DNA of 64,000 bases from Tribonema minus (taxonomy: Eukaryota > Sar > Xanthophyceae > Tribonematales > Tribonemataceae), in NCBI GenBank assembly GCA_017506865.1, contig JAFCMP010000519.1, forward strand, positions 620,001-684,000, given 5' to 3'. The notes under the pieces are model-generated. The model saw nothing but the letters and a program-made list of their open reading frames with translations. It made no database searches and was not told the DNA's origin. The translations under genes and the position numbers were made by a program. How positions within the stretch are numbered: position 1 is the stretch's first letter; the number at the start of each line of letters is the position of its first letter. Shown here piece by piece: positions 1-64,000 of the stretch.

Positions 1-3000
1 TTTTCTGAAGGCAACTTGAAGTGCGCACATACCTGGTCTCTTGCGGCAGCGCCTGTGTCCACGGCCAGACTGCGCAGGTCCTCCAGCGCCTCCCTGTCGC
101 CGGGCGTGAGCGAGTCGCTGAGCTGGCTCCACCCAGTGCCGAGCGCTGCCTCACGCTGCGACCCCATCGGCTGAGCCAGCAGCTCGCCCGGTATCTGCCA
201 GTAAACACACCGTGCATGGTACATACAGGGGTTGGCCTGGGCACAATACTGATGATGAGCCTGCCTGGAGTTCACCAATGCGACTGTCAGCGTACTGCGG
301 CACTGTGCTGAGCTGCGACCCCACAGGCTGAGCCAGCAGCTCGCCAGGTATCCGTTCATGAAAGAGCGTACATGACGAATACGGGGGTTGGTTTGGGCAC
401 GACACTGAGACTGCGCCTGCCTGAAAGTCACTGACGTAATCAGCGCCTTACTGCGGCACTGCTGCGGCGTGAGTGAGTCGCTGAGCTGGCTCCACCCAGA
501 GCTGAGCGCTGCCTCGCGCTGCGACCCCACCGACTGAGCCAGCAGCTCGCCCGGTATCTGCCAGTAAACACACTATGCATGGTACATACAGGGGTTGGCC
601 TGGGCACAATACTGAGAAAGCGCCTGCCTGATATTTACCAATGCAATTGTCAGCGTACTGCGGCACTGCTGCGCTGCGCTGTGACCCCACCGGTAGAGCC
701 AACAGCTCGCCCGGTATCTGCCAATGAACAACGTGCATGACAAATATGTGGGTCGGCCTGAGCCCGACACTGAGAACGCGCCTGTTCGAAGTTCATCAAC
801 GCAATTGCGGCACTGCTGGAAGTCTGCTGGTTGAGGCAGCAGCTGGCCCGGTGCCTGCCAGAGTGACACTGCATGCAAGAAACATGTGTACATGCCTGAC
901 CCTTGGCTATGGATGAGCTGCAAGTCGGCATGCGTGGGCCATGCCTAAAGTTGAACAGTGGGCCTCCTTGCCGGTGTTGCCGTATTGTATGAAGACTTCA
1001 CCGGCTGAGTCAGCAGCTCACCCGAAAGCTGCCAGTGAAACAGTGTCGATGCTAGAAAAAGGTTTGCTTCATGAGGCCACTGAGGATTGCCTGCCAGGAG
1101 AGGCCAGCACAATAGCATTGCTGTGGCTCTGGCATAACCTTCAACATCAACTACTTCCACATCAACTAAGCATCACAAGCAGACTCTGCCACCGCGCACA
1201 GCAACGCACATCCGCGACGACATACCTCAATCTCCAGCGGTGCGAAACCGTCCTCCCCCTCCGCTTCTTCCCCCCCGCCGCCTCCGCCCCCCGCTCCCCC
1301 TCACCCCCCTCCCCCCGCCGCTGCGCGCCGCCGCCGCAGTGCCGCGCCACGATCGCCGCCATGCTGCGCTCCCACTTCGCCTGCAGCTCCGGCCTCACCA
1401 ACCTCCCCCTCAGTGGCCCCGGGGGGGACCCCCTCAGCGCCAGCCCGGGGGCGGGGGCGAGCTGCGACCCCTCCCCCATCCCCCTCTGGCGCGTGCGCTC
1501 CTCCTCCCAGATGGCGGCGAGGCTCGGCACGCACACGGCGGGGGCGCGCGCGGGGGAGGGGGGGAGGGGGTCGTCTGGGGGGGGGGCGGTCGCGCGCAGC
1601 CGCAGCGAGTTGAGCAGGTCGGCGACGTGCGCGTCGAGCTCCAGCTCGCACACCGTGTGGCGCTGCCAGTGGGGGAGCGCGGAGGGGGGGCGGCGCTGCG
1701 CGGCGGCGGCGGCGCCGCTGCCGCCAGTGGCGCTGCTGCCGTCGTTGCGCGGCTGCAGCGCAAAGTACCGCTTCTGCGGCTCCTGCTGCTGCTGCGCGTG
1801 CTGCTGCTGCTGCTGCGGAGCTTTCGCCGGCTTGAGGTACGGATTGACAACGGCTGGGTTGGGGGATGGTCGTGGCGCTGCGGGTGGCGGCGGCAGCGGC
1901 GGTGGCGGCAGCAGCGGCGGCGGCGGCATAGGCTGTGCTGGCGGCGAGGGATGGCGGCGCGGTGGCGGCGGCGGCGGCGGCACTGGGTCGCTACGGCGAT
2001 CGTGCGGGCCGGCTCTTGTGGGCGGCGTTCTGACGATGAGGTGTGGCGGGGTGGTCGACGCGAGGAACAGGCGGTGCTGCGGGGGGGTGTTTATGGTGGC
2101 GTCACCCTGCAAGCGCAGGAGATTTCGGCAGCGGGCATGGCTCAGAGCGAGGTGTGTGCAGCGAGCACTGCAAGCAGCTTGCCAAGGCCAATGTTTGCGC
2201 TTCCGCAGCGCCATACATTCACCTTCGCGCACCGGCTTTACGGCCAATAGCCGTGTTCTTCAAGTTGCCTGTGGCCATCAGCTGTGTACTTCAACTTGTA
2301 CTTGAACTTGCCTGCGCGCCGGTGCTCGCCGCCTGCGGCAGTGGCGCCCTGAAGACCGCGTGCCGCATGTGCGCGTACTCGTAGCCCGCCAGCCCGTGGT
2401 CCACGAACGCCTGCAGCAGGTAGCTGATGTGGCTCTCGAACGGCTGCAGCTTCTGACCCAGCACCACCCCCGCCTGCAGCAGCGACGCCACCTCCCCCAC
2501 GGCGCGGGGGTTGTACAGCTCCACGCGCAGGAACAGCTGCGGGTCGGGGTGATAGCCGTAGAAGTTGGTGCGCCTCGCAACCGTCAGCCGCCGCACCACC
2601 TTCGTCCCCTGCTGCTGCTGCTGCTGCTGCCAAGGGGGCACCGGGGGGTCGCCGCCTTCCGCTGCGCCATCCTCCCCCGGCGCCCCCGCTGCTCCGTTGC
2701 CGTGATTGGCGCCTGCGGCAGCAGCTGCAGTGGCTGGGCGCTTGCTGCTCCTGGCAAGAGCCACTGCAGTCTCAATGCCAGACTCCAGCTGTGGCAACAG
2801 CTCCAGCAGGGCTGCATCGTCCTCGCTGTCGAAAGCCTTGGCGACCATGCCCCCGTTGGAGTACTCGCACGGGCGCGCATAGAAGTACGGATAAATGCCA
2901 TGGAGGTGTAAACAAGCCTTCTGCCCCGCGGGGGTGCTGCCCCATATGCGTATGACTGGTGTTTGAGGCTGCTTCGATGTGCTATTGCTGTTGCTATGAC

Positions 3001-3124
3001 TTGCAGTGCTGCGGTCTGGTGGCAACTGTGGGCAGCGTTCTCCTGCCATGTACGTGTCTACATTGACCATGCGGACGCTGACCAGCGGCTGCAGCTGTTG
3101 TGGGCTGGAGCTGTCGAGCTCCAT
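1..3124 (-). CDS. REV3: DNA polymerase zeta catalytic subunit, N-terminal part (continues off left edge)
   Basis: Catalytic subunit of the B-family translesion polymerase zeta, acting in the nucleus; only the N-terminal region is inside the window. Exon 1 is 3124..2312 and starts at the ATG of MELDSS; the open frame reaches further up only through a TTG codon. It carries the REV3 signatures STPAGQKACLHLHGIYPY, NFYGYHPDPQ and LYNPRAVGEV. Exon 2 is 2106..1226 and contains the conserved VCELELDAHVADLLN and LAAIWEEE stretches around long Pro, Gln and Ser runs. The intron between them has a GC-AG donor (CAG/GCAAGT), and the phase-0 join stays in frame. Exon 2 ends at GAG/GTATGT. A third exon ends at position 33 (CCAG/GTATGT) and encodes GWSQLSDSLTPGDREALEDL; its acceptor is unclear because the region is a tandem repeat. 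The polymerase domain lies beyond the edge. Family identity is strong, exon 3 less certain. Confidence 0.85.
106..1050. repeat. degenerate tandem repeat in REV3 intron, including copies of exon 3
   Basis: Six diverged units share a core close to CAGCAGCTCGCCCGGTATCT, near 172, 325, 538, 690, 838 and 1008. The first four form a higher-order unit of about 363 bp: 106-253 is almost repeated at 469-615. The copies include the part of REV3 exon 3 that encodes GWSQLSDSL, so the repeat spans coding and intron sequence. Confidence 0.75.
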
Positions 3125-3166
3125 CACAGTATGCCTACGAGAACCACGACAGAAGTTTGGCGGCAA

Positions 3167-3936
3167 ATCCGACTCTCACGCAGGCTCGAGTTTGCACCGG
3201 TGATACGGCACAGTACATGTCATGTGCAGACAGCGACAGACGACGGGGAAATGCAATGAGTGTGCTGCATGTTCCCTCACTGGTATGCTTTTGATCCCAG
3301 TTGGTCAAAATCGTGCAGCGCGTCACCACCTGAAGTTGCGTCAAAAAGGTTTTGCTCAAACTTGTGACGCTCCCCTCGCGCTGAAGCATCGAAGATCACG
3401 TGCTAGCGGCACAAGACACATGCAGTGAAGTTTTTGCATTTCAGCCCTTGGCCAGTGGCACGCTCACATCTCGCCTCCGAGATCAGACTACACGGCTTCG
3501 CTCTTTGCATAATCTTTATGTCTGCCGCATATGGACGACCGCACTCCATGTGCCTCCATAGGGTTCATGCCAGAACTGCCCTCGCTTGCCTTCAGACATA
3601 GGGGGACAGCTCTTGCCTGTCGTACGAAGAATTCGAACCTGCACTCAAGAAACGCGCATTTCACCATGTGCGCATCGGTGCGGGTCAGGATACTACAGTA
3701 GGGTGTATCAGACACACGACGCGTCACTCCTTCGCGCTAGGTCTAATGTCTACCAGGAAAGACAGCTGATGACCAGCGTCACGCTGGCATATCCGCGGAA
3801 TCACCCCGACGCGGTGGCGTCTGCACATCACCACCTCAACTTACCGCTTGACAATACAAGGAACTGATCGTCCAATGCTCTGAGGCATTGCCTGTCTTTC
3901 GCAAGACACATGTGACTCTGGTAGCAAGCTAGAGTA
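3167..3936. other. intergenic, upstream of REV3
   Basis: About 770 bp between the REV3 start and the left end of the TIR element. I see no convincing gene, RNA or repeat. The REV3 promoter should lie at its left side, but no TATA box or other clear element was recognised. Confidence 0.4.
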
Positions 3937-4159
3937 CCGTAAATGCCCGAGTAAACCCCCCCCCCCCCCCCCCCCTCGTAAACGCCCATGGGCGTGCTTG
4001 CCAGGGCAAAGTGGGCAACAACGCCCACCCCCCCCTTGTGAACGCCCCCTAGCAACCAAAATGGTTGCAGGTTGGCACGCGTGCGCACGCGGCGTCGCAA
4101 AAACACACCCCCCGAAAGCCGAATTTAGCCGAACTTCAAGCCGAACTTGAACTCATTGT

Positions 4160-7100
4160 CCTTCTGTACTTTGTATTAATTCTCGCTCAGGGCGCGAAAA
4201 ACCCAGGTGATTGGCATCTAGCTGTAAGGAATCTACATGTCGTATGACAGTCTGAAAGTGTCGCAACGACAACCACTCAAACGCCGCCGCCGCCAAATGG
4301 CATCTCGGGGTCCTCCCTACGTCCTCCTCCATGTGCCCCCCCCCCTGGATTCTGCCATGTGTGTCATGACACGGCCAGAGTACGCCATGTGGAGCGCTGC
4401 CGACAGTGCCGAGCGTAAGCGCGCCAGGGCGATGCCCTTGAGAGCTTTAGGGCGCGCTCCTCCGGGCACTGACATCCTGCTGGCATACTCCGTCGCCACA
4501 GCCTCCAGCAGCTTCCGCCCCTGCTCCCCGATGCTGCCAAATGACCCTATTGCCAAAGTGGCAAGTTTGTAGCAATTCTTATCATAATGACCAGAATAGT
4601 GGGTAGTCTTGGCGGCCTCTTGGTCGCGGCAGCATCGCTCGGGGTCTGCTGCAGTCTTCGCCGCCCGCGACGCCACCTGTGCCTCGAAGCAGGTAACGTC
4701 CACCATGAGCGGTAGGTGGCGTGTTGGGTCGTCGTAGCCGGTCACCGGGAAGGCGTCGGCAGGCAGCACGATGTCCATCCTGCGACTCCCCGGCGGCCCG
4801 GCGGACCCCAGAAACGGCGTGTAGTCCTCGTCCACCAGTCCCGTTTTGAGGTATTGCCGCAGGAGGCGCTGCGTGGCCCTCTTGACGCTATTGTGGACAA
4901 TGGTGTCGTGCGCCTTGACGCGTGGCGCTTGACACGGCCGTGCATGCAGGGTGCCGCCCGGCGACTTCCCGCACAGCTTGCAGCCTGCCGTCTGCTCCTC
5001 TACTCCGATGGCGCGTTTGACGGCCAGCTGCCAGGATAGGCCATCGAACGAAGCCGTTGTGGAGTACATGGGCTCGTTGAGGAATGCCATGCCGATCGAG
5101 TGCATGTGGCGCTGCGACCGGAATCGAGCAAGTGCTTGCGTGCGTTGCGTGCCCTGCGGCAGCTGTTGCAGGTCCGCCTCCACCTTATCTGCAAGCTCGG
5201 TAGCGACTGCATCTGCAAGCGCACTCTGATTGGGGCGCTTCAGGCTACACTGCAACTGCAGAGCACTGGCGTCAAGTACGCAAGCAGCATCCGCACCAGT
5301 GCCACCACCTGCTGTCGGCCGCAGCGGCGGCTGCTGCGTATGTGGTTGCTGCTGCAGTGGCGTTAGCGCTGGTGGCAGTATATGTTCCAGCTTGTCACCT
5401 GTTGCTGCACGTAGAGATGTGGCAGCTGTGGCGATCGTCCGCATGAGGGGCAGGCGCGCCACCTCTGCTGCTGCTGCGCCTTGTAGCATTGCTGGTGTGG
5501 AACGCGCAGCGCCTGCATTGACGGCTGCCGCTGCTGCGTGCGCTGGTGCTGCAGCTGTGCCGCCTGCCGTTGCTGCTGCTGCCAGTAGTGTTGCTGCTGC
5601 CGCAGGTGTTGGTGCAGCACCTGCCGCATTGGCCGCTGCCACCGCCATTGCCGCTGTCGCAGCCGGCACGGTTGCGGCGCCGCCTGCCGACGCTGCTCCT
5701 GTTGCAGGTGCTGCAGCAGCCCTTAGGCTAGTAGGGCTTGTAGCAGCTGTGTTGCCTGTGCCCGCAGCCGCTGCTGTTGATGCTGCAGTTAGTGATGCCG
5801 CCGAGGCCACTTGAGGTGCAACATGTGCTGCCGCTGCTGCAGCAGCCTCTGATGCTGGAGCAGCTGCTGCTGCCGCCGCTGCTGCTGCCGCCGGAGTAGT
5901 TGCGCCGTGCGCCGCCGCTGCTGCTGCTGCCGCTGGTGCCGCCTGTGCTGCCGCCGCGGCCCCTGATCCAGCGGCAGCTGCGTCGTGTGTTGCCGGAATG
6001 GCTGCGCCATAAGCGCGCCCAGCCGCTGATGCAGTTGCCGCTGCCGGAGCGGTCGCGCCTCCACTGGCAACCGCCGCTGCCGCTGTAACAGTTGCCGCTG
6101 CTGATGCTGCTGGTGCTGGTGCTGCTGCCGCTGCTGCCGGTGCCGCTTGTGTTGCCGCATCCTCAGCAGCGTTGTCTGCAGCCGCTTGAGGAGCCGCCTG
6201 CTGCAGCACCCCCGCCCATCCAGAGAGTGCTGGTTGCAGCGCTTGCAACGTGCCCGCCACATACGCAGCATCAGCGATGTCGCAGGCGCTGGTAATGCCA
6301 AGGCCGCCATGCCGTGTTGGGAGTCGCGCTTGCTGTAAGGCTGGGCCGTGCGCTGCCAGATGGAAGTGGGCCCCACTTTGCTCAAACTGGCGCCAGGTCT
6401 GGCCTGGTGGCTGCAGGCCCATTGAGTGCTCAAGCACCCACTGCGTGACCCGATCCCACTCCTTGGCGGCTGGCGCTGTCTGCGTAGTGGGAATGGTGCG
6501 CAGGCAGTACGTCATGCGAGGCACCACGCAGTAGCGCAGTAACCTGAACATAGCCCTCGGAGATGTCAGGCGCGCGCATCGCTCTGCAAATCGAGCCCCT
6601 GCCCCGCCTGCACCCGCTTCCCTGCGCAGCCATGCGTCCACAAAGCTGCTGTGGCCCACCGGCACCCCCAGCAACACAGCTCCACGGTTCTGATTTTCAT
6701 CCGTATCCCCCACTAGCTGAACGCCCAGCTGCTGCAGCAGTTGCCGCTCGTGGTCTGTCACCACATGCCCCCTGCCAGGCAGCGCGCGTGACTTGGTGAG
6801 GTTTAGCTCCAGCCCCACCTCCGCAAAGTGTTGTTTGAGCTGCGCCACCGCCTGTATGTCATCCTGAGTCAGCGTGCAAGCGCCTGTTCGGACGTTGGCA
6901 TCGTCCATGTAGGCGCCCATCCGCCTCCGCGCGCGCTGCGCGGCCGCCGCCTCATTGAACCGTTTCAAGCACTGAGCAATGGCGCCGCAGAAGAGCATCG
7001 GTGCCGCGGGGTCCCCCTGCTTAAACCCGCGCTGAGACATGATGATGCGCGTGGAGCCGTCGACGTGCTGGAACAGCAGGCGTGGCCGAGTGCGAACGTA

Positions 7101-8040
7101 TGTGCCGATGAAGTATTCGAGGAAGTCCGGCAGCTGTGCTGCTACCCATTCCGCTGCCGCCAGGACGAACACCATGTTGAAGGCATTCTTGAGGTCCAGC
7201 ATGAACTGCCAGTGACCGAGCTCATACGCGAGTTTGCCGGCCATGGCCGCTTTCTCCGCTCCTGCTGAGACGGCTACCCCATACTGCCCGTCTGGCTCAA
7301 GGAGCTCCGCCAGGAAGTCTTTGCGGTCTGCCACGTACACCGAAGTGCATAGTCGCTGCAGCACCTCGCCGCAAACGATGGGCCGCTGCTTAGCTGTACC
7401 ATCTTCCTGTTGTTCTGCAAGTGGCGTCAGGCGCCCCGCGCCATGCAACTGCCAGAAGGCATTTAGCAGCCGCGCAGCCTCCCGCATAACGGTCTGAAGC
7501 CACCGTGTGAGGACAGCAGCAAACTCATGCCGTCCCCAGCTTGTGCGTAGCGCATCCTGCAGGTGGCTGTAGCGCAGCCCCGATGGGCCTGCTCCACTGT
7601 AAGGGCTTGCTCGCTGGATGAGCTTGGCAACCGTCTCTGGCTCAATTCCCTCCCCCTGTAACAGGCTGAGTTCTGCTGGCATGTCGGCTGCTTTCGCCAC
7701 AAGCTGATCAACCATGCCGGATAGCTCATGGAGTTGTTCCCCTGGCGCAGCGGGGGGGTGTTTGGACTGCATGGCGGCAAAGCAGTCATCATCAGGTATC
7801 GCCACTGGTTTGGGCTGAAGGAAACGCGCTGCCTGCTGTAGCCCCCCCCGTATGCCCATGCACTGTAGGACGTAGGCGTTGATCGCTGCCTCCGTTTGCT
7901 GGCGCGCGCGCCAGCGCCGGTGCGCACGCGTCCTTCTGTACTTCTCTACTGCCGACGATGGTCACACAGCAACAATGCTCTTGACAAGAGCTGTCGTAGC
8001 TGCAGCGGCTTCGCCAGCACCGCCATTGCTGTAACCAGAG
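4160..8040 (-). mobile_element. 5'-truncated non-LTR retrotransposon (RLE type), copy A
   Basis: LINE-like element on the minus strand with one long ORF (next entry). Its 3' tail is shared with copies at 9976 and 11180: on the element strand it reads GGGTTTTTCGCGCCCTGAGCG followed by a variable end near 4160. The 5' limit is set only loosely, at about 7965-8040, where the TIR element sequence resumes. No N-terminal protease or DNA-binding region is present, in line with 5' truncation. Confidence 0.75.
4317..7859 (-). CDS. non-LTR retrotransposon reverse transcriptase/endonuclease ORF
   Basis: The 1180-residue ORF starts at an ATG, but the frame stays open about 100 bases further upstream, so this start may be internal. 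The reverse transcriptase spans roughly residues 85-420, with LDLKNAFN, the RGFKQGDP motif and the catalytic YMDD at 317-320. Residues about 555-850 are a long Ala-rich linker that drifts among low-complexity codons. The C-terminus has a zinc knuckle (CKLC...H...C, about 960-977) and a restriction-like endonuclease core (RMDIVL near 1026, LMVDVTC near 1052, then a conserved KTTHYSGHYD). This order fits the R2/NeSL/Dualen-like group of non-LTR elements. No stop interrupts the frame. Confidence 0.8.
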   Translation of the reverse strand: MGIRGGLQQAARFLQPKPVAIPDDDCFAAMQSKHPPAAPGEQLHELSGMVDQLVAKAADMPAELSLLQGEGIEPETVAKLIQRASPYSGAGPSGLRYSHLQDALRTSWGRHEFAAVLTRWLQTVMREAARLLNAFWQLHGAGRLTPLAEQQEDGTAKQRPIVCGEVLQRLCTSVYVADRKDFLAELLEPDGQYGVAVSAGAEKAAMAGKLAYELGHWQFMLDLKNAFNMVFVLAAAEWVAAQLPDFLEYFIGTYVRTRPRLLFQHVDGSTRIIMSQRGFKQGDPAAPMLFCGAIAQCLKRFNEAAAAQRARRRMGAYMDDANVRTGACTLTQDDIQAVAQLKQHFAEVGLELNLTKSRALPGRGHVVTDHERQLLQQLGVQLVGDTDENQNRGAVLLGVPVGHSSFVDAWLRREAGAGGAGARFAERCARLTSPRAMFRLLRYCVVPRMTYCLRTIPTTQTAPAAKEWDRVTQWVLEHSMGLQPPGQTWRQFEQSGAHFHLAAHGPALQQARLPTRHGGLGITSACDIADAAYVAGTLQALQPALSGWAGVLQQAAPQAAADNAAEDAATQAAPAAAAAAPAPAASAAATVTAAAAVASGGATAPAAATASAAGRAYGAAIPATHDAAAAGSGAAAAAQAAPAAAAAAAAHGATTPAAAAAAAAAAAPASEAAAAAAAHVAPQVASAASLTAASTAAAAGTGNTAATSPTSLRAAAAPATGAASAGGAATVPAATAAMAVAAANAAGAAPTPAAAATLLAAAATAGGTAAAPAHAAAAAVNAGAARSTPAMLQGAAAAEVARLPLMRTIATAATSLRAATGDKLEHILPPALTPLQQQPHTQQPPLRPTAGGGTGADAACVLDASALQLQCSLKRPNQSALADAVATELADKVEADLQQLPQGTQRTQALARFRSQRHMHSIGMAFLNEPMYSTTASFDGLSWQLAVKRAIGVEEQTAGCKLCGKSPGGTLHARPCQAPRVKAHDTIVHNSVKRATQRLLRQYLKTGLVDEDYTPFLGSAGPPGSRRMDIVLPADAFPVTGYDDPTRHLPLMVDVTCFEAQVASRAAKTAADPERCCRDQEAAKTTHYSGHYDKNCYKLATLAIGSFGSIGEQGRKLLEAVATEYASRMSVPGGARPKALKGIALARLRSALSAALHMAYSGRVMTHMAESRGGGTWRRT

Positions 8041-8277
8041 ATGTCCGTTATCGCCACCACACAATTTTGTGCTCGCACCCTAGTAAACGCCCCCTCCGGG
8101 CCCTAGTAAACGCCCTCTCCCCCTTGTAAACGCCCCCTGCTAGCTGGCAATTCAAAATGGAGCAGCTAAGCCCCCCCCCCCTTGTACAGGCCCCTCCCCC
8201 CTGAATACGCCCATGGGCGTGCTTGCCAGAGTCCCAGATCCGCACGCCGGGGGGGGCGTACTCGGGCATTTACGGTA

Positions 8278-8523
8278 TCTATAGAATCACAATCTGGGCT
8301 TTTTTGCGCCCAAATTAGCGAAGAATAACTAAAAGTGTGGATACTTTTACTCTAAAAGTACATTCTTTCACCATTCATCCTGTAGTGTGGTTCAGACAGC
8401 TGGACAAGCAGACTAAGCTGTTTGTTTAGGAGCTGGCGGTGCACTCAGCGCGCTTCAGGCAGGACACCAGGTTGGTGAATGTTGAAGTTCAGTGAAGTCT
8501 GGTGACGCTCCCTCGCATCAGGA
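8278..8523. other. short spacer with retroelement fragments
   Basis: Positions 8297-8330 resemble the retroelement tail (GGGCTTTTTTGCGCCC). Positions about 8400-8470 (+) are roughly three-quarters identical to the C-terminal coding part of the element at 11697-17978, around its KQTSLFVKELAMHSA stretch. Nothing else is recognised. Confidence 0.4.
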
Positions 8524-9598
8524 ATGGATAAAGCTCGCGGTAATAATCGAGACAACAATCGCGACCCCAAACGGCAGAAGGCGAAACGACGTACCACACA
8601 AATCGTCGCCAGCGAGCTTTTTGATCACGTTTACACCTTCCTAGACCCGAGAGGACTGCTGGCGTGGAGGACAACGAGCAGTAGAGCGCCAGCGGGCAAC
8701 GAAACGACTCTGGGAGTTTGCGAAGGACAGCTGCGATGGGCAGGCGTGGCGAGATTGGTCGCGACTGCCAGCTGACGCTACCGGTGCCAGCGCCTTCGCT
8801 GTCTACAAGAAGATCTTTGTTGTCAGCAAGCAGCGATGGGAGGAGGGGCTGCATTCAGTTACGCCATCCCGGCTTATCCCGCGTGTGTCCTGCAGTGTTG
8901 CATTGAAGAGCCAGCATTGAACAGCGAAGTTCCTGTGGAGCACCTGATCCGGTGTCTACCGCACTTCTGGTTCAAAGGCGCAAGACATGTGAGGTACTTC
9001 TGGACAGAGAGGCACCCCGCCGTGCCGCCTCGCATGACTCTCGAGCACTGCCTGAAAAACTATGCAGGCGCCAATCGGCGTTGCCTCCAGCGCAAAGATA
9101 CTATGACGACAGCAAGGTCCAGGAACCGCAAGATCCACGCCAATCGGCGCAAGTTCGTGATCGCAACGCGGCGGCGGCTGCGCTTCAAGTCCTGGGCGGC
9201 CGTCACGCGAGAGCTGCCGGACTTCATCTACAAGCCGGTGAGTGAGGGCTACGACAACGCCACGCTGCGCGCGCAGGTGTTCATGAGGCTGAGGGACAAC
9301 GTGCCCCGTTGCCTGTGGCGTGCCGTGTTCCGCAGCAGCCAGTTTCAGCAGTTGGCGGAGGCGTGCGCAGAAAAAAGCGCCGATGGGGCGCCTGCGCTCG
9401 CTCCTCCCACACACGGTAACGCTGCAGCGCATCCGCTGCTGCGGCGAGCGCGAACTGAAATCGCGAAACGAGTTGACTCACTGGTATAGGTGCCGCGTGA
9501 GGGGCTGCACCAACCCGTGCGCCAGAGAATGCGCCAACACCCTGTGCGGAGCGTGCTGCAGGCACCGCGGCAGCCTTCCGTGCAGAAGGCACGCATAA
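8524..9598 (+). pseudogene. F-box-like gene, apparently broken
   Basis: Coding-like protein appears in a shifting frame. From the ATG at 8524 a basic N-terminus leads to ELFDHVYTFLDPRGLLAW, which looks like an F-box helix. The sense then moves to the +1 frame near 8669 (RQRATKRLWEFAKDS, AFAVYKKIFVVSKQRWEEG). It returns to the first frame by about 8900 (HLIRCLPHFWFKGARHVRYF) and moves again near 9370 next to an A-run, ending in a Cys-rich tail (CRVRGCTNPCARECANTLCG) at 9598. About three shifts without good splice sites argue for a decayed gene, though unrecognised small introns or sequence errors remain possible. F-box proteins recruit substrates to SCF ubiquitin ligases; the target here is unknown. 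Confidence 0.4.
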
Positions 9599-9975
9599 AC
9601 CTCCCCACGCCACCAATGTACTCGTAGCACGGCAGTCGCATCTGCATAGGGTGCGCTGAGGTGTGATGTGGCAGCAAGCGGTCGCCGCATGTGCCAATGG
9701 CCTGCTCGTTGCATGAAGAGATGGCGCGCTATGAAGCTGTCCACGAGACAGTCGAGACAGCCAGTAGCCCCTGCTGTGTGAACGCCGTATCAAGGTAGAC
9801 TCTAATTGCTCTGCGCAAGTATCTGCCACTTCATGAGGATGCGCTGCAAGTTGTGTTTCCTCATGAATACATTGTGCTCTTGTTGCCTGCACTGCAAAGC
9901 GCTGCTGTTGGCATGCAAGGACGCAGCAACATGACACTCATTTGCGCTACACCTACACAAACGTACACAAAATGT
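9599..9975. other. intergenic spacer
   Basis: No gene or repeat recognised between the F-box-like remnant and the next retroelement tail. Confidence 0.4.
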
Positions 9976-11147
9976 ACTGTACTTTTTACTAATTCTCGCT
10001 CAGGGCGCGAAAAAGCCCAGATGATTGGCATCTAGCTGTAAGGAATCTACATGTCGTATGACAGTCTGAAAGTGTCGCAACGACAACCACTCAAACGCCG
10101 CCGCCGCCAAATGGCATTTCGGGGTCCTCCCCTACGTCCTCCTCCATGTGCCCCCCCCCCCCTTGATTCTGCCATGTGTGTCATGACACGGCCAGAGTAC
10201 GCCATGTGGAGCGCTGCCGACAGTGCCGAGCGTAAGTGCGCCAGGGCGATGCCCTTGAGAGCTTTAGGGCGCGCTCCTCCGGGCACTGACATCCTGCTGG
10301 CATACTCCGTCGCCACAGCCTTCAGCAGCTTCCGCCCCTGCTCCCCGATGCTGCCAAATGACCCTATTGCCAAAGTGGCAAGTTTGTAGCAATTCTGATC
10401 ATAATGACCAGAATAGTGGGTAGTCTTGGCGGCCTCTTGGTCGCGGCAGCATCGCTCGGGGTCTGCTGCAGTCTTCGCCGCCCGTGACGCCACCTGTGCC
10501 TCGAAGCAGGTAACGTCCACCATGAGCGGTAGGTGGCGTGACGGGTCGTCGTAGCTGGTCACCAGGAAGGCGTCGGCAGGCAGCACGATGTCCATCCTGC
10601 GACTCCCCGGCGGCCCGGCGGACCCCAGAAACGGCGTGTAGTCCTCGTCCACCAGTCCCCTTTTGAGGTATTGCCGCAGGATGCGCTGCGTGGCCCTCTT
10701 GACGCTATTGTGGACGATGGTGTCGTGCGCCTTGACGCGTGGCGCTTGACACAGCCGTGCATGCAGGGTGCCGCCCGGCGACTTCCCGCACAGCTTGCAG
10801 CCTGCCATCTGCTCCTCTACTCCGATGGCGCATTTGACGGCCAGCTGCCAGGATAGGCCATCGAACAAAGCCGTTGTGGAGTACATGGGCTCGTTGAGGA
10901 ATGCCATGCCGATCGAGTGCATGTGGCGCTGCGACCGGAATGAGCAAGTGCTTGCGTGCGTTGCGTGCCCTGCGGCAGCTGTTGCAGGTCCGCCTCCACC
11001 TTATCTGCAAGCTCGGTAGCGACGGCATCTGCAAGTGCACTCTGATTGGGGCGCTTCAGGCTACACTGCAACTGCAGAGCACTGGCGTCAAGTACGCAAG
11101 CAGCATCCGCACCAGTGCCACCACCTGCTGTCGGCCGATGTACTGTA
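9976..11147 (-). mobile_element. 5'-truncated non-LTR retrotransposon, copy B
   Basis: Nearly identical to copy A from its tail (4162 onward) up to about 5325. It holds only the 3' part: the zinc knuckle and restriction-like endonuclease coding region (10047..10922, -) plus the tail. A one-base difference near 10940 shifts the frame relative to copy A. Similarity stops abruptly at about 11138, the truncation point, which directly abuts the remains of another copy. Confidence 0.8.
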
Positions 11148-11179
11148 CACCTGCACGACAATCTGAGCCTGTTTGCTTT

Positions 11180-11325
11180 GTGTCTTAATTCGCTCAGGGC
11201 GCGAAAAAGCCCAGATGATGGTCTAACTTGATGCTGCTGTACGGAATCCGCATGTCGTGTGACTCTGAAAGTGTCTCAACGACAACCACTCAAACGCCGC
11301 CGCCGACAAATGGCATCTCGTGTCT
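11180..11325 (-). mobile_element. non-LTR retrotransposon 3' tail, copy C
   Basis: Short, more diverged copy of the same tail and 3' UTR (GCTCAGGGCGCGAAAAAGCC, then TGTCTCAACGACAACC and CAAACGCCGCCGCC). It follows copy B head-to-tail, so two truncated insertions stand in tandem. Confidence 0.65.
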
Positions 11326-11345
11326 GTACCTATGTGACCCCCCTG

Positions 11346-11696
11346 TAAAATCGCCTGTGACATGCAGTTCCATGTACAAAAACGAAAGCTGCCTTGATCT
11401 TGTACCAGCCATCTTCTGTATTGTGATTGTAGTGCGATATGATGCGATGTTTTGAGGACACAGCAGCAGCCATGCATCCCGCATATGGCCTGTGCATTGC
11501 ATGCAGAAATCACTTGGTAATGAATGCAGAAAGTAGTTGACACTTCATCATGTGTCAGCGCTGTCAACACTTGTAAGGTGGGCTGCACACAAGAATGTGA
11601 CCCTTTACGACAATGTACGTATGGACTTGTATTTATAAAGGCCCAAGGGAGGCCGGGTTGCCTATGCAATCGAAAAGCTTGCGTCAACGCAGCAGC
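11346..11696. other. spacer / 3' UTR of the OTU-type retroelement
   Basis: Follows the stop of the long minus-strand ORF and probably includes its 3' untranslated region; the 3' boundary could not be set. No other feature seen. Confidence 0.35.
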
Positions 11697-14600
11697 CTAG
11701 TCTGCGCTGTGCCCTAGGAGCTTGGATACCGGCGCCGCAACACAGCCCAGCATTCGCGCTCCACGTGTGTACGCCATAACGCGCTCCGCCAACTCCCGCG
11801 CCAGCGATATGCTCAGCTCAATGAGGATCTGACGCTTAGCTAACCCGGCCTTGCGTAACACATCTGCCTTCCCCCCCCCTGAGCACAGTGCTGAGTGCAT
11901 TGCCAACTCCTTAACAAAAAGGCTTGTCTGCTTGCCCAGCCGTCCGTACGACTCCTGCACGAATGGCACAAAAGCCCAAGATGACGTCAAGGTGCCGGTG
12001 TGGTGCTTGACCTTCGCGTCCTCCCCCACCCCAGCAGCATAGCCGTCCGTGTTCGAGGCATTTGTTCTGCCTGTCAGGTTCGAGCTCGCTGTGGGCGCGC
12101 GCACACTTGTGTCTAGCACTATTCCCTTGTTACGGTATGCACTGCTAAAGTGCAGACACCCTGGGTCAATGACTGTGTCCGCCCGATACCCCGGTACCTT
12201 GAAGACGCTAGCGTCCTCATTGCGGACAATAGAGACATGGTGCTGTCTCAAGATGCGCTGCAGGCACCGCTTTTGGGCAGTGTGTGTCGCGTTGTGCCCC
12301 CGTATGTGCTGGCTGGGGCAGCTGATCGCATGCGTGGAGGTGGGGCTCACATCACTGCACCGCCATGGGCACACCTCGCCCTGTATGCCCCACCCGTCTA
12401 TGAAGATCGCAATCAAAATCATCGTGGCTGCTGCCATACTGGACATGGGCGCCGCACCCGGGCGGTCATTGGCAGTGGGTGGCACGCTCATCCACGCCAT
12501 TGCCCCGGACGCACGCTGGCTGCGCAGCTGCGCCAGGACCCGTGCGCTAGCCTGTTGGCGGCGGCGGCTGGTGTCGCGCGAGTCACCAATAGGTGCAGCC
12601 TGCGTCGGCTTGCCCACGGCACCAGCCGAGGCAGCCTCTAGGTCCTCCACCAGGCAATCCTCGTATTGACGTCGAAGAACATTTGAAAGGCCGGCTTGTA
12701 GTCCGTGCGTGAAGTGACCGCGCCGGCGGCGGGGCACTACCTTCCTGCAGATCTCATCAGCATAGGCCTCCCAGTCGTCGTCGTCGTCCTCCTGCCCGCC
12801 GCTGCAGCTGCTTTCTTCCGCGCTAGTTTGTGTTTTAGCGGGCGTGGAAGGGGCAGCCGCGGCAGCGGCTTGAGGGCCAGGTACGGTCGCCGCCGCAGCG
12901 GCCGCCTCGGCGCCAGGCACAATGCCGTGGGTGTGTGGGGCTGGCTCAGTGGTCACTGTCTCCGTGACGGCAGTTGCGGCGTAGATCGCTTGCACCGCAG
13001 TGGGGAGCGTCGACGCTGCGGCCGTCGTATCTGCTGCCCACCGTAGCAACGATGCTGGGAGCTGCTCGGCCACAGCTGTGCGTGATTTTTCGCCGCCATC
13101 AGCTGTCAGCGCTCGCGTAGAGCGTCGCACGGCCTCGATGATTGGCGGCAGTCCCTGGTCCTCGCGTATTGCGCATGAGTGCTGCGCGAACCAGGTGACT
13201 GCGCCGTGTTCGTCAGTGCCGAGCCTCAGGGCCCCTGCTGCCACAGTGGCATGAATTATTGCCGGCCTCAGTGTTGTGCATGCCTGGGCCGTGTATGCGG
13301 CTGGTGCCAGTAGCCCCAAAAGCGGCATGCCCAGACCGCCTCGTCGCTCCGGCAACCGTGACGCCCGCAGTGGCACTGCGATGTCCGTGAGTTCTGGCGG
13401 GCCCAAGCGCGGCAATACCAGCACGCTGCCACTGCTGGCTTCCTCATTGTCACCAGCAGTGCAGGCGGCCAGCAGGTGTGACTTCATGGCTGCCGCGGTA
13501 GAGCAGCCGTGCAGATGCAGCATGCGTTCGAGCGTCCATGCACAGAACCCGTCAAACGCGTGCAACCATGTCTCACTCAAAGCCGTGTCAACGACCCGAG
13601 CTAAGAAGCCCATGCGCTTCGTCAGTGACCTGCGTAGAATGAACTGTGCTGCCTGTAGGTGATGCCGCGCCATTCCAGCTAGCTGCCACGACAATCGCCA
13701 TGTCCCTGCGTCGACAAGATGCTTGCTCATGGCAGCGTGCACATAGGCTGGGTGCCCTACCGGTACCCCGACCGATGTAAAGCCCTGACTGGATTCTGGC
13801 ATGGTGGTGTCCACAAACGGTATGTCAAGGGCGCGCAGGCGTGCTCTGGCCGCTTCATCAAACACTGTGCCGCGCATGGCGATGGCCAGCGACTTGTCTG
13901 GTCGAACGCGTAGGCCCCCTGCCGCCAGCCGGCGGATCACCTCTGCCACCCCAGCGGCCGCTGCATCGTCGAAGTAGGCAGCTTGCAGCACGTTGAGGTC
14001 ATCCAGGAAAGCGCAGTGCGGGGCTGGCGGTTCCGCTGTGCTGTGGCCGTAGGCCGGCATACTGCCGGGCGTCGCATTCACTCCATCAGGGTAGAAGAGT
14101 AGGAAGGCCGCTGCCACTGCAAAGTACAGCGGCCCTAGAGGGTCCCCTTGCTGGCACCCTAGGTGGGAGCAGATAATGCGAGCTTCACCGTTCACCTCCA
14201 CCCGCATCTCTGGGGCAGTGTCACCACAGTATACGGACTCAAAGTGCGGGAGCAGCTCCGGACAGAAGAGCATAAGCCCCCGCACAATGGCGGCGCGATC
14301 CACACTGTTAAATGCGTTCTCACAGTCCAGTTGGATAGTGGTGCCATACAGCTCGTGCCACACGCGCGCGCGCGCTGCCACATGCTCGACGCCAGACCGG
14401 TATCCTACGCCAAACTGCGACATGGAGGCCAGCAGCCCCGATATCTTGCCCTTGACACTCCGTGCCGCTGTGGACCCGAGGAGTCTGCGCCAGACACTGG
14501 AGCAGGCGATCGGACGCCGCTTCTGTCCTATGCCTGAGAGGGCCGCGGCGCGGAGAAGCCGTTGCGATTGCTCCGGCAGCAGTTCGGGCTCAACAAGCAG

Positions 14601-17600
14601 CGTCGTGAACACCTTGGCCAGGTGATGAGCGAATGCCGGTTCCATCACATCTGATTCTGAATCACCAGCTAGTCCTGGCGAGGCACTGCTCACGGGGCGG
14701 GTGGCTGCTTTCACTGGTGCACCAGGCCCAGCGGCCATCAAGAGGTGTTCATAGCGTAGGCCGTCCAGCCCTCCTGCCTTCCCCGCCCCTGCTGCGGACA
14801 AGGTCGACAGTATGTCTGCCGCCTCCACCTCGAGGCGCCGTCCGGCTGCGCTGGCAGCATCCTCAGGCCTATCGCTGTGATCATGTGCCTGACCCGATTC
14901 GAAGACAGGACTGCCGCTGCCAGCTGGCCCGGTGGTCGTTGCCACCCCTGCGCTGTGTAAGCAGTGCCGCCGGGCGTCGCGTACCAGGCCGCGCACTTGC
15001 TCCATTGGCGTATCGACTACCCCCGGCCGGGTGCCAGTTTCAGGGTGCTTTGCTGCCAGCACCTGTGCCGTGACCTCGTCTGCTGGGGCGCATGCTTCAC
15101 GCGCCTCTAGTCGTGCGGCAGCCAAGCCTACCCCCCGTCGCTTGCCTGAGAGGGCAGCGCATGCTGTTTGCTGCCTGGAGTCAGCCTCCGTCCAGTCGGC
15201 ATCGAAGTTCGTTTGTGCCGACGCCATAGCTGCGTTGTTTGGTTTGGGGGCCCGCAGCGCCGCTGCTGCTGACAGCGTCTTTCTCAGTAGCTCCGCGAAG
15301 TCGCCAGACAGCAACGCTGCCAGCCGGGCCGCAGGCGGCATACCGGTTCCCTCCGGTTGCCTACCAAAGGCCATCGCTGCTAGCAGGTGCAGCAGCCTGT
15401 AGCCGCGCTGCACTAGAGTCTGAGAAACCTGATGAGCAAACGCCCCGGCACCATGGTGGAGGCGCACCCGTGCCGCCTCACGTGCACTGTCTGTGGCGTC
15501 CGCCAGTAGTCGTGTGGCGTGCTCCACTAGCCGTGCCCACTGGGTGCACTGCAGCTGAGTGCGGAAGGGGTTGGCAGTCGTGGTGAACCGCAGCAGCAGT
15601 AGATCCGCCTCATTGGTCTGGTCAAGTGCGTGGACGACCGAGGGCGTCGAGAGGTCCCAAGCCAGGGATGCTCGTGCCTGGGGCTTTGAGGGCCTGCCAC
15701 TGGTGGTGGTGGTCGGGGGGGGCGGTGACGCGGCATCGTCCGGCGGGTCCACGTCCATGTCCGCCCATCCCACGGCCGTCCCGCGGGGGGGGCTGCTGTC
15801 CTGCAGCCTCAGGCTGTCAGACTGAGTGCGGCTGCCGGCGCTGCTAGGCGGTGCCGCAGCAGCTGCCGTTCGGCGCCGGCGTTGCGCGCCGGTTGCCGTG
15901 GCCGCCGGGCGTTTCTTGCTAGACTTTGAGTTGGCAGCGCCACTAGCCGGCACCGCCGGTAGTTTTGGAGGTGTCGCTGCGGCAGCCCCCGCCGCCGCGG
16001 CCGCGCCGTCGCTACCCGCACCCCCGCCCTCGGACTGGCCCGGGGGTACTGCCGGGCGTGCGCGCGTGGGGGCGCTTCCATTCCGTCGACACGTGTGGCA
16101 TGGCGAGGTCAGCGCGCATTGCCTCTGCCCCGCGCTGGCTGACATATGGACCAGGCCGCAGGCACCTGTGCATGCACTCAGCTTCCTTACCGCCCGTAGG
16201 AAGTCTTCTGCCGTGCAACCATACATGGTGCTCATCTCCTGCACATGCTTGGCATGGTGTGCCCCAGTGCTGCAGGTACTGCTGCCTGAAGGGGCACGGT
16301 CACCGGATGGGTCGTGATCAACCTGCTGCCGGATGCCCTTGGCGTATGCTGCCGCCGGATTTTGCTGACAGTGTGATGTGCTCGCCTCAGGGTTCAGCAT
16401 CGACCTCGTGCAGCTACCACCGTTGAAGTGGGCCACTACCGGTGCCATGCGGCTCGCAGCTGACAGTTTGCCTCGCTGTTTGCTGTCCTCTTTCTGACCA
16501 AGCTGCCAAAATGCCAGTGTGCATAGTGGACACCTCAGTGGCTCAGGCTGCTGTGGCAACTGCAGCGCAGTACGGGGCTGTGTCCGACTCGGAGCCGTGA
16601 TGTGGGTGCTGTCAGCTTGAGTGGTCGCCGACGCTGTCATAGTGGTTGGCAAGGGCGGAGCTGCCGCAGGGGCGACAAGCAGTTCAAAGTGTCCCACATT
16701 TGTATATAGCCCAGGCGGCGTCCACAGCACATCCAGATGGCAGTCAGGCTGAGCTGGAGTCGCCGGTGCGAATACCGCTGGCAGCCCCATCAGTTGTGCC
16801 AGCACCAGCCCTGTTGATTTTTGCGTGCTGCCAGTGGCCTGAGGCTTGGCCTGCCACACCGTCACCGAGACCGCGTAGACCGCTGCAACAATGGCCCACA
16901 CAGACAAACCGAGGGGCCGTCCCCACACGCCCTCTTCCTGTAGGCGTTGCAGCAGGAGCGTGTGCCCGCTGTCCTTGCTATCCGTTTCATTTGTGCCGTA
17001 CTCGATTGCGAGGCAGCGAGCGCGTGTCCCGTACGTGTCGAATTGTTCACGTGTACACGCAGGTTGGGCTGCGGCATGCGCGGTCAGTTGACGCATCGAT
17101 GACATGCTGGCCCCTTGTTTGCCCGCCCCCTGCGTGACGTATGCCACCATCCCGTCCAGCAGTGCCTCTCGCATGGCAATCACCAGCGCTGGGGCCGGCA
17201 GTCCGTGCTCAACTGCGACGCTGCCTATGCCGTGTAGAGCTGTATGAATCAGGCAGTTGCCGTTGCCCACGTTGCTCACGGGGCGAAGCTCCCCACCACG
17301 TGCTAGCGTCGCTGTGTTTTCCCCAAGCGCCTGTTTGTGGAGTGCCTGCAGGCCCGTGTGCCAAGTGGAAAAGCCATAGTTGGTGGCTTTTGCCAGCGCG
17401 TCTTGCTGCTCCTCCACGGTGACTGTATGGCACACGGTTGAGGGTATCCGGGTCGCCACCGTCACGGTGGTGACCTTCGCCGGCCCGGATATTGGTGCTG
17501 AGGGGGCAGAGGCACCGCCCCTTGGCGGTGTGGTGGCTGGTGCCAGCTGCCCTAGGGGTGCAGGAGAATTGTCGCACTGGGCCTGTCGCTCCTGCGTCCG

Positions 17601-17978
17601 CCGTCTGTGTTTACCTCTGCGTCGACTGCGCTTTCCACTGGCAACCATAGCCGTGACAGATGCTGTCTCGGTCATTGTTGCGTGGGTGCTGTTATCACCG
17701 GCCTGCGTTACGTCTGACTCGCCATGTTTCCCGGCTGGCTGGCGAGGCGACCTGGCAACGACCGGTTCCCTAAGGGAGAGTTGGTCAAACACCGCTGCCA
17801 GGTCGTTACCCTCTTCTCGGAGGGAGAGCAAGCTGAACGTGACGACAATGTACTGCACTTTTAAATACACAACAAATGCTACAACAAAACACGACACAAA
17901 AGCGGACGTGCTGATGTTGTAGGCTCTGTGTCTGTATTTGTGTGTGGGCCATGTGAGACAGTCGCCTGTGGCGTGCAA
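11697..17978 (-). CDS. non-LTR retrotransposon polyprotein with OTU protease, zinc finger, RT and RLE
   Basis: One uninterrupted frame of 2093 codons; the upstream limit is a TTG, and the first ATG (MTETAS) is at 17675. Domains in order, numbered from the open-frame start: an Arg-rich segment (118-127); an OTU-type cysteine protease with GNGNCLIH (Cys about 242) and the His of VGHFELLVA (about 430); a zinc finger CPLC...H...C (483-523); a second Cys/His cluster near 588-630. The reverse transcriptase spans about 1060-1420, with LDCENAFNSVDR, CQQGDPLGPLYF and the catalytic FLDD at 1324-1327. The C-terminus has a Cys/His cluster and a restriction-like endonuclease core (YRADTVIDPG, then GIVLDTSVRAP). 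It belongs with the R2/NeSL/Dualen-like elements; OTU proteases are known in some of these. The frame looks intact, so the copy may be young. Confidence 0.85.
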   Translation of the reverse strand: MHATGDCLTWPTHKYRHRAYNISTSAFVSCFVVAFVVYLKVQYIVVTFSLLSLREEGNDLAAVFDQLSLREPVVARSPRQPAGKHGESDVTQAGDNSTHATMTETASVTAMVASGKRSRRRGKHRRRTQERQAQCDNSPAPLGQLAPATTPPRGGASAPSAPISGPAKVTTVTVATRIPSTVCHTVTVEEQQDALAKATNYGFSTWHTGLQALHKQALGENTATLARGGELRPVSNVGNGNCLIHTALHGIGSVAVEHGLPAPALVIAMREALLDGMVAYVTQGAGKQGASMSSMRQLTAHAAAQPACTREQFDTYGTRARCLAIEYGTNETDSKDSGHTLLLQRLQEEGVWGRPLGLSVWAIVAAVYAVSVTVWQAKPQATGSTQKSTGLVLAQLMGLPAVFAPATPAQPDCHLDVLWTPPGLYTNVGHFELLVAPAAAPPLPTTMTASATTQADSTHITAPSRTQPRTALQLPQQPEPLRCPLCTLAFWQLGQKEDSKQRGKLSAASRMAPVVAHFNGGSCTRSMLNPEASTSHCQQNPAAAYAKGIRQQVDHDPSGDRAPSGSSTCSTGAHHAKHVQEMSTMYGCTAEDFLRAVRKLSACTGACGLVHMSASAGQRQCALTSPCHTCRRNGSAPTRARPAVPPGQSEGGGAGSDGAAAAAGAAAATPPKLPAVPASGAANSKSSKKRPAATATGAQRRRRTAAAAAPPSSAGSRTQSDSLRLQDSSPPRGTAVGWADMDVDPPDDAASPPPPTTTTSGRPSKPQARASLAWDLSTPSVVHALDQTNEADLLLLRFTTTANPFRTQLQCTQWARLVEHATRLLADATDSAREAARVRLHHGAGAFAHQVSQTLVQRGYRLLHLLAAMAFGRQPEGTGMPPAARLAALLSGDFAELLRKTLSAAAALRAPKPNNAAMASAQTNFDADWTEADSRQQTACAALSGKRRGVGLAAARLEAREACAPADEVTAQVLAAKHPETGTRPGVVDTPMEQVRGLVRDARRHCLHSAGVATTTGPAGSGSPVFESGQAHDHSDRPEDAASAAGRRLEVEAADILSTLSAAGAGKAGGLDGLRYEHLLMAAGPGAPVKAATRPVSSASPGLAGDSESDVMEPAFAHHLAKVFTTLLVEPELLPEQSQRLLRAAALSGIGQKRRPIACSSVWRRLLGSTAARSVKGKISGLLASMSQFGVGYRSGVEHVAARARVWHELYGTTIQLDCENAFNSVDRAAIVRGLMLFCPELLPHFESVYCGDTAPEMRVEVNGEARIICSHLGCQQGDPLGPLYFAVAAAFLLFYPDGVNATPGSMPAYGHSTAEPPAPHCAFLDDLNVLQAAYFDDAAAAGVAEVIRRLAAGGLRVRPDKSLAIAMRGTVFDEAARARLRALDIPFVDTTMPESSQGFTSVGVPVGHPAYVHAAMSKHLVDAGTWRLSWQLAGMARHHLQAAQFILRRSLTKRMGFLARVVDTALSETWLHAFDGFCAWTLERMLHLHGCSTAAAMKSHLLAACTAGDNEEASSGSVLVLPRLGPPELTDIAVPLRASRLPERRGGLGMPLLGLLAPAAYTAQACTTLRPAIIHATVAAGALRLGTDEHGAVTWFAQHSCAIREDQGLPPIIEAVRRSTRALTADGGEKSRTAVAEQLPASLLRWAADTTAAASTLPTAVQAIYAATAVTETVTTEPAPHTHGIVPGAEAAAAAATVPGPQAAAAAAPSTPAKTQTSAEESSCSGGQEDDDDDWEAYADEICRKVVPRRRRGHFTHGLQAGLSNVLRRQYEDCLVEDLEAASAGAVGKPTQAAPIGDSRDTSRRRQQASARVLAQLRSQRASGAMAWMSVPPTANDRPGAAPMSSMAAATMILIAIFIDGWGIQGEVCPWRCSDVSPTSTHAISCPSQHIRGHNATHTAQKRCLQRILRQHHVSIVRNEDASVFKVPGYRADTVIDPGCLHFSSAYRNKGIVLDTSVRAPTASSNLTGRTNASNTDGYAAGVGEDAKVKHHTGTLTSSWAFVPFVQESYGRLGKQTSLFVKELAMHSALCSGGGKADVLRKAGLAKRQILIELSISLARELAERVMAYTRGARMLGCVAAPVSKLLGHSAD

Positions 17979-18480
17979 CGCAATCTACAAGACACGGGGC
18001 CAGCCAGGATGACCTCTCGTAAAGCGGGCGATGCCATACAGCCATCTGCTGTAATGTGATTTTACAACTGTACACAAAATTGGTGCCTGCGCCCGCGAGC
18101 CGCTGCTGCTGCAGTGCTCCGCACAGCTGGTGTCGCCGTCTACTTGATGCCATGCTGCGCGCCGGCACTGCTGATGGCAGTAGGAACCCGTTACCATTGC
18201 CCTTGGATGTGTGATGGACCATGGCAGCAGCGCTGTGATGTTTGTCGAACTGCGGCCATGGAGGACCGCCAAAAGCACCAGCGTGCAACCCGGCACCGCA
18301 GTGTCAACTGCTGCAACGCCAACGCCGTAGCCAGCGCCCCCTACCCTGCCCCCCCAATATAACTGCTCGCCCCACACCAGCAACGCCTGTTGTGAACTGG
18401 CATCAGGGGCACAACCTACAGTCGCTACCGCCTGTAGCACTTCCGGCGGCAGCAGCCACCTCCAGCGCTTCCCAGCACAG
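17979..18480. other. spacer between retroelement and reductase gene
   Basis: About 500 bp with no recognised gene. It likely holds the 5' end of the retroelement at its left and the 3' UTR of the reductase gene at its right. A TGTAA motif (minus strand) lies near 18061. Confidence 0.35.
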
Positions 18481-18582
18481 CTAATCCAGCCTATGCCCCC
18501 GACGGAAACGGCGGCACTTCCCCCCCACGACTAATGCAGCCTATGCCCCTGGCGGAAACGGCGGCGGCGCAGCCGCCAGCGC
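18481..18582. repeat. 50-bp tandem duplication over the reductase stop codon
   Basis: CTAATCCAGCCTATGCCCCC at 18481 recurs as CTAATGCAGCCTATGCCCCT at 18531, each followed by the same GGCGGAAACGGCGGC-type tail. The right copy holds the working stop codon at 18541-18543; the left copy is beyond it. Confidence 0.7.
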
Positions 18583-21500
18583 CGCGATTGACGCCTCCAG
18601 CGACGGCACCGCCGTCGCCACCTCCCCCTGCGCCTCCGGCAGTGGCGGCGTCGCGCACGCGTCCGTGTCGCAGAACTTATCCGGGACCTCGTCGGCGTCG
18701 GCGGCGCGGCGCTGGCGGCGCCCGCGCAGCGCGGCGAAGTTCACGGGCGAGACGCTCCGCATGCGCTCCGCGTACTGCGCCGCGCTGATGGCCTCGTAAG
18801 GCATCTGCGGGTACGCGCCCGCGGCGATGCGCGGCAGGAAGGAGACGCCCTTGAGCTGGTACTGGAAGTAGTCGAGCGCGTGCGGCAGCTGCGCCGCCTC
18901 CGTCTCCGGGTCGAACGTCACGGTGCAGCTCACCTGCGCAGCAGCGGCGGCGGCGGCAGCAGCGACAGCGGCGGTGCGCGTCAGGTCATGATGCACACGG
19001 CACCCAGTCAATACAACATGGTACAGGACAGTACATGGACAGCACATGGGCGTCGTTGCGCGGTGTGCGTCCACACGGTGAGGAGTTATGATGTCATGTG
19101 GCGTGGTGGCATGCAGTCAATCTGAGACCGCCATTTTCTTCAGTGCATGCGCATGGCTCAGCATAGAGGAGCATAGACTTCAAGATCATCCAGGATACAT
19201 CAGTGCTCGAATAACATGTCACAGCGCTCAGCTCTCTTGCACCGTCATGTGAGCACGTCAGTTTCAGATTGCTGAATGCGTGAGGGACGTGATCAAAGAG
19301 GTCATGCTCAACAGCGATGTGTCCGCGGAATTGCGCGATTGCCAGAGCACTGTTGCTGCATTTAAAACGCTTCAGGGCGGAGCTGCCATTCAACAGAGGG
19401 TTGCACAACGAAACTACTACATGTCGCTGAAATATCACGGTACACTTGTCATGTGTTCAAAGTGCTTCATACCTTAAACCGCCAAGCACTTCTATGAACG
19501 ACTGGAAAAGCGCACATGCCATCACAAACGGCATGCCGACAAAGCTGTCCGCCGGGTGTCACTGCAGAAATTGCAGCAGAGCTCGGCTGCTGCGCAGCAT
19601 CCCAGCGCAACTTCTTACTTACAAACCTACTACAAACGTGCATGGCTTCTTCTGGGGTACATTCATTAATCAGTTATCGGTGTCGACACAACAGTGTCTC
19701 CAGTGTACCAAATCGGCCAGCTGCTCCCCCTGGGCTGGAGCAACAGCTCATTCAACTCCAAACTGCAAAGTCGTTCTCAACTTCAAGTTCAAGTGGTTAC
19801 GTCAATAACGTTTAGAGCTCAACTGCTCCAATACGTTTAAAGAGCACAAATGGTTGCAAAGCACAACCGCCAGAGGCACCTTCAGCAGCGCCGTGTCAAG
19901 GTAGTTGCATCCATAGCGTACACTATAGATTTCTGTACACAGCGCGGCTCGGATCTGATTGTCCGCCCAGTACCGCCGCTGAGCTCAACTGCTCCTCCAA
20001 ACTTGTGAATCACGACCACATGATAGTACATCTTCAGCAGCGTGTTGACTTACTTCTATCTACATCAGCAGCAGTACATACGTACGCTCCCACACACAGC
20101 GCGGCGGGCACCTGATTGTCCGCCCAGCACCGCTGCAGGAAAGCTCAGCTGCTCCTCCGAACTCGTAAAGCACAATCACAGATTGGAAATGTTTGGCAGC
20201 GCGTTGGCTTACTTCTATCTACGTTGGCAGTAATAGCACATCTGCACACAGCGCCGTGGCGCGCACCTGATTGTCCGCCCAGTACCGCTGCAGGAACGCC
20301 GCGAAGCTCAGCTGCTCCCACAGCGTGAGCTCGCGCGACGTGCGCACCCCCTCCCCCGCGTCCACCGGTATCTCCACCACCACCGTCCCGGGGTTCATCG
20401 CGCACGGCTCCACGGGCAGCCCCGCCGCGCGCAGCGGCGCCAGCAGCTCGCTCTCCGCCGCCACGCGCACGCGCCGCACGTAGAAGCGCGCCTCCGGGTA
20501 GTGCATGCCGGGGGTCGCGCCCGCGAGCAGCGACACAGTGCCCGAGGGCTTGATCGACGTCGTCTTGATGGAGCGGTGGACGCCGAAGCGCGTGGATAAA
20601 GCGCTGTCTGCGGCCTGTACGGCGGCGTAGCCGTGCTCGCACCACGCGCGCAGGGCGCCGAGGCCGCGCGCCGCGACGAACTGCGCGAGGCCGCTCATGC
20701 TGCAGCCGATGCGGCGGTTGCGCGCCATGATGACGTTCGTCTGCGGCCAGTGCGTCACGCCAAGGGTGACGGTCTTGGCGTACGCAAACGCGCAGCGCAG
20801 CGTCGCCTCAAAGTCCTCCAGGCTCTCGTGCCTGCGCAGCCGGCGGGTGCGTGCGGCGCGGTCAGCGTTTGAGGGAAGCTACTGGCGCTTTGCATGCTGA
20901 GCAGTGCAGCACCTTCACACTGGGTCGCATGTATGAATGTGTCAGGTCGCAAATATCAGCAATTTCAACTTCAACTTCAACAAATTGCGTACCAGATCTG
21001 CACATTCCAAAAGCCGTCCAGTGCGCACATGCTGAAGGTTATGTTGACGCAGACAGATTGCGCCGTAGTTACAATACTTCAGAGAAGGGCTATAACACTG
21101 CAGAACATGATGCAGCATAATGTGATTAAGACGGTTTTCGAAAGCTGATACCTAACCCTAACCCTAATCCTAAGCTGCACGTGCACTCAACACAGAGCGC
21201 TGCCTGCTTCACGGCTGCGTGTCCTGTGTATACCATTGAGCTCGATTCGATTGGTTCTCTCAAGTCACTCAAGTGTGCCACTTGAAGTTCATACATGGTC
21301 GACTGAGGTGAAATAACGCGTCCACAGATCGGTGTTGGTACATAGTTAGCACACGCACCCAGGAATGACATGCTTGTAGCGAAAACCATTCATGCCACCA
21401 TCTGCAGACTAGTTTGAACTTCCAAACACGAAGATGTGCAGACTGGATACACCATATACACCAAAGCATTTCAGTTGACAAAAAATGCCGTATTGACCTT

Positions 21501-23742
21501 GTCAAAAGTATGTGGCAAGACATGCGAGCATACCGTGGCAACCAGCATGCATTGACCTATGAGTTCATCGCGAGCCATGCTGATATGCCATGAACACCGT
21601 AGCATTGACTTCTGGTGGGGGAGCAATGCAGGTTGAGCTCTGACTCCATACCGCCGCTTGAACTACGTACTTGAACTAGCACAATGACCATATATATACT
21701 AATTCACACAGCTGTCACGGCCATTCACCACGCGCCTCACATCCCTTCACCAGTGTGACACTGATAAGGTGAATACAACTTGAGGTATATCACTCAGGAT
21801 ATGTGTAGACTCTGGTAGCAAGCCTGCCATTGACAACCTGAGCTTCATCGCGCCCTGAGCGGGAATCACAAAGTACACTGCACGCACTCACCTGTTAGGG
21901 AACGTCTCCACCAGGCAGCACATCTCATACGACTCCAGCGTCTGCTCCAGGCACGGGTTCCCGCCGCGCGCTCGTGCGTCCTTATGGTCTGGCGCGTCGT
22001 CCATTCGTGAGTACGCGCGCATGTTGTCGAGCCATGCGAACCCCGGCTCGCCATTCGCCGCGACGCGCTTGCACACATCCGTGTAGTCCATGCCGAGCGT
22101 CGCCATGACGCTGTTGTTGGACGTCCAGCCGTAGCTCGCGCGGTGGGGGTTGACGTCGTAGTCCTGTGCGTTGAGAGTGGTGTGTGGTTGGTGAAGTTAA
22201 CGGTGGCGAGCGCTGTGCATGCAACGGCGATGCCTGCAGCGTCACAAATGTACACCAGACGACACCAGACCAGCATGTACACATGGCATGCGAGAGCGGT
22301 CCCAGCTGACTGCAAGACCGAGGCAGTGTTTGTCGTCTGGCGCAACTTGAAGGATGTCTTTTGCAATCACTGCTGTCAGCTGCTATGTACCCAAACACAC
22401 TGCCCATGCGCTGCCACATGAAGCGACGACTGACCTTGAGGTTAATGTACTCGGCGCTGTCCGGGTCACCAAACGCAATCTCCGCCGTGCGCCGCACGTT
22501 GCCCGCCACCACGCACTTGCCGATCTTGTTCATCACGTCGACGATCGCCGTAACCGTAAGGTCCCGCCCCGCTAGCGGCTCCAGAGTCTCCATCACGTCC
22601 CTGTGCAGCTCCAGCAGCGGCGCGGGTCCCTGGCTCACCCCCCCAAACCCCCTTATCGGGCTCCCCGCAGGCCGAACCAGGCTAGAGTCGAATGTCGGCA
22701 GCGGCGCGCCGGTGAAGTATGCGTTGAGAAGCACCCGGAGGCTCTCCACCCAGCCCTCGCGCGAGTCTGCTATGACGTGCGTGGAGGGATGTTGATGTTG
22801 AAGTTTGCTGCCGGGTTTGTGGACGCCTACGGCACCGGCGCCCTTGGTGTCGAAGCCGACGCCCACGCCGAGCATCGACGCGTCCATGAGGAAGCAGAAG
22901 GGGCCAGTGGGGTCCTCCGCCATGTTGGCAGTGGACACGAAGGCGCAGTTGTTGAGCGCTGCGAACAGCCGCCGCTCCGTCGTGAGCTTGGAGCCCATGG
23001 CCCAGAGTCCGCGCCCCGGCGGCAAGAACTTCATGTTGAAGATGCGTGTGTACATGTCCTGGGCCTCCGCCTGCGCGGCGTCTTCGCTCCAGGGCAGGCC
23101 ACCTGTGAGCGTCCACTCCTTCTGCATGCTGAAGGTGCCGTTGACCACGCGCTGAACGGTCTGGTACCACTCCTCCTTGACGTCGGAGTCCTCGTTGACG
23201 TATCTGGAGTAGGTTCTCCGGTACACTAGCTCGCCGAGGCCATTGAAGCCGAAGGGAGGACGCACGGACGACCAATGTTGAACAAAGGCAGGGTTGAGTT
23301 CGAACTGGCACATCTGCTGCTGCTGCTCCGGGCTAGCGTCACTGCCCGGAATTGATGCGCGCATTACTTCCAGCCCTCGCAACTGCGAATGGTCGCCATT
23401 CAAAGGCCCATCGAAGGCCCATTTGCCGTTCACACCAGGCTGATGCTGCTGCTGCTGCTGCTGCTGCTTGCTGTCCATGTCGCTGCCGCTGCTGTGGATT
23501 CCGGTGCTGCGTGCAGCCTGATGCCTCGATGAAGCAGTGTTTGCGCTGCTATCTAAACTATCGCTGACCTCGCTTTGGCATTCGCCGCTGGCGTCCTCGT
23601 CTGGATGCTCCTGCCTGAATGGCTGTGCGCTTGCACATCGAAGCATGCGATCTGGCCTATGTCCAGCAGTCGCACTGCATCCGTGAGCTCTGCGTATCAA
23701 ATTACTGCCGACTGCTCGATATGACACAGCCCGCAGAGCCAT
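18541..23742 (-). CDS. class II (adenosylcobalamin-dependent) ribonucleoside-triphosphate reductase
   Basis: Makes deoxyribonucleotides by a B12-dependent radical mechanism. Exons are 23742..22435, 22163..21892, 20831..20267 and 18933..18541; all joins are in phase and give 845 residues, against about 740 in the Lactobacillus enzyme. The extra is an N-terminal extension of about 140 residues: a basic start (MALRAVSYRAVGSNLIRR) that could be an organelle-targeting peptide, then a Gln run. Key residues are present: a redox Cys in AALNNCAFVS (266); the thiyl-radical Cys and Glu in NPCLE (507, 509); the second redox Cys in MCCLVE (518); and the C-terminal shuttle pair FCDTDAC (803, 808). Other signatures are FLPPGRGLWAMG, IKPSGTVSLL and YQLKGVSFLPR. 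The gene is divergent from the 24022 gene, 279 bp apart. Intron 2 holds a retroelement tail and TTAGGG-like repeats; intron 3 holds exon-edge copies. Confidence 0.93.
19930..20300. repeat. three tandem copies of reductase exon 3 end plus splice donor
   Basis: The block CTGATTGTCCGCCCAG and its flanks occur near 19955, 20112 and 20267, a period of about 156 bp. The rightmost copy is the functional exon 3 end and donor; the other two lie inside intron 3 and have drifted. The unit also contains GACTTACTTCTATCTAC or close variants. Confidence 0.75.
21151..21172. repeat. telomere-like CCCTAA repeats in reductase intron 2
   Basis: About three units of CCCTAA with slight drift, inside an intron. 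Confidence 0.7.
21845..21885 (+). mobile_element. retroelement 3' tail fragment
   Basis: TCGCGCCCTGAGCGGGAATC followed by ACAAAGTACAC matches the end of the copy A-C tail, in the opposite orientation. It lies in reductase intron 2, about 6 bases from the exon 2 donor. Confidence 0.5.
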
Positions 23743-24021
23743 CTGAAGCTAGCAATTCTAAAGACACAGCGAGGCACGTGAACTCATGTTGAATCAGAGA
23801 GCATCGTTCTTTCCGAGCCTCGTTCGTTCCCAGGAAAATGAAACGTCAAACTTTGCACTCTGTACATGAATGCTATGCACAGTGAGCGAGCAGCAGCTGC
23901 ATGAAGTGACACCACTGATGAAGCAGCCTTCTCACTTCGATGTTGGCGAATATTCAATTTTTGCTTAATGGAAATGGCGGCATCGTTCCGCGCGAGTTAA
24001 TGTAGTTGAACACTTGCTGAA
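23743..24021. promoter_or_regulatory. divergent promoter region
   Basis: 279 bp separate the start codons of the reductase gene (-) and the modular-protein gene (+). It must hold both 5' UTRs and probably a shared promoter. It is more AT-rich than the coding flanks; no specific factor site was recognised. Confidence 0.5.
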
Positions 24022-27000
24022 ATGCTGGATGTTGACGCCGTCAAGCGCACCCTGGGAGCCAAAGGATATGCTGTGCGCTCACAGTCCCAGGCGCTCGAAG
24101 CAGCAGCGCCAGGGTCAGGGCTGAGCATCAAGGAGGAGGCTCTGATCTGGCGCCGGCGGCAGCACCAACAGCAGCTGCAGGAGCAAGCCACCTCTCGCCT
24201 TTTGCCTCATGAGTTGCACTCACCAGTTCGTTCACCAGTCACAGTGCGTGTGGAAGCGAGTCAGCGCCATGTGTGCTTTGCTGACGGGGACGGAAACGCG
24301 CACGCTGCTATCTCTACCGTGGCTTCTACCGCGCCAGTTCATGTGCTTCCCGCGTGTGCAGCCCACGATGTCGAAGTTGCAACTGCGCCAGGAAGCAAAT
24401 CGCCTGGCGCCGTCCCAGCTGCAAACCAACAAGAAAAGGCTATGTTGTCAGCATTCAACCTTTCCTGTGGCACTGTCCCTGAGTCGCCTACGACCAAGCT
24501 GCCGCAGCTCGCCCTGGACGGATCGCTGGTGACGCTGACTCTGTGGCCTGTGCGCAGCGCCCCGCAATCTTCCCCGCCACGCCAGCATCGCAGTCCAGAT
24601 CAGCAGCACCACCACAGCAATGAGCTTGGCACGAGCGACAGGCATACAACTTTGTCACCAAACGCGGAGCAGAACGGCACCACCAGCCGCAGAAAGCTGC
24701 GCCTGCCCCTCACCTTCCCCGTGGGGCAGCTCTTCCGCCGCGCCGCCGCCGCCGCGCCGTCCACCTCCGCGCGCGCCGCCGCCGCAGGCCTGCGAGACAT
24801 GAAAGTCCTCACTGCGCAGCCCGTCCTCAGTCCCGTGGCAACGCTCAACGCGGACGGCGCGCTCGCCTTATCAATGCGGCAACTACTGGCACTGGACGAG
24901 CTCTGGCCGGTCGACGTGCCGCGCGCCGTCGCGCCGCTGCGCCTCGACGTGCCGCGCCGCCGCCGCGCTGCCGACGCGCGCCCGCTCATGCCGATGCACG
25001 CGCGCGATGGCGACGCGCGCATCCGCGGCGACGCCGCTGCGGCGGCGCGGCGCGGCGGCGCTGGCGCCGGCGACGCGCTGCGCTTCATGGACCCGCCGCC
25101 GCTCGACCGCGCCAAAGCGCCGGCGGACGTGCTGCGCACGCGGTGGCCTGATGCTGGCGGTGGCGGTAGCAGCGGCGGCAGAGGCGGCGGCGGTGGCGGC
25201 GGCGGCGGCGGTGGCGGCGGCGGCGGCGGCGGCGGGGGCAGCGGCTGTGCAGCGGCCTGGTGGGCGGAGCGGCCGTGGCGGCGCTGCGCGTTCGGCGAGC
25301 CGGGCGTGGGAACACGGCACGGGGAGTGGAGCGCGGAGGACGGGTCGCTGGTGCCCCGGCAGCTGCTGTGGCGCGGCGCGCGCGTCATCAGCAGGTGATG
25401 GTGACGCTCAGTCTTGCGTGCTAGGTCTGTACGAGTGAAGCGTGCGCGTGAGATCACGGAGGCCTGGCTACGCGTGAGCGGTGTAACCGTCATGAGGCTC
25501 ACAGGCGGCCACAACGCTCAGACCATCACTCGTGCCCACGTGCTTGACTCTGACGGCAGGGGCGCTACGCCCGTTGCAAAACACATAGTTCACAAGCAGC
25601 AACTGTCTGAGATGGCGGCATCCCCACCTGGTGTCCGCGCTGCACAGCCCTGGCCAGCGCTGCCTTTTCCGGTCACACCTCTGCAAGTTGCTGGGGAATA
25701 CAGAATGTGTGTGGCGACGGATGCGCGCCCTTATTCCGCATCACCCCAACACCCCGCCGCAGCAGCAGCCCGTGCGCAACTTTGACAGTTACCGCAGGCA
25801 TTCCCCAGCGCCGACGCGCCGGCTGCACCATCCCGGCGCCACACCAGAAAAGTGCGTGCAGCGAATCGATCCCACACTGCCATTCCCAGCGCCGCCACAC
25901 CAACCCCTACCCCCCCCCCCGCATACACGCACACACCCCGCCTGCGGCGAATGCGCAGGACGCAGGCCAGCGATTTGATCACAGCCTGCCATTACCAGTG
26001 CCCCCGCACCGACCCGAACCCTCCCCCCCCCCTCGCCCCGCTCGCGGCGCCGCGGCGAACGCGCAGGACGCAGGCCATCGTGGGCGTCTACGCGCTCGGC
26101 TTCGGCGGGCGCGTCATCGCGCGCGGCGGCCGCAACCCGCGCGCGCTGCTGCTGGAGGCGTACTGCCCGCGCACGCGCCGCGCGCACGCGCTGCGCGTCG
26201 CGCCCGCCGCGCTGCTCGCGCTCTTCGCCGCCGCCGCCGACGCGCCGCTGCTGCGCGCCGGCGTCCGCGGCGATCTGCTGCAGGAGGCGCTGCGCATGCT
26301 GACGTTCGACTACGCGCTGCACTGGCACGCGCCGCCGGCGGCAGGGGCGGGCGGCGGCGGCGGCAGCCGTGCGCGCGGCGGTGCTGCGGCCAGCGGCGGC
26401 CGCGTGCGGAGCGGTGCTGCGGGGGGCGACAGCGGCCGCGCCGGCAGTGTAGATGGTGGCGCTGGCTGCAGCGGCAGCAGCAGCACCAGCAGCGCAATGG
26501 GTAGTTCTGCGATAGGTGACAGAGGTGGAAAGGATGCCAGCGCAGGCAGTGTTGATGCTAACGCTGGCGGTGGTGGCGCCGGCGGCGATGGCGGCGATGC
26601 TGCCGCTGGCGGCAGCAGCACGAGCGCAGGCGGCGCTGATGCTGTTGCTGGGCCAGCAGCGGCGGGGGGTGCAGCTGGGGAGCACCCAGAGCAGCGTGCG
26701 GCAGGGCTCAGTGGCGCTGACCTTGGAGGGAGCACAGCTCAGCCATTGCGTGCTGATGGTGCAGGAGCTGACGCAGGAGCGGCAGGTATGGGAAGCGGGG
26801 AGGCAGCGGCAGCGCCGGCGGGGACACCGGCGGCGGCTGCTGACGGTTGCGCGGCGCAGCAGCGAGGCGCAGTAGCTGACAGCACTTCGATCGCAGGCTC
26901 TGCTGCAGCAAGTGCGGGTGGCGGGGACAATGGCAGCGAAGCCACTATGCAAAAAGTGGAGGACCAAGGGCAGCTTCAGCGACAGGGCCCACCGCCGTCA

Positions 27001-30000
27001 CCGCCGCAGCCGCTGCCAGGGCTGCTGCCGCCGCAGCAGCGCCTGGCTGCGTCATCGCTGCAGGTGACGCAGCAGCAGCAGCATTTGCACTCAGTGTCGA
27101 AGCAGCAGCAGAAGCAGCAGCAGCCTGAGCAGCAGCACCACCAGCAGCAGCAGCAGCAGCACCACCCGCAGCACCAGCAGCACCCACAGCACCAGCAGCA
27201 GCACCATCACCACCAGCATCACCCTCAGCAGCCCTTTCTGTCTGCGACGTACAGGGACACAGAGGAGTGGGCGTGCCTGGGGCGACGTGACCTTGCAGGC
27301 TGCACGCTCGTCTGGGTGGCGTCCCCATCGCTCGACCTGCCGCTGAGCATCAGCGACAGGCCCCCGTCAACTTCAACAACTAGTGCCAGTTCTGCTGCCG
27401 GCAGCGCGCCCGTCACGGTGTGGGTCACGCAGCAGCTGCGCATGGACGCGCGCGTGCGCGGCGTGCCAGGCAGCGGCGGCGGCGGCAGTGGCAGCGGCGG
27501 CAGCAGCGATGCACAGCGACAACGCGCGGCCGTTCTCAGGTAAGGCCAAGAGCAGCACCTGCAAAATGTGCATACTTCTGCATGGACACTCATGTTCGGG
27601 TGCAAAGGAAGTAGAAGCATAGACTCGTCAAACCTGAAGCATGCGCAATCGGCTTGTCCCCATCCTGCCCCCAACAGCATTAGTTGCGCCACACGGCAGC
27701 GCGCGGCACATAATTCCAGGTACTTCAACAGTAGCTCAACAGCCTCACCGCTCGCTATGTTGTGCAATCGGTGCCTACCCACATGTGTCATGCGCTCACC
27801 TGCCTGAGGGCGTCGCTCACCCAGGAAACAGCGCTCGAATTATCAACTCATGGTGCCTAACCACCGCAGAGCATCGCTGGCGAAGGAGGCGGCGCTGCGG
27901 TCGACGGCGCTGGAGGTGCGGCGCGAGCTGCGCGCGGCGGAGCGCGCGCGGCAGCGGGCGCGCGCGGAGGCGGCGATGGCGGCGTACCTCGCCAAGCCGC
28001 TGCGCACGCGCGGGCTGGCGGCGGGCGACGTCGTGCGCGTGCGGGGGCACATGTGCATCGTCACCGCTCAGGTTTGCGCTTCAACAATGTAATGTTGTGG
28101 TTCAAGCTTGAAGCAGTGATGTGGTCAAAGGCGCAGCAGTGAGGCAGCGAACCTCGCATGATGCTCAGAGCATTGCGCTCTGTGCTCAAGTGCAGGCGCT
28201 CACTCGCCGGCCTGAAGTCATGCGTGCGCATGTTACGTCTTCATACGTGCACTGTCACAGCTCAGGTTTGCTTTTCAACATGCAATGATGTGTAGCTCAA
28301 TGTTGAGACTCTGGGCCAGGTACCTCGTCAAATGCGCTCCGTGCGGTAGAGTGTGTAGACGCAGCGGTGACGTCATCGCTCTCGGTGCCTGAAGCTGCGC
28401 ACGACAATTTCACCCCGGGCCAACTACATGCGCGCACCGGCAGGCAGCAGAGAGCTTTTCCGCACGCAGTGACAGTTGCGAACCGTCACTGCTTACAGGT
28501 TTTGGAAGCATACCCTTTACTAACAGTGCTGAAAATCTACGGTCACGCAGGAGCTGGCGGAGCAGCCGGGTAGCCTCTTTGTGCGCGTCTACCACCCTGC
28601 CACCAGCATTGCATGGACAGTGACCATCAAGCCCAGCGACCTGCGGAGAGTTCCCGTTCCCGAGGCGCCGGCGCCCTGGGCCAAAGAACGGTCCTCAGAC
28701 TCCACGCACATAACTTCAGCGATGAACCGGGTGCCCAACAGCGGCGATTCACAGAGTTCAGGAGGGTACACCGATGCACCCCGTGCGGGGCCACTGGCAG
28801 TACAACAACAGTACACTGGCGGGGGTACGGGGAGCGCTGTTGCTGCGGGCGGTGAGCGGCGGCCGCTGGCGCGGCACGTGCTGCACCGCCTCATTGCGCT
28901 GCCAGACGGCGCGAGCGGCGCGGCGCCGCGGCAGGAGGAGAACGGCGCAGCAGCGGCAGCGGCAGCGGCAGCGGCGACGGTGCCGGCAGCAAGGCCGTGG
29001 TGGCGCTTGTCAGTGCTGGGCAATGGCGGCGTACCCAGGTATGGTGCACTGGGCAGCGCTGGCCTCAGGCTTGATGTCCGTTGCCGTAAATGTACTGCGG
29101 ATGCATGCTGTAGAGTAACTCAGTGTTTTTGCAGTATGTGGTCACATGTGTGCTTGTACAGCATCTCAGAGCTCAATAACAGTGTGCACAAGAGTGTCGC
29201 AGCGGCAGCGGCGGCGCCGCCGACGGCGCCTCACAGTGCTCAGCAACACAAGCATAGCCAGGCACAGTGCACTCAATGTCACTGGCACTGAAACCTTGCA
29301 CTCTGTGACCGACTTCTTGCCCCCGCAGGCCCGCACCCCCCAGACCGCGCTTCCGCTCGTGCGCGCCGCCGCGCCGCTACCAGCTGCAGCAGGCGCCGCC
29401 GCTGCTGCGGCAGCCCCGCGCGGCGGGGGGCGACTGGCGCGCCCGCTGCAGGCCGCGGCGCTGCGCGGGCAGGGGCGAGGAGGTTGCATTGGGCGTAACA
29501 ATTCTTCACGGCGTGCGCGGGCGGTTCTCGCTGATGCGTGGCAATTATGCGGGTGGCACGGATGACTTTGAGCTGGACTGGTACGTGCCGCGCACCTTTG
29601 AGGTGTGCGCTGCTGCTGCGGAGGCCTTCGCCGCTGCGCGCGTTGCTGCTGGCGGCGGCGACGCTGCTGGTGCTGCTGATGTCGCTGCCGCTTCCGCAGC
29701 GGAAGGCAATGCAGCAGCATCTGCAGCGGCAGCAGTGGCAGAAGACGCAGAGGCAGCGCCACGACTGCCGGTGCCCGCATCAGCAGCGGCAGCGGAGGCT
29801 CTGGCACCACCACCACCCACTGCAGCCATTGCTGCGCTGGAAACCACCGTAGCGGCTAAAGCCGCTACGGCAGCCGCTACGGCAGCAGGGCCATCGCATG
29901 GAGCGGCAGAAGCAGCGCCGGCAGACCCCGCGACACCGCTGCCGCCAGACGCGTCCTCCGCTGCCGCCGCGGCGGCAGCGCAGCAGTGCCCCGGCGGCCA

Positions 30001-32650
30001 CACCTTCATGCTGGTGCTGAGCACTGATGACGTGCTGCGGCTGACACGTGGCAGCGCGCTGCCGCTGCCAGGCGACCGCGCCGCTTGGGACATGCTGGCC
30101 CGCAGCCTCATCTCGCAGTGCACGTGGCATATTCATGGCGCGCAAGCCGACGGCGGCGCACGCGGGCGCCGCACGCTGCTGCAGCCGCTGCTGAGCACTG
30201 TGCGGCCGGCGCCGCGCATCTGCAGCGGCGGCAACGTCAGCAGTTGCAGCGGTGGTGGCGGCGGCGGCGGCAGCACTATCTGTGGCGGTGTCAACGGTGG
30301 CAGCGGCAGCAGCAGTGACAGTGCTGGAGGCGGCAGTGGCACTGGCAGCAGTAATGGCAGCGATGGCGGCGCCAGTGGTACCATTGGCATAGGCAGCCCA
30401 AATCACAGCACTGGCCACGAAAAAAATGTCGATGCTGGCAATGAGTGGATGGCAGTTGATGCATGTGGCGGCGCGGCTGCTGCTGTCGCTATAACAAGCA
30501 GCAAAGCCTCCTGCACCATCGAGGAGGGTGCCGCCAGTGATTCTAGTTGCATCGTCACTGGTGGCAGCACCAATACCAGTGAAAGTGCTGCTTTACCAAC
30601 TGGCAGCACTGTGCTAACAACACCCAGCGTGCAGGGCGATGCAGGCGGCAGCAGCGCTCACAGCTCCGCCCTGACTGCCATTGGCAGCTCGAGCCCTGAT
30701 GTTGATGGCGGCACCGCCGCTGATGCTGCTGCACAGATTGGCACCGCTGCACATAGATCTCAACGGGCTGAAACAGGCGACGCTGAGCCTGAAGCCGCTG
30801 GCAGCAGCACCACCGGCATGGCTTGTGTCGCTGCTGCTGATGGCTCTGCCTCCAGAGGCAATGGCTCGGTTGGTACAAGAGCTGATCATGGCAGCAGCAT
30901 GAAGCCTGTTTGTGACGTCACCGACGCCAGCACACTAGGTGATGACGGCGGCAATCACCTGATCTTGGCCGCCACTTGCGGCGGCGTCAGCAGCGGCGAT
31001 GGCAGCAATGCTGCGGGCATCCACAGCACCCCACGCGTTAATTCAACGGCTCTGGCAGTCAACAGCGGCGGCAGCAGCCGCAGCAACAGTGGTGTCGGCG
31101 GCAGCGGCAGCGGCGACGGCAGCGGCAGTGGCGCTGGCAGTGGCAGCAGCGGCGGCAGCGGCACTGGCAGCAGCGGCGGCACCGTCAGCGGCAGCAGCAG
31201 CAGCGGCGACAGCAGCATTGACAACAGCAGCGGCAGCAGCAGCGATGGCAGCAGCAGTGGCGGCGGCAGCGCTTGCCCACTGCCGCAGCTGGCGCTGGAC
31301 ACGTGCGTGCTCGCTCGCGATATGGAGGTGCCGTGCGTCGGCGACGCGTGGGAGCACACGCGTATGGCGGTGTCCGTGGCCGTGTGCCAGGTGCGTGAGT
31401 GACAGACATGCAATGATGTTGCCATGCTGTTGAATACAAGGCACGCGAAGCCCTCCTCTCTTACTCTACAGAAGGCTTTTGCAGTCGCAGCGACTTGCCA
31501 CCAGCTACTACACTAGCCGTCTGAGAATGGCAGTATCGAAATTAACTAAATTTGGGAGGGGAAGGTGTCGGCGCGACGTCAGGCCAATGCGCATGGGCAC
31601 GGGCACTTATTTCTGGCCGCCAACTGGTTTTGACATGGTTGAAGTGCGAAGTGGCGCCCAATGATGCTGCTGGATGTCAGCCAATGCAGGCTCTTTGAGG
31701 ACTGTGCCACAAGCGCCTTCGCAACTGCAGCAACTTCGACCAGATACCACAGCAGCAGTCTGAGAGTGACAGTATTGAGACAAATTAAGTTGAGAGAGGA
31801 AGGTGTTGGCGCGGCATCAAGCCAGCGCGCAAGGGCACGCGCACCGAGTGCTGCGCCTCCTTCTTTGATTGTTACGGTTTGAGTTCAAGTCTGAAGTGGC
31901 GCCTCAGGAATGCTGCCGCTGGCTGCAAGTTGCAGGGGATACCTGTAAGTTGGCACCACCTCAACTTCAACGATTCTCATTTCATCCCTACACTGCAATC
32001 TGCTGACCTTCTGAGCGTTGCCGCAGGTCCGCGGCGCGCTCGTCGTCCGCGCGCGCGACCCGCGCACGGGGTGGTTTGTCGCGGAGCTCGCGCGCAGCGC
32101 CGCCGCGCGCGCCGCCGACGCCGCGCTCATCCGCGACATGCGCGGCATGCCGCCAGAAGAGCGCGCCATTCAGGTGGAGGCGCTGCTGGATGGGCTGACG
32201 GTGCTGCAGAACCCGGCGTATGCGCAGAGTGCGTCAGAGGAGGGCGCCGCGACGCTGCGCGAAATCAGGGACGGCGGCGGCAGCGGCGGCGGCAGCAGCG
32301 GTGATGGCGGCGGCGGCAGCGGCGGTGGTGATTATGGCGGCAGCGGCGGCGGCGGCGTCAGCGAGAGCTCAGCCGCAGTTTCGGCGCTGGCGCTGGCTGC
32401 GCTGCGCGCAGCAGACGGCGGTGCCGAGGAGGGGGAGCAGGGGGTTGACGCATTGCGCTGCCCCGCTGATGAGCCGTGGTACCTGACGCTCGCGGACGCG
32501 GACGCCGAGCTTGTCAACCTGTCGAATGCTGACTACGGCAACATGGTGGATGTGAAGCTCAAGGCGGCGACGGCAAAGGTCGCGAGCCGCACGCAGCGCG
32601 TGCTGGAGATGCAGAAGAAACGCGCGAAGGCGGCGGGGCGGCGCGGTTGA
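24022..32650 (+). CDS. large modular protein with repeated beta-rich modules, function unknown
   Basis: Six exons were assembled by splice consensus: 24022..25394, 26067..27539, 27870..28071, 28551..29038, 29329..31390 and 32027..32650. Every join keeps phase, giving 2073 residues. Conserved-looking blocks sit between very long Gly/Ser/Ala/Gln runs. Several blocks share one pattern, a hydrophobic strand followed by Y/R-x-P-x-T: AIVGVYALGFGGRVIAR with EAYCPRTRRAHAL; GHMCIVTAQE with VRVYHPATSIAWTV; ALGVTILHGVRGRFSLM with YVPRTFE; VRGALVVRARDPRTGWFV. Exon 3 is preceded by a charged Arg/Ala helix (AAERARQRARAEAAM), and the C-terminus is a basic helix (EMQKKRAKAAGRRG). The module recalls C2/IQ-type repeats of algal flagellar-associated proteins, but I cannot assign a family. 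A TGTAA motif follows at about 32774. In exon 4 another open frame overlaps; the phase-consistent one was chosen. Confidence 0.75.
25780..26077. repeat. tandem copies of exon 2 acceptor region in intron 1
   Basis: A block of about 107 bp recurs. GCGCAGGACGCAGGCCA is at 25953-25969 and again, as the working acceptor and exon 2 start, at 26061-26077. A further partial copy (CACTGCCATTCCCAGCGCC) lies near 25873. Confidence 0.7.
28045..28300. repeat. duplicated exon 3 donor in intron 3
   Basis: The exon 3 end and donor (GCTCAGGTTTGCGCTTCAAC, near 28065) recur near 28260 as GCTCAGGTTTGCTTTTCAAC, with similar sequence on both sides, a spacing of about 194 bp. Confidence 0.65.
31470..31925. repeat. 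tandem duplication within intron 5
   Basis: Two diverged copies about 238 bp apart. GGAAGGTGTCGGCGCG at 31561 pairs with GGAAGGTGTTGGCGCG at 31799, with matching upstream (TCTGAGA...TGACAGTAT-like) and downstream (GAAGTGGCGCC) blocks. They fill most of the intron. Confidence 0.65.
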
Positions 32651-33617
32651 AGTTGAAATTGACAGGAGCTGGGCGGGCGTCATGTATATGAATGTGTATG
32701 TACATCGCAGGTAGCCGCAGACCAGCTGTTCTGTGAGCGCACACGCATCGGTAGGTTCCGTTTCTGCTTCATGTAAAGGGAGGGTCTGAAGTTGACTCAT
32801 GTATTATGCTCTTGTACAGGTAAGGCGCGCAATCGGGGCAGATGCTAGCACGTCAGGTAGACCAAGACTTCTGAGAAGGAGGTTGATGAGAGCAAACGGT
32901 CACCAGACATTCAAGGTTCGAGCTGTGGCGTGCATCTCGCTCATGCCTCATGCTTCTAGAATTACCATCCTGTGCAATGAGGAGGCCAATGTCAACATGC
33001 ATGTCGCGCTGATGACTTGTGTTGCTATTGAGGCTGACACAAGCTGCTGCTGCACGTTGCGCAGCCGCCGAAGTAGCTGTTGGTGGTCCTAGATGCTCCC
33101 ATCGAGAGCATGCCGTTCTGCTGCCATTTCGTGCATAATCATCAGCGCTGGGTACACAGCGTTGCTTCTGAGCAGAGTGCTGGAAGGGCTTGGGTGACAT
33201 TGTGAAAGTCTTAGAAGTGCAGAACTGTTTGATACTAAACAACATTATTGCAGCATAATATGTGCATGCATGCATGCTCAAGCTATGGACATGTACGCGC
33301 CCGCAGTGATCACCATGAGTTGCACTCCAACAAAATTACTCTGTTGCAAGCCAAAGTGACTACCTGCACGCTGGCGAATCGCCTTGACGAGAGAAGCGGT
33401 CACCGCCAACTGAAAGGCCGGCGCCAGAAGCAGGGGGCGGTGGCACACAGTGATGTGTGACAAACTGAAGAACCGTGCCAGTGTACATTAATGCACTGCA
33501 GTGGGCATCGATGCAATGCTTGCATTCACAGGAAGGTTCCTGTAGGAAGAGATGGCAGTTTTTGGTGACACCATTCCAACTACTGGTGACTTCAAACACA
33601 TCCTTGCGCAAATTCCA
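32651..33617. other. intergenic, convergent gene ends
   Basis: About 970 bp between the ends of the modular-protein gene and the FNIP gene. A TGTAA motif at about 32774 may be the polyadenylation signal of the former. No other gene is recognised. Confidence 0.4.
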
Positions 33618-35360
33618 TCAGTCCCTCATCCGCCAGGCGTGATCGCGCACCTCGCGCACTCTTACCCCATCCTTGTACTCAGTGCGGATGATATATTCGC
33701 GGGGGCTGCTCGGGTCCAAGCGCCACACACGCGTGAGGCTCACAGGCACGGGCTCGATGGGGTGGGCATACGCGCAGTTCAGCAGGCATGGCGTCTCTAG
33801 CGCGCTTAGGAGGGGGGCCAGGGGGTCATTGAAGTTGCTGCCCAGGCGGAGCTGCCTCAGACCTTCGGGAAGGTGCGGCAGTGGCTGCGCAAGATCTCCC
33901 TGCAGGTACAGCCTGCGAAGGCTGGATGGCCGAGGTCCAAGATCGTGGTCGAAGCTGCCGTCTATCTGCAGGTGCTGCAGGGTATGCGGCAGCGGGCCGA
34001 GCGGGTGGGAATAACGGTGGAAGTCGCCCTCCAGCTGCAGGTGCGCGAGGCCTGTGGGCAGCGCGCCGAGGGGCGTCGCATACTCCTTTCCGACTTTGAG
34101 CGTTTTGAGCGACGCGGGCAGCGGCCCTAGCTCGCTGCGGAAGCTATCCCCCATGTGGAGGTACTCCAGCGTGCAGGGGAGGAGCCCCAGTGGAACATTG
34201 TACAAGAAAAAATTGCTGAAGTCCAGGCGCACCAGGCCTGGCGGCAGTGGTGCGAGGGACCAGATGTAGTACTTGCGCCTACGGACAGGCAGGGAGGTGT
34301 CCCACAACGAGCTTCTGTCATACTCGGACCAAGTAAATTCGCGTAAGGTGGTGTCGTAGCACATGCCTGCGGTGAAATTGACGAGACGTGGCGGCAGGTC
34401 GCCGAAGCCGAAGTTGAAGTCGCACTGCGCGAGCGCCAGCGCTCGCAGCGCCGCCGGCAGGCGCACGCCGTCGCGCCTGTCGTCCCGCAGCAGCTGGCCG
34501 CCGTGAATGCTTTCCGTTCCACCAAAAGCACCTGGCGCGCCGCCAATGGTGCAATTCTGCAGAAAAAGAGACTCCAGGCTGTCGGGGAACGGCATGCCGT
34601 CCGGCACACCCCAGTTGACGAGGTGGAGTCGCTGAAGTCCTCCCGGGAGAGCACGTCGGAAGGCCTTCGCACAGGGCTGCGCGCTGGCGGCCTCTTCGAA
34701 AGGGCGAGCGTACACGAGCGTGTGCAGCGTCGCGGGCAGATTGAAGTCGTCTGTGGTACATGCCGTCGGGCACCAAAGCAGCTCAAGGCTGCGCAGGCTG
34801 GCTGGCGCTGTGTTGGCAACAATGTGCATCATTTCGGCATCCAGCACCGTCTTTTGGACGTGCAGCTCCTCGAGGTTGGAGGGCAGTGCCGTGATGCCAC
34901 CGCTGAATTTGTGCAGCGTGAGGCTCCTGATGGCGCTCCAGCCAAGAGGCTGCGCCTGCTGAAGGCTTCCGGAAAAGTGGCCACAGAGATGGAGCTTCAA
35001 GACGCGCTTGCGGACAAAGGTTCTCGCCATGGCCGCCACGCAATCGCGTTGGTGCCCCGCATCTAGCCGCACCTCCACACCGGCAGCGATGCACTCATAG
35101 AGGGCCCTATTGGCGTACACAGCTTGCAGCGGCAAACACTCTTGTCGCAGGAGCACACCCATGACGTCTACTAGCGACTCGGAGTCGCCCATTCCAGGCG
35201 CCGCCATGACGATCTCGCATTCTGCACCTGGGCCAGCAAACGACAGGGTACGAGTCAGGAGAGTGAACACAGAAAGAGGTTGCCTCAGAGCGCGTTGTGA
35301 GCGTGAACGCTCAAGTTCTGCAAGACACAGACAACAAAGAAGCTGGGAAGACAATTTCAT
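33618..35360 (-). CDS. FNIP/LRR-type repeat protein
   Basis: Single-exon ORF. The frame opens at a TTG; the first ATG is at 35360 (MKLSSQ) and a better-looking one is at 35207 (MAAPGMGDSES), giving 529 residues. The C-terminal half is a solenoid of about 21-25-residue repeats of the form PLGxLPxxLxxLxxxGxF: LPPGLVRLDFSNF, LPCTLEYLHMGDSF, LPASLKTLKVGKEY, LPTGLAHLQLEGDF, LPHTLQHLQIDGSF, RPSSLRRLYLQGD, LPEGLRQLRLGSNF. This is the FNIP-repeat style of leucine-rich repeat known from Dictyostelium and other protists. The N-terminal half has weaker LRR-like blocks (LPSNLEELHVQKT). FNIP and LRR solenoids usually bind proteins, often with F-box domains; none is clear here. It is divergent from the F-box/ankyrin gene at 35553. 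Confidence 0.75.
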   Translation of the reverse strand: MKLSSQLLCCLCLAELERSRSQRALRQPLSVFTLLTRTLSFAGPGAECEIVMAAPGMGDSESLVDVMGVLLRQECLPLQAVYANRALYECIAAGVEVRLDAGHQRDCVAAMARTFVRKRVLKLHLCGHFSGSLQQAQPLGWSAIRSLTLHKFSGGITALPSNLEELHVQKTVLDAEMMHIVANTAPASLRSLELLWCPTACTTDDFNLPATLHTLVYARPFEEAASAQPCAKAFRRALPGGLQRLHLVNWGVPDGMPFPDSLESLFLQNCTIGGAPGAFGGTESIHGGQLLRDDRRDGVRLPAALRALALAQCDFNFGFGDLPPRLVNFTAGMCYDTTLREFTWSEYDRSSLWDTSLPVRRRKYYIWSLAPLPPGLVRLDFSNFFLYNVPLGLLPCTLEYLHMGDSFRSELGPLPASLKTLKVGKEYATPLGALPTGLAHLQLEGDFHRYSHPLGPLPHTLQHLQIDGSFDHDLGPRPSSLRRLYLQGDLAQPLPHLPEGLRQLRLGSNFNDPLAPLLSALETPCLLNCAYAHPIEPVPVSLTRVWRLDPSSPREYIIRTEYKDGVRVREVRDHAWRMRD

Positions 35361-35552
35361 AGCCGCCGCAGCATGACACACCTGAGTTTCTGCCAACCAG
35401 GCTGCCCTGACCGCAAGTCAAGCGACTCACAGCGACATCACAACTGCTGAATTCACCGAAGTTCTGGGTTGAAGTTCTGGAGTGAACTTCAACTGACGAA
35501 GATCAGATCATCAGTCATTCAACCCGCACGCAGTAGCCCGCACATCGAAACG

Positions 35553-36684
35553 ATGGCAGAGCGCAAAGCAAAAAGCGCGAGAAGCAGCGCAGCAGATCAC
35601 CCAGTGCTCACGCTGGCTTTGCAGATCCTTGCCTTCCTGCCTCCCTCCGTCATGGTCAGGAGCACATGCCGCACCTTCCTTGGCGTCGCAGAACAGTCTA
35701 CAAGGCCGAGAAGCGGCGTTTGACCGTGGCAGCCGAAGCTGTCGCCAGCACCAGCCTGCTTCGGTGGGCAGTCGAGCAGCAGGCTTGCAGCCCGAGGTGG
35801 CCCAGAGGTCGTGCGTACGCCGAGGCGAGCTCAAGGGCCTGCGTCTGGTCCACACCACATACAACCTGTCTCTGCCTTCAGACCACTGCCGGCTAGCTGC
35901 TGGCGGAGGGCATTTGGAGGTTTTGCAGTGGCTGCGTGCCAGTGGGTGCCCATGGGACCTGAACACGTGCAGTGCCGCTGCGCGCTGCGGGAGCCTCGCT
36001 GTGCTGCAGTGGGTGCGAGCCAATGGCTGCCCATGGGATCTATGGACATGCTACAACGCTGCACTGGGCGGACATCTCGAGGTGCTGCACTGGGCACTTG
36101 CAAATGAGTGCCCAGGGAGTGGCGATATCTGCAGCGCTGCTGCCCGAGGAGGGCAGTTGGAGTTGCTGCAATGGGCACGGGCCAGTGGCTACCGATGGCA
36201 CGAAACTTGCCGACGAGCCGCAGGCGGCGGGCACCTAGGCGTGCGGCAGTGGGCGCGCGCCAACGGCTGCTTTTGGAACGAGGAGACTTGCAGCAGCGCT
36301 GCTCTGAACGGGCACTTTGAAGTGCTGCGGTGGGCACACACCAACGGGTGCCCCTGGGATGCGTTCACGTGCCGTGCTGCTGCGAGCCGCGGGCATCTCG
36401 AGATACTGCAGTGGGCCCGAACAAACGGGTGTCCCTGGGACGATTCCACATGCTGCGGTGCCGCAGAATTTGGGCACCTAGATGTGCTGCAGTGGGCACA
36501 TGCCAACGGGTGCCCCTGGGACGCGTCCACGTGCTTTTTTGCTGCATGGAACGGGCATCTCAAGATACTGCAGTGGGCCCGAGCGAACGGGTGTCCCTGG
36601 GACGAGCGCACATGCAGCACCGCTCAGGAGCGCGGGCACCAGGAGGTGCTGGAGTGGGCGTGCGCGCATGGGTGCCCGGAATAG
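35553..36684 (+). pseudogene. F-box/ankyrin-like repeat gene, frame-shifted
   Basis: From the ATG at 35553 a Lys/Ser-rich start leads into an F-box-like helix (LTLALQILAFLPPSVMVRST). Sense then moves frame near 35690 (AEKRRLTVAAEAVASTSLLR) and again near 35790, after which an uninterrupted frame runs to the stop at 36684. That part holds about nine repeats of roughly 27 residues with the core GHLEVLQWARANGCPWD...TCxxAA. These are divergent ankyrin repeats of the kind common in large protist families and in giant viruses. Two shifts and no clear small introns suggest a decayed or misassembled gene; the repeat part itself is intact. Ankyrin F-box proteins bind partners for ubiquitination, but the partner is unknown. 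Confidence 0.6.
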
Positions 36685-37898
36685 CGCTGAGCCACAACCA
36701 GGATGGCGTAGGCGTGCCAGGGGGGGAAGGGGGGGGGGGGGGAGGGGGAGCACACAGCAGCGGCGACGGCAGTGGCAGTGTCAGGTGACTCAGCGCGTGC
36801 AAATTCACTTTGTTCGATTTTGGGTTTGACCACTCGAAGCACAGACTGTACCACTTGGTAGCAGTGCCACACATCTACATGTTGCTTAGTGAAGTGATTC
36901 AAATAAACGTCTTGGTGCATCATCATACCTCGGCTCTGGCGTTCCGACGCAAACACGAACAGCGCTGTTTACTGATGCGTTGCTGTGATGGTCTGACAGC
37001 AGCTTGCTCACAATGGTGGAGTTCAGCTACCTGATACTCCCCTTGGTGCTGCGGTGCTGTGTGCACTTCGGCACCGCCACTTCAAGTTCTGCGCTGCAAA
37101 TGCGCGCAGAGCTCGTCACGACGCTTTTGATGGCGCCATTCGGTTGAGCTGCAAACAAGCAGTGGGCTTCCTTGCAATGTCGAAGTTCAGCTAGGGGCAG
37201 AGCTCATCAATGTTTTCTTTTTGCCGCCGTTCTGCCGCGCAGCAAACGAGCAGAAACGGCGTGTGCGCCGTGGTCGATGTGACAGAGGCAAGGTGCGACC
37301 AAACCCTGGCTCTGCATCCAACCCTAATTTCAAGCTGTCAAGGCGGCGGATGCTGCAGCGACTCGTGATGAAGTACAGCGAACTAGATCTCTGTGAAAGG
37401 TGTGGTCACATGTCAGGGTTGACAGCAGTGTTTGAGGCGCACTGCCCGAGCAAACTCGCTGATGTTGTTATGGTCTTGCAGTCCTGCAGTGGGCACTGCT
37501 ACACACTGCTTATTTTGGCTTCCACGTTTTTGTCATTAGTGGCAATGTCATGACGGCAAGGTGTACTTGCTTCCCCTTCTGACCCCGGTGTTGAGCCCCA
37601 AGGCACAGGAAACATTGCTGTGGTGCAGCGGATAGCACTGTGACGGTCTGCGCGGTATGGTTTGCATGCGGCTGAGTCTCAGTCAGAGTCTCAGTCGAGG
37701 TCATGGTTGCACGTCGGCTGAGCAATGGCCTTGGAGGCAGATAGTTGGATTTACACAGGGTTTGTATTTGGTGGGACATGTTAGTGAATGCATGCAAGCA
37801 TCGCTTGACTGAGTCTGGGAAGCAAGCCATACTCAATATGCCTCTGTGTGAATGTGCTGCGCAGGGAAGAGCGGTTCAACCTCAAATGGTTAGGGCTG
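36685..37898. other. intergenic, low-complexity start
   Basis: It opens with a G-run at 36720-36750. An ORF at 37221..37553 (+, 110 codons) has no recognisable family and may be chance. Otherwise nothing is supported. Confidence 0.35.
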
Positions 37899-37932
37899 AC
37901 CCTAACCCTAACCGTAACCCTAACCCTAACCC
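37899..37932. repeat. telomere-like CCCTAA array
   Basis: About five units of CCCTAA in one direction with one variant (CCGTAA), inside otherwise unique sequence. Confidence 0.85.
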
Positions 37933-39531
37933 AAAAATGGGCCATATCTCTGGCGCCATCTCGGCATTTTAACCATGCGTGTGCAGAAGGCTTGTGCTCC
38001 AAAGTCATTGATGTCTTCTGCCGCAGCGGCACAGCGCCATCGCCGCTGCTGCATGCACCCGTAATGGTGCAGGCGACGCAACATTGTTGTACTCACTGCG
38101 GGGCCGACGCTATAGTATGTTCGTAATAAAAAAACACTGCGCACGGCAAGTCACCGCCGCCTTCTTCAGTTGCCGCTGTGGTATGTAGGTATTATGGCTT
38201 ACGCTGTTAAGCTTGTGATTCCGTTGTTGTAAAGGCACTGCGCAGATTTGGGCAAGAGACATCTTTGGGCGCCTGCCGACAAGCCCAACACGGCAGTGAA
38301 GCACGTCTTCCAGGGGCCTGATGAGAAGGCAAGTGGCATCAACGAACACGCACATTTTAATGATTTCTTCCAAGGTGTTGCAGACATATGTGAATACATG
38401 TGCTTTCACGGACGGAGAAGGGGATGTTTGCAACTGCTGTGCGCTTGCTGTTCAGTTCGCCGCTGTCAGACTGTTCTTTCCCCAGCAGTTTGGCTTGTTG
38501 AGAACAGTTGCCGCTTGTGAAATCAAGACTTTTTGCAAGTAGCGGTCGGACCAGACGCCTTATCAATACAGTTTGGGTTGACAGGCTTGCACGTTACCAC
38601 CACCTTGCATCGTCAGTGCACTGGACAGAGACCCGAATGCCTGCGCACTGCGTAAACTGACTTTGCCGCAAGACACAAGAAATACCAATGCTCGCGTCCG
38701 TTGCGTCAGCACCGCGGCGGTATGTGCTGAGGTCGCTCGCTGCGGCAGTCGAAGCTGCAGTGCGAGCGACAGCATTGTGTGTTGACATGGCTGTCTGCGA
38801 CAGCTGAGGCGCGCGCTGTTGCTGCGCTGAGCCATGCTGCTCATTGCTGAGCGCTGCAGCAGACGCGTGCCGCAGTGCGGCAGGGGGTTGCCACCGGGCT
38901 GCCATGAAGCAGCATGGGCAGTAATGTGCAGCATGGGTGATGCAGACTGTGATGAAGGGGGTGCTGCGCATCGCCGCAAAGTGTGGCCGGTGCGCTGCAG
39001 CAGGTACCTACCCTTGATACCACGAAGGAGGGCGTTTCACTCTCAGTCTGCGGACTGGCAGCGCACGCCGCATGTGAGGTTGATGGAAGTTGAGAAAGCG
39101 CGTTGCCCGGCACCCCCTTCGCTCACATGTGGTGTGCGGGCAGTAGGCGCGCCCGTGATGCTGTGGAGATGACTGGTCTTCACTGCCCTCTTGGCCAGTC
39201 CTTGTGTATGTGGGTTCATCCACTCGTTGACAGCAGGTGCGCACTGTACAGTACTGCCTGCTTGGCTTAATGATCCTTTTGGGTTCTCTTTCTAATTTCG
39301 CATGTACACAAATCACGCATTGTGAACAGGTTACGTGTACAAACGGCGCGCCTGCTCACCATTGCGCAGATCCTGCTGGCCATTTATGGGGAGCGAGTTG
39401 AGTCTCCTTCCTTCACGTTTTCGAAGCTTCAGACGCACGGATTTCTCACACTCATGCATCCATTTGTGCGTTGTCGTGGGCAGGCATACGCGGAGCGCCG
39501 GCTCAGGCTGGCCATCACCCAGACCCCTGGC
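37933..39531. other. repeat-flanked intergenic DNA
   Basis: About 1.6 kb between two telomere-like arrays. Several short ORFs on both strands have no recognisable domain. An ORF starting near 39325 contains a hydrophobic stretch (LLTIAQILLAIYGERVE) that might be a further light-harvesting helix, but this is weak. Confidence 0.3.
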
Positions 39532-39607
39532 CTTAGGGTAGTATTAGGGTTAGGCTTAGGCTTAGGGTTAGGGTTAGCCCTAACCCTAACCCTAACCTAA
39601 CCCTTAG
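39532..39607. repeat. head-to-head telomere-like array
   Basis: TTAGGG-type units (with TTAGGC variants) run rightward from 39532 and meet CCCTAA units near 39577 (GGGTTAGCCCTAACCC), which continue to about 39605. The arrangement (TTAGGG)n-(CCCTAA)n is that of two telomere ends joined. The right part ends in TTAG directly before the LHC-like exon, where it could serve as intron end. Confidence 0.9.
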
Positions 39608-40508
39608 GCTTGCGTGCGAGGCCCTCGGCGAGGCGCAGCAGGCCAAGCCTGGGCAGGCCCCGACAACCTCAACTGGGACCCTCTCAACCTCAAACACCTG
39701 GACCCCGAGACCTGGGAGAAGTGAGTGAACATGATGTGTCCGTGCAGTGGCGTGGGGTAGGCATGGATCAGGGGGAGGGGCAATGTTGAAGTTAATTGAC
39801 TACACTGCAACTTGAGGTTGGTTCTCCCCCCTCAACCTCCCTCCAATCCTTGGCCCCTTTTGACACTTGGGGGAAGTGAGAGAACATGCTGCAACTGTGT
39901 GTAGCGAGCGGCTTGCTTGCGCGAATAGTTGGCCATCAAGCTACCGGCCCGCGCAGTGCGGTGTAGTGGCTGGTGATGCTTATGATAGTGGCTGCTCGGG
40001 TTTAGCTTGGTGGACCGCTTCGCCTTGGGCACCAGCGCAGCTCAATTTCTTCAGCATGGCAATGCCTGATGCCACCCCGTGCAGACATGAATGCAATCAC
40101 ATTATGATCACGTGGTATGGTGCATATTCCACTTTTTATTTTGATTACCTGTGATTTTAAATGTAGATCATCCAAGCCGGTTTTGATGCATTATTTGCAG
40201 CAAATCGAATAGCTGCGTCAGTTAGAGAAAAAGCGCTGAAACCCCGGTGAACGCGGTGAACGGCGGCCGTAACTATAACGGGTTAACTGCACTTTCCGCC
40301 CACTCATCATTGCATGAATGCCTGCATCTCTCACACCACCCACGTGCATGTGTACTTCTTGCGCCAACAGGGCGCAGCTGCGTGTCACTGAGCTCAAGAC
40401 GGCCCCTAGGCGATGATTGCCTTTGCGGCCTTCTTTGTCCAGGAGAACCTGACGGGCCAGGGCATCATTGAGCACATCTACGGCATCGGCCACGTCAACA
40501 ATTTTGCG
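39608..40508 (+). pseudogene. light-harvesting chlorophyll-binding (LHC) protein, 3' fragment
   Basis: Two exon-like blocks. Block A (39608..39720) encodes GPDNLNWDPLNLKHLDPETW and ends at a donor AA/GTGAGT. Block B (40371..40508), after CAACAG, completes the codon and reads AQLRVTELK, then AMIAFAAFFVQENLTGQGII, ending at GTAAGT. Together they match the linker and third membrane helix of LHC proteins. The most conserved motif, ELKNGRLAM, is damaged: around 40398-40412 the DNA is one base short and has further changes, so the frame breaks exactly there. No first or second helix was found upstream. LHC proteins bind chlorophyll in thylakoids; this copy cannot encode a normal one unless the sequence is wrong at that spot. 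Confidence 0.65.
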
Positions 40509-42502
40509 GTAAGTTCAACAGTGTACATCAAGTTCAGACTGCAGCCACTTGTGTGTTGGGCCAACAGCTGAGCCAATCTGGCGTTTCGAGCAGTTCGGGA
40601 TTCTGCATACAGTAGCGTGGATTTGTACCAAGGGGAAGCGTTGGGCCGGCTGCGTGGCCTGTTTCTGTGGCTTCCGGCTAGTAAAGCGCTGCTGTGATGG
40701 CTAGTTTGGCATACTGGTATGCATGCATGCTGTCCGCATGGACCGCTCTGGCGGCAACACAGCAGTGACAGCACAGTTTTGACGTGTTTGCTTGAGCTGT
40801 TTGCCGTCAGGCTAGGGATATGACTTTGGCGTACACGGCACGCCACTGTAGATCGACCCAACGATCACAGGTCTCGTCGGCCACTTGCCCCACAACCGCT
40901 CTCACGCATGCCGCTTGCAGTTTGCCATGCATGCAGCGAACTCATTTGCATCTCTGCACTTCGCTGCTGCTGCTCACAGGATGGACAAGGCGTGTTTCAA
41001 GCTCAGGCATCACAGGAAACAAGGGAACATCGCACATAACATTTTCGCGCTGCACCAGAGCCTCCCTCCATTGCTATTTCTGGATGAAGGCGGATATGTC
41101 GCGACCGTGTAACTATCGTTACCCCCCGCACTCAATGCATGTTTAGTTTTTGACCGCCTGGCCTCTTTGGCACAATGCTCCCCTTTCGTGCCCCTTGTGT
41201 CGTTTGCTTGCTGGTTCGCTGTCTTGTCGTAACGCCCACGCACCGCAGAGTAACTGTTGCCGCAGCTGTGCAGTGGCCCAAATGAGGGTGGTACATGACT
41301 CAATGACTCATGACTCATGACATCTGAAGCGCCATCAATGGCCTTATATGCTTGCGCGCACTGCCAATACCTGCACGTGTGTGTGCACTGCCAATAATCT
41401 ACCAGAGATGAGCAGCAAACCTTGAAGCGTTACCGTGCACCAATCCGGACAAATGCTCGACACACTGTCAACCTGCAGCTGCCAAGGTCTGACGTTCATC
41501 TTGCATTTCTGACTATGGCTCTATGAGCAACAGTGTGCACGACGATTGTGGACTGCTGCAAAGTCTCTGCTTGCGGGGCAGACCAGTAAAACCAGTTGGG
41601 TTTTACGCACATGCATGCGGTACGTCAGGTCACCTTGCAGTTTTGCACACATGCATGCGGTACGTCAGGTCACCTTTCAGTTTTCCACAGATAGAATGCC
41701 CCCGTGAGGGCACACACAGGAGTGTCTTCCAGCGACCCATGCTGACGTTGTTCACTGTCTTCGTCCACTGGCCAATGCATGCAAATTTGAAGCTACACGC
41801 ATACGCATGGTCAGCGTGCAAAGCCTGCTGTAGTACTTGAGAAAGCGCTCGCGGCACCTAACTGCGTGTGCTGCGATAGCATTGGCCAACCATGCAGTGC
41901 CAGACCTGATGAGATCAGGAGGCAGCACAGTGACTCTTAGATTACCAAGAACAAATTCAAGTCATGGACTTGTGATCATCAAGGCCCTGATGGTACCGTG
42001 ACATGTCTAGGCTGATGATCAAGTTGGTTGGTCGAATCTAATGCAACTCCGACCACAGTCATCCGCCATGGGGTGCAAATCATCCTGCACATTTGCCGGG
42101 CACTGCTGCGCCAACGGCATGCCAACCCGGCGTCACAAAAGCACCATGACCCGGATGTGGTGCGATGAGCAGTCAGCCGCTCCCTTGCGGCATCTCAATG
42201 TGCCTGCAGCGTGACTTCGCTGCGCAGACGCAGTAGCACATGTGCGCGCACCCCACCTGCATCGGCCCATCACACGCGTATCCACAGGGCGGCACTTTGA
42301 CAAGCACGCATTGGGATGCGCCCGCACAGCATGCGACCTGCTCATGACCGCACCAGGGCCCGGTGCAGCGCCACGAGCTGCCCGTTGCGTGAAGCGTTTG
42401 ACTAACCACGGCTGCTGACAGCGCTATGAAGTGTCCGCGCACCTCAGCATCGTAGGGTACCAGGCCGCTGCAGCGGGGGCGCACGTGATCACAAGCGCCA
42501 TT
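40509..42502. other. intergenic, few features
   Basis: About 2 kb without a supported gene. It contains a 40-bp tandem duplication (ATGCATGCGGTACGTCAGGT at 41611 and 41651). Confidence 0.4.
41605..41690. repeat. 40-bp tandem duplication
   Basis: ATGCATGCGGTACGTCAGGT plus flanks appears at 41611 and 41651, nearly identical. Confidence 0.8.
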
Positions 42503-42520
42503 GCCTAACCCTAACCCCTA
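42503..42520. repeat. short telomere-like tract
   Basis: CCTAACCCTAACCCCTA, about two and a half units. Confidence 0.6.
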
Positions 42521-42959
42521 GGCCGATGGCGCATGCGGCCCTCAGACACGTCAGAGCACCTGCGTCCAACAACACTACTAGTGCCCCACGGCATACATGC
42601 AGTGCTTGTTGGTCCGCCCGCTGCAGTAGGCTTTAGATGCCCGTCGGTGAGTTCGGCGGCGCTGCTGCATGTCAGGCACTCCCAAGGGCAGTCAGTACCC
42701 TCTGCATGCCAAGGTGCCGCAGTTACAACAGCATTTCATGTCCATGAAGCCCAATGGCATGCAGTCAATGATCCCAGCCTACACGGTAATCATTCTGCAA
42801 GATAATACAGACCAGCAGGTGCATCACTGTCCGCGAGAGCGCACCAGTCGACTTCGCTCCGCAGAATGGCACCTGCGGACTTGCGGCACAAGCGCACACG
42901 GCACAGGCGTCGTTGCGGGAGAGCAGGCAGAGCAAAGCAAGAGAGCACTGCGCCATCGC
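42521..42959. other. 3' flank of the MSP-kinesin-like gene
   Basis: No gene recognised. A TGTAA motif on the minus strand near 42721 is a candidate polyadenylation signal for the upstream gene. Confidence 0.35.
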
Positions 42960-45900
42960 TCACCCAAAACGAAATGGTTTGAGCGCCTGGGGCGGCGGCG
43001 GCCGTGCTGCGGCGCGCCTGTTCTGCGCCCTTGTATGACCCCTAAAAACCCCACGCAGCGACATTGGCGACGGCACCGCCGCGGCCCGAGTGTTGACGTA
43101 ACGATGGGGCGAGCCATTGAGGCTCCTGGGTAGTTGTTGCGGCGATGGCGCCGGCATCTGCTGTGGGGCTCTGTTGAAGCTGTGGCCGCCGCCAGCTACC
43201 GTGCGCGGCGAGCCGGCCAGCCTCCCCGATACCGTATGTACAGCGCCCTGCGCGTCATGATGGATGGCTAGAGGCACGGCATCGCCATCGCTCCCAGTGA
43301 ACAGTTGTGTGTACAATTGCGGATCATGCCGACGCTCATGGTGCGGAACGGCGCTGGTGCCGCCGGAGGCATAAGCTGCGCCCGCGGCGCCGCGCGGCAC
43401 TACGCCCGGTTGAGCACTGTGGATGCGCGCTGCTGCAGAGATTGAGTCATCGTTGGTGCCGATGCTGTACGCACCAACGTCTGAGCAGCGCGACTGTCGG
43501 ATGCCGTTGCGCACACTGCCATCGCTGGACTTCGCAGCAGCAGCCAGTGGCAGGCGAGGCGATGAACGCTGCAGCAGAGGCGGCGTGCCGCACGTGTTGA
43601 GCGCTGCTGCTGCCGCACCCGACGATGCGTGTGTCGCTGTCTCCGCGCTGCCTCCAGCGTCCACCGCTTCTCTGGGTAGTGCGGTTGACGGCACTGGCAA
43701 CAACGTAGCTGCAGCAGCAGGAGCAGCAGCGGCAGCGGCAGCAGCGCTGACAGCGGCGGCAGTTGCAGCGGCAGCAGGTCCGCGCACCGTCTCCGTGAAG
43801 AGCAGCAGCGGCGCCGCCTGCGCCGCGTCATCGGCGCGCACGCTCGCCACCACAATCACGTCAGCGCTCGGCAACAGGGCCTCCGCCAAGACATCAACAA
43901 GAGTGCCGCCGCCGCCGCCGCTGCTGCTGTGTAACTGCCGCTGCGGCCGCCCCGCGCGCAGCTCGCCTAGCACTTCGCCGAGCGCCACCTGATCTGCTGC
44001 TGCCGCTGCTGCGGACGCCTGCAGTGTCGCCCAATCGGCCGCAGTATATGGCGGCAGTGCGGCGTCTGCCGCTGCTGCGACGTCTATAAAGAACAGCACC
44101 GCTGCGCTGCTCGTGCTGCCACAGCCGCTGCTGCCACCCGCAAGAGGAGGGCTGCAACCACGGCTTTCCCTTGCGCAGCTGGCATCGCCGCTGGTGCTGG
44201 CACCACCAGTGCTGCCGCTGCCGCCGCCGCCGCTGCGTTGAACACAGATACGCACGACGCAGTGCGCGTGCGGGTGCGGCGCGCTGCTGGGCCCGCCGAC
44301 ACCAATCAGCCTGCTCGCGGATATCGCTGCAGCGACGCGTTCCCACTCCGCCAGAGTGCGCACGCACACGCTGGTGGCGCTGCCGCACACGCTGCACCCG
44401 CCGCCATCGCAGACGCCGGCGCCGCCGGCGCCGCCGCCGCTGCCGCCGCCAGCACCGTCGCAGCTGCAGCCGCCGCTGTTGCCAGTTGAGGTCGGCGCAG
44501 CAGGGCTCAGCAGGTCGCGCCGCCGCCCTGCAAGGATCTCCAGTGCGGTGACGCTCAGCACCGGCGGCGCGCAGCGCTGCGCACTATCACGCGCGCGGAC
44601 TGAGAGAACGGCTTCCATGAGCAGCGACAGCGCGCCGCGATCCAGCACGCCGCCGACGCCGCCGTGCAGCACGCTGCGCGCACCTGCGCCAGCAGCCGCC
44701 ATGCTGATCATCGCAAAGGGGGCTGGTGGTGCCTCGGCGCGCAGAGAAGAGATGAGCGTTGCTGTGTGGCGCAGCAGCAGCGGCGCCGCACGCGCCGCGA
44801 CCAGCGCAGCGGCGCCGCCGCCGCCGCCGCCGACAAAAACCGCGTCAAATGCGAATGCGAGTGGCGTGCCGCCCGCCGTCAGCTGCACCATTTGCTCGCT
44901 GCCATCGTCGTCACAGGCGCCAATTTGATGATGGAGACCGCCAACGCTGCGTGATGCTGCAGGCGCTGCAGCACCGTCAATCGGCGCTGGTGCAAGGCTG
45001 CAACTCAAAGCTGCCACCGCTACGTCGCTGCCGCTTCCGGCAATGTGGCACCACAGGCGCACGGTGCCCTGCTTGCGCTCCATGACTGCACCAGTGCTCC
45101 GGACCTCGTCAGCATACGCGCCGCCGCCGCCGTCGCTGCTGCTGCTGCTGCGTTGCCGCACACGCCGCGCCATCTGCTCGATGCCCCCGCGCAGCAGCGC
45201 CATGTCGTGCAGCATCGCAGCTGTGTGAGCGCGAGTCTCGCGCGCGAGCGCTGCCGCTGCACCGCTGGCGGCTCGCGCCGCCGCCACCGAATGTGTCCTC
45301 GTGTCCTCCGCTTGCTGCACAGGCGAGAGACGCGCACACTGTTGGCAAGTGCTGTTGAACATTTGGAGGGCCTGAGGCAAGCGAGCCCCCCAAAAACTCA
45401 ACGCATTCAGTCCTCTTTGCACATATGCAGAGGTCTCTCAGCACCTGAGTAACGTTGCCAGCTGCTGCTGAGCACTGTGCCAGCGCTGTCAGAGCTGCGC
45501 GCGCGCCCCGCGCCGCCGCGCCGAACTTCCCCAGCGCGCCTTTCAGGTCCGCCGCCTGCTCCCGCCCCCCGCTCCTGCCGTCCGTCCCCCACAGGCCTGC
45601 TTCGACCAGCTCTGCTGCGGCCGTTGCCGCCACCGCCTCTGCGCAGGCCAGCGCGCGCTGCACCGCTTGCAGACGCTCGCAGACGCGAGGCGGCAGCCAG
45701 TGGCGCCCGTTGTCGTGCTCAGCAGCGCATGGTGCGGTGGCCGCCACTGCGTGCAGCGTGTTGCTTTGTGACGGCTCCTGATGCGCGGCGCTGTGCGTCG
45801 CAGCGCTGACGGTGCGTGCTGCCGCCGCAGCAGCGCCGCCGCCGCTGCTGCTGAGCGGCGGCGCAGCAGGCGACTGCTGCTGCCCTTGCTGCTGGAAACG

Positions 45901-48870
45901 TGCTGGTGTGGTTGTGCGCTCGACATTGCTGCTGCTGTGCAGCTGCGCAGCAGGCTGCTGCTGCTGCTGCTGCTGGCGAGCCGCAGCATCAGGGGCATGC
46001 GCAACGCCGCCCATGCCGCCGCTGCTGCCGCCGCCGCCGCCGCCGAGCCACTGCTGCAGCACCTGTGCCCCCACTGCAGCGTCTACAGGCACCATCACGC
46101 TGTGGGACACGCTGATACTCGCCGCGCTGCCGCGGTGCGCGACACTCGCTGCTGGCGGCGCTGCCCTCGCAGCGGCTGCGACTGTACGCTGCTGCTGCTG
46201 CTGGCGGATCGCTGTTCGTGTGGCGTTACCAGCACTCCTGCCGCTGCCGTCATGAGCCGCCAGCCGCGGCGCCTGGTGCGCCGTGTCCGCAGGAACTGGC
46301 ACCATGATGCTGTGCGAGCCGACAATACTGGCAGTGCTGCTGTGGCTGCTACCCTGGCCCCATGCTTGTTGCGTGGCTGTACCCGCGCCACCCCTCCTGC
46401 TACCGCCACTGTCACCTCCTTCACCGCTGCCGCTGCCGCCGCCGCCGCCGCCACCACCGCTGCCGCCGGCGCTGCTGCTACCGCCTGCCAGTGCACCAAG
46501 ATGCTCCGCAACAGGCTCCTGCAGCGTCTGGTTTGCACTGTCGCCATCGCTGCCTTCATACCAGGCTGTTGAGGGCTGCCGCGTTGAGCGCTGCAATGCG
46601 TCAGCGCTCGCTGCGTGGCCATGCCCACTCAGGGCGGCAGCGCCCGCGCCGCCTGCGCGCGGCGGCGCCGCGCTGCTGTCGCTGGCACCGCAGCAGCTGC
46701 TCTCACCACCAGAGCTCTGATGATTACAGCCAATCACGGGCGCACTTGCGGCTGCAGCTGGGTGCAGAGGCGCTGCCACGCTGAGCGGTGCCGCCGTGTT
46801 CACCTGCTGCGCACCTGATGCGGCAGCGTACCGAGCGTGCGCCGCCCGCGGCGCATGTTCACTGGCGCTGACGCCGCTGCTGCTGCCGCTGTCGCCACCA
46901 TCAGCAAGAGCGCCGCCGCCGCTGCTGCCACCTCTGCTGCTGCTGCTGCCGCCGCTGCCGCCGCCGCCGTCTGTGACATGTCTCCCTCCCGATGCCGCTG
47001 CTCTGGTGTGGCTCAACGCTGCGCCTGATGGCGACATCACTTCAATTCTGACTGTGGCCATCGCGGCAGCGGTGTACTGCTGCAAAGCAGCAGTGTCTGC
47101 ATGCCTGCGCCACGCTGCTGCGCCACTCAGGCAGCCCACGCTGTTGGCGGCGCTGCTGCTGCTGCTGCCGGCAGCAGACGCGTGCGCCGCGCGCCGCAGC
47201 GGCGAAGCAGAGATGGCACGCCTCGCCGCCTCCCGCGAGCCGCTGGCCAGGCTGCTCTGGCGCGATCGGGCGCGACGCGCAATCTCCAGCCACGCCTGAT
47301 GGTACGTTTCGGGATGCAGCGATGCGGAGCGGGTTGTGGGGCGTCAACGGTTGATGTTTCAACACTTCGAGGAAGTGCAGACGCTAATGCAGCGCTCAGT
47401 CGGTGAGTGCCGTCTGCGGCGCTGCTGCGACTGCGACATGCCGCTCGGAGCACTGTTGTTGAGGTTTCAAAGCGTATACGCAATGCTAGTCAGTAGCCAG
47501 AGAGGACTTTCACAAGGACGGCATACCGCCTATGTGCTGCGTGTCGCGCTGCATAACATCATTATTAACATGCATGCTCTGTGCAACGGTCATGCCTCTG
47601 CAGTAAAATATGACGGTCGTCGATGCGCGGCAGCAGTGCATATCGCAGTCACCGTGCTCTGCTCGCAACAACACATGCCAGCAACACCGAGCATCACCAC
47701 TTCTCGCAAGCACGATACCCTACAGTACCTACCCACCTGCCACTGAGCGGCGCTGAGCCCGTTGCGCACATATCGCAAGCTCGTTAGCTCGCATCCACGC
47801 ATGCCCGCAATGTTCAGCATCACCACTACTTTTGAGCACCTTCATACCCCCTACCTACCCACCTGCCACTGAGCACTGCTGAGTCCGTCCCGCACATAGC
47901 GCAGGCGCGCCAGCTCCTCATCCGTCAGCGGCGTTCTCCGCGACACGTTCTTCACCAGCAGGCCAAGCACTTCGGGTGGCGGCAGCAGCGGCGGCGCCGC
48001 CAACGGCTGCTGCTGCTGCAGCGGCAGCGGAAGCGGCGGCGGCGGCGGTGGCTTTTCAGCGCCCAGAGGCCCACATTCGACGTTGTGCGGCTGCTGGTGG
48101 TGCTGCCACGGCGGTGGCGGCAGCGGCGAGTGCAGCAGCAGCAGGCGCGGCGCCGACGCTGCTGGCGGCTGCGCAGCAACTGCATGAGTGCTGTCATCGC
48201 TGTGTGCCTGCCGGTCCGGCGGTAATGGCGGCGGCGCTGGCGCCTGCACGGCACCTACATGACTAAGTTTGGCACTGCTGTGCCGCTGCTGCTGCTGCTG
48301 CTGCTGAGGAGGCAGCTGCATTGGTGCTTGTGGCGGTGGTGGTCGCGGTTGCACGCCATCAGGCGGAGACACCTGTAATTGCACTGTAATGACCTCCTGA
48401 TGCACAAGCGCCTTGAGACTCTGCACATTCCACACATGGGTTTTGACATCTGCGGCAGTGAGCATCGCCGCCTGCGCTGCAGTCAGCAGCATGTGGTTCA
48501 CCTGTGGCGGCAGCAAAGTAGCAGGCGCAACAAGATGCATCAGATGGGTGCTTTCAAAATTCTAACATGAGCACACCGCGCAACTGGAGGCCAGGTAAGT
48601 CACCTGCAGCTTCTCCTGGGTTTTTGCTCGGTACTGATGCTGGAAGCTTTCTCCCTGCGTGTCTCTGATGCTGACTGCCACATCTCTTGAGGCGCCAGGG
48701 GCGATGATGCCGGCTGCATCGTCGATACGCAGAGCTTTCGGTGCTGTGGTACGGAGCTTGTACACAGCGTGCATGTCGCCAGACGGATTTGTAAGCGTGA
48801 GGCAGCATGGCCTACTGACGGAGCCGAGCAGCACCGTTGGGCTTACGACTAGCCTTTGACTGTGGTTCAT
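42960..48870 (-). CDS. MSP-domain protein with degenerate kinesin-like motor
   Basis: Four exons, all joined in phase 0: 48870..48604, 48501..47863, 47295..45445 and 45314..42960, giving 1703 residues. Residues 1 to about 115 are a major-sperm-protein (VAP-type) domain: RLVVSPTVLLGS, LTLTNPSGDMHAVYKLRTTA, AGIIAPGASRDVAVSI. Such domains bind peptides, often at membranes or in cytoskeleton. Then come long Pro/Gln and Gly/Ser/Ala runs and a short helix-rich block. From about 1001 to 1480 the chain follows a kinesin motor: QGTVRLWCHI (cf. KGNIRVFCRI), FAFDAVF, SVTALEILAGRRRDLL (cf. SFLEIYNE.IRDLL), HAHCVVRICVQ, VLFFIDVAAAAD (cf. LVDLAGSE), ALGEVLGEL. The P-loop position reads MAAAGAGARSVLHG where GQTGSGKT is expected, and switch residues are lost, so ATP hydrolysis is unlikely. 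It may act as a non-motile microtubule binder or partner. The kinesin reading is by eye. Confidence 0.75.
47680..47930. repeat. duplicated exon 2 end and donor in intron 2
   Basis: ACCTACCCACCTGCCACTGA occurs at 47727 and 47853, with the adjoining exon sequence (coding LRYVRDGLSSAQWQ in the working copy, LRYVRNGLSAAQWQ in the other). Period 126 bp; the copy at 47853 is the working donor. Confidence 0.8.
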
Positions 48871-50066
48871 GACCCGTGTAACTTCAAATGCCCGGTGTTA
48901 GGCACCGCCAACACCGCCAACAGCTGCGTAAAGGCCGCAACGCTGCTTCATGCTCGTGCACAGACCGCAAGTCTAGAGGTTATGGCGTTGCCCACCATTA
49001 CAGCAAAGGCAACATGCAGCGTACCCTAATCTCAACCGCCGCCAAGCCCTAATTCCAACCGTCAAGCCTTGCGGTATGTATGGAACTCAGGGAACATTCT
49101 AGGGCTGCATCATCAGCTCCTCCATGCAGTATGAAGCACTTTTAATTTAAGAAGCTGATGAGTGGATCGCAGTGCAGCTCGATCACGGGGGTAGCGCTTG
49201 ACGTCATGGTCTCAGATGGATGTGAGCAAGTGCTCAACACGTGTGTTGAAAAGATGGCAGTTCTGTTTCAACGCGTGCCAGACACATGCGCCAGACCGTG
49301 ACCAATTTGCAAATCATCACCATACACACATGCCCGCTGTTGAACCGGCAATGCATGTGGCAGTCTGGCAGGGTGGTTTGCCATGTCATGCGCATGTGCA
49401 ACATATGTTGCTGCCAGTGGTGGAAACCTCACATGTGCAGCGTTGCCTTTGCAGACTAGGATATATCATCTGGCGACAACTTGGCAAAAGCTGTACATAT
49501 TTGATACCGTACAACATATGAGCAGCTTCATACAAGACAGGCAGCAAAACAGGCACTGGCCAGGGCCTTGGGTATAGTGTAGCAAGGGTCTGCACAACTT
49601 GGAAATAAACGGGTGACAGGGTAGGCAGAAGAACGGCGATTGTGCACATCACAACAGGGATGCATTTAAGTCACAGGTAGACTGTATAAACAACATAATC
49701 CGCCCCCCCCTGTTGCACAGTCTGTGCCAACAACTTGAATAGCTAAGCAAGGGGCCGAAGGACACATTTGCAGCCAAGAGTTGCCACCATATGCCCTGCA
49801 ACTGCCGACAACATGAAAGTGTGCTGAGAGGTTTTTTGATTCCATGCAGTGTCTGGGTGCATCAACAACCCTCAGCAGGTGCAGTTTTGCGGCCAGTTCA
49901 TCAGTACGTATAGCAGGCGTCTGTACCAGACACGCTTGTGACTAGTGAGCTTAGCCGTTTCGTCATCTGCCGCTGCTGCGCCTGCTGCCGTTGCTACTGC
50001 TCCCAATGGCGTCATTGTGACCGTTGGCATGGAAGCTGCCCACGTCTGGCTTGCGGCTGTACTCAC
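48871..50066. other. intergenic plus intron of the interrupted gene
   Basis: About 1.2 kb. The right side should be the promoter of the MSP gene and the left-hand remainder of the interrupted Ala-rich gene. No further exon of that gene could be identified. Confidence 0.35.
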
Positions 50067-50268
50067 CGTAGCTTGAGGGCTACAGTTGCTGCTGACAATA
50101 TGGACTTTCTCAACATCCCCGGGACTAGCACCTAGTGCAGCAGCAGCAGCAGCAGCTGCTGCTACTGCTCTGCTGTTCGCTGCAAGTGTGTTGCTGCTTG
50201 CCTGTCTCTCCGCGGCTGCTGCTGCAAGGTCCAATGCTTGAATACTCCTGCTTCCCGCACCAGTTTCG
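50067..50268 (-). pseudogene. interrupted Ala-rich host gene, downstream part
   Basis: Continues the reading frame of the 62326-63339 block across the LTR element: discounting the element and one TTCG copy, the two flanks read through without a break (…IASPE then TGAGSRSIQAL). It ends in an Ala run and DVEKVHIVSSN before a donor at 50067 (TACG/GTGAGT). No domain is recognised. Confidence 0.6.
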
Positions 50269-50681
50269 TGATACGGCTTGGGGGTGTATTCAGACAGTTA
50301 CAGGCAGTTACACCTCACAGGTTGGCACAGGTCTCAGTAGACCTGTGTAGTCGGTGTAGACCTTGACATGTGATTGAGAGCTGGCCTGACCTTAGTTGAA
50401 GGCAGGTGCAACTAGTTGGGTCACATGCCAAAGGGCACATCAAAGTAGCATGCACAGCATCAGAACCCCCCCTGCAAGCAGCAAGCCCGAACCTTGCTGT
50501 GCCAGCCATCGTCCAGCCCCAAGCCTTCCGTCTCTCAGCAGCAGAATAAAATATCCGGTAAGCGCATCGCGTTTCCTTTCGCATAACATTTCATTTGAGT
50601 TCTCTGAAGCGTGTCTACTTGTTTTGCTCTTCCAGCTTGCTTGTTTGCATTCATGACAGCATCACAAGGTAAGCCGCTTCA
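50269..50681 (+). repeat. 5' LTR
   Basis: 413 bp, TG...CA. It includes AATAAA near 50545 and splice-like sites: GTAAGC at 50558, TTCCAG ending 50635, and AAG/GTAAGC at 50669. The last could pair with GTGTGCAG at 51656 just before the polyprotein start, as leader splicing in some LTR elements. Confidence 0.92.
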
Positions 50682-50684
50682 ATT

Positions 50685-50702
50685 TGGCACCCGAAGACAG
50701 TC
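50685..50702 (+). other. putative primer-binding site
   Basis: TGGCACCCGAAGACAGTC begins 3 bases after the LTR. TGG at this place fits complementarity to a tRNA 3' CCA end; the tRNA was not identified. Confidence 0.6.
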
Positions 50703-50883
50703 CTTACCTCGTGCTAACCCCGCCCGCAAGGGCAGCAGCGTGGTGATCGCTGTTCAATGTATCACTGCTCGAATCGTGTCAAAGCCTTTCGAGGACCCAG
50801 ATTACGTAAAGCGATACGTAAAGAACAGCCGTGGGAAGCGAGTTAAACGTTAATCACGCTAGGTTCCTGCACTAGAATGCTTA

Positions 50884-50925
50884 TGACGGGGCGGCGTAGT
50901 GGTGCACCGCTACGTCGTGACCCGC
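50884..50925 (+). other. palindromic hairpin in the leader
   Basis: GGGCGGCGTAGTGGTGCACC and its near-complement CGCTACGTCGTGACCCGCCC form a long imperfect hairpin with GTGCAC at the tip. A role in RNA dimerisation or packaging would be a guess. Confidence 0.45.
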
Positions 50926-51668
50926 CCCCTTGATGTCAACGACGCAGTGCGTGCTGCACGGGTCTGAGCAGCAATGAACATGCAACTTCATTTAGCTGGC
51001 CTTATTCTGCGGCTCATCTGTGGTTGATGAACGTGGTCACGTGGACCCATATAGGGCATCGAGGGTAGACCCGTGCGGTAGCGCGCTGTGTACACCAGCT
51101 TGCGCGCCGTACACTATCACGTCACGAACGCACCAGAGTCTCCCGGGAGAACGCGCGGAGATCCTTTAGGGGGGACACGTGATAGCTCGTGTATCAGAAG
51201 TCACAGAAACGGTAGTGACTTGTCATAGACAGTGTTAAGTGGTTGCACTCGAGAAGTCTCGAGAAAAAGCGCACAAAGGGGCATGCGCTGCCACTTTTCT
51301 GGCTGTAACGGTTGCCTATGACTAGAATAAAAACCCTACCGCATGCTCTTCCTTAGTAATTTGCTCTAAAGCTGATATGACTAGCTTTTTGCAAAGAAGG
51401 GGGAGAGGAGTCTAGCTTAAGAGCAAAGCGATGCAATTTTGCTTCATGATTGTACGGCCGCAATTGTGTTGCAGAATTGACAACGCGGTCGATCTGTACA
51501 ACTGCTATGTCAAACTGGCTGGCTTGCAGTTCAGAGTGCCCTAGTAGCATCAGACCTCGTGCAGAGGCGTGCGGGGCATAGACGGCTCGTGCGCTGACAA
51601 TTTAAAATCATGGTTTTGTCGTCGCACTCAGCTTCATGCGCGTGAATCGTGTGCAGGATACACCATAA

Positions 51669-54600
51669 ATGGTCAAGACTGACCATGGCTCCAAGAAGCC
51701 AACGAGTGGGTCAAGCCGCAGCGGAGGTGTTAGTGGCGGTGCTAGGCCTGCTGGCAGCACTGCTGCTAAGAGCAACAAGGGCGGTCAGCGCTCCGCTACG
51801 CGCCCCGCGCCACGCTCGGGTGACAAGCCGTCGAGCCCCCCTCCCCGGCCCGCGGCAGCGTCCGCAAGACCCAGCCAGGTCGGTGCCAGCGCGCCCGACA
51901 CGTCTGCCTCGGTACGGTCCACAGAATCAGTAGTCACTGGTGCCGCACCTCCTTTTATACGTAATTTCGCTGAGTCCAGCGACGAGCCCGGCGGTGGCGG
52001 CTCAGAAGCCGAAGCCATAGTGGCAAGGCAGTTACGTTTGAGGCAGAAAAGAGAACAGCTTGCAGCAATGGGCATTATGCTTAGCGAAGCCCAGGTAGCA
52101 GAAGGCGAGGAAGCTTTTGCACGTGCAGCTGTTGAGAAAAAACTCGCACCAACGAAAAGCCCACGCAAGACATCGCGTGCAGCTGCAACAACCGCGCCAG
52201 TTGTGCCGGTAGCCGCGCCAGTTGTGCCGGCAGCGTCCGCGAAGTCTGCGGCGCCAGCACCTGCGAAGTCCACAGTGCCAGTTGCAGCACTGGTTGCGCC
52301 CGCGGTGGCCCCACCTAAGGTCGCGCGCAGTCAGCCGGCCAAGACGTCGGTTACGCGCGGTGCACGGGTCCCAGTTGCGGCGCCTGAAGTAGCACCGGCG
52401 GCTCCGACGCCTCAGAGCTCCAAGCCATCAGCTAGGCTAGTGGCTCCCACATACTATACTGCACCAGCGAGGGCCCCTGAAGCCTCAGATAAATCGCCTG
52501 TGACGCAGCCGCGTCGGGGTGCAAGTGGTAAGGCGCGGCGTGTGCCAGTTGTGCCACGTAGCGTGCCAGTCGTGCAAAGTTCGCCAGTTGTGCCACGTAG
52601 CGCGCCCGTCATACCGCGAAAGCCAGTTGAGCAACAAGCGGCAGAGCGACGGAGGGCAGTTAGGCAACTGCTCGAGTCTTCTGAGTCATCTGGTGATGAG
52701 GGTGGTGTGCCCTTTGATCCTGAGGGCACAGATGAGGCTTATGACCAGTGGCGTGAGGGCATCGAAGCTCGCGTCGAGGCACATAAGCGAGCTGCCAAGG
52801 CCGCCAAAACGGCTGCAACGTTCGCCGAAATTCACGAGCGTGCCCTTTACGAACGCCTTGGCGAGCTCCAGCTTCGCGTCACCAGAGCTCCTAGTGAGAG
52901 CAAGAACATGGTGAAGAACTCACTGCTGCCGATGGCGCGGACGTTCGCTGCGGAGCAGGCCGAAGAGGTGCGCAAGCATAATGTTGCACTTCTGGAAAAA
53001 CGTGGTCATGACTTCAAAGCTAGCCAGTTCGGCGAGCTGCTGACCATAGGTGAACACCGTAAGCGGTCCAATAGTTGGCATCGCTTCGCCTTCGGCACAG
53101 GCGACGGTGAGGAGGCGGAACTCTGGCGAATGCTAAGGGAGTTCGAGAACACGCCTCTGGTCACCGAGGAGGCGCGCCTAGCTGCGGACAGTTACCCGCG
53201 CAGCTTGGTGACGCACCCGTTCCTCAACACTGACGGGCACTCCGACACGTCGGACGACGACGCAGCCGGCGCAGCTGCGAGTCCGCGTGAAGATGGCGCA
53301 GTGGCCGGCGTAGCCACCAGCGCATCGGCTCTAGGTGAGAGCATTAGGACTGCGGGGGCAGTAGAACCCTCGTACTCCTCAGTTGCCATGACGGCGCGGA
53401 AACCCAAAGTTGACTTGAGGGGTTTCGGCGGCACTGGCGTCGTCATTGTAACGCAAGTAGGCAGGCTTGAAGCTTCCATTAGAGCTTTTGAGCGTAGCTG
53501 CGACACGCGTGGCGTGCCCAAGTCGGCCTACTCAGAAGCGCTGTTGCAGAGTCTGACCAAGAGTCAGTACGCTGATCTGACCAGCGCAGTCACCAATGAG
53601 CGCACGGGAATGCTAGAAACTCGTGCGTTTAGTGATTTGTCTTATGAGCAGATGGTGCAATGCCTTACGGCAGCGTACGATAGCACATCTGCCAGGCAAA
53701 TAGCACTTCAAAAGTATCATGAACTCACGCGTACCTCCGGTACCAGCCCCGAAGTGTGGGGCAGGGAGGTAGTTGCAGCCGCGCACGACGCCGGCTGCGC
53801 GGACAACCAGCAAATTGTTCGTATGAAGTTCGTTCATGAACTGCCATTATGCTGCCGTCAAGAAGTAAACGGCATGTATGAGACCTGGGATCTAAAGAAC
53901 ACCGCTTTTCCCAAGGTCGTGGCAACTGCCCAGCAAAAGTGGCAGGCAGCGCCTATTGACGAGCGCGAGACTCGAAATGTTGTGTCTGCAATGGCCGCGG
54001 CACACATCTCAACCCCCCCCTACTCTGACACAGGCAAGCGCCCTGCCAAGGATGGGTGGAGCGTGGTCAGTAACGACCATCGCTATAACAAGAAGAATAA
54101 GCTTTCGGCTGTTCGCGCTGTGTTGGCGGGGCTGAGCGCTAACGAGCGTCGCCAGCTTGGAGTCAGCGACCGCGCGCCGCAGGGCAAGGCTAGCTCCGCA
54201 GGCGATAATGGCGGCGGCGGAGCCAAGCCCCAGAGCAACTTCAAGTGTCTTGGCTGCAGAGTGAACCAGGGAGACTGGGACACACTTATGCGGCACAAGA
54301 CTACCTGCCCTCAGTGCATTGCGCACCGAAAGAGGATGGCAGAAAAGCACCGCCAAGGTGAATCACACTTGCAGTTGTCTGCTGCCTTGGTAGGAAGTGA
54401 CTTGCCTGCTGCAAGTTCAGCATCAGCAATCAGTGAATTGCCTGGTGTAGTTAGAGCAGATGCATGTTCGGCACAGGTAGCTGAGCATGCCACTGACGCT
54501 GTTTACGATGTCTCTTTGCGCGCACAGATGGCGGCAATTGAGGGTGGGCCAGAGCCACCACCCAGAGTTATCAAACACGCGTCTATCTGCTGTGGGGCGC

Positions 54601-57600
54601 TAGGAGGCGCCATAGCTGGGGGTAAGTTGACCTCTAGAGCAGGTTTTGTAACACGCACAGTGCTTGCAGTTGACAAGAATGTCAAGGCAATTGAGGCTCT
54701 GCATGAAGTTCATCCAGAAGTGCCCACAATGACTGCATGCATGACTGATGCGAAGGTTGTTGCACGTCTTCTTGACGAGAAACCTGACATCACCACTATC
54801 TCCCCGCCCTGCACAGATTTTTCGGCAGAGGGCAAGAAGGTCGAGGGCGAAGCTGCCGAGTGCACGGTCCATGCCGCACGGCTCATCGTGCGGGCCAAGC
54901 TTCGGGTGGTGTTGTATGAGAATGTGCCAGGAGTGCTAGTGTCACGCGCGTTTGCACGCGCAGTACGCATTCTCAAGTCGGCTGGTTACATGCTGTACAT
55001 TGCCAGGTTAAAGGCTTCTGAGTTTGAAGTACCTTGCAGGAGGCAGAGGGTGTACATTGTCATAGTACCAGCAGGGGTGGCCTCACGTGTGGCGCTCCAG
55101 AGGTTCGGTGCGGTAATAAATACCAAGCGTTTACAAAGCAGACCCACATCTGTTCGCTCTCGCTTGCGCTGCCCCGAACGCACATTCTTCTTGCAACCAC
55201 GCAGTGCTCAGCACCCTGGTGTTTTGGATGCTGATGGCTTGTTGCCTAGCCCAGTGCGCAGACTGCCTGGTAGGCCCACTGCGAGTTATGTTGCACATGC
55301 AAAAGACGCTGGTCCAGTGGCATCTGCCCGCTTGCTGTCGCTTGCGGAAATGGCAGTGCTCATGACGTATTATCATGAATTACCGGCGAGTGCATGCAGT
55401 AGTGATGTACGGCGTTACATTGCAGACTTGTTCATCCCAGAGATGGCATTTCACTTGTTCGTGGCAATTGAGGCCTCGGGCCTGTGCACACTGCCAGAAC
55501 AACAGGTACGTTTGCCGCGTAGGTCAGACTCTACGTTAAGGCATTCAGTTGACTGCCCGCCCCCATCTTGGTTGGCTGGTCAGAGTGGTTCGCTGGTGCA
55601 GGCCGCTACCGCGGTACACGCAGCGCCCACGTCAAGTGCACACTGCTCAGCAGCAGTGGCGCGTAGCATACATGCAAAGGCGCATGATGCAGGGTATGCA
55701 GAGATACCCATAATTCCGATGCGCAGTGCATGGGAAGAGCCAGAGGTAGACTTGGCTGTGGTGCAGCCCGGCATGGCTGACATCGTGGAAGTCGATGACT
55801 CTGACTCAGGGTCTGACTCTGAGTGGGACTCACAGTCAGTTATGAGCGTTTGCAGTAGCGCAGACGACATGGACATTGACACAGAAATCAGTGCTCCACC
55901 CATTGCGGCCGCAGCGGCACGCAAGAAGCTCGGCGGCGGTACAGACCCGCGCCTTGCCCCAGGTGAGTTGAAGGCAGCGCTCAGGCGCGCTGGCCTTGAT
56001 GCTCAGTCTCTAGGCATATTAGACCATGTGCCAGGTGTCAGCAAGTTAGACACAGCCCCACCAGTGAGTATGGCAGAGACAATTAAGAATCTCACAGAAG
56101 AGATCACAAAACCGAAGGAACCAGTCAAGTTACCTCATGTAGGCCTTGCAGTAGGGTCCCCTGAGCCTAGCTCGGTAGAGCGCTCCAAGTCGGAGGCTCC
56201 AGTGGAGTACATACGCCCAGTAGCCGGTGTTGTACCTCCAGGGCAGATGTTTGTGTCCGCGTCGTTACGCGTACAAAGCAACTCTCAGACGCCCAAAGAA
56301 CTCTATGTGCGCGCCATGGTAGACTGCGGTGCGACCGTAACCATCATGGGCAAGCGCATTGCAGACAAGCTCCCCAACAGCTATGTATGTACACCTCAGC
56401 AAGGTGACTACACTGAGATCCTCTTGGCAGACGGCAAGACGTCGCTGCAGATCAGTGGTGTGGTCAATGCATGGCTGCGGTTTAAGAACAAGATGTTCTT
56501 GCACAAGTTCTATGTGGTGAACGCACCCATGGACGTGCTCTTAGGTACGGATTTCTTTGCCCCGCATGGCTCAGTCATCTCGTATCACGGCGGTAGCCCA
56601 GCCTTCTTCCCAGGGGGACTAAAAGGTGTGGCCATACGCCCCATGCACGACAAGAATCGCGCAGACAACGCGAACGCGCGTGCGGCAGCACTAGCCAGTT
56701 GCAAGGGCAATGGCAGCGCTGAGAGCACTGAGGCACCAGACAAGCCTCAGCAGTGCTCAGCTAGGATGGCATATAACACTGTACTGGCACCATCGTCGGA
56801 GACGATTGTGGAACTCACGCTGCTACCAAAGCCAAAGCGCGTGCAGCCCTATGAGGCATTGCTCATACCAGAAGAGACAGTGACTACAGAAATGATGAGA
56901 GGCAAAGGTGTTAAGGCAAATATCACCGCTCTCACCGTAAATGCCAGCGGCACGATATACGCTACATTGAGCAACACTTCAATGTACCCGGTTTACGTGC
57001 GCCGCAACACGTATTGGGGAAAAGTGACTCCAATTAAGGCTGATGATCTGCTAGAAGTGCAGACAGCTACTCAGAAGGCTCTAGAAGCCAAACTGCTAGT
57101 AATAGCAGCCAAAAGGCACTCTGAAAATGCTAAGTTAGTGGCAGAATTAGCTGCTAGCATAGGCAAGACTGCCAAAGAGGTTGCACAAGAAGTGCAACGG
57201 CTGGCAGACCTTAGCCAGCGCCACAAGGACCAGCTAGAAAACTGCACGGATGCAGAGCTGGAGGAAATCCTTGTGAAAGATGGCAGGCTTGCGCCTCATT
57301 TGCAAGGAAGGGGGAAAGATGGGGTACTTTTAAAAACAAAAGCACTTGACATGCTAAAAAAGCACAGGAATGTCTTTGCTAAGGACCCTAAAAACCCTCG
57401 AGTCACTCAGCATTTTGAGATTGATGTTGACACTCAGACGGCCGAGCCGGTGGCGGACAAGGCACGCCATTGGGCTTTCAAAGAAGCCGAGTACATCATG
57501 AAACAGATTCAGATGATGGCAAAGCGCCAACAGATTGAGCCATCAGCTAGTGCGTGGGCAAGCAACCCAGTACTAGTGGTTCAAGGCGACAAGATCCGCT

Positions 57601-60600
57601 TCTGCATAGACTTCAGGAAGTTGAATGCGGTCACGAAGCGTGATAGTCATGGCTTAGGCAACATGGATGACATGATGCGGGCTGTGCAAGGTGCCAGGAT
57701 TTTATCTTCGTTAGATCTGGCAGCGGGTTACCATCAGATCCCGCTGGCGAAGACGGCTAAGGCCAAGACGGCCTTCAGAGCCCCAGACGGCTCGTTGTGG
57801 CACTACAAGGTGGCGCCATTCGGGCTGGTGAACTTGCCAGCGCAGTTCACGAGATTGATGCACCAAGTGCTGGGAGATGCCTTAGGCTCCCACGCGCTAG
57901 TGTACATAGATGACGTGTTGGTGTATGGCACGGACATCGAGGAGCACATCGAGCAGTTAGATGATGTTCTTGGCCGCATAGGCGCGGCGGGCATGAGTGT
58001 ATCTCGCCCAAAGTGTCAGCTATTTCAAGCTGAAGTCAAGTTCCTAGGCCATATAGTTGGCGCCGCTGGAACAAGACCAGACCCTGACAAGGTCAAGGCC
58101 ATGCTTGACATGAGCCCCCCACTGAAAGGCGGGGTACCAGACAAGCAGTTGGTACAAGTGGTTATGGGAGTGTTTAACTATTACAGGCGATATGTACCCG
58201 ACTTTGGGGCGATATCAGAGCCTATAGTAGCCCTGACCAAGAACAAAGCAGTCATGGTTTGGGGGTCTGCGCAAGAGCGGGCTTTCAAGCGGCTGAAGAG
58301 TGCCATGTGCGACAGTCGCATAGTGATGCACCCAGATTTCAGTTTGCCTTTCGTATTGTACACCGACGCCTCCAAGACGGCGACGGCAGGTGTGCTTACA
58401 CAGTTCAGACCTGTGAGTGAGGTCGAAAGGGCAACAGCGGGACAGCCATATGCTCACACGGGCAGGCGCCGCATAGCTGAAGGCGAGGAGGTCAGAGAAG
58501 TAGTCGTTGGCTACTTCAGCAAGCTGAACTCTGAACCCGACGCGAAGTTAGGAGCGACGGCAGTAGAGTGTCTGGCAGTAGTGCTGGCGCTCAACCACTT
58601 CAGGCCTTACATTTGGGGTAACCCCGTTACAGTGGTCACAGATGCCGCTGCGCTCAGGTGGCTGTTGACGTTGCAAGACTACAACGGCAAGCTACTAAGA
58701 TGGGCCATGCGCATACAGGAGTATGACGTTACCATTCAGCACAGGCCTGGCAAAAGGAATGCCAATGCTGATGCCCCATCCAGGCTGCCACAGCAGGCAG
58801 AGTTAGATGCTGAGCGCTCTACGGAGCCAGCAGACGAACAGTGGCCAGACGCAGTCCCGAGCATGGACGCACCGCCGTCAGGTGTGCGCTTTGCGGACGA
58901 GGCCACGAGAACGCACAAGGTGGCCGACGTGAACAGCTGTCGTGGGTACACGGCGGACGCACGTTACGGGCCAGCGTTCAAGTTCAACGAGGCCGTCGCC
59001 ATATCAGGCGCGGTGGCCGCTAGGTTAGCCGCTCTGACAGCTGTGGAGCTAGCACAGTTGTTGGACAGAAGGCTAGATGACTCCACGGTGGAGGAAGCTG
59101 AGGTTGATGAAGTTGAGATCAACACAGCGTATGCAGAGCCAGTCAATAAGTACACCGGCTCGTGGGAGCATTCCCAAGCGCAGCGACTCTTAAGGCAGAT
59201 CGCATGCGACAGGCGACGCAGCATCAGCTCAAAGAGGGCCAAGTGCAGCGTCACCACGGCTCAGCCGGCGGCAGACTCATTGGAAGAAGGAGAGATTCCA
59301 GAGGTAGAAGCTGCTGCTGATGCAGAAGAGGCAGACGAGCCACCGGATGGCGAAGCTGTTTTAGGCAAGCGCAAGAAGACGCTGCCAAGGCCAGAAGTGG
59401 TGCAGTTGCTGAAACGGGTGGCCGAGGGAGACTCGCCTGCCACGCCAGCAATGCTCAGCAGAGCCGCATTTCTTGAAGTTCAGAAAGCGGACGGCTTCTG
59501 TCGAGCAGTGAGCAAGATGCTCGTTGAGGGTGACATACCCGAAGGCGCGGAGCTAGCCGCTCACGTCTTAGCACAGAGAGAGCAGTATACCATCGAGGAA
59601 GATGGCCTCTTAGTGCACAGTTCAACAAGCCACCCTAAGAGAGGTATGGTGTTGTTGCAGTGGGTCGTGCCAGTGGTGCTACGAACCCTAGTCATGCGTC
59701 TAGGGCATGATGACGCGAGCGCTATGCATTGCGGCATAGGCGCTACGCACACGCGTATATTCGAGAGGTATTTCTGGCCTGGTATGGGCGCGGACATACG
59801 AACGTACGTGCAGAGCTGCATGACATGCCTCGAGCGCAAACGCGCCAGCTCCACTCAGTACAGACGGTGGTTAGCTGAGCCCGTGCGTATGTGGCAGCGG
59901 CTCAACATAGATATCACAGAGCCTGGTATACAGTCCACGGCAGGGCACAGATATGTCCTGACCATAGTGGAAGCAAGGTCCGGCTTCGTGTGGCTCTCGG
60001 CCATGCACGGCCAGGGAACGCGCGATGTTACCCCGCACCTCATGACAGTGTTCCTTGAGATTGGCGCGCTAGTGGAGGAGCTGTGCTCTGACAAGGGCAA
60101 GGTCTTCCTAGGCAATGTGGTCACAGACCTTTGCAAAGCGTTCAAAGTGAAACGCATAGAAACCAGTGCCTACCACCCCCAGACCAATGGTGTGGCGGAG
60201 CACGCAAATGGTCGTGCCAAGAAGGCACTAGCATCCTGGGTCAGCGCTCAACAGACCAACTGGCACGAGGGCTTAGAGCTTGTGCAGTTCGTGCTGAGGA
60301 CAACGCCCAGAGGTGAAACAGGTTTAACACCCTTTTTCTGTGTGTACGGTCGGGAAGCTTCACTGCCACATGATGCATTTATGCACGAGGATGGCAGCAG
60401 GAAGTTGGACCTACACGAAGAGATTGAGCACAAGTTAGATATGCTTGAGCTTGCAGACAAAGTGGTGTCAAAGGCGCTGCAAGTGCGCGCCCAGAAGATC
60501 ACCAAGCGCAATGAAGCTATTAAGCGCGCGGTGAAGTTCGCCGTCGGTGACTATGTCATGATACGGCTACCCAGGCAAAGAGACAGGTCGGCTGCTCTTG

Positions 60601-60788
60601 ATGCCAGGTATGTGGGGCCTTGGCAGATCGAGGCTCGCACAGGCGAATCAGGCCTCTCATTCATCTGCAGGATGATGGGCAGAAGAGTTAGACACACCAC
60701 AGCTCATGTTGAGAACATGAAGCCCTTCCACATGAGGCCTAGTGCCATGTTGGAGCCAGGTGTGCACGCCATGCTAAGCCCCCGATAA
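51669..60788 (+). CDS. Ty3/Gypsy polyprotein with internal C5-cytosine methyltransferase
   Basis: 3039 residues from an ATG. Residues 1-560 are Ala/Pro/Ser-rich with acidic and coiled parts; about 590-800 resemble gag; a zinc finger (CLGC...H...CPQC) is at 858-890. A C5 methyltransferase follows (970-1290): motif I ICCGALGGAIAGG, motif IV SPPCTDFS with catalytic Cys 1048, motif VI ENVPG (1084), motif VIII RRQRVYIV (1124), motif IX ARLLSLAEM, and motif X near RRYIADLFIPEMAFH. Next come an aspartic protease (MVDCGATVTIMG, 1552), reverse transcriptase (YIDD, 2079), RNase H (LYTDAS, 2233) and integrase with an HHCC finger (2680 on) and D2748, D2808, E2844. All key catalytic positions I checked are present. 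The methyltransferase lies in the same frame as the rest, so it is part of the element and not a neighbouring gene. Confidence 0.93.
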   Translation: MVKTDHGSKKPTSGSSRSGGVSGGARPAGSTAAKSNKGGQRSATRPAPRSGDKPSSPPPRPAAASARPSQVGASAPDTSASVRSTESVVTGAAPPFIRNFAESSDEPGGGGSEAEAIVARQLRLRQKREQLAAMGIMLSEAQVAEGEEAFARAAVEKKLAPTKSPRKTSRAAATTAPVVPVAAPVVPAASAKSAAPAPAKSTVPVAALVAPAVAPPKVARSQPAKTSVTRGARVPVAAPEVAPAAPTPQSSKPSARLVAPTYYTAPARAPEASDKSPVTQPRRGASGKARRVPVVPRSVPVVQSSPVVPRSAPVIPRKPVEQQAAERRRAVRQLLESSESSGDEGGVPFDPEGTDEAYDQWREGIEARVEAHKRAAKAAKTAATFAEIHERALYERLGELQLRVTRAPSESKNMVKNSLLPMARTFAAEQAEEVRKHNVALLEKRGHDFKASQFGELLTIGEHRKRSNSWHRFAFGTGDGEEAELWRMLREFENTPLVTEEARLAADSYPRSLVTHPFLNTDGHSDTSDDDAAGAAASPREDGAVAGVATSASALGESIRTAGAVEPSYSSVAMTARKPKVDLRGFGGTGVVIVTQVGRLEASIRAFERSCDTRGVPKSAYSEALLQSLTKSQYADLTSAVTNERTGMLETRAFSDLSYEQMVQCLTAAYDSTSARQIALQKYHELTRTSGTSPEVWGREVVAAAHDAGCADNQQIVRMKFVHELPLCCRQEVNGMYETWDLKNTAFPKVVATAQQKWQAAPIDERETRNVVSAMAAAHISTPPYSDTGKRPAKDGWSVVSNDHRYNKKNKLSAVRAVLAGLSANERRQLGVSDRAPQGKASSAGDNGGGGAKPQSNFKCLGCRVNQGDWDTLMRHKTTCPQCIAHRKRMAEKHRQGESHLQLSAALVGSDLPAASSASAISELPGVVRADACSAQVAEHATDAVYDVSLRAQMAAIEGGPEPPPRVIKHASICCGALGGAIAGGKLTSRAGFVTRTVLAVDKNVKAIEALHEVHPEVPTMTACMTDAKVVARLLDEKPDITTISPPCTDFSAEGKKVEGEAAECTVHAARLIVRAKLRVVLYENVPGVLVSRAFARAVRILKSAGYMLYIARLKASEFEVPCRRQRVYIVIVPAGVASRVALQRFGAVINTKRLQSRPTSVRSRLRCPERTFFLQPRSAQHPGVLDADGLLPSPVRRLPGRPTASYVAHAKDAGPVASARLLSLAEMAVLMTYYHELPASACSSDVRRYIADLFIPEMAFHLFVAIEASGLCTLPEQQVRLPRRSDSTLRHSVDCPPPSWLAGQSGSLVQAATAVHAAPTSSAHCSAAVARSIHAKAHDAGYAEIPIIPMRSAWEEPEVDLAVVQPGMADIVEVDDSDSGSDSEWDSQSVMSVCSSADDMDIDTEISAPPIAAAAARKKLGGGTDPRLAPGELKAALRRAGLDAQSLGILDHVPGVSKLDTAPPVSMAETIKNLTEEITKPKEPVKLPHVGLAVGSPEPSSVERSKSEAPVEYIRPVAGVVPPGQMFVSASLRVQSNSQTPKELYVRAMVDCGATVTIMGKRIADKLPNSYVCTPQQGDYTEILLADGKTSLQISGVVNAWLRFKNKMFLHKFYVVNAPMDVLLGTDFFAPHGSVISYHGGSPAFFPGGLKGVAIRPMHDKNRADNANARAAALASCKGNGSAESTEAPDKPQQCSARMAYNTVLAPSSETIVELTLLPKPKRVQPYEALLIPEETVTTEMMRGKGVKANITALTVNASGTIYATLSNTSMYPVYVRRNTYWGKVTPIKADDLLEVQTATQKALEAKLLVIAAKRHSENAKLVAELAASIGKTAKEVAQEVQRLADLSQRHKDQLENCTDAELEEILVKDGRLAPHLQGRGKDGVLLKTKALDMLKKHRNVFAKDPKNPRVTQHFEIDVDTQTAEPVADKARHWAFKEAEYIMKQIQMMAKRQQIEPSASAWASNPVLVVQGDKIRFCIDFRKLNAVTKRDSHGLGNMDDMMRAVQGARILSSLDLAAGYHQIPLAKTAKAKTAFRAPDGSLWHYKVAPFGLVNLPAQFTRLMHQVLGDALGSHALVYIDDVLVYGTDIEEHIEQLDDVLGRIGAAGMSVSRPKCQLFQAEVKFLGHIVGAAGTRPDPDKVKAMLDMSPPLKGGVPDKQLVQVVMGVFNYYRRYVPDFGAISEPIVALTKNKAVMVWGSAQERAFKRLKSAMCDSRIVMHPDFSLPFVLYTDASKTATAGVLTQFRPVSEVERATAGQPYAHTGRRRIAEGEEVREVVVGYFSKLNSEPDAKLGATAVECLAVVLALNHFRPYIWGNPVTVVTDAAALRWLLTLQDYNGKLLRWAMRIQEYDVTIQHRPGKRNANADAPSRLPQQAELDAERSTEPADEQWPDAVPSMDAPPSGVRFADEATRTHKVADVNSCRGYTADARYGPAFKFNEAVAISGAVAARLAALTAVELAQLLDRRLDDSTVEEAEVDEVEINTAYAEPVNKYTGSWEHSQAQRLLRQIACDRRRSISSKRAKCSVTTAQPAADSLEEGEIPEVEAAADAEEADEPPDGEAVLGKRKKTLPRPEVVQLLKRVAEGDSPATPAMLSRAAFLEVQKADGFCRAVSKMLVEGDIPEGAELAAHVLAQREQYTIEEDGLLVHSSTSHPKRGMVLLQWVVPVVLRTLVMRLGHDDASAMHCGIGATHTRIFERYFWPGMGADIRTYVQSCMTCLERKRASSTQYRRWLAEPVRMWQRLNIDITEPGIQSTAGHRYVLTIVEARSGFVWLSAMHGQGTRDVTPHLMTVFLEIGALVEELCSDKGKVFLGNVVTDLCKAFKVKRIETSAYHPQTNGVAEHANGRAKKALASWVSAQQTNWHEGLELVQFVLRTTPRGETGLTPFFCVYGREASLPHDAFMHEDGSRKLDLHEEIEHKLDMLELADKVVSKALQVRAQKITKRNEAIKRAVKFAVGDYVMIRLPRQRDRSAALDARYVGPWQIEARTGESGLSFICRMMGRRVRHTTAHVENMKPFHMRPSAMLEPGVHAMLSPR

Positions 60789-61670
60789 GTGGAGGAGCTA
60801 GCAGATGGTGAGAAGTTATACAGAGTTCTGGACCGCCAAGCGGGCCCCAATGGCTCGTGGCAGTACAAATGGCAGTCCATAGATGGCAAGTCACATGCGT
60901 GGGTGTCAGAGGATGACATGCTGCAAGAAGTGACGCCATGGACCTTAGATGCTTTTCACGCGCTCTATGAGCTGCGCAACGAAGGAAGGTTGCCGGCATA
61001 TGCCATCAGGCCCACACCTAAGGAGGATGCTGGCATGCGCCGAGAGAGCGCGCTGCAACTCTATCCCATCGGCACGGCGCTGGTCAGGGAGCACAGAACG
61101 GTAGTGGGCGGCCCGATCACTTACGTGTGGGGGGCCGTGAAGAACTTTGTGTCACCATACTGGAGGATCAGATATGAGGATGGTGAGTGGGAACAGATGA
61201 CCCGTACACAGGTCAAGTCTGCCATACAGTTGGCAGAGGCAGTGCGTGACAAAGCCAAGAAGTTGCAGGCGCAAAGCGCGCCGGACAGCGCGAGTAGTGC
61301 AAGTCCCAACTCTCAGGTCACGCGAGGTCTGCCATCTTCCCAAACTAGTTCTGAGGCAAGCTCAGCCCAAGATTCTGCTCGGCCGCAGATCTCGCTGGTA
61401 AGGCTGCCCAAACTGCCATCTGATTTCGGATCAGACTTTGAGGGTGAAGTGATCTGGTATCACTTTCCAACAGGCTGGAGCCGCGGCGTCCTGGGTGAGT
61501 TTTACCCCGCCAGGTCGCAGTTCACGTTTGATGTACTATTCGACGGTGAGAAGACTGTCAGGCGTATGCGCTTACGTCCGGGTGACTACCGCACGCCAAA
61601 AGACAGCCCATACTCATCATGGAACGTGCTCGCCGCTCGCAGTATATCCTCAGAGGAGAGTGCGAAGTAG
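60789..61670 (+). CDS. chromodomain-like ORF of the LTR element
   Basis: A separate ORF of about 293 codons directly after the polyprotein. Its first 60 residues look like a chromodomain: LYRVLDRQAGPNGSW, then YKWQSIDGKSHAWVSEDDM, with the aromatic residues that would form a methyl-lysine cage. A second block near the C-terminus (EVIWYHFPTGWSRGVLGEF, FDVLFDGEKTVRRMRL) has a Tudor- or chromo-like barrel pattern. In chromoviruses such domains sit at the integrase C-terminus and guide insertion to marked chromatin. How this ORF is expressed is not clear, and I see no ATG at its upstream end. Confidence 0.65.
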   Translation: MEELADGEKLYRVLDRQAGPNGSWQYKWQSIDGKSHAWVSEDDMLQEVTPWTLDAFHALYELRNEGRLPAYAIRPTPKEDAGMRRESALQLYPIGTALVREHRTVVGGPITYVWGAVKNFVSPYWRIRYEDGEWEQMTRTQVKSAIQLAEAVRDKAKKLQAQSAPDSASSASPNSQVTRGLPSSQTSSEASSAQDSARPQISLVRLPKLPSDFGSDFEGEVIWYHFPTGWSRGVLGEFYPARSQFTFDVLFDGEKTVRRMRLRPGDYRTPKDSPYSSWNVLAARSISSEESAK

Positions 61671-61898
61671 TTGTGGGGACTCAAGTTGAGTCAAAGCTGA
61701 GGCCGGCGACTCCCTTTTCCTGCAGAGAGGATTTCCCTGACTAGCAGGTTTGCCTCCCAGGTTTTTAATGGGGTTTCCAACCAGTTCTATATTGGCCTCC
61801 ATGCTTAGTAGTGCACTTAGTGCGAGCATGCTGCAACTACACTAGGGACCGCGATCTGCTGCTTCGAGTTCAAGTCCGCATCGAGGGCGATGCTCAGC

Positions 61899-61910
61899 AA
61901 AGAAGGGGGA
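61899..61910 (+). other. polypurine tract
   Basis: AAAGAAGGGGGA ends two bases before the 3' LTR, the expected place for plus-strand priming. Confidence 0.8.
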
Positions 61911-61912
61911 TC

Positions 61913-62325
61913 TGATACGGCTTGGGGGTGTATTCAGACAGTTACAGGCAGTTACACCTCACAGGTTGGCACAGGTCTCAGTAGACCTGTGTAGTCGGTG
62001 TAGACCTTGACATGTGATTGAGAGCTGGCCTGACCTTAGTTGAAGGCAGGTGCAACTAGTTGGGTCACATGCCAAAGGGCACATCAAAGTAGCATGCACA
62101 GCATCAGAACCCCCCCTGCAAGCAGCAAGCCCGAACCTTGCTGTGCCAGCCATCGTCCAGCCCCAAGCCTTCCGTCTCTCAGCAGCAGAATAAAATATCC
62201 GGTAAGCGCATCGCGTTTCCTTTCGCATAACATTTCATTTGAGTTCTCTGAAGCGTGTCTACTTGTTTTGCTCTTCCAGCTTGCTTGTTTGCATTCATGA
62301 CAGCATCACAAGGTAAGCCGCTTCA
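61913..62325 (+). repeat. 3' LTR
   Basis: 413 bp and identical, by eye, to the 5' LTR; followed by the second TTCG. Confidence 0.92.
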
Positions 62326-63339
62326 TTCGGGGCTAGCGATGGGTGCCGCATCTGCTATGGCAGCGGCTTGGGCAGCTGCCATCTCCTTTGTCCTGGTTGC
62401 TTGCTGTGGTGCACTGCTGACCGTCACGGCTAGGGCCGCAATGTTGGGAATGGTAGTATGACAAGCCGCAGGCGAACTTGAGTCGCCGCCCGGTGCTAAC
62501 TGTGAGTGCGTGGCCGCTATGTTCAAGCCGCTGACGGTAATGTTGTCCTGCGCTGCTGCTCCTGCTGCTGGTGCTGCTGGTGGCTGCGTTGCGGGCATCG
62601 CAAAACTACGATTCATGTTTAACTCCTCTGCTACAACCTTTACCTCCTCTTCAACGACATGCTTTGCTGCTGTTGCTGCTGCTGCCCCTGCTGTTGCTCC
62701 TGTTGTTGCTTCTGGTGTTGCTGCTGCTGTTGTCTCACATGCCCGCGCTGTGGCAGCTGCTACTTGAAAAGTGAACTTGTGGGAAATTCTCTGCACCTCG
62801 GGGTCCGCCAACGCTGTCCTCATTGCTGCCGCTGCCGTCAACATAGTCTCAAACTGCGCTATCACTGCTTTTATATTATCGGGCTCATCGGTTTGTGCCG
62901 TTTGTGGCAGGGACACCGAGACTCCAGCGCCCTTGACTGCCACATTAGCAATACTGCCATTTAGAGCTGTGCACCTCTGCTGGCCCAGCCTCCTTGCTGC
63001 TGCTGCCTGCGCCAGCCGCTGCAATTGCAGCTCCGCAGCAGCTGCTGCTGCCATGGCGTCAGCAATGGCCTGCTCCTCCGCTGCCTCTGCTGCGTCGGCT
63101 TCATGCCGCAGATGTTCCTCGGCAACAACAACGAGAGCAGCTGCTTTGACCGCCGCCACAGCGGCTTTATTGGCCAGGCGGCACTGTGTCTCCGCTGCTG
63201 CTGCATTCAGCTCCGCTTGCACCTCCGTCTGTTGCATCTCCGCAGCGGCATCTGGGCCTGCCACACACTGCTGACATCGACTAAGCTCATGGCTCTCACT
63301 GTTATTGACCGGCATTTTAGAGCAAACTCTACTGTCCAT
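62326..63339 (-). pseudogene. interrupted Ala-rich host gene, upstream part
   Basis: Open frame from the ATG at 63339 (MDSRVCSK; another at MPVNNSES) to the edge of the LTR element, about 338 residues; the frame is open slightly further upstream. The first half is a charged Ala-rich helix (EVQAELNAAAAETQCRLANK, EEHLRHEADAAEAAEEQ), probably coiled coil. The middle holds the least simple block (DEPDNIKAVIAQFETMLTAA, VQRISHKFTFQVAAATAR), and then Ala/Thr/Pro runs follow. No family recognised. The insertion of the LTR element on the opposite strand splits the coding exon; the frame resumes at 50264. Confidence 0.6.
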
Positions 63340-63375
63340 ATAGCTGGCGCAGAGTGCTGCCCGCTGCAGCTTCAA

Positions 63376-64000
63376 AAGTAGGTAATCTTGCTCAAAGCCG
63401 CCCGTGCCTCTCCTTCATACCACTCTTCTTTGCTTCTAAACGTGGGACTCGCGCAAAATGGCACGATGTCAGATCGTGCGGCTTACTCCCGCCCTGCAGC
63501 CGGCCTTTGACGGTTTCGCGGTTGAAGTTGGGAAAAATTGCAGTTGAAGTTGAAGTTCTCACTCTCGTGATTCCAGCGATGCAGCGCTTCAACGTCTCCT
63601 GATGAGCACAGCACATCATCCAACACAGTGAAATCACAGAAAGAGCGGCAACAGCTACACGTCGCAAACGGCCGTTGACGTACTCTGCGCTGCATTGTGA
63701 GTGTGTCAGCACGTCAGTGCCCATTTCAAAGGCGAGAAACCTCACTTGCGGCGAAAATGGTCTATGCATCACATGTATTTTTGTCCAATCTAACGGTCGC
63801 GCCAGATTTCCTGGACCTGCCCCACTGGCAATGTCTGTGAATCTCGCCTTGCTCATCAAAATTTGGCCACCGGCCAACAAAATTGTATGCAGCCATGCTC
63901 CCTCCCCCCCGCCCCCCCCCACCCTCCCTCCCCCCGATCAAGAGAGAGGGCGAAGCAAGACCTAGGGCATACACCAGCCTTGCATCAAAACTGTGCGATC
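63376..64000. other. right edge, upstream flank
   Basis: About 620 bp. It contains GTTGAAGTTGAAGTTC (63538) and C-rich runs near 63900-63945. No gene is supported; an open minus-strand frame at 63392-63922 looks like chance. Confidence 0.35.

What the first reader, a model, noticed from the sequence alone, without database searches (positions are those of the whole stretch)
54576..55536. DNA cytosine methyltransferase built into a Ty3/Gypsy polyprotein
Within one uninterrupted frame, between the gag zinc finger and the protease, lie motifs I, IV (SPPC), VI (ENVPG), VIII (QRVYIV), IX and X of a C5-cytosine methyltransferase, including the catalytic Cys. Capture of such enzymes by retrotransposons has been reported in a few algal and protist lineages; this could be a separate capture, with an unusual placement and a chromodomain-like ORF in the same element. 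A methylating element could mark its own new copies or shape host silencing. That role is inference.
Basis: partly seen in the sequence, partly recalled or inferred. Interest (0 to 1): 0.92.

Follow-up and report, generated by a model that had tools for sequence, protein, structure and literature searches.

The report
Retrotransposons carrying a DNA methylation enzyme
A virus-like jumping gene in a photosynthetic microbe's genome carries, inside its own large protein, a complete-looking enzyme of the kind that chemically tags DNA, and several related jumping-gene families in the same genome carry one too.

The parts
50265..50268 (.). Left target-site duplication TTCG (right copy 62326-62329)
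   Evidence: Flanks printed; 4 bp, so chance about 1 in 256 on its own
50269..50681 (+). 5' LTR, 413 bp, TG...CA ends
   Evidence: Exact 413-bp direct repeat; a genome search scored 40 of 143 candidate LTR places, those 40 being 99-100% identical
50685..50696 (+). Candidate primer-binding site (TGGCACCCGAAG) 3 bases after the 5' LTR
   Evidence: Sequence; no matching tRNA identified, so inference
51669..54245 (+). Gag region of the polyprotein (Ala/Pro/Ser-rich N-terminus, then capsid-like part)
   Evidence: Frame; by position only, no Pfam gag hit
54246..54317 (+). Cys/His cluster CX2C-X12-H-X3-C-X2-C, nucleocapsid-like position, not a CCHC knuckle
   Evidence: Letters, counted by eye
54561..55628 (+). 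C5-cytosine methyltransferase domain; SPPC with the catalytic Cys at 54801-54812
56307..56558 (+). Retropepsin-like protease (DCG active site)
   Evidence: PF13975 E=2.2e-4, below cut-off; motif positions
57588..58058 (+). Reverse transcriptase (YIDD at 57903)
   Evidence: PF00078 1.2e-26; Ty3 Gag-Pol structure E=7e-81
58335..58724 (+). RNase H
   Evidence: PF17917 7.2e-22
59667..60179 (+). Integrase: zinc-binding domain and catalytic core
   Evidence: PF17921 1.5e-16, PF00665 2.1e-5 below cut-off; PFV integrase chains 5e-18
60606..60629 (+). GPY/F-like integrase C-terminal module (RYVGPWQI)
   Evidence: motif name recalled, not from a call
60786..60788 (+). In-frame stop, not shared by the other copies read here
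   Evidence: Sense codon in 6 of 6 other copies holding this junction
60789..61670 (+). C-terminal extension of pol: weak chromodomain-like then Tudor-like region
   Evidence: Same frame as pol; PTM_DIR17_Tudor E=0.0078 below cut-off, CDYL2 chromodomain E=0.13; 42% identical to the family B extension; fold model poor, pLDDT 45
61899..61912 (+). Candidate polypurine tract (AAAGAAGGGGGATC)
   Evidence: Sequence next to the 3' LTR; inference
61913..62325 (+). 3' LTR, identical to the 5' LTR

Best explanation
An LTR retrotransposon of the Ty3/Gypsy type whose Gag-Pol polyprotein includes a complete C5-cytosine methyltransferase between gag and protease. Shown: the element, the domain, the retained catalytic motifs, the same placement in other families of this genome, recent insertion (identical LTRs), and low dN/dS in the pairs compared. 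Inferred: the domain is made with Gag-Pol, packaged in the virus-like particle with RT and integrase, possibly freed by the protease, and methylates cytosines of the element's cDNA (or of the fresh insertion and its surroundings), so that new copies enter the genome already marked. That could protect cDNA, steer chromatin at the insertion, or damp the element to a level the host tolerates.
For: Frame and Pfam; Ty3 structure match E=7e-81; LTRs and target duplication; enzyme fold over model residues 23-336; PC, ENV and RxR invariant in the 8 aligned sequences and a motif string readable in one frame in 47 of 51 loci tested, the 4 misses being L001-L004, which are not known to be retroelements and whose motifs have other letters; in 20 loci of up to 10 kb, DNMT and RT both present in 18 and in one open frame in 12 (17 and 11, plus L039 by Pfam); 105 of 149 RT loci with a DNMT 2409-3294 bp upstream versus 0 and 0 in the controls within 4.5 kb; dN/dS 0.11-0.27. 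SymbioDIRS-Dnmt3 domains methylate CG de novo in yeast (PMC5890265).
Against: No activity, transcript or methylation data here. The KnitGypsy domain, the closest architecture, showed no activity in yeast (called inconclusive there). In family A the domain's dN/dS (0.16-0.27) is no lower than that of the neighbouring linker (0.14-0.20) and higher than the protease's (about 0.05). Private changes in the close copies show no constraint on the domain (11 non-synonymous: 4 synonymous: 1 stop), as expected after insertion but no support either. A CpG mutation footprint is not significant: private C-to-T at CG 10 of 434 sites versus 16 of 1453 other C sites, Fisher p=0.096. Sequence profiles score DNMT2, an RNA enzyme, slightly highest. 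An earlier pairing with a 7-kb limit gave 63 of 149 upstream, 0 downstream and 2 on the opposite strand.
Confidence: 0.55

Rival explanations
1. The domain is an RNA methyltransferase: inside the particle it modifies the primer tRNA or the genomic RNA, not DNA.
For: DNMT2 (tRNA C38 methyltransferase) is the best PDB sequence match of both profiles and Foldseek's first row. PMC5890265 raises RNA methylation for SymbioLINE elements.
Confidence: 0.15
2. The enzyme acts in trans on host chromatin or on competing elements: a silencing weapon or a self-limiting device, not a mark on its own cDNA.
For: Several families and hundreds of loci carry it, so trans effects are plausible; PMC5890265 discusses host-wide effects and self-limitation.
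Against: Its constant place before RT, at 2.4-3.3 kb in the 105 paired loci, suggests delivery inside the particle; no methylome available.
Confidence: 0.17
3. Passenger domain: captured once, dead or near-neutral, kept because it does no harm.
For: Private substitutions in close copies look neutral; in family A the domain is no more constrained than the linker beside it.
Against: Catalytic motifs invariant among domains only about 20-37% identical to the window's; dN/dS 0.11-0.27 between subfamilies; open frames over 3000 aa in several families.
Confidence: 0.06
4. Assembly or contamination artefact.
For: Many copies lie on small contigs, so some may be alternative haplotypes of one locus.
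Against: The window copy lies inside a 779-kb contig with complete LTRs and a target duplication; other copies lie on contigs of over a megabase.
Confidence: 0.01

Closest known systems
KnitGypsy-Dnmt3, Klebsormidium nitens (de Mendoza et al. 2018, PMC5890265)
   Same: Gypsy element with a C5 methyltransferase in the polyprotein frame, intronless, multi-copy, purifying selection
   Different: There the domain is DNMT3-related, inside Pol, and the repeat structure is DIRS-like (text and Fig. 4 legend). Here it lies between gag and protease, finds no DNMT3 chain in the PDB at E<=0.1, the LTRs are ordinary direct repeats with a target duplication, and the telomere-like repeat is TTAGGG, while PMC7046594 gives TTTAGGG, TTTTAGGG and TTTTAGG for Klebsormidiophyceae (passages)
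SymbioDIRS-Dnmt3 and SymbioLINE-Dnmt, Symbiodinium (PMC5890265)
   Same: Hundreds of retroelement-borne DNMTs in one algal genome, several structural families, catalytic residues kept; SymbioLINE DNMTs are an orphan lineage
   Different: DIRS (tyrosine recombinase) and LINE elements, not Ty3/Gypsy with a DDE integrase
Ty3/Gypsy elements with a C-terminal chromodomain (chromoviruses)
   Same: gag-PR-RT-RNaseH-integrase order, GPY/F-like module, C-terminal extension with weak chromodomain resemblance
   Different: Inserted methyltransferase domain; chromodomain not confirmed
Phage/bacterial C5 methyltransferases (M.HaeIII, M.HhaI, phrog_116)
   Same: Fold and motifs
   Different: Phage matches to the window's domain are 26-31% identical; stand-alone enzymes

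Membership tests
Ty3/Gypsy LTR retrotransposon | Domain order gag-PR-RT-RNase H-integrase | tested here: met
   protease and integrase core below Pfam cut-off but in place, protease with DCG and LLGTD motifs; gag by position only
Ty3/Gypsy LTR retrotransposon | Direct LTRs with TG..CA ends and target duplication | tested here: met
C5-cytosine methyltransferase | Motifs I, IV (PC), VI (ENV), VIII (RxR) | tested here: met
C5-cytosine methyltransferase | Motifs IX and X closing the fold | tested here: met
   Predicted fold aligned to residue 336 of the model; the usual Asn of motif X (recalled) is Asp in the window copy
C5-cytosine methyltransferase | Enzyme activity on DNA | not testable with these tools
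   No experiment
DNMT3 (as in KnitGypsy-Dnmt3 and SymbioDIRS-Dnmt3) | Closest relatives are DNMT3 | tested here: inconclusive
DNMT2 | CFT tripeptide (recalled signature) | tested here: not met
   Absent in 8 of 8 domains of retroelement lineages; no positive control among the rows tested
Chromovirus | C-terminal chromodomain | tested here: inconclusive
   CDYL2 chromodomain E=0.13; no Pfam Chromo hit; poor fold model

The most novel reading that the evidence does not exclude
In this alga a non-DNMT3 methyltransferase has become a standard module of most Ty3/Gypsy families, not an occasional passenger: an ancient capture before the families split, kept by selection, so that particle-borne self-methylation is the normal life cycle of its LTR elements and a large part of the host's methylation capacity is encoded by its parasites.
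Probability: 0.3. Interest if true: 0.87.

Novelty: new variant of a known kind. Interest (0 to 1): 0.72.

Why it matters
Cytosine methylation usually silences transposons, so an element that carries its own methyltransferase is a paradox with few described cases. Here it sits in several divergent families of one compact genome, with at least one copy recent enough to have identical LTRs. That makes it directly testable whether carrying the enzyme protects the element, restrains it, or rewrites the host's methylome, and whether the capture happened once or several times.

Tried and rejected
Chance motif matches: rejected (Pfam E=1.2e-16, predicted fold, divergent relatives). Host gene with a nearby element: rejected, same open frame as RT in the window and in 12 of 20 loci read. 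DNMT2 identity: recalled signature absent. DNMT3 identity: no DNMT3 chain in the sequence profiles and no DNMT3 row among the 50 shown in each; absence from a list excludes nothing.

A3 gave 145 viral relatives, the best 80 kept, and 71 prokaryote loci, used as tree outgroups: 32 of the 148 with a usable frame were put in the tree. Tree: window family, L006, B and E form one clade (95/98), C and D another (100/99); all 8 retroelement-lineage rows as one clade only 52/78, so one or several captures stay open; long branches flagged. CpG observed/expected: 0.46 in the LTR, 0.81 in the element, 0.91 in the rest of the window; the mutation test was not significant. Host DNMT1: the RFD profile found 0 matches but rang in no control genome, so says nothing. 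Host lineage: 92 chlorophyll-a/b-binding matches and TTAGGG repeats at a contig end say photosynthetic eukaryote; not identified further. dN/dS printed only pairs with more than 15 changes: family A domain 5 of 6, linker 3 of 6, protease 3 of 6; family B domain 7 of 28 (all involving L050, so not independent), B protease 0 of 15; E 1 of 1; C 0 of 1. Print searches for a like case.
Full report
What is there. Window 50269-62325 is one LTR retrotransposon. Two direct repeats of 413 bp are identical (50269-50681 and 61913-62325), begin TG, end CA, and are flanked by TTCG on both sides. Identical LTRs point to a recent insertion. Between them is a 3039-codon frame, 51669-60788, and after one stop a further 293 codons in the same frame to 61670. 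Pfam finds RT, RNase H, the integrase zinc domain and, between gag and protease, DNA_methylase (PF00145, E=1.2e-16, residues 984-1131); the integrase core and the protease are found below their curated cut-offs. Against the PDB the polyprotein's best match is Ty3 Gag-Pol at E=7e-81.

Not a one-off. PF00145 in the 158-Mb assembly: 123 matches, 123 of 378 candidates scored. Protein queries from five sub-lineages add more; merging the rows that I entered gives 326 loci on 204 contigs. Of the 149 RT loci among the best RVT_1 matches (150 of 1416 candidates scored; the window's own RT scores too low to be listed), 105 have such a locus 2409-3294 bp upstream on the same strand; none has one in the mirrored downstream interval and none on the opposite strand within 4.5 kb. 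Earlier rounds with fewer DNMT rows gave 35 of 123 DNMT rows paired with 0 and 0 in the controls, and 63 of 149 RT loci with 0 downstream and 2 opposite-strand within 7 kb. The 44 unpaired RT loci are not shown to lack the domain. Of 20 loci read over up to 10 kb, which I chose for their methyltransferase hit, 18 also hold RT and 12 hold both in one open frame; the two without RT are L031 and L037.

Families. A, the window's (20 fetched copies: 18 at 98.7-99.5% nucleotide identity to it over the piece compared, the decayed L037 at 98.6%, the older L030 at 89%); B, 32% identical in the methyltransferase and with the same order gag-DNMT-PR-RT-RH-INT-extension; C, about 22% (L039: methyltransferase, RT, RNase H and integrase in one 1733-aa frame). 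Known by position only: families at 47-50% identity to the window's domain, with frames up to 3184 aa, and a set about 23-25% identical to lineage E's domain lying before top-scoring RT loci. For lineages D and E as fetched, RT in the same element was not read. The tree (8 retroelement-lineage, 3 other own, 32 prokaryote or phage rows) supports window family+L006+B+E (95/98) and C+D (100/99) but not all together (52/78).

Selection and age. dN/dS of the domain is 0.16-0.27 in the family A pairs printed, 0.11-0.14 in B, 0.23 in E; in family A the linker has 0.14-0.20 and the protease about 0.05. So the domain is under constraint, but in family A not more than the linker beside it and less than the protease. 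The 43 private substitutions of 19 close copies show 11 non-synonymous, 4 synonymous and 1 stop in the domain: recent copies decay freely.

The C-terminal extension. Family B has a 42% identical extension. Resemblance to a chromodomain (E=0.13) and to a Tudor domain (E=0.0078) is weak and the fold model is poor.

How it probably works. Made as part of Gag-Pol, the enzyme would be packaged with RT and integrase and meet the cDNA before integration. Self-methylation of cDNA is what PMC5890265 proposes for SymbioDIRS, whose domains methylate CG in yeast. The step from fold to function is inference. Methylation of RNA, action in trans on the host, or a tolerated passenger remain; the last is the least likely.

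What is known. PMC5890265 (parts 1-4 of 7 of the main section read) describes DNMT3 in a Gypsy element of Klebsormidium with DIRS-like repeats, and DNMTs in LINE and DIRS elements of Symbiodinium; it cites Iyer et al. 2011 for earlier hints, which I did not read. PMC12344493 (passages and one section) names chlorophyte and charophyte 'ChloroDNMTs' and orphan DNMTs and repeats the streptophyte and dinoflagellate retroelement cases. PMC6338049 (passages) states that methylase-encoding Ty3/Gypsy and DIRS elements occur in several groups including green algae, without separating adenine from cytosine enzymes. PMC10538959 (passages) describes Chlorophyta DNMT6-like enzymes; PMC9998398 (passages) found no DNMT3 in the green algal transcriptomes it searched. 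PMC8226300 (term search) does not use the word methyltransferase. PMC12477816 (passages) reports an N4/N6-type methyltransferase in a DNA transposon. In nine searches, of which I saw listings and the passages named here, I found no report of a non-DNMT3 C5 methyltransferase between gag and protease of Ty3/Gypsy elements; the library lacks most subscription papers.

Verdict. Real, well supported in sequence, functionally untested; a new variant of a known kind, of unusual scale and diversity.

Noticed in passing
window 21985-23742 (-): Frame with a B12-dependent (class II) ribonucleotide reductase domain (RNR_Alpha 5.7e-37), uncommon in eukaryotes as far as I recall.
   Followed up: no
window 4320-7859 (-) and 11700-17978 (-): Two long frames with weak RVT_1 hits (8.8e-11 and 6.6e-7), likely other retroelements (LINE-like by guess).
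   Followed up: no
L001, L002, L003 (G000 C223 and C181): Three intact phage-type C5 methyltransferase frames (367-390 aa; L002 and L003 near-identical), two of them on one 2.1-Mb contig; CpG observed/expected 1.04-1.16 against 0.76-0.96 in the fetched copies of families A, B and C; possibly from an endogenous virus or a bacterial transfer.
   Followed up: partly
G000 genome-wide: 10,128 (overlapping) matches to three TTAGGG-like units, at a contig end (C2) and scattered inside C1; the reversed control pattern gives 0.
   Followed up: no
G000 C311:6724: An RT inside an open frame of 6208 aa, about twice the usual length; perhaps a tandem or nested element.
   Followed up: no
G000 C334:714136 and C112:516888: Short RuBisCO large-subunit matches, each with one TGA counted; perhaps plastid DNA in the nucleus.
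   Followed up: no
L052, L053: Viral-contig frames of 600-635 aa with unusually high profile scores (307-314 bits), perhaps with two methyltransferase units.
   Followed up: no
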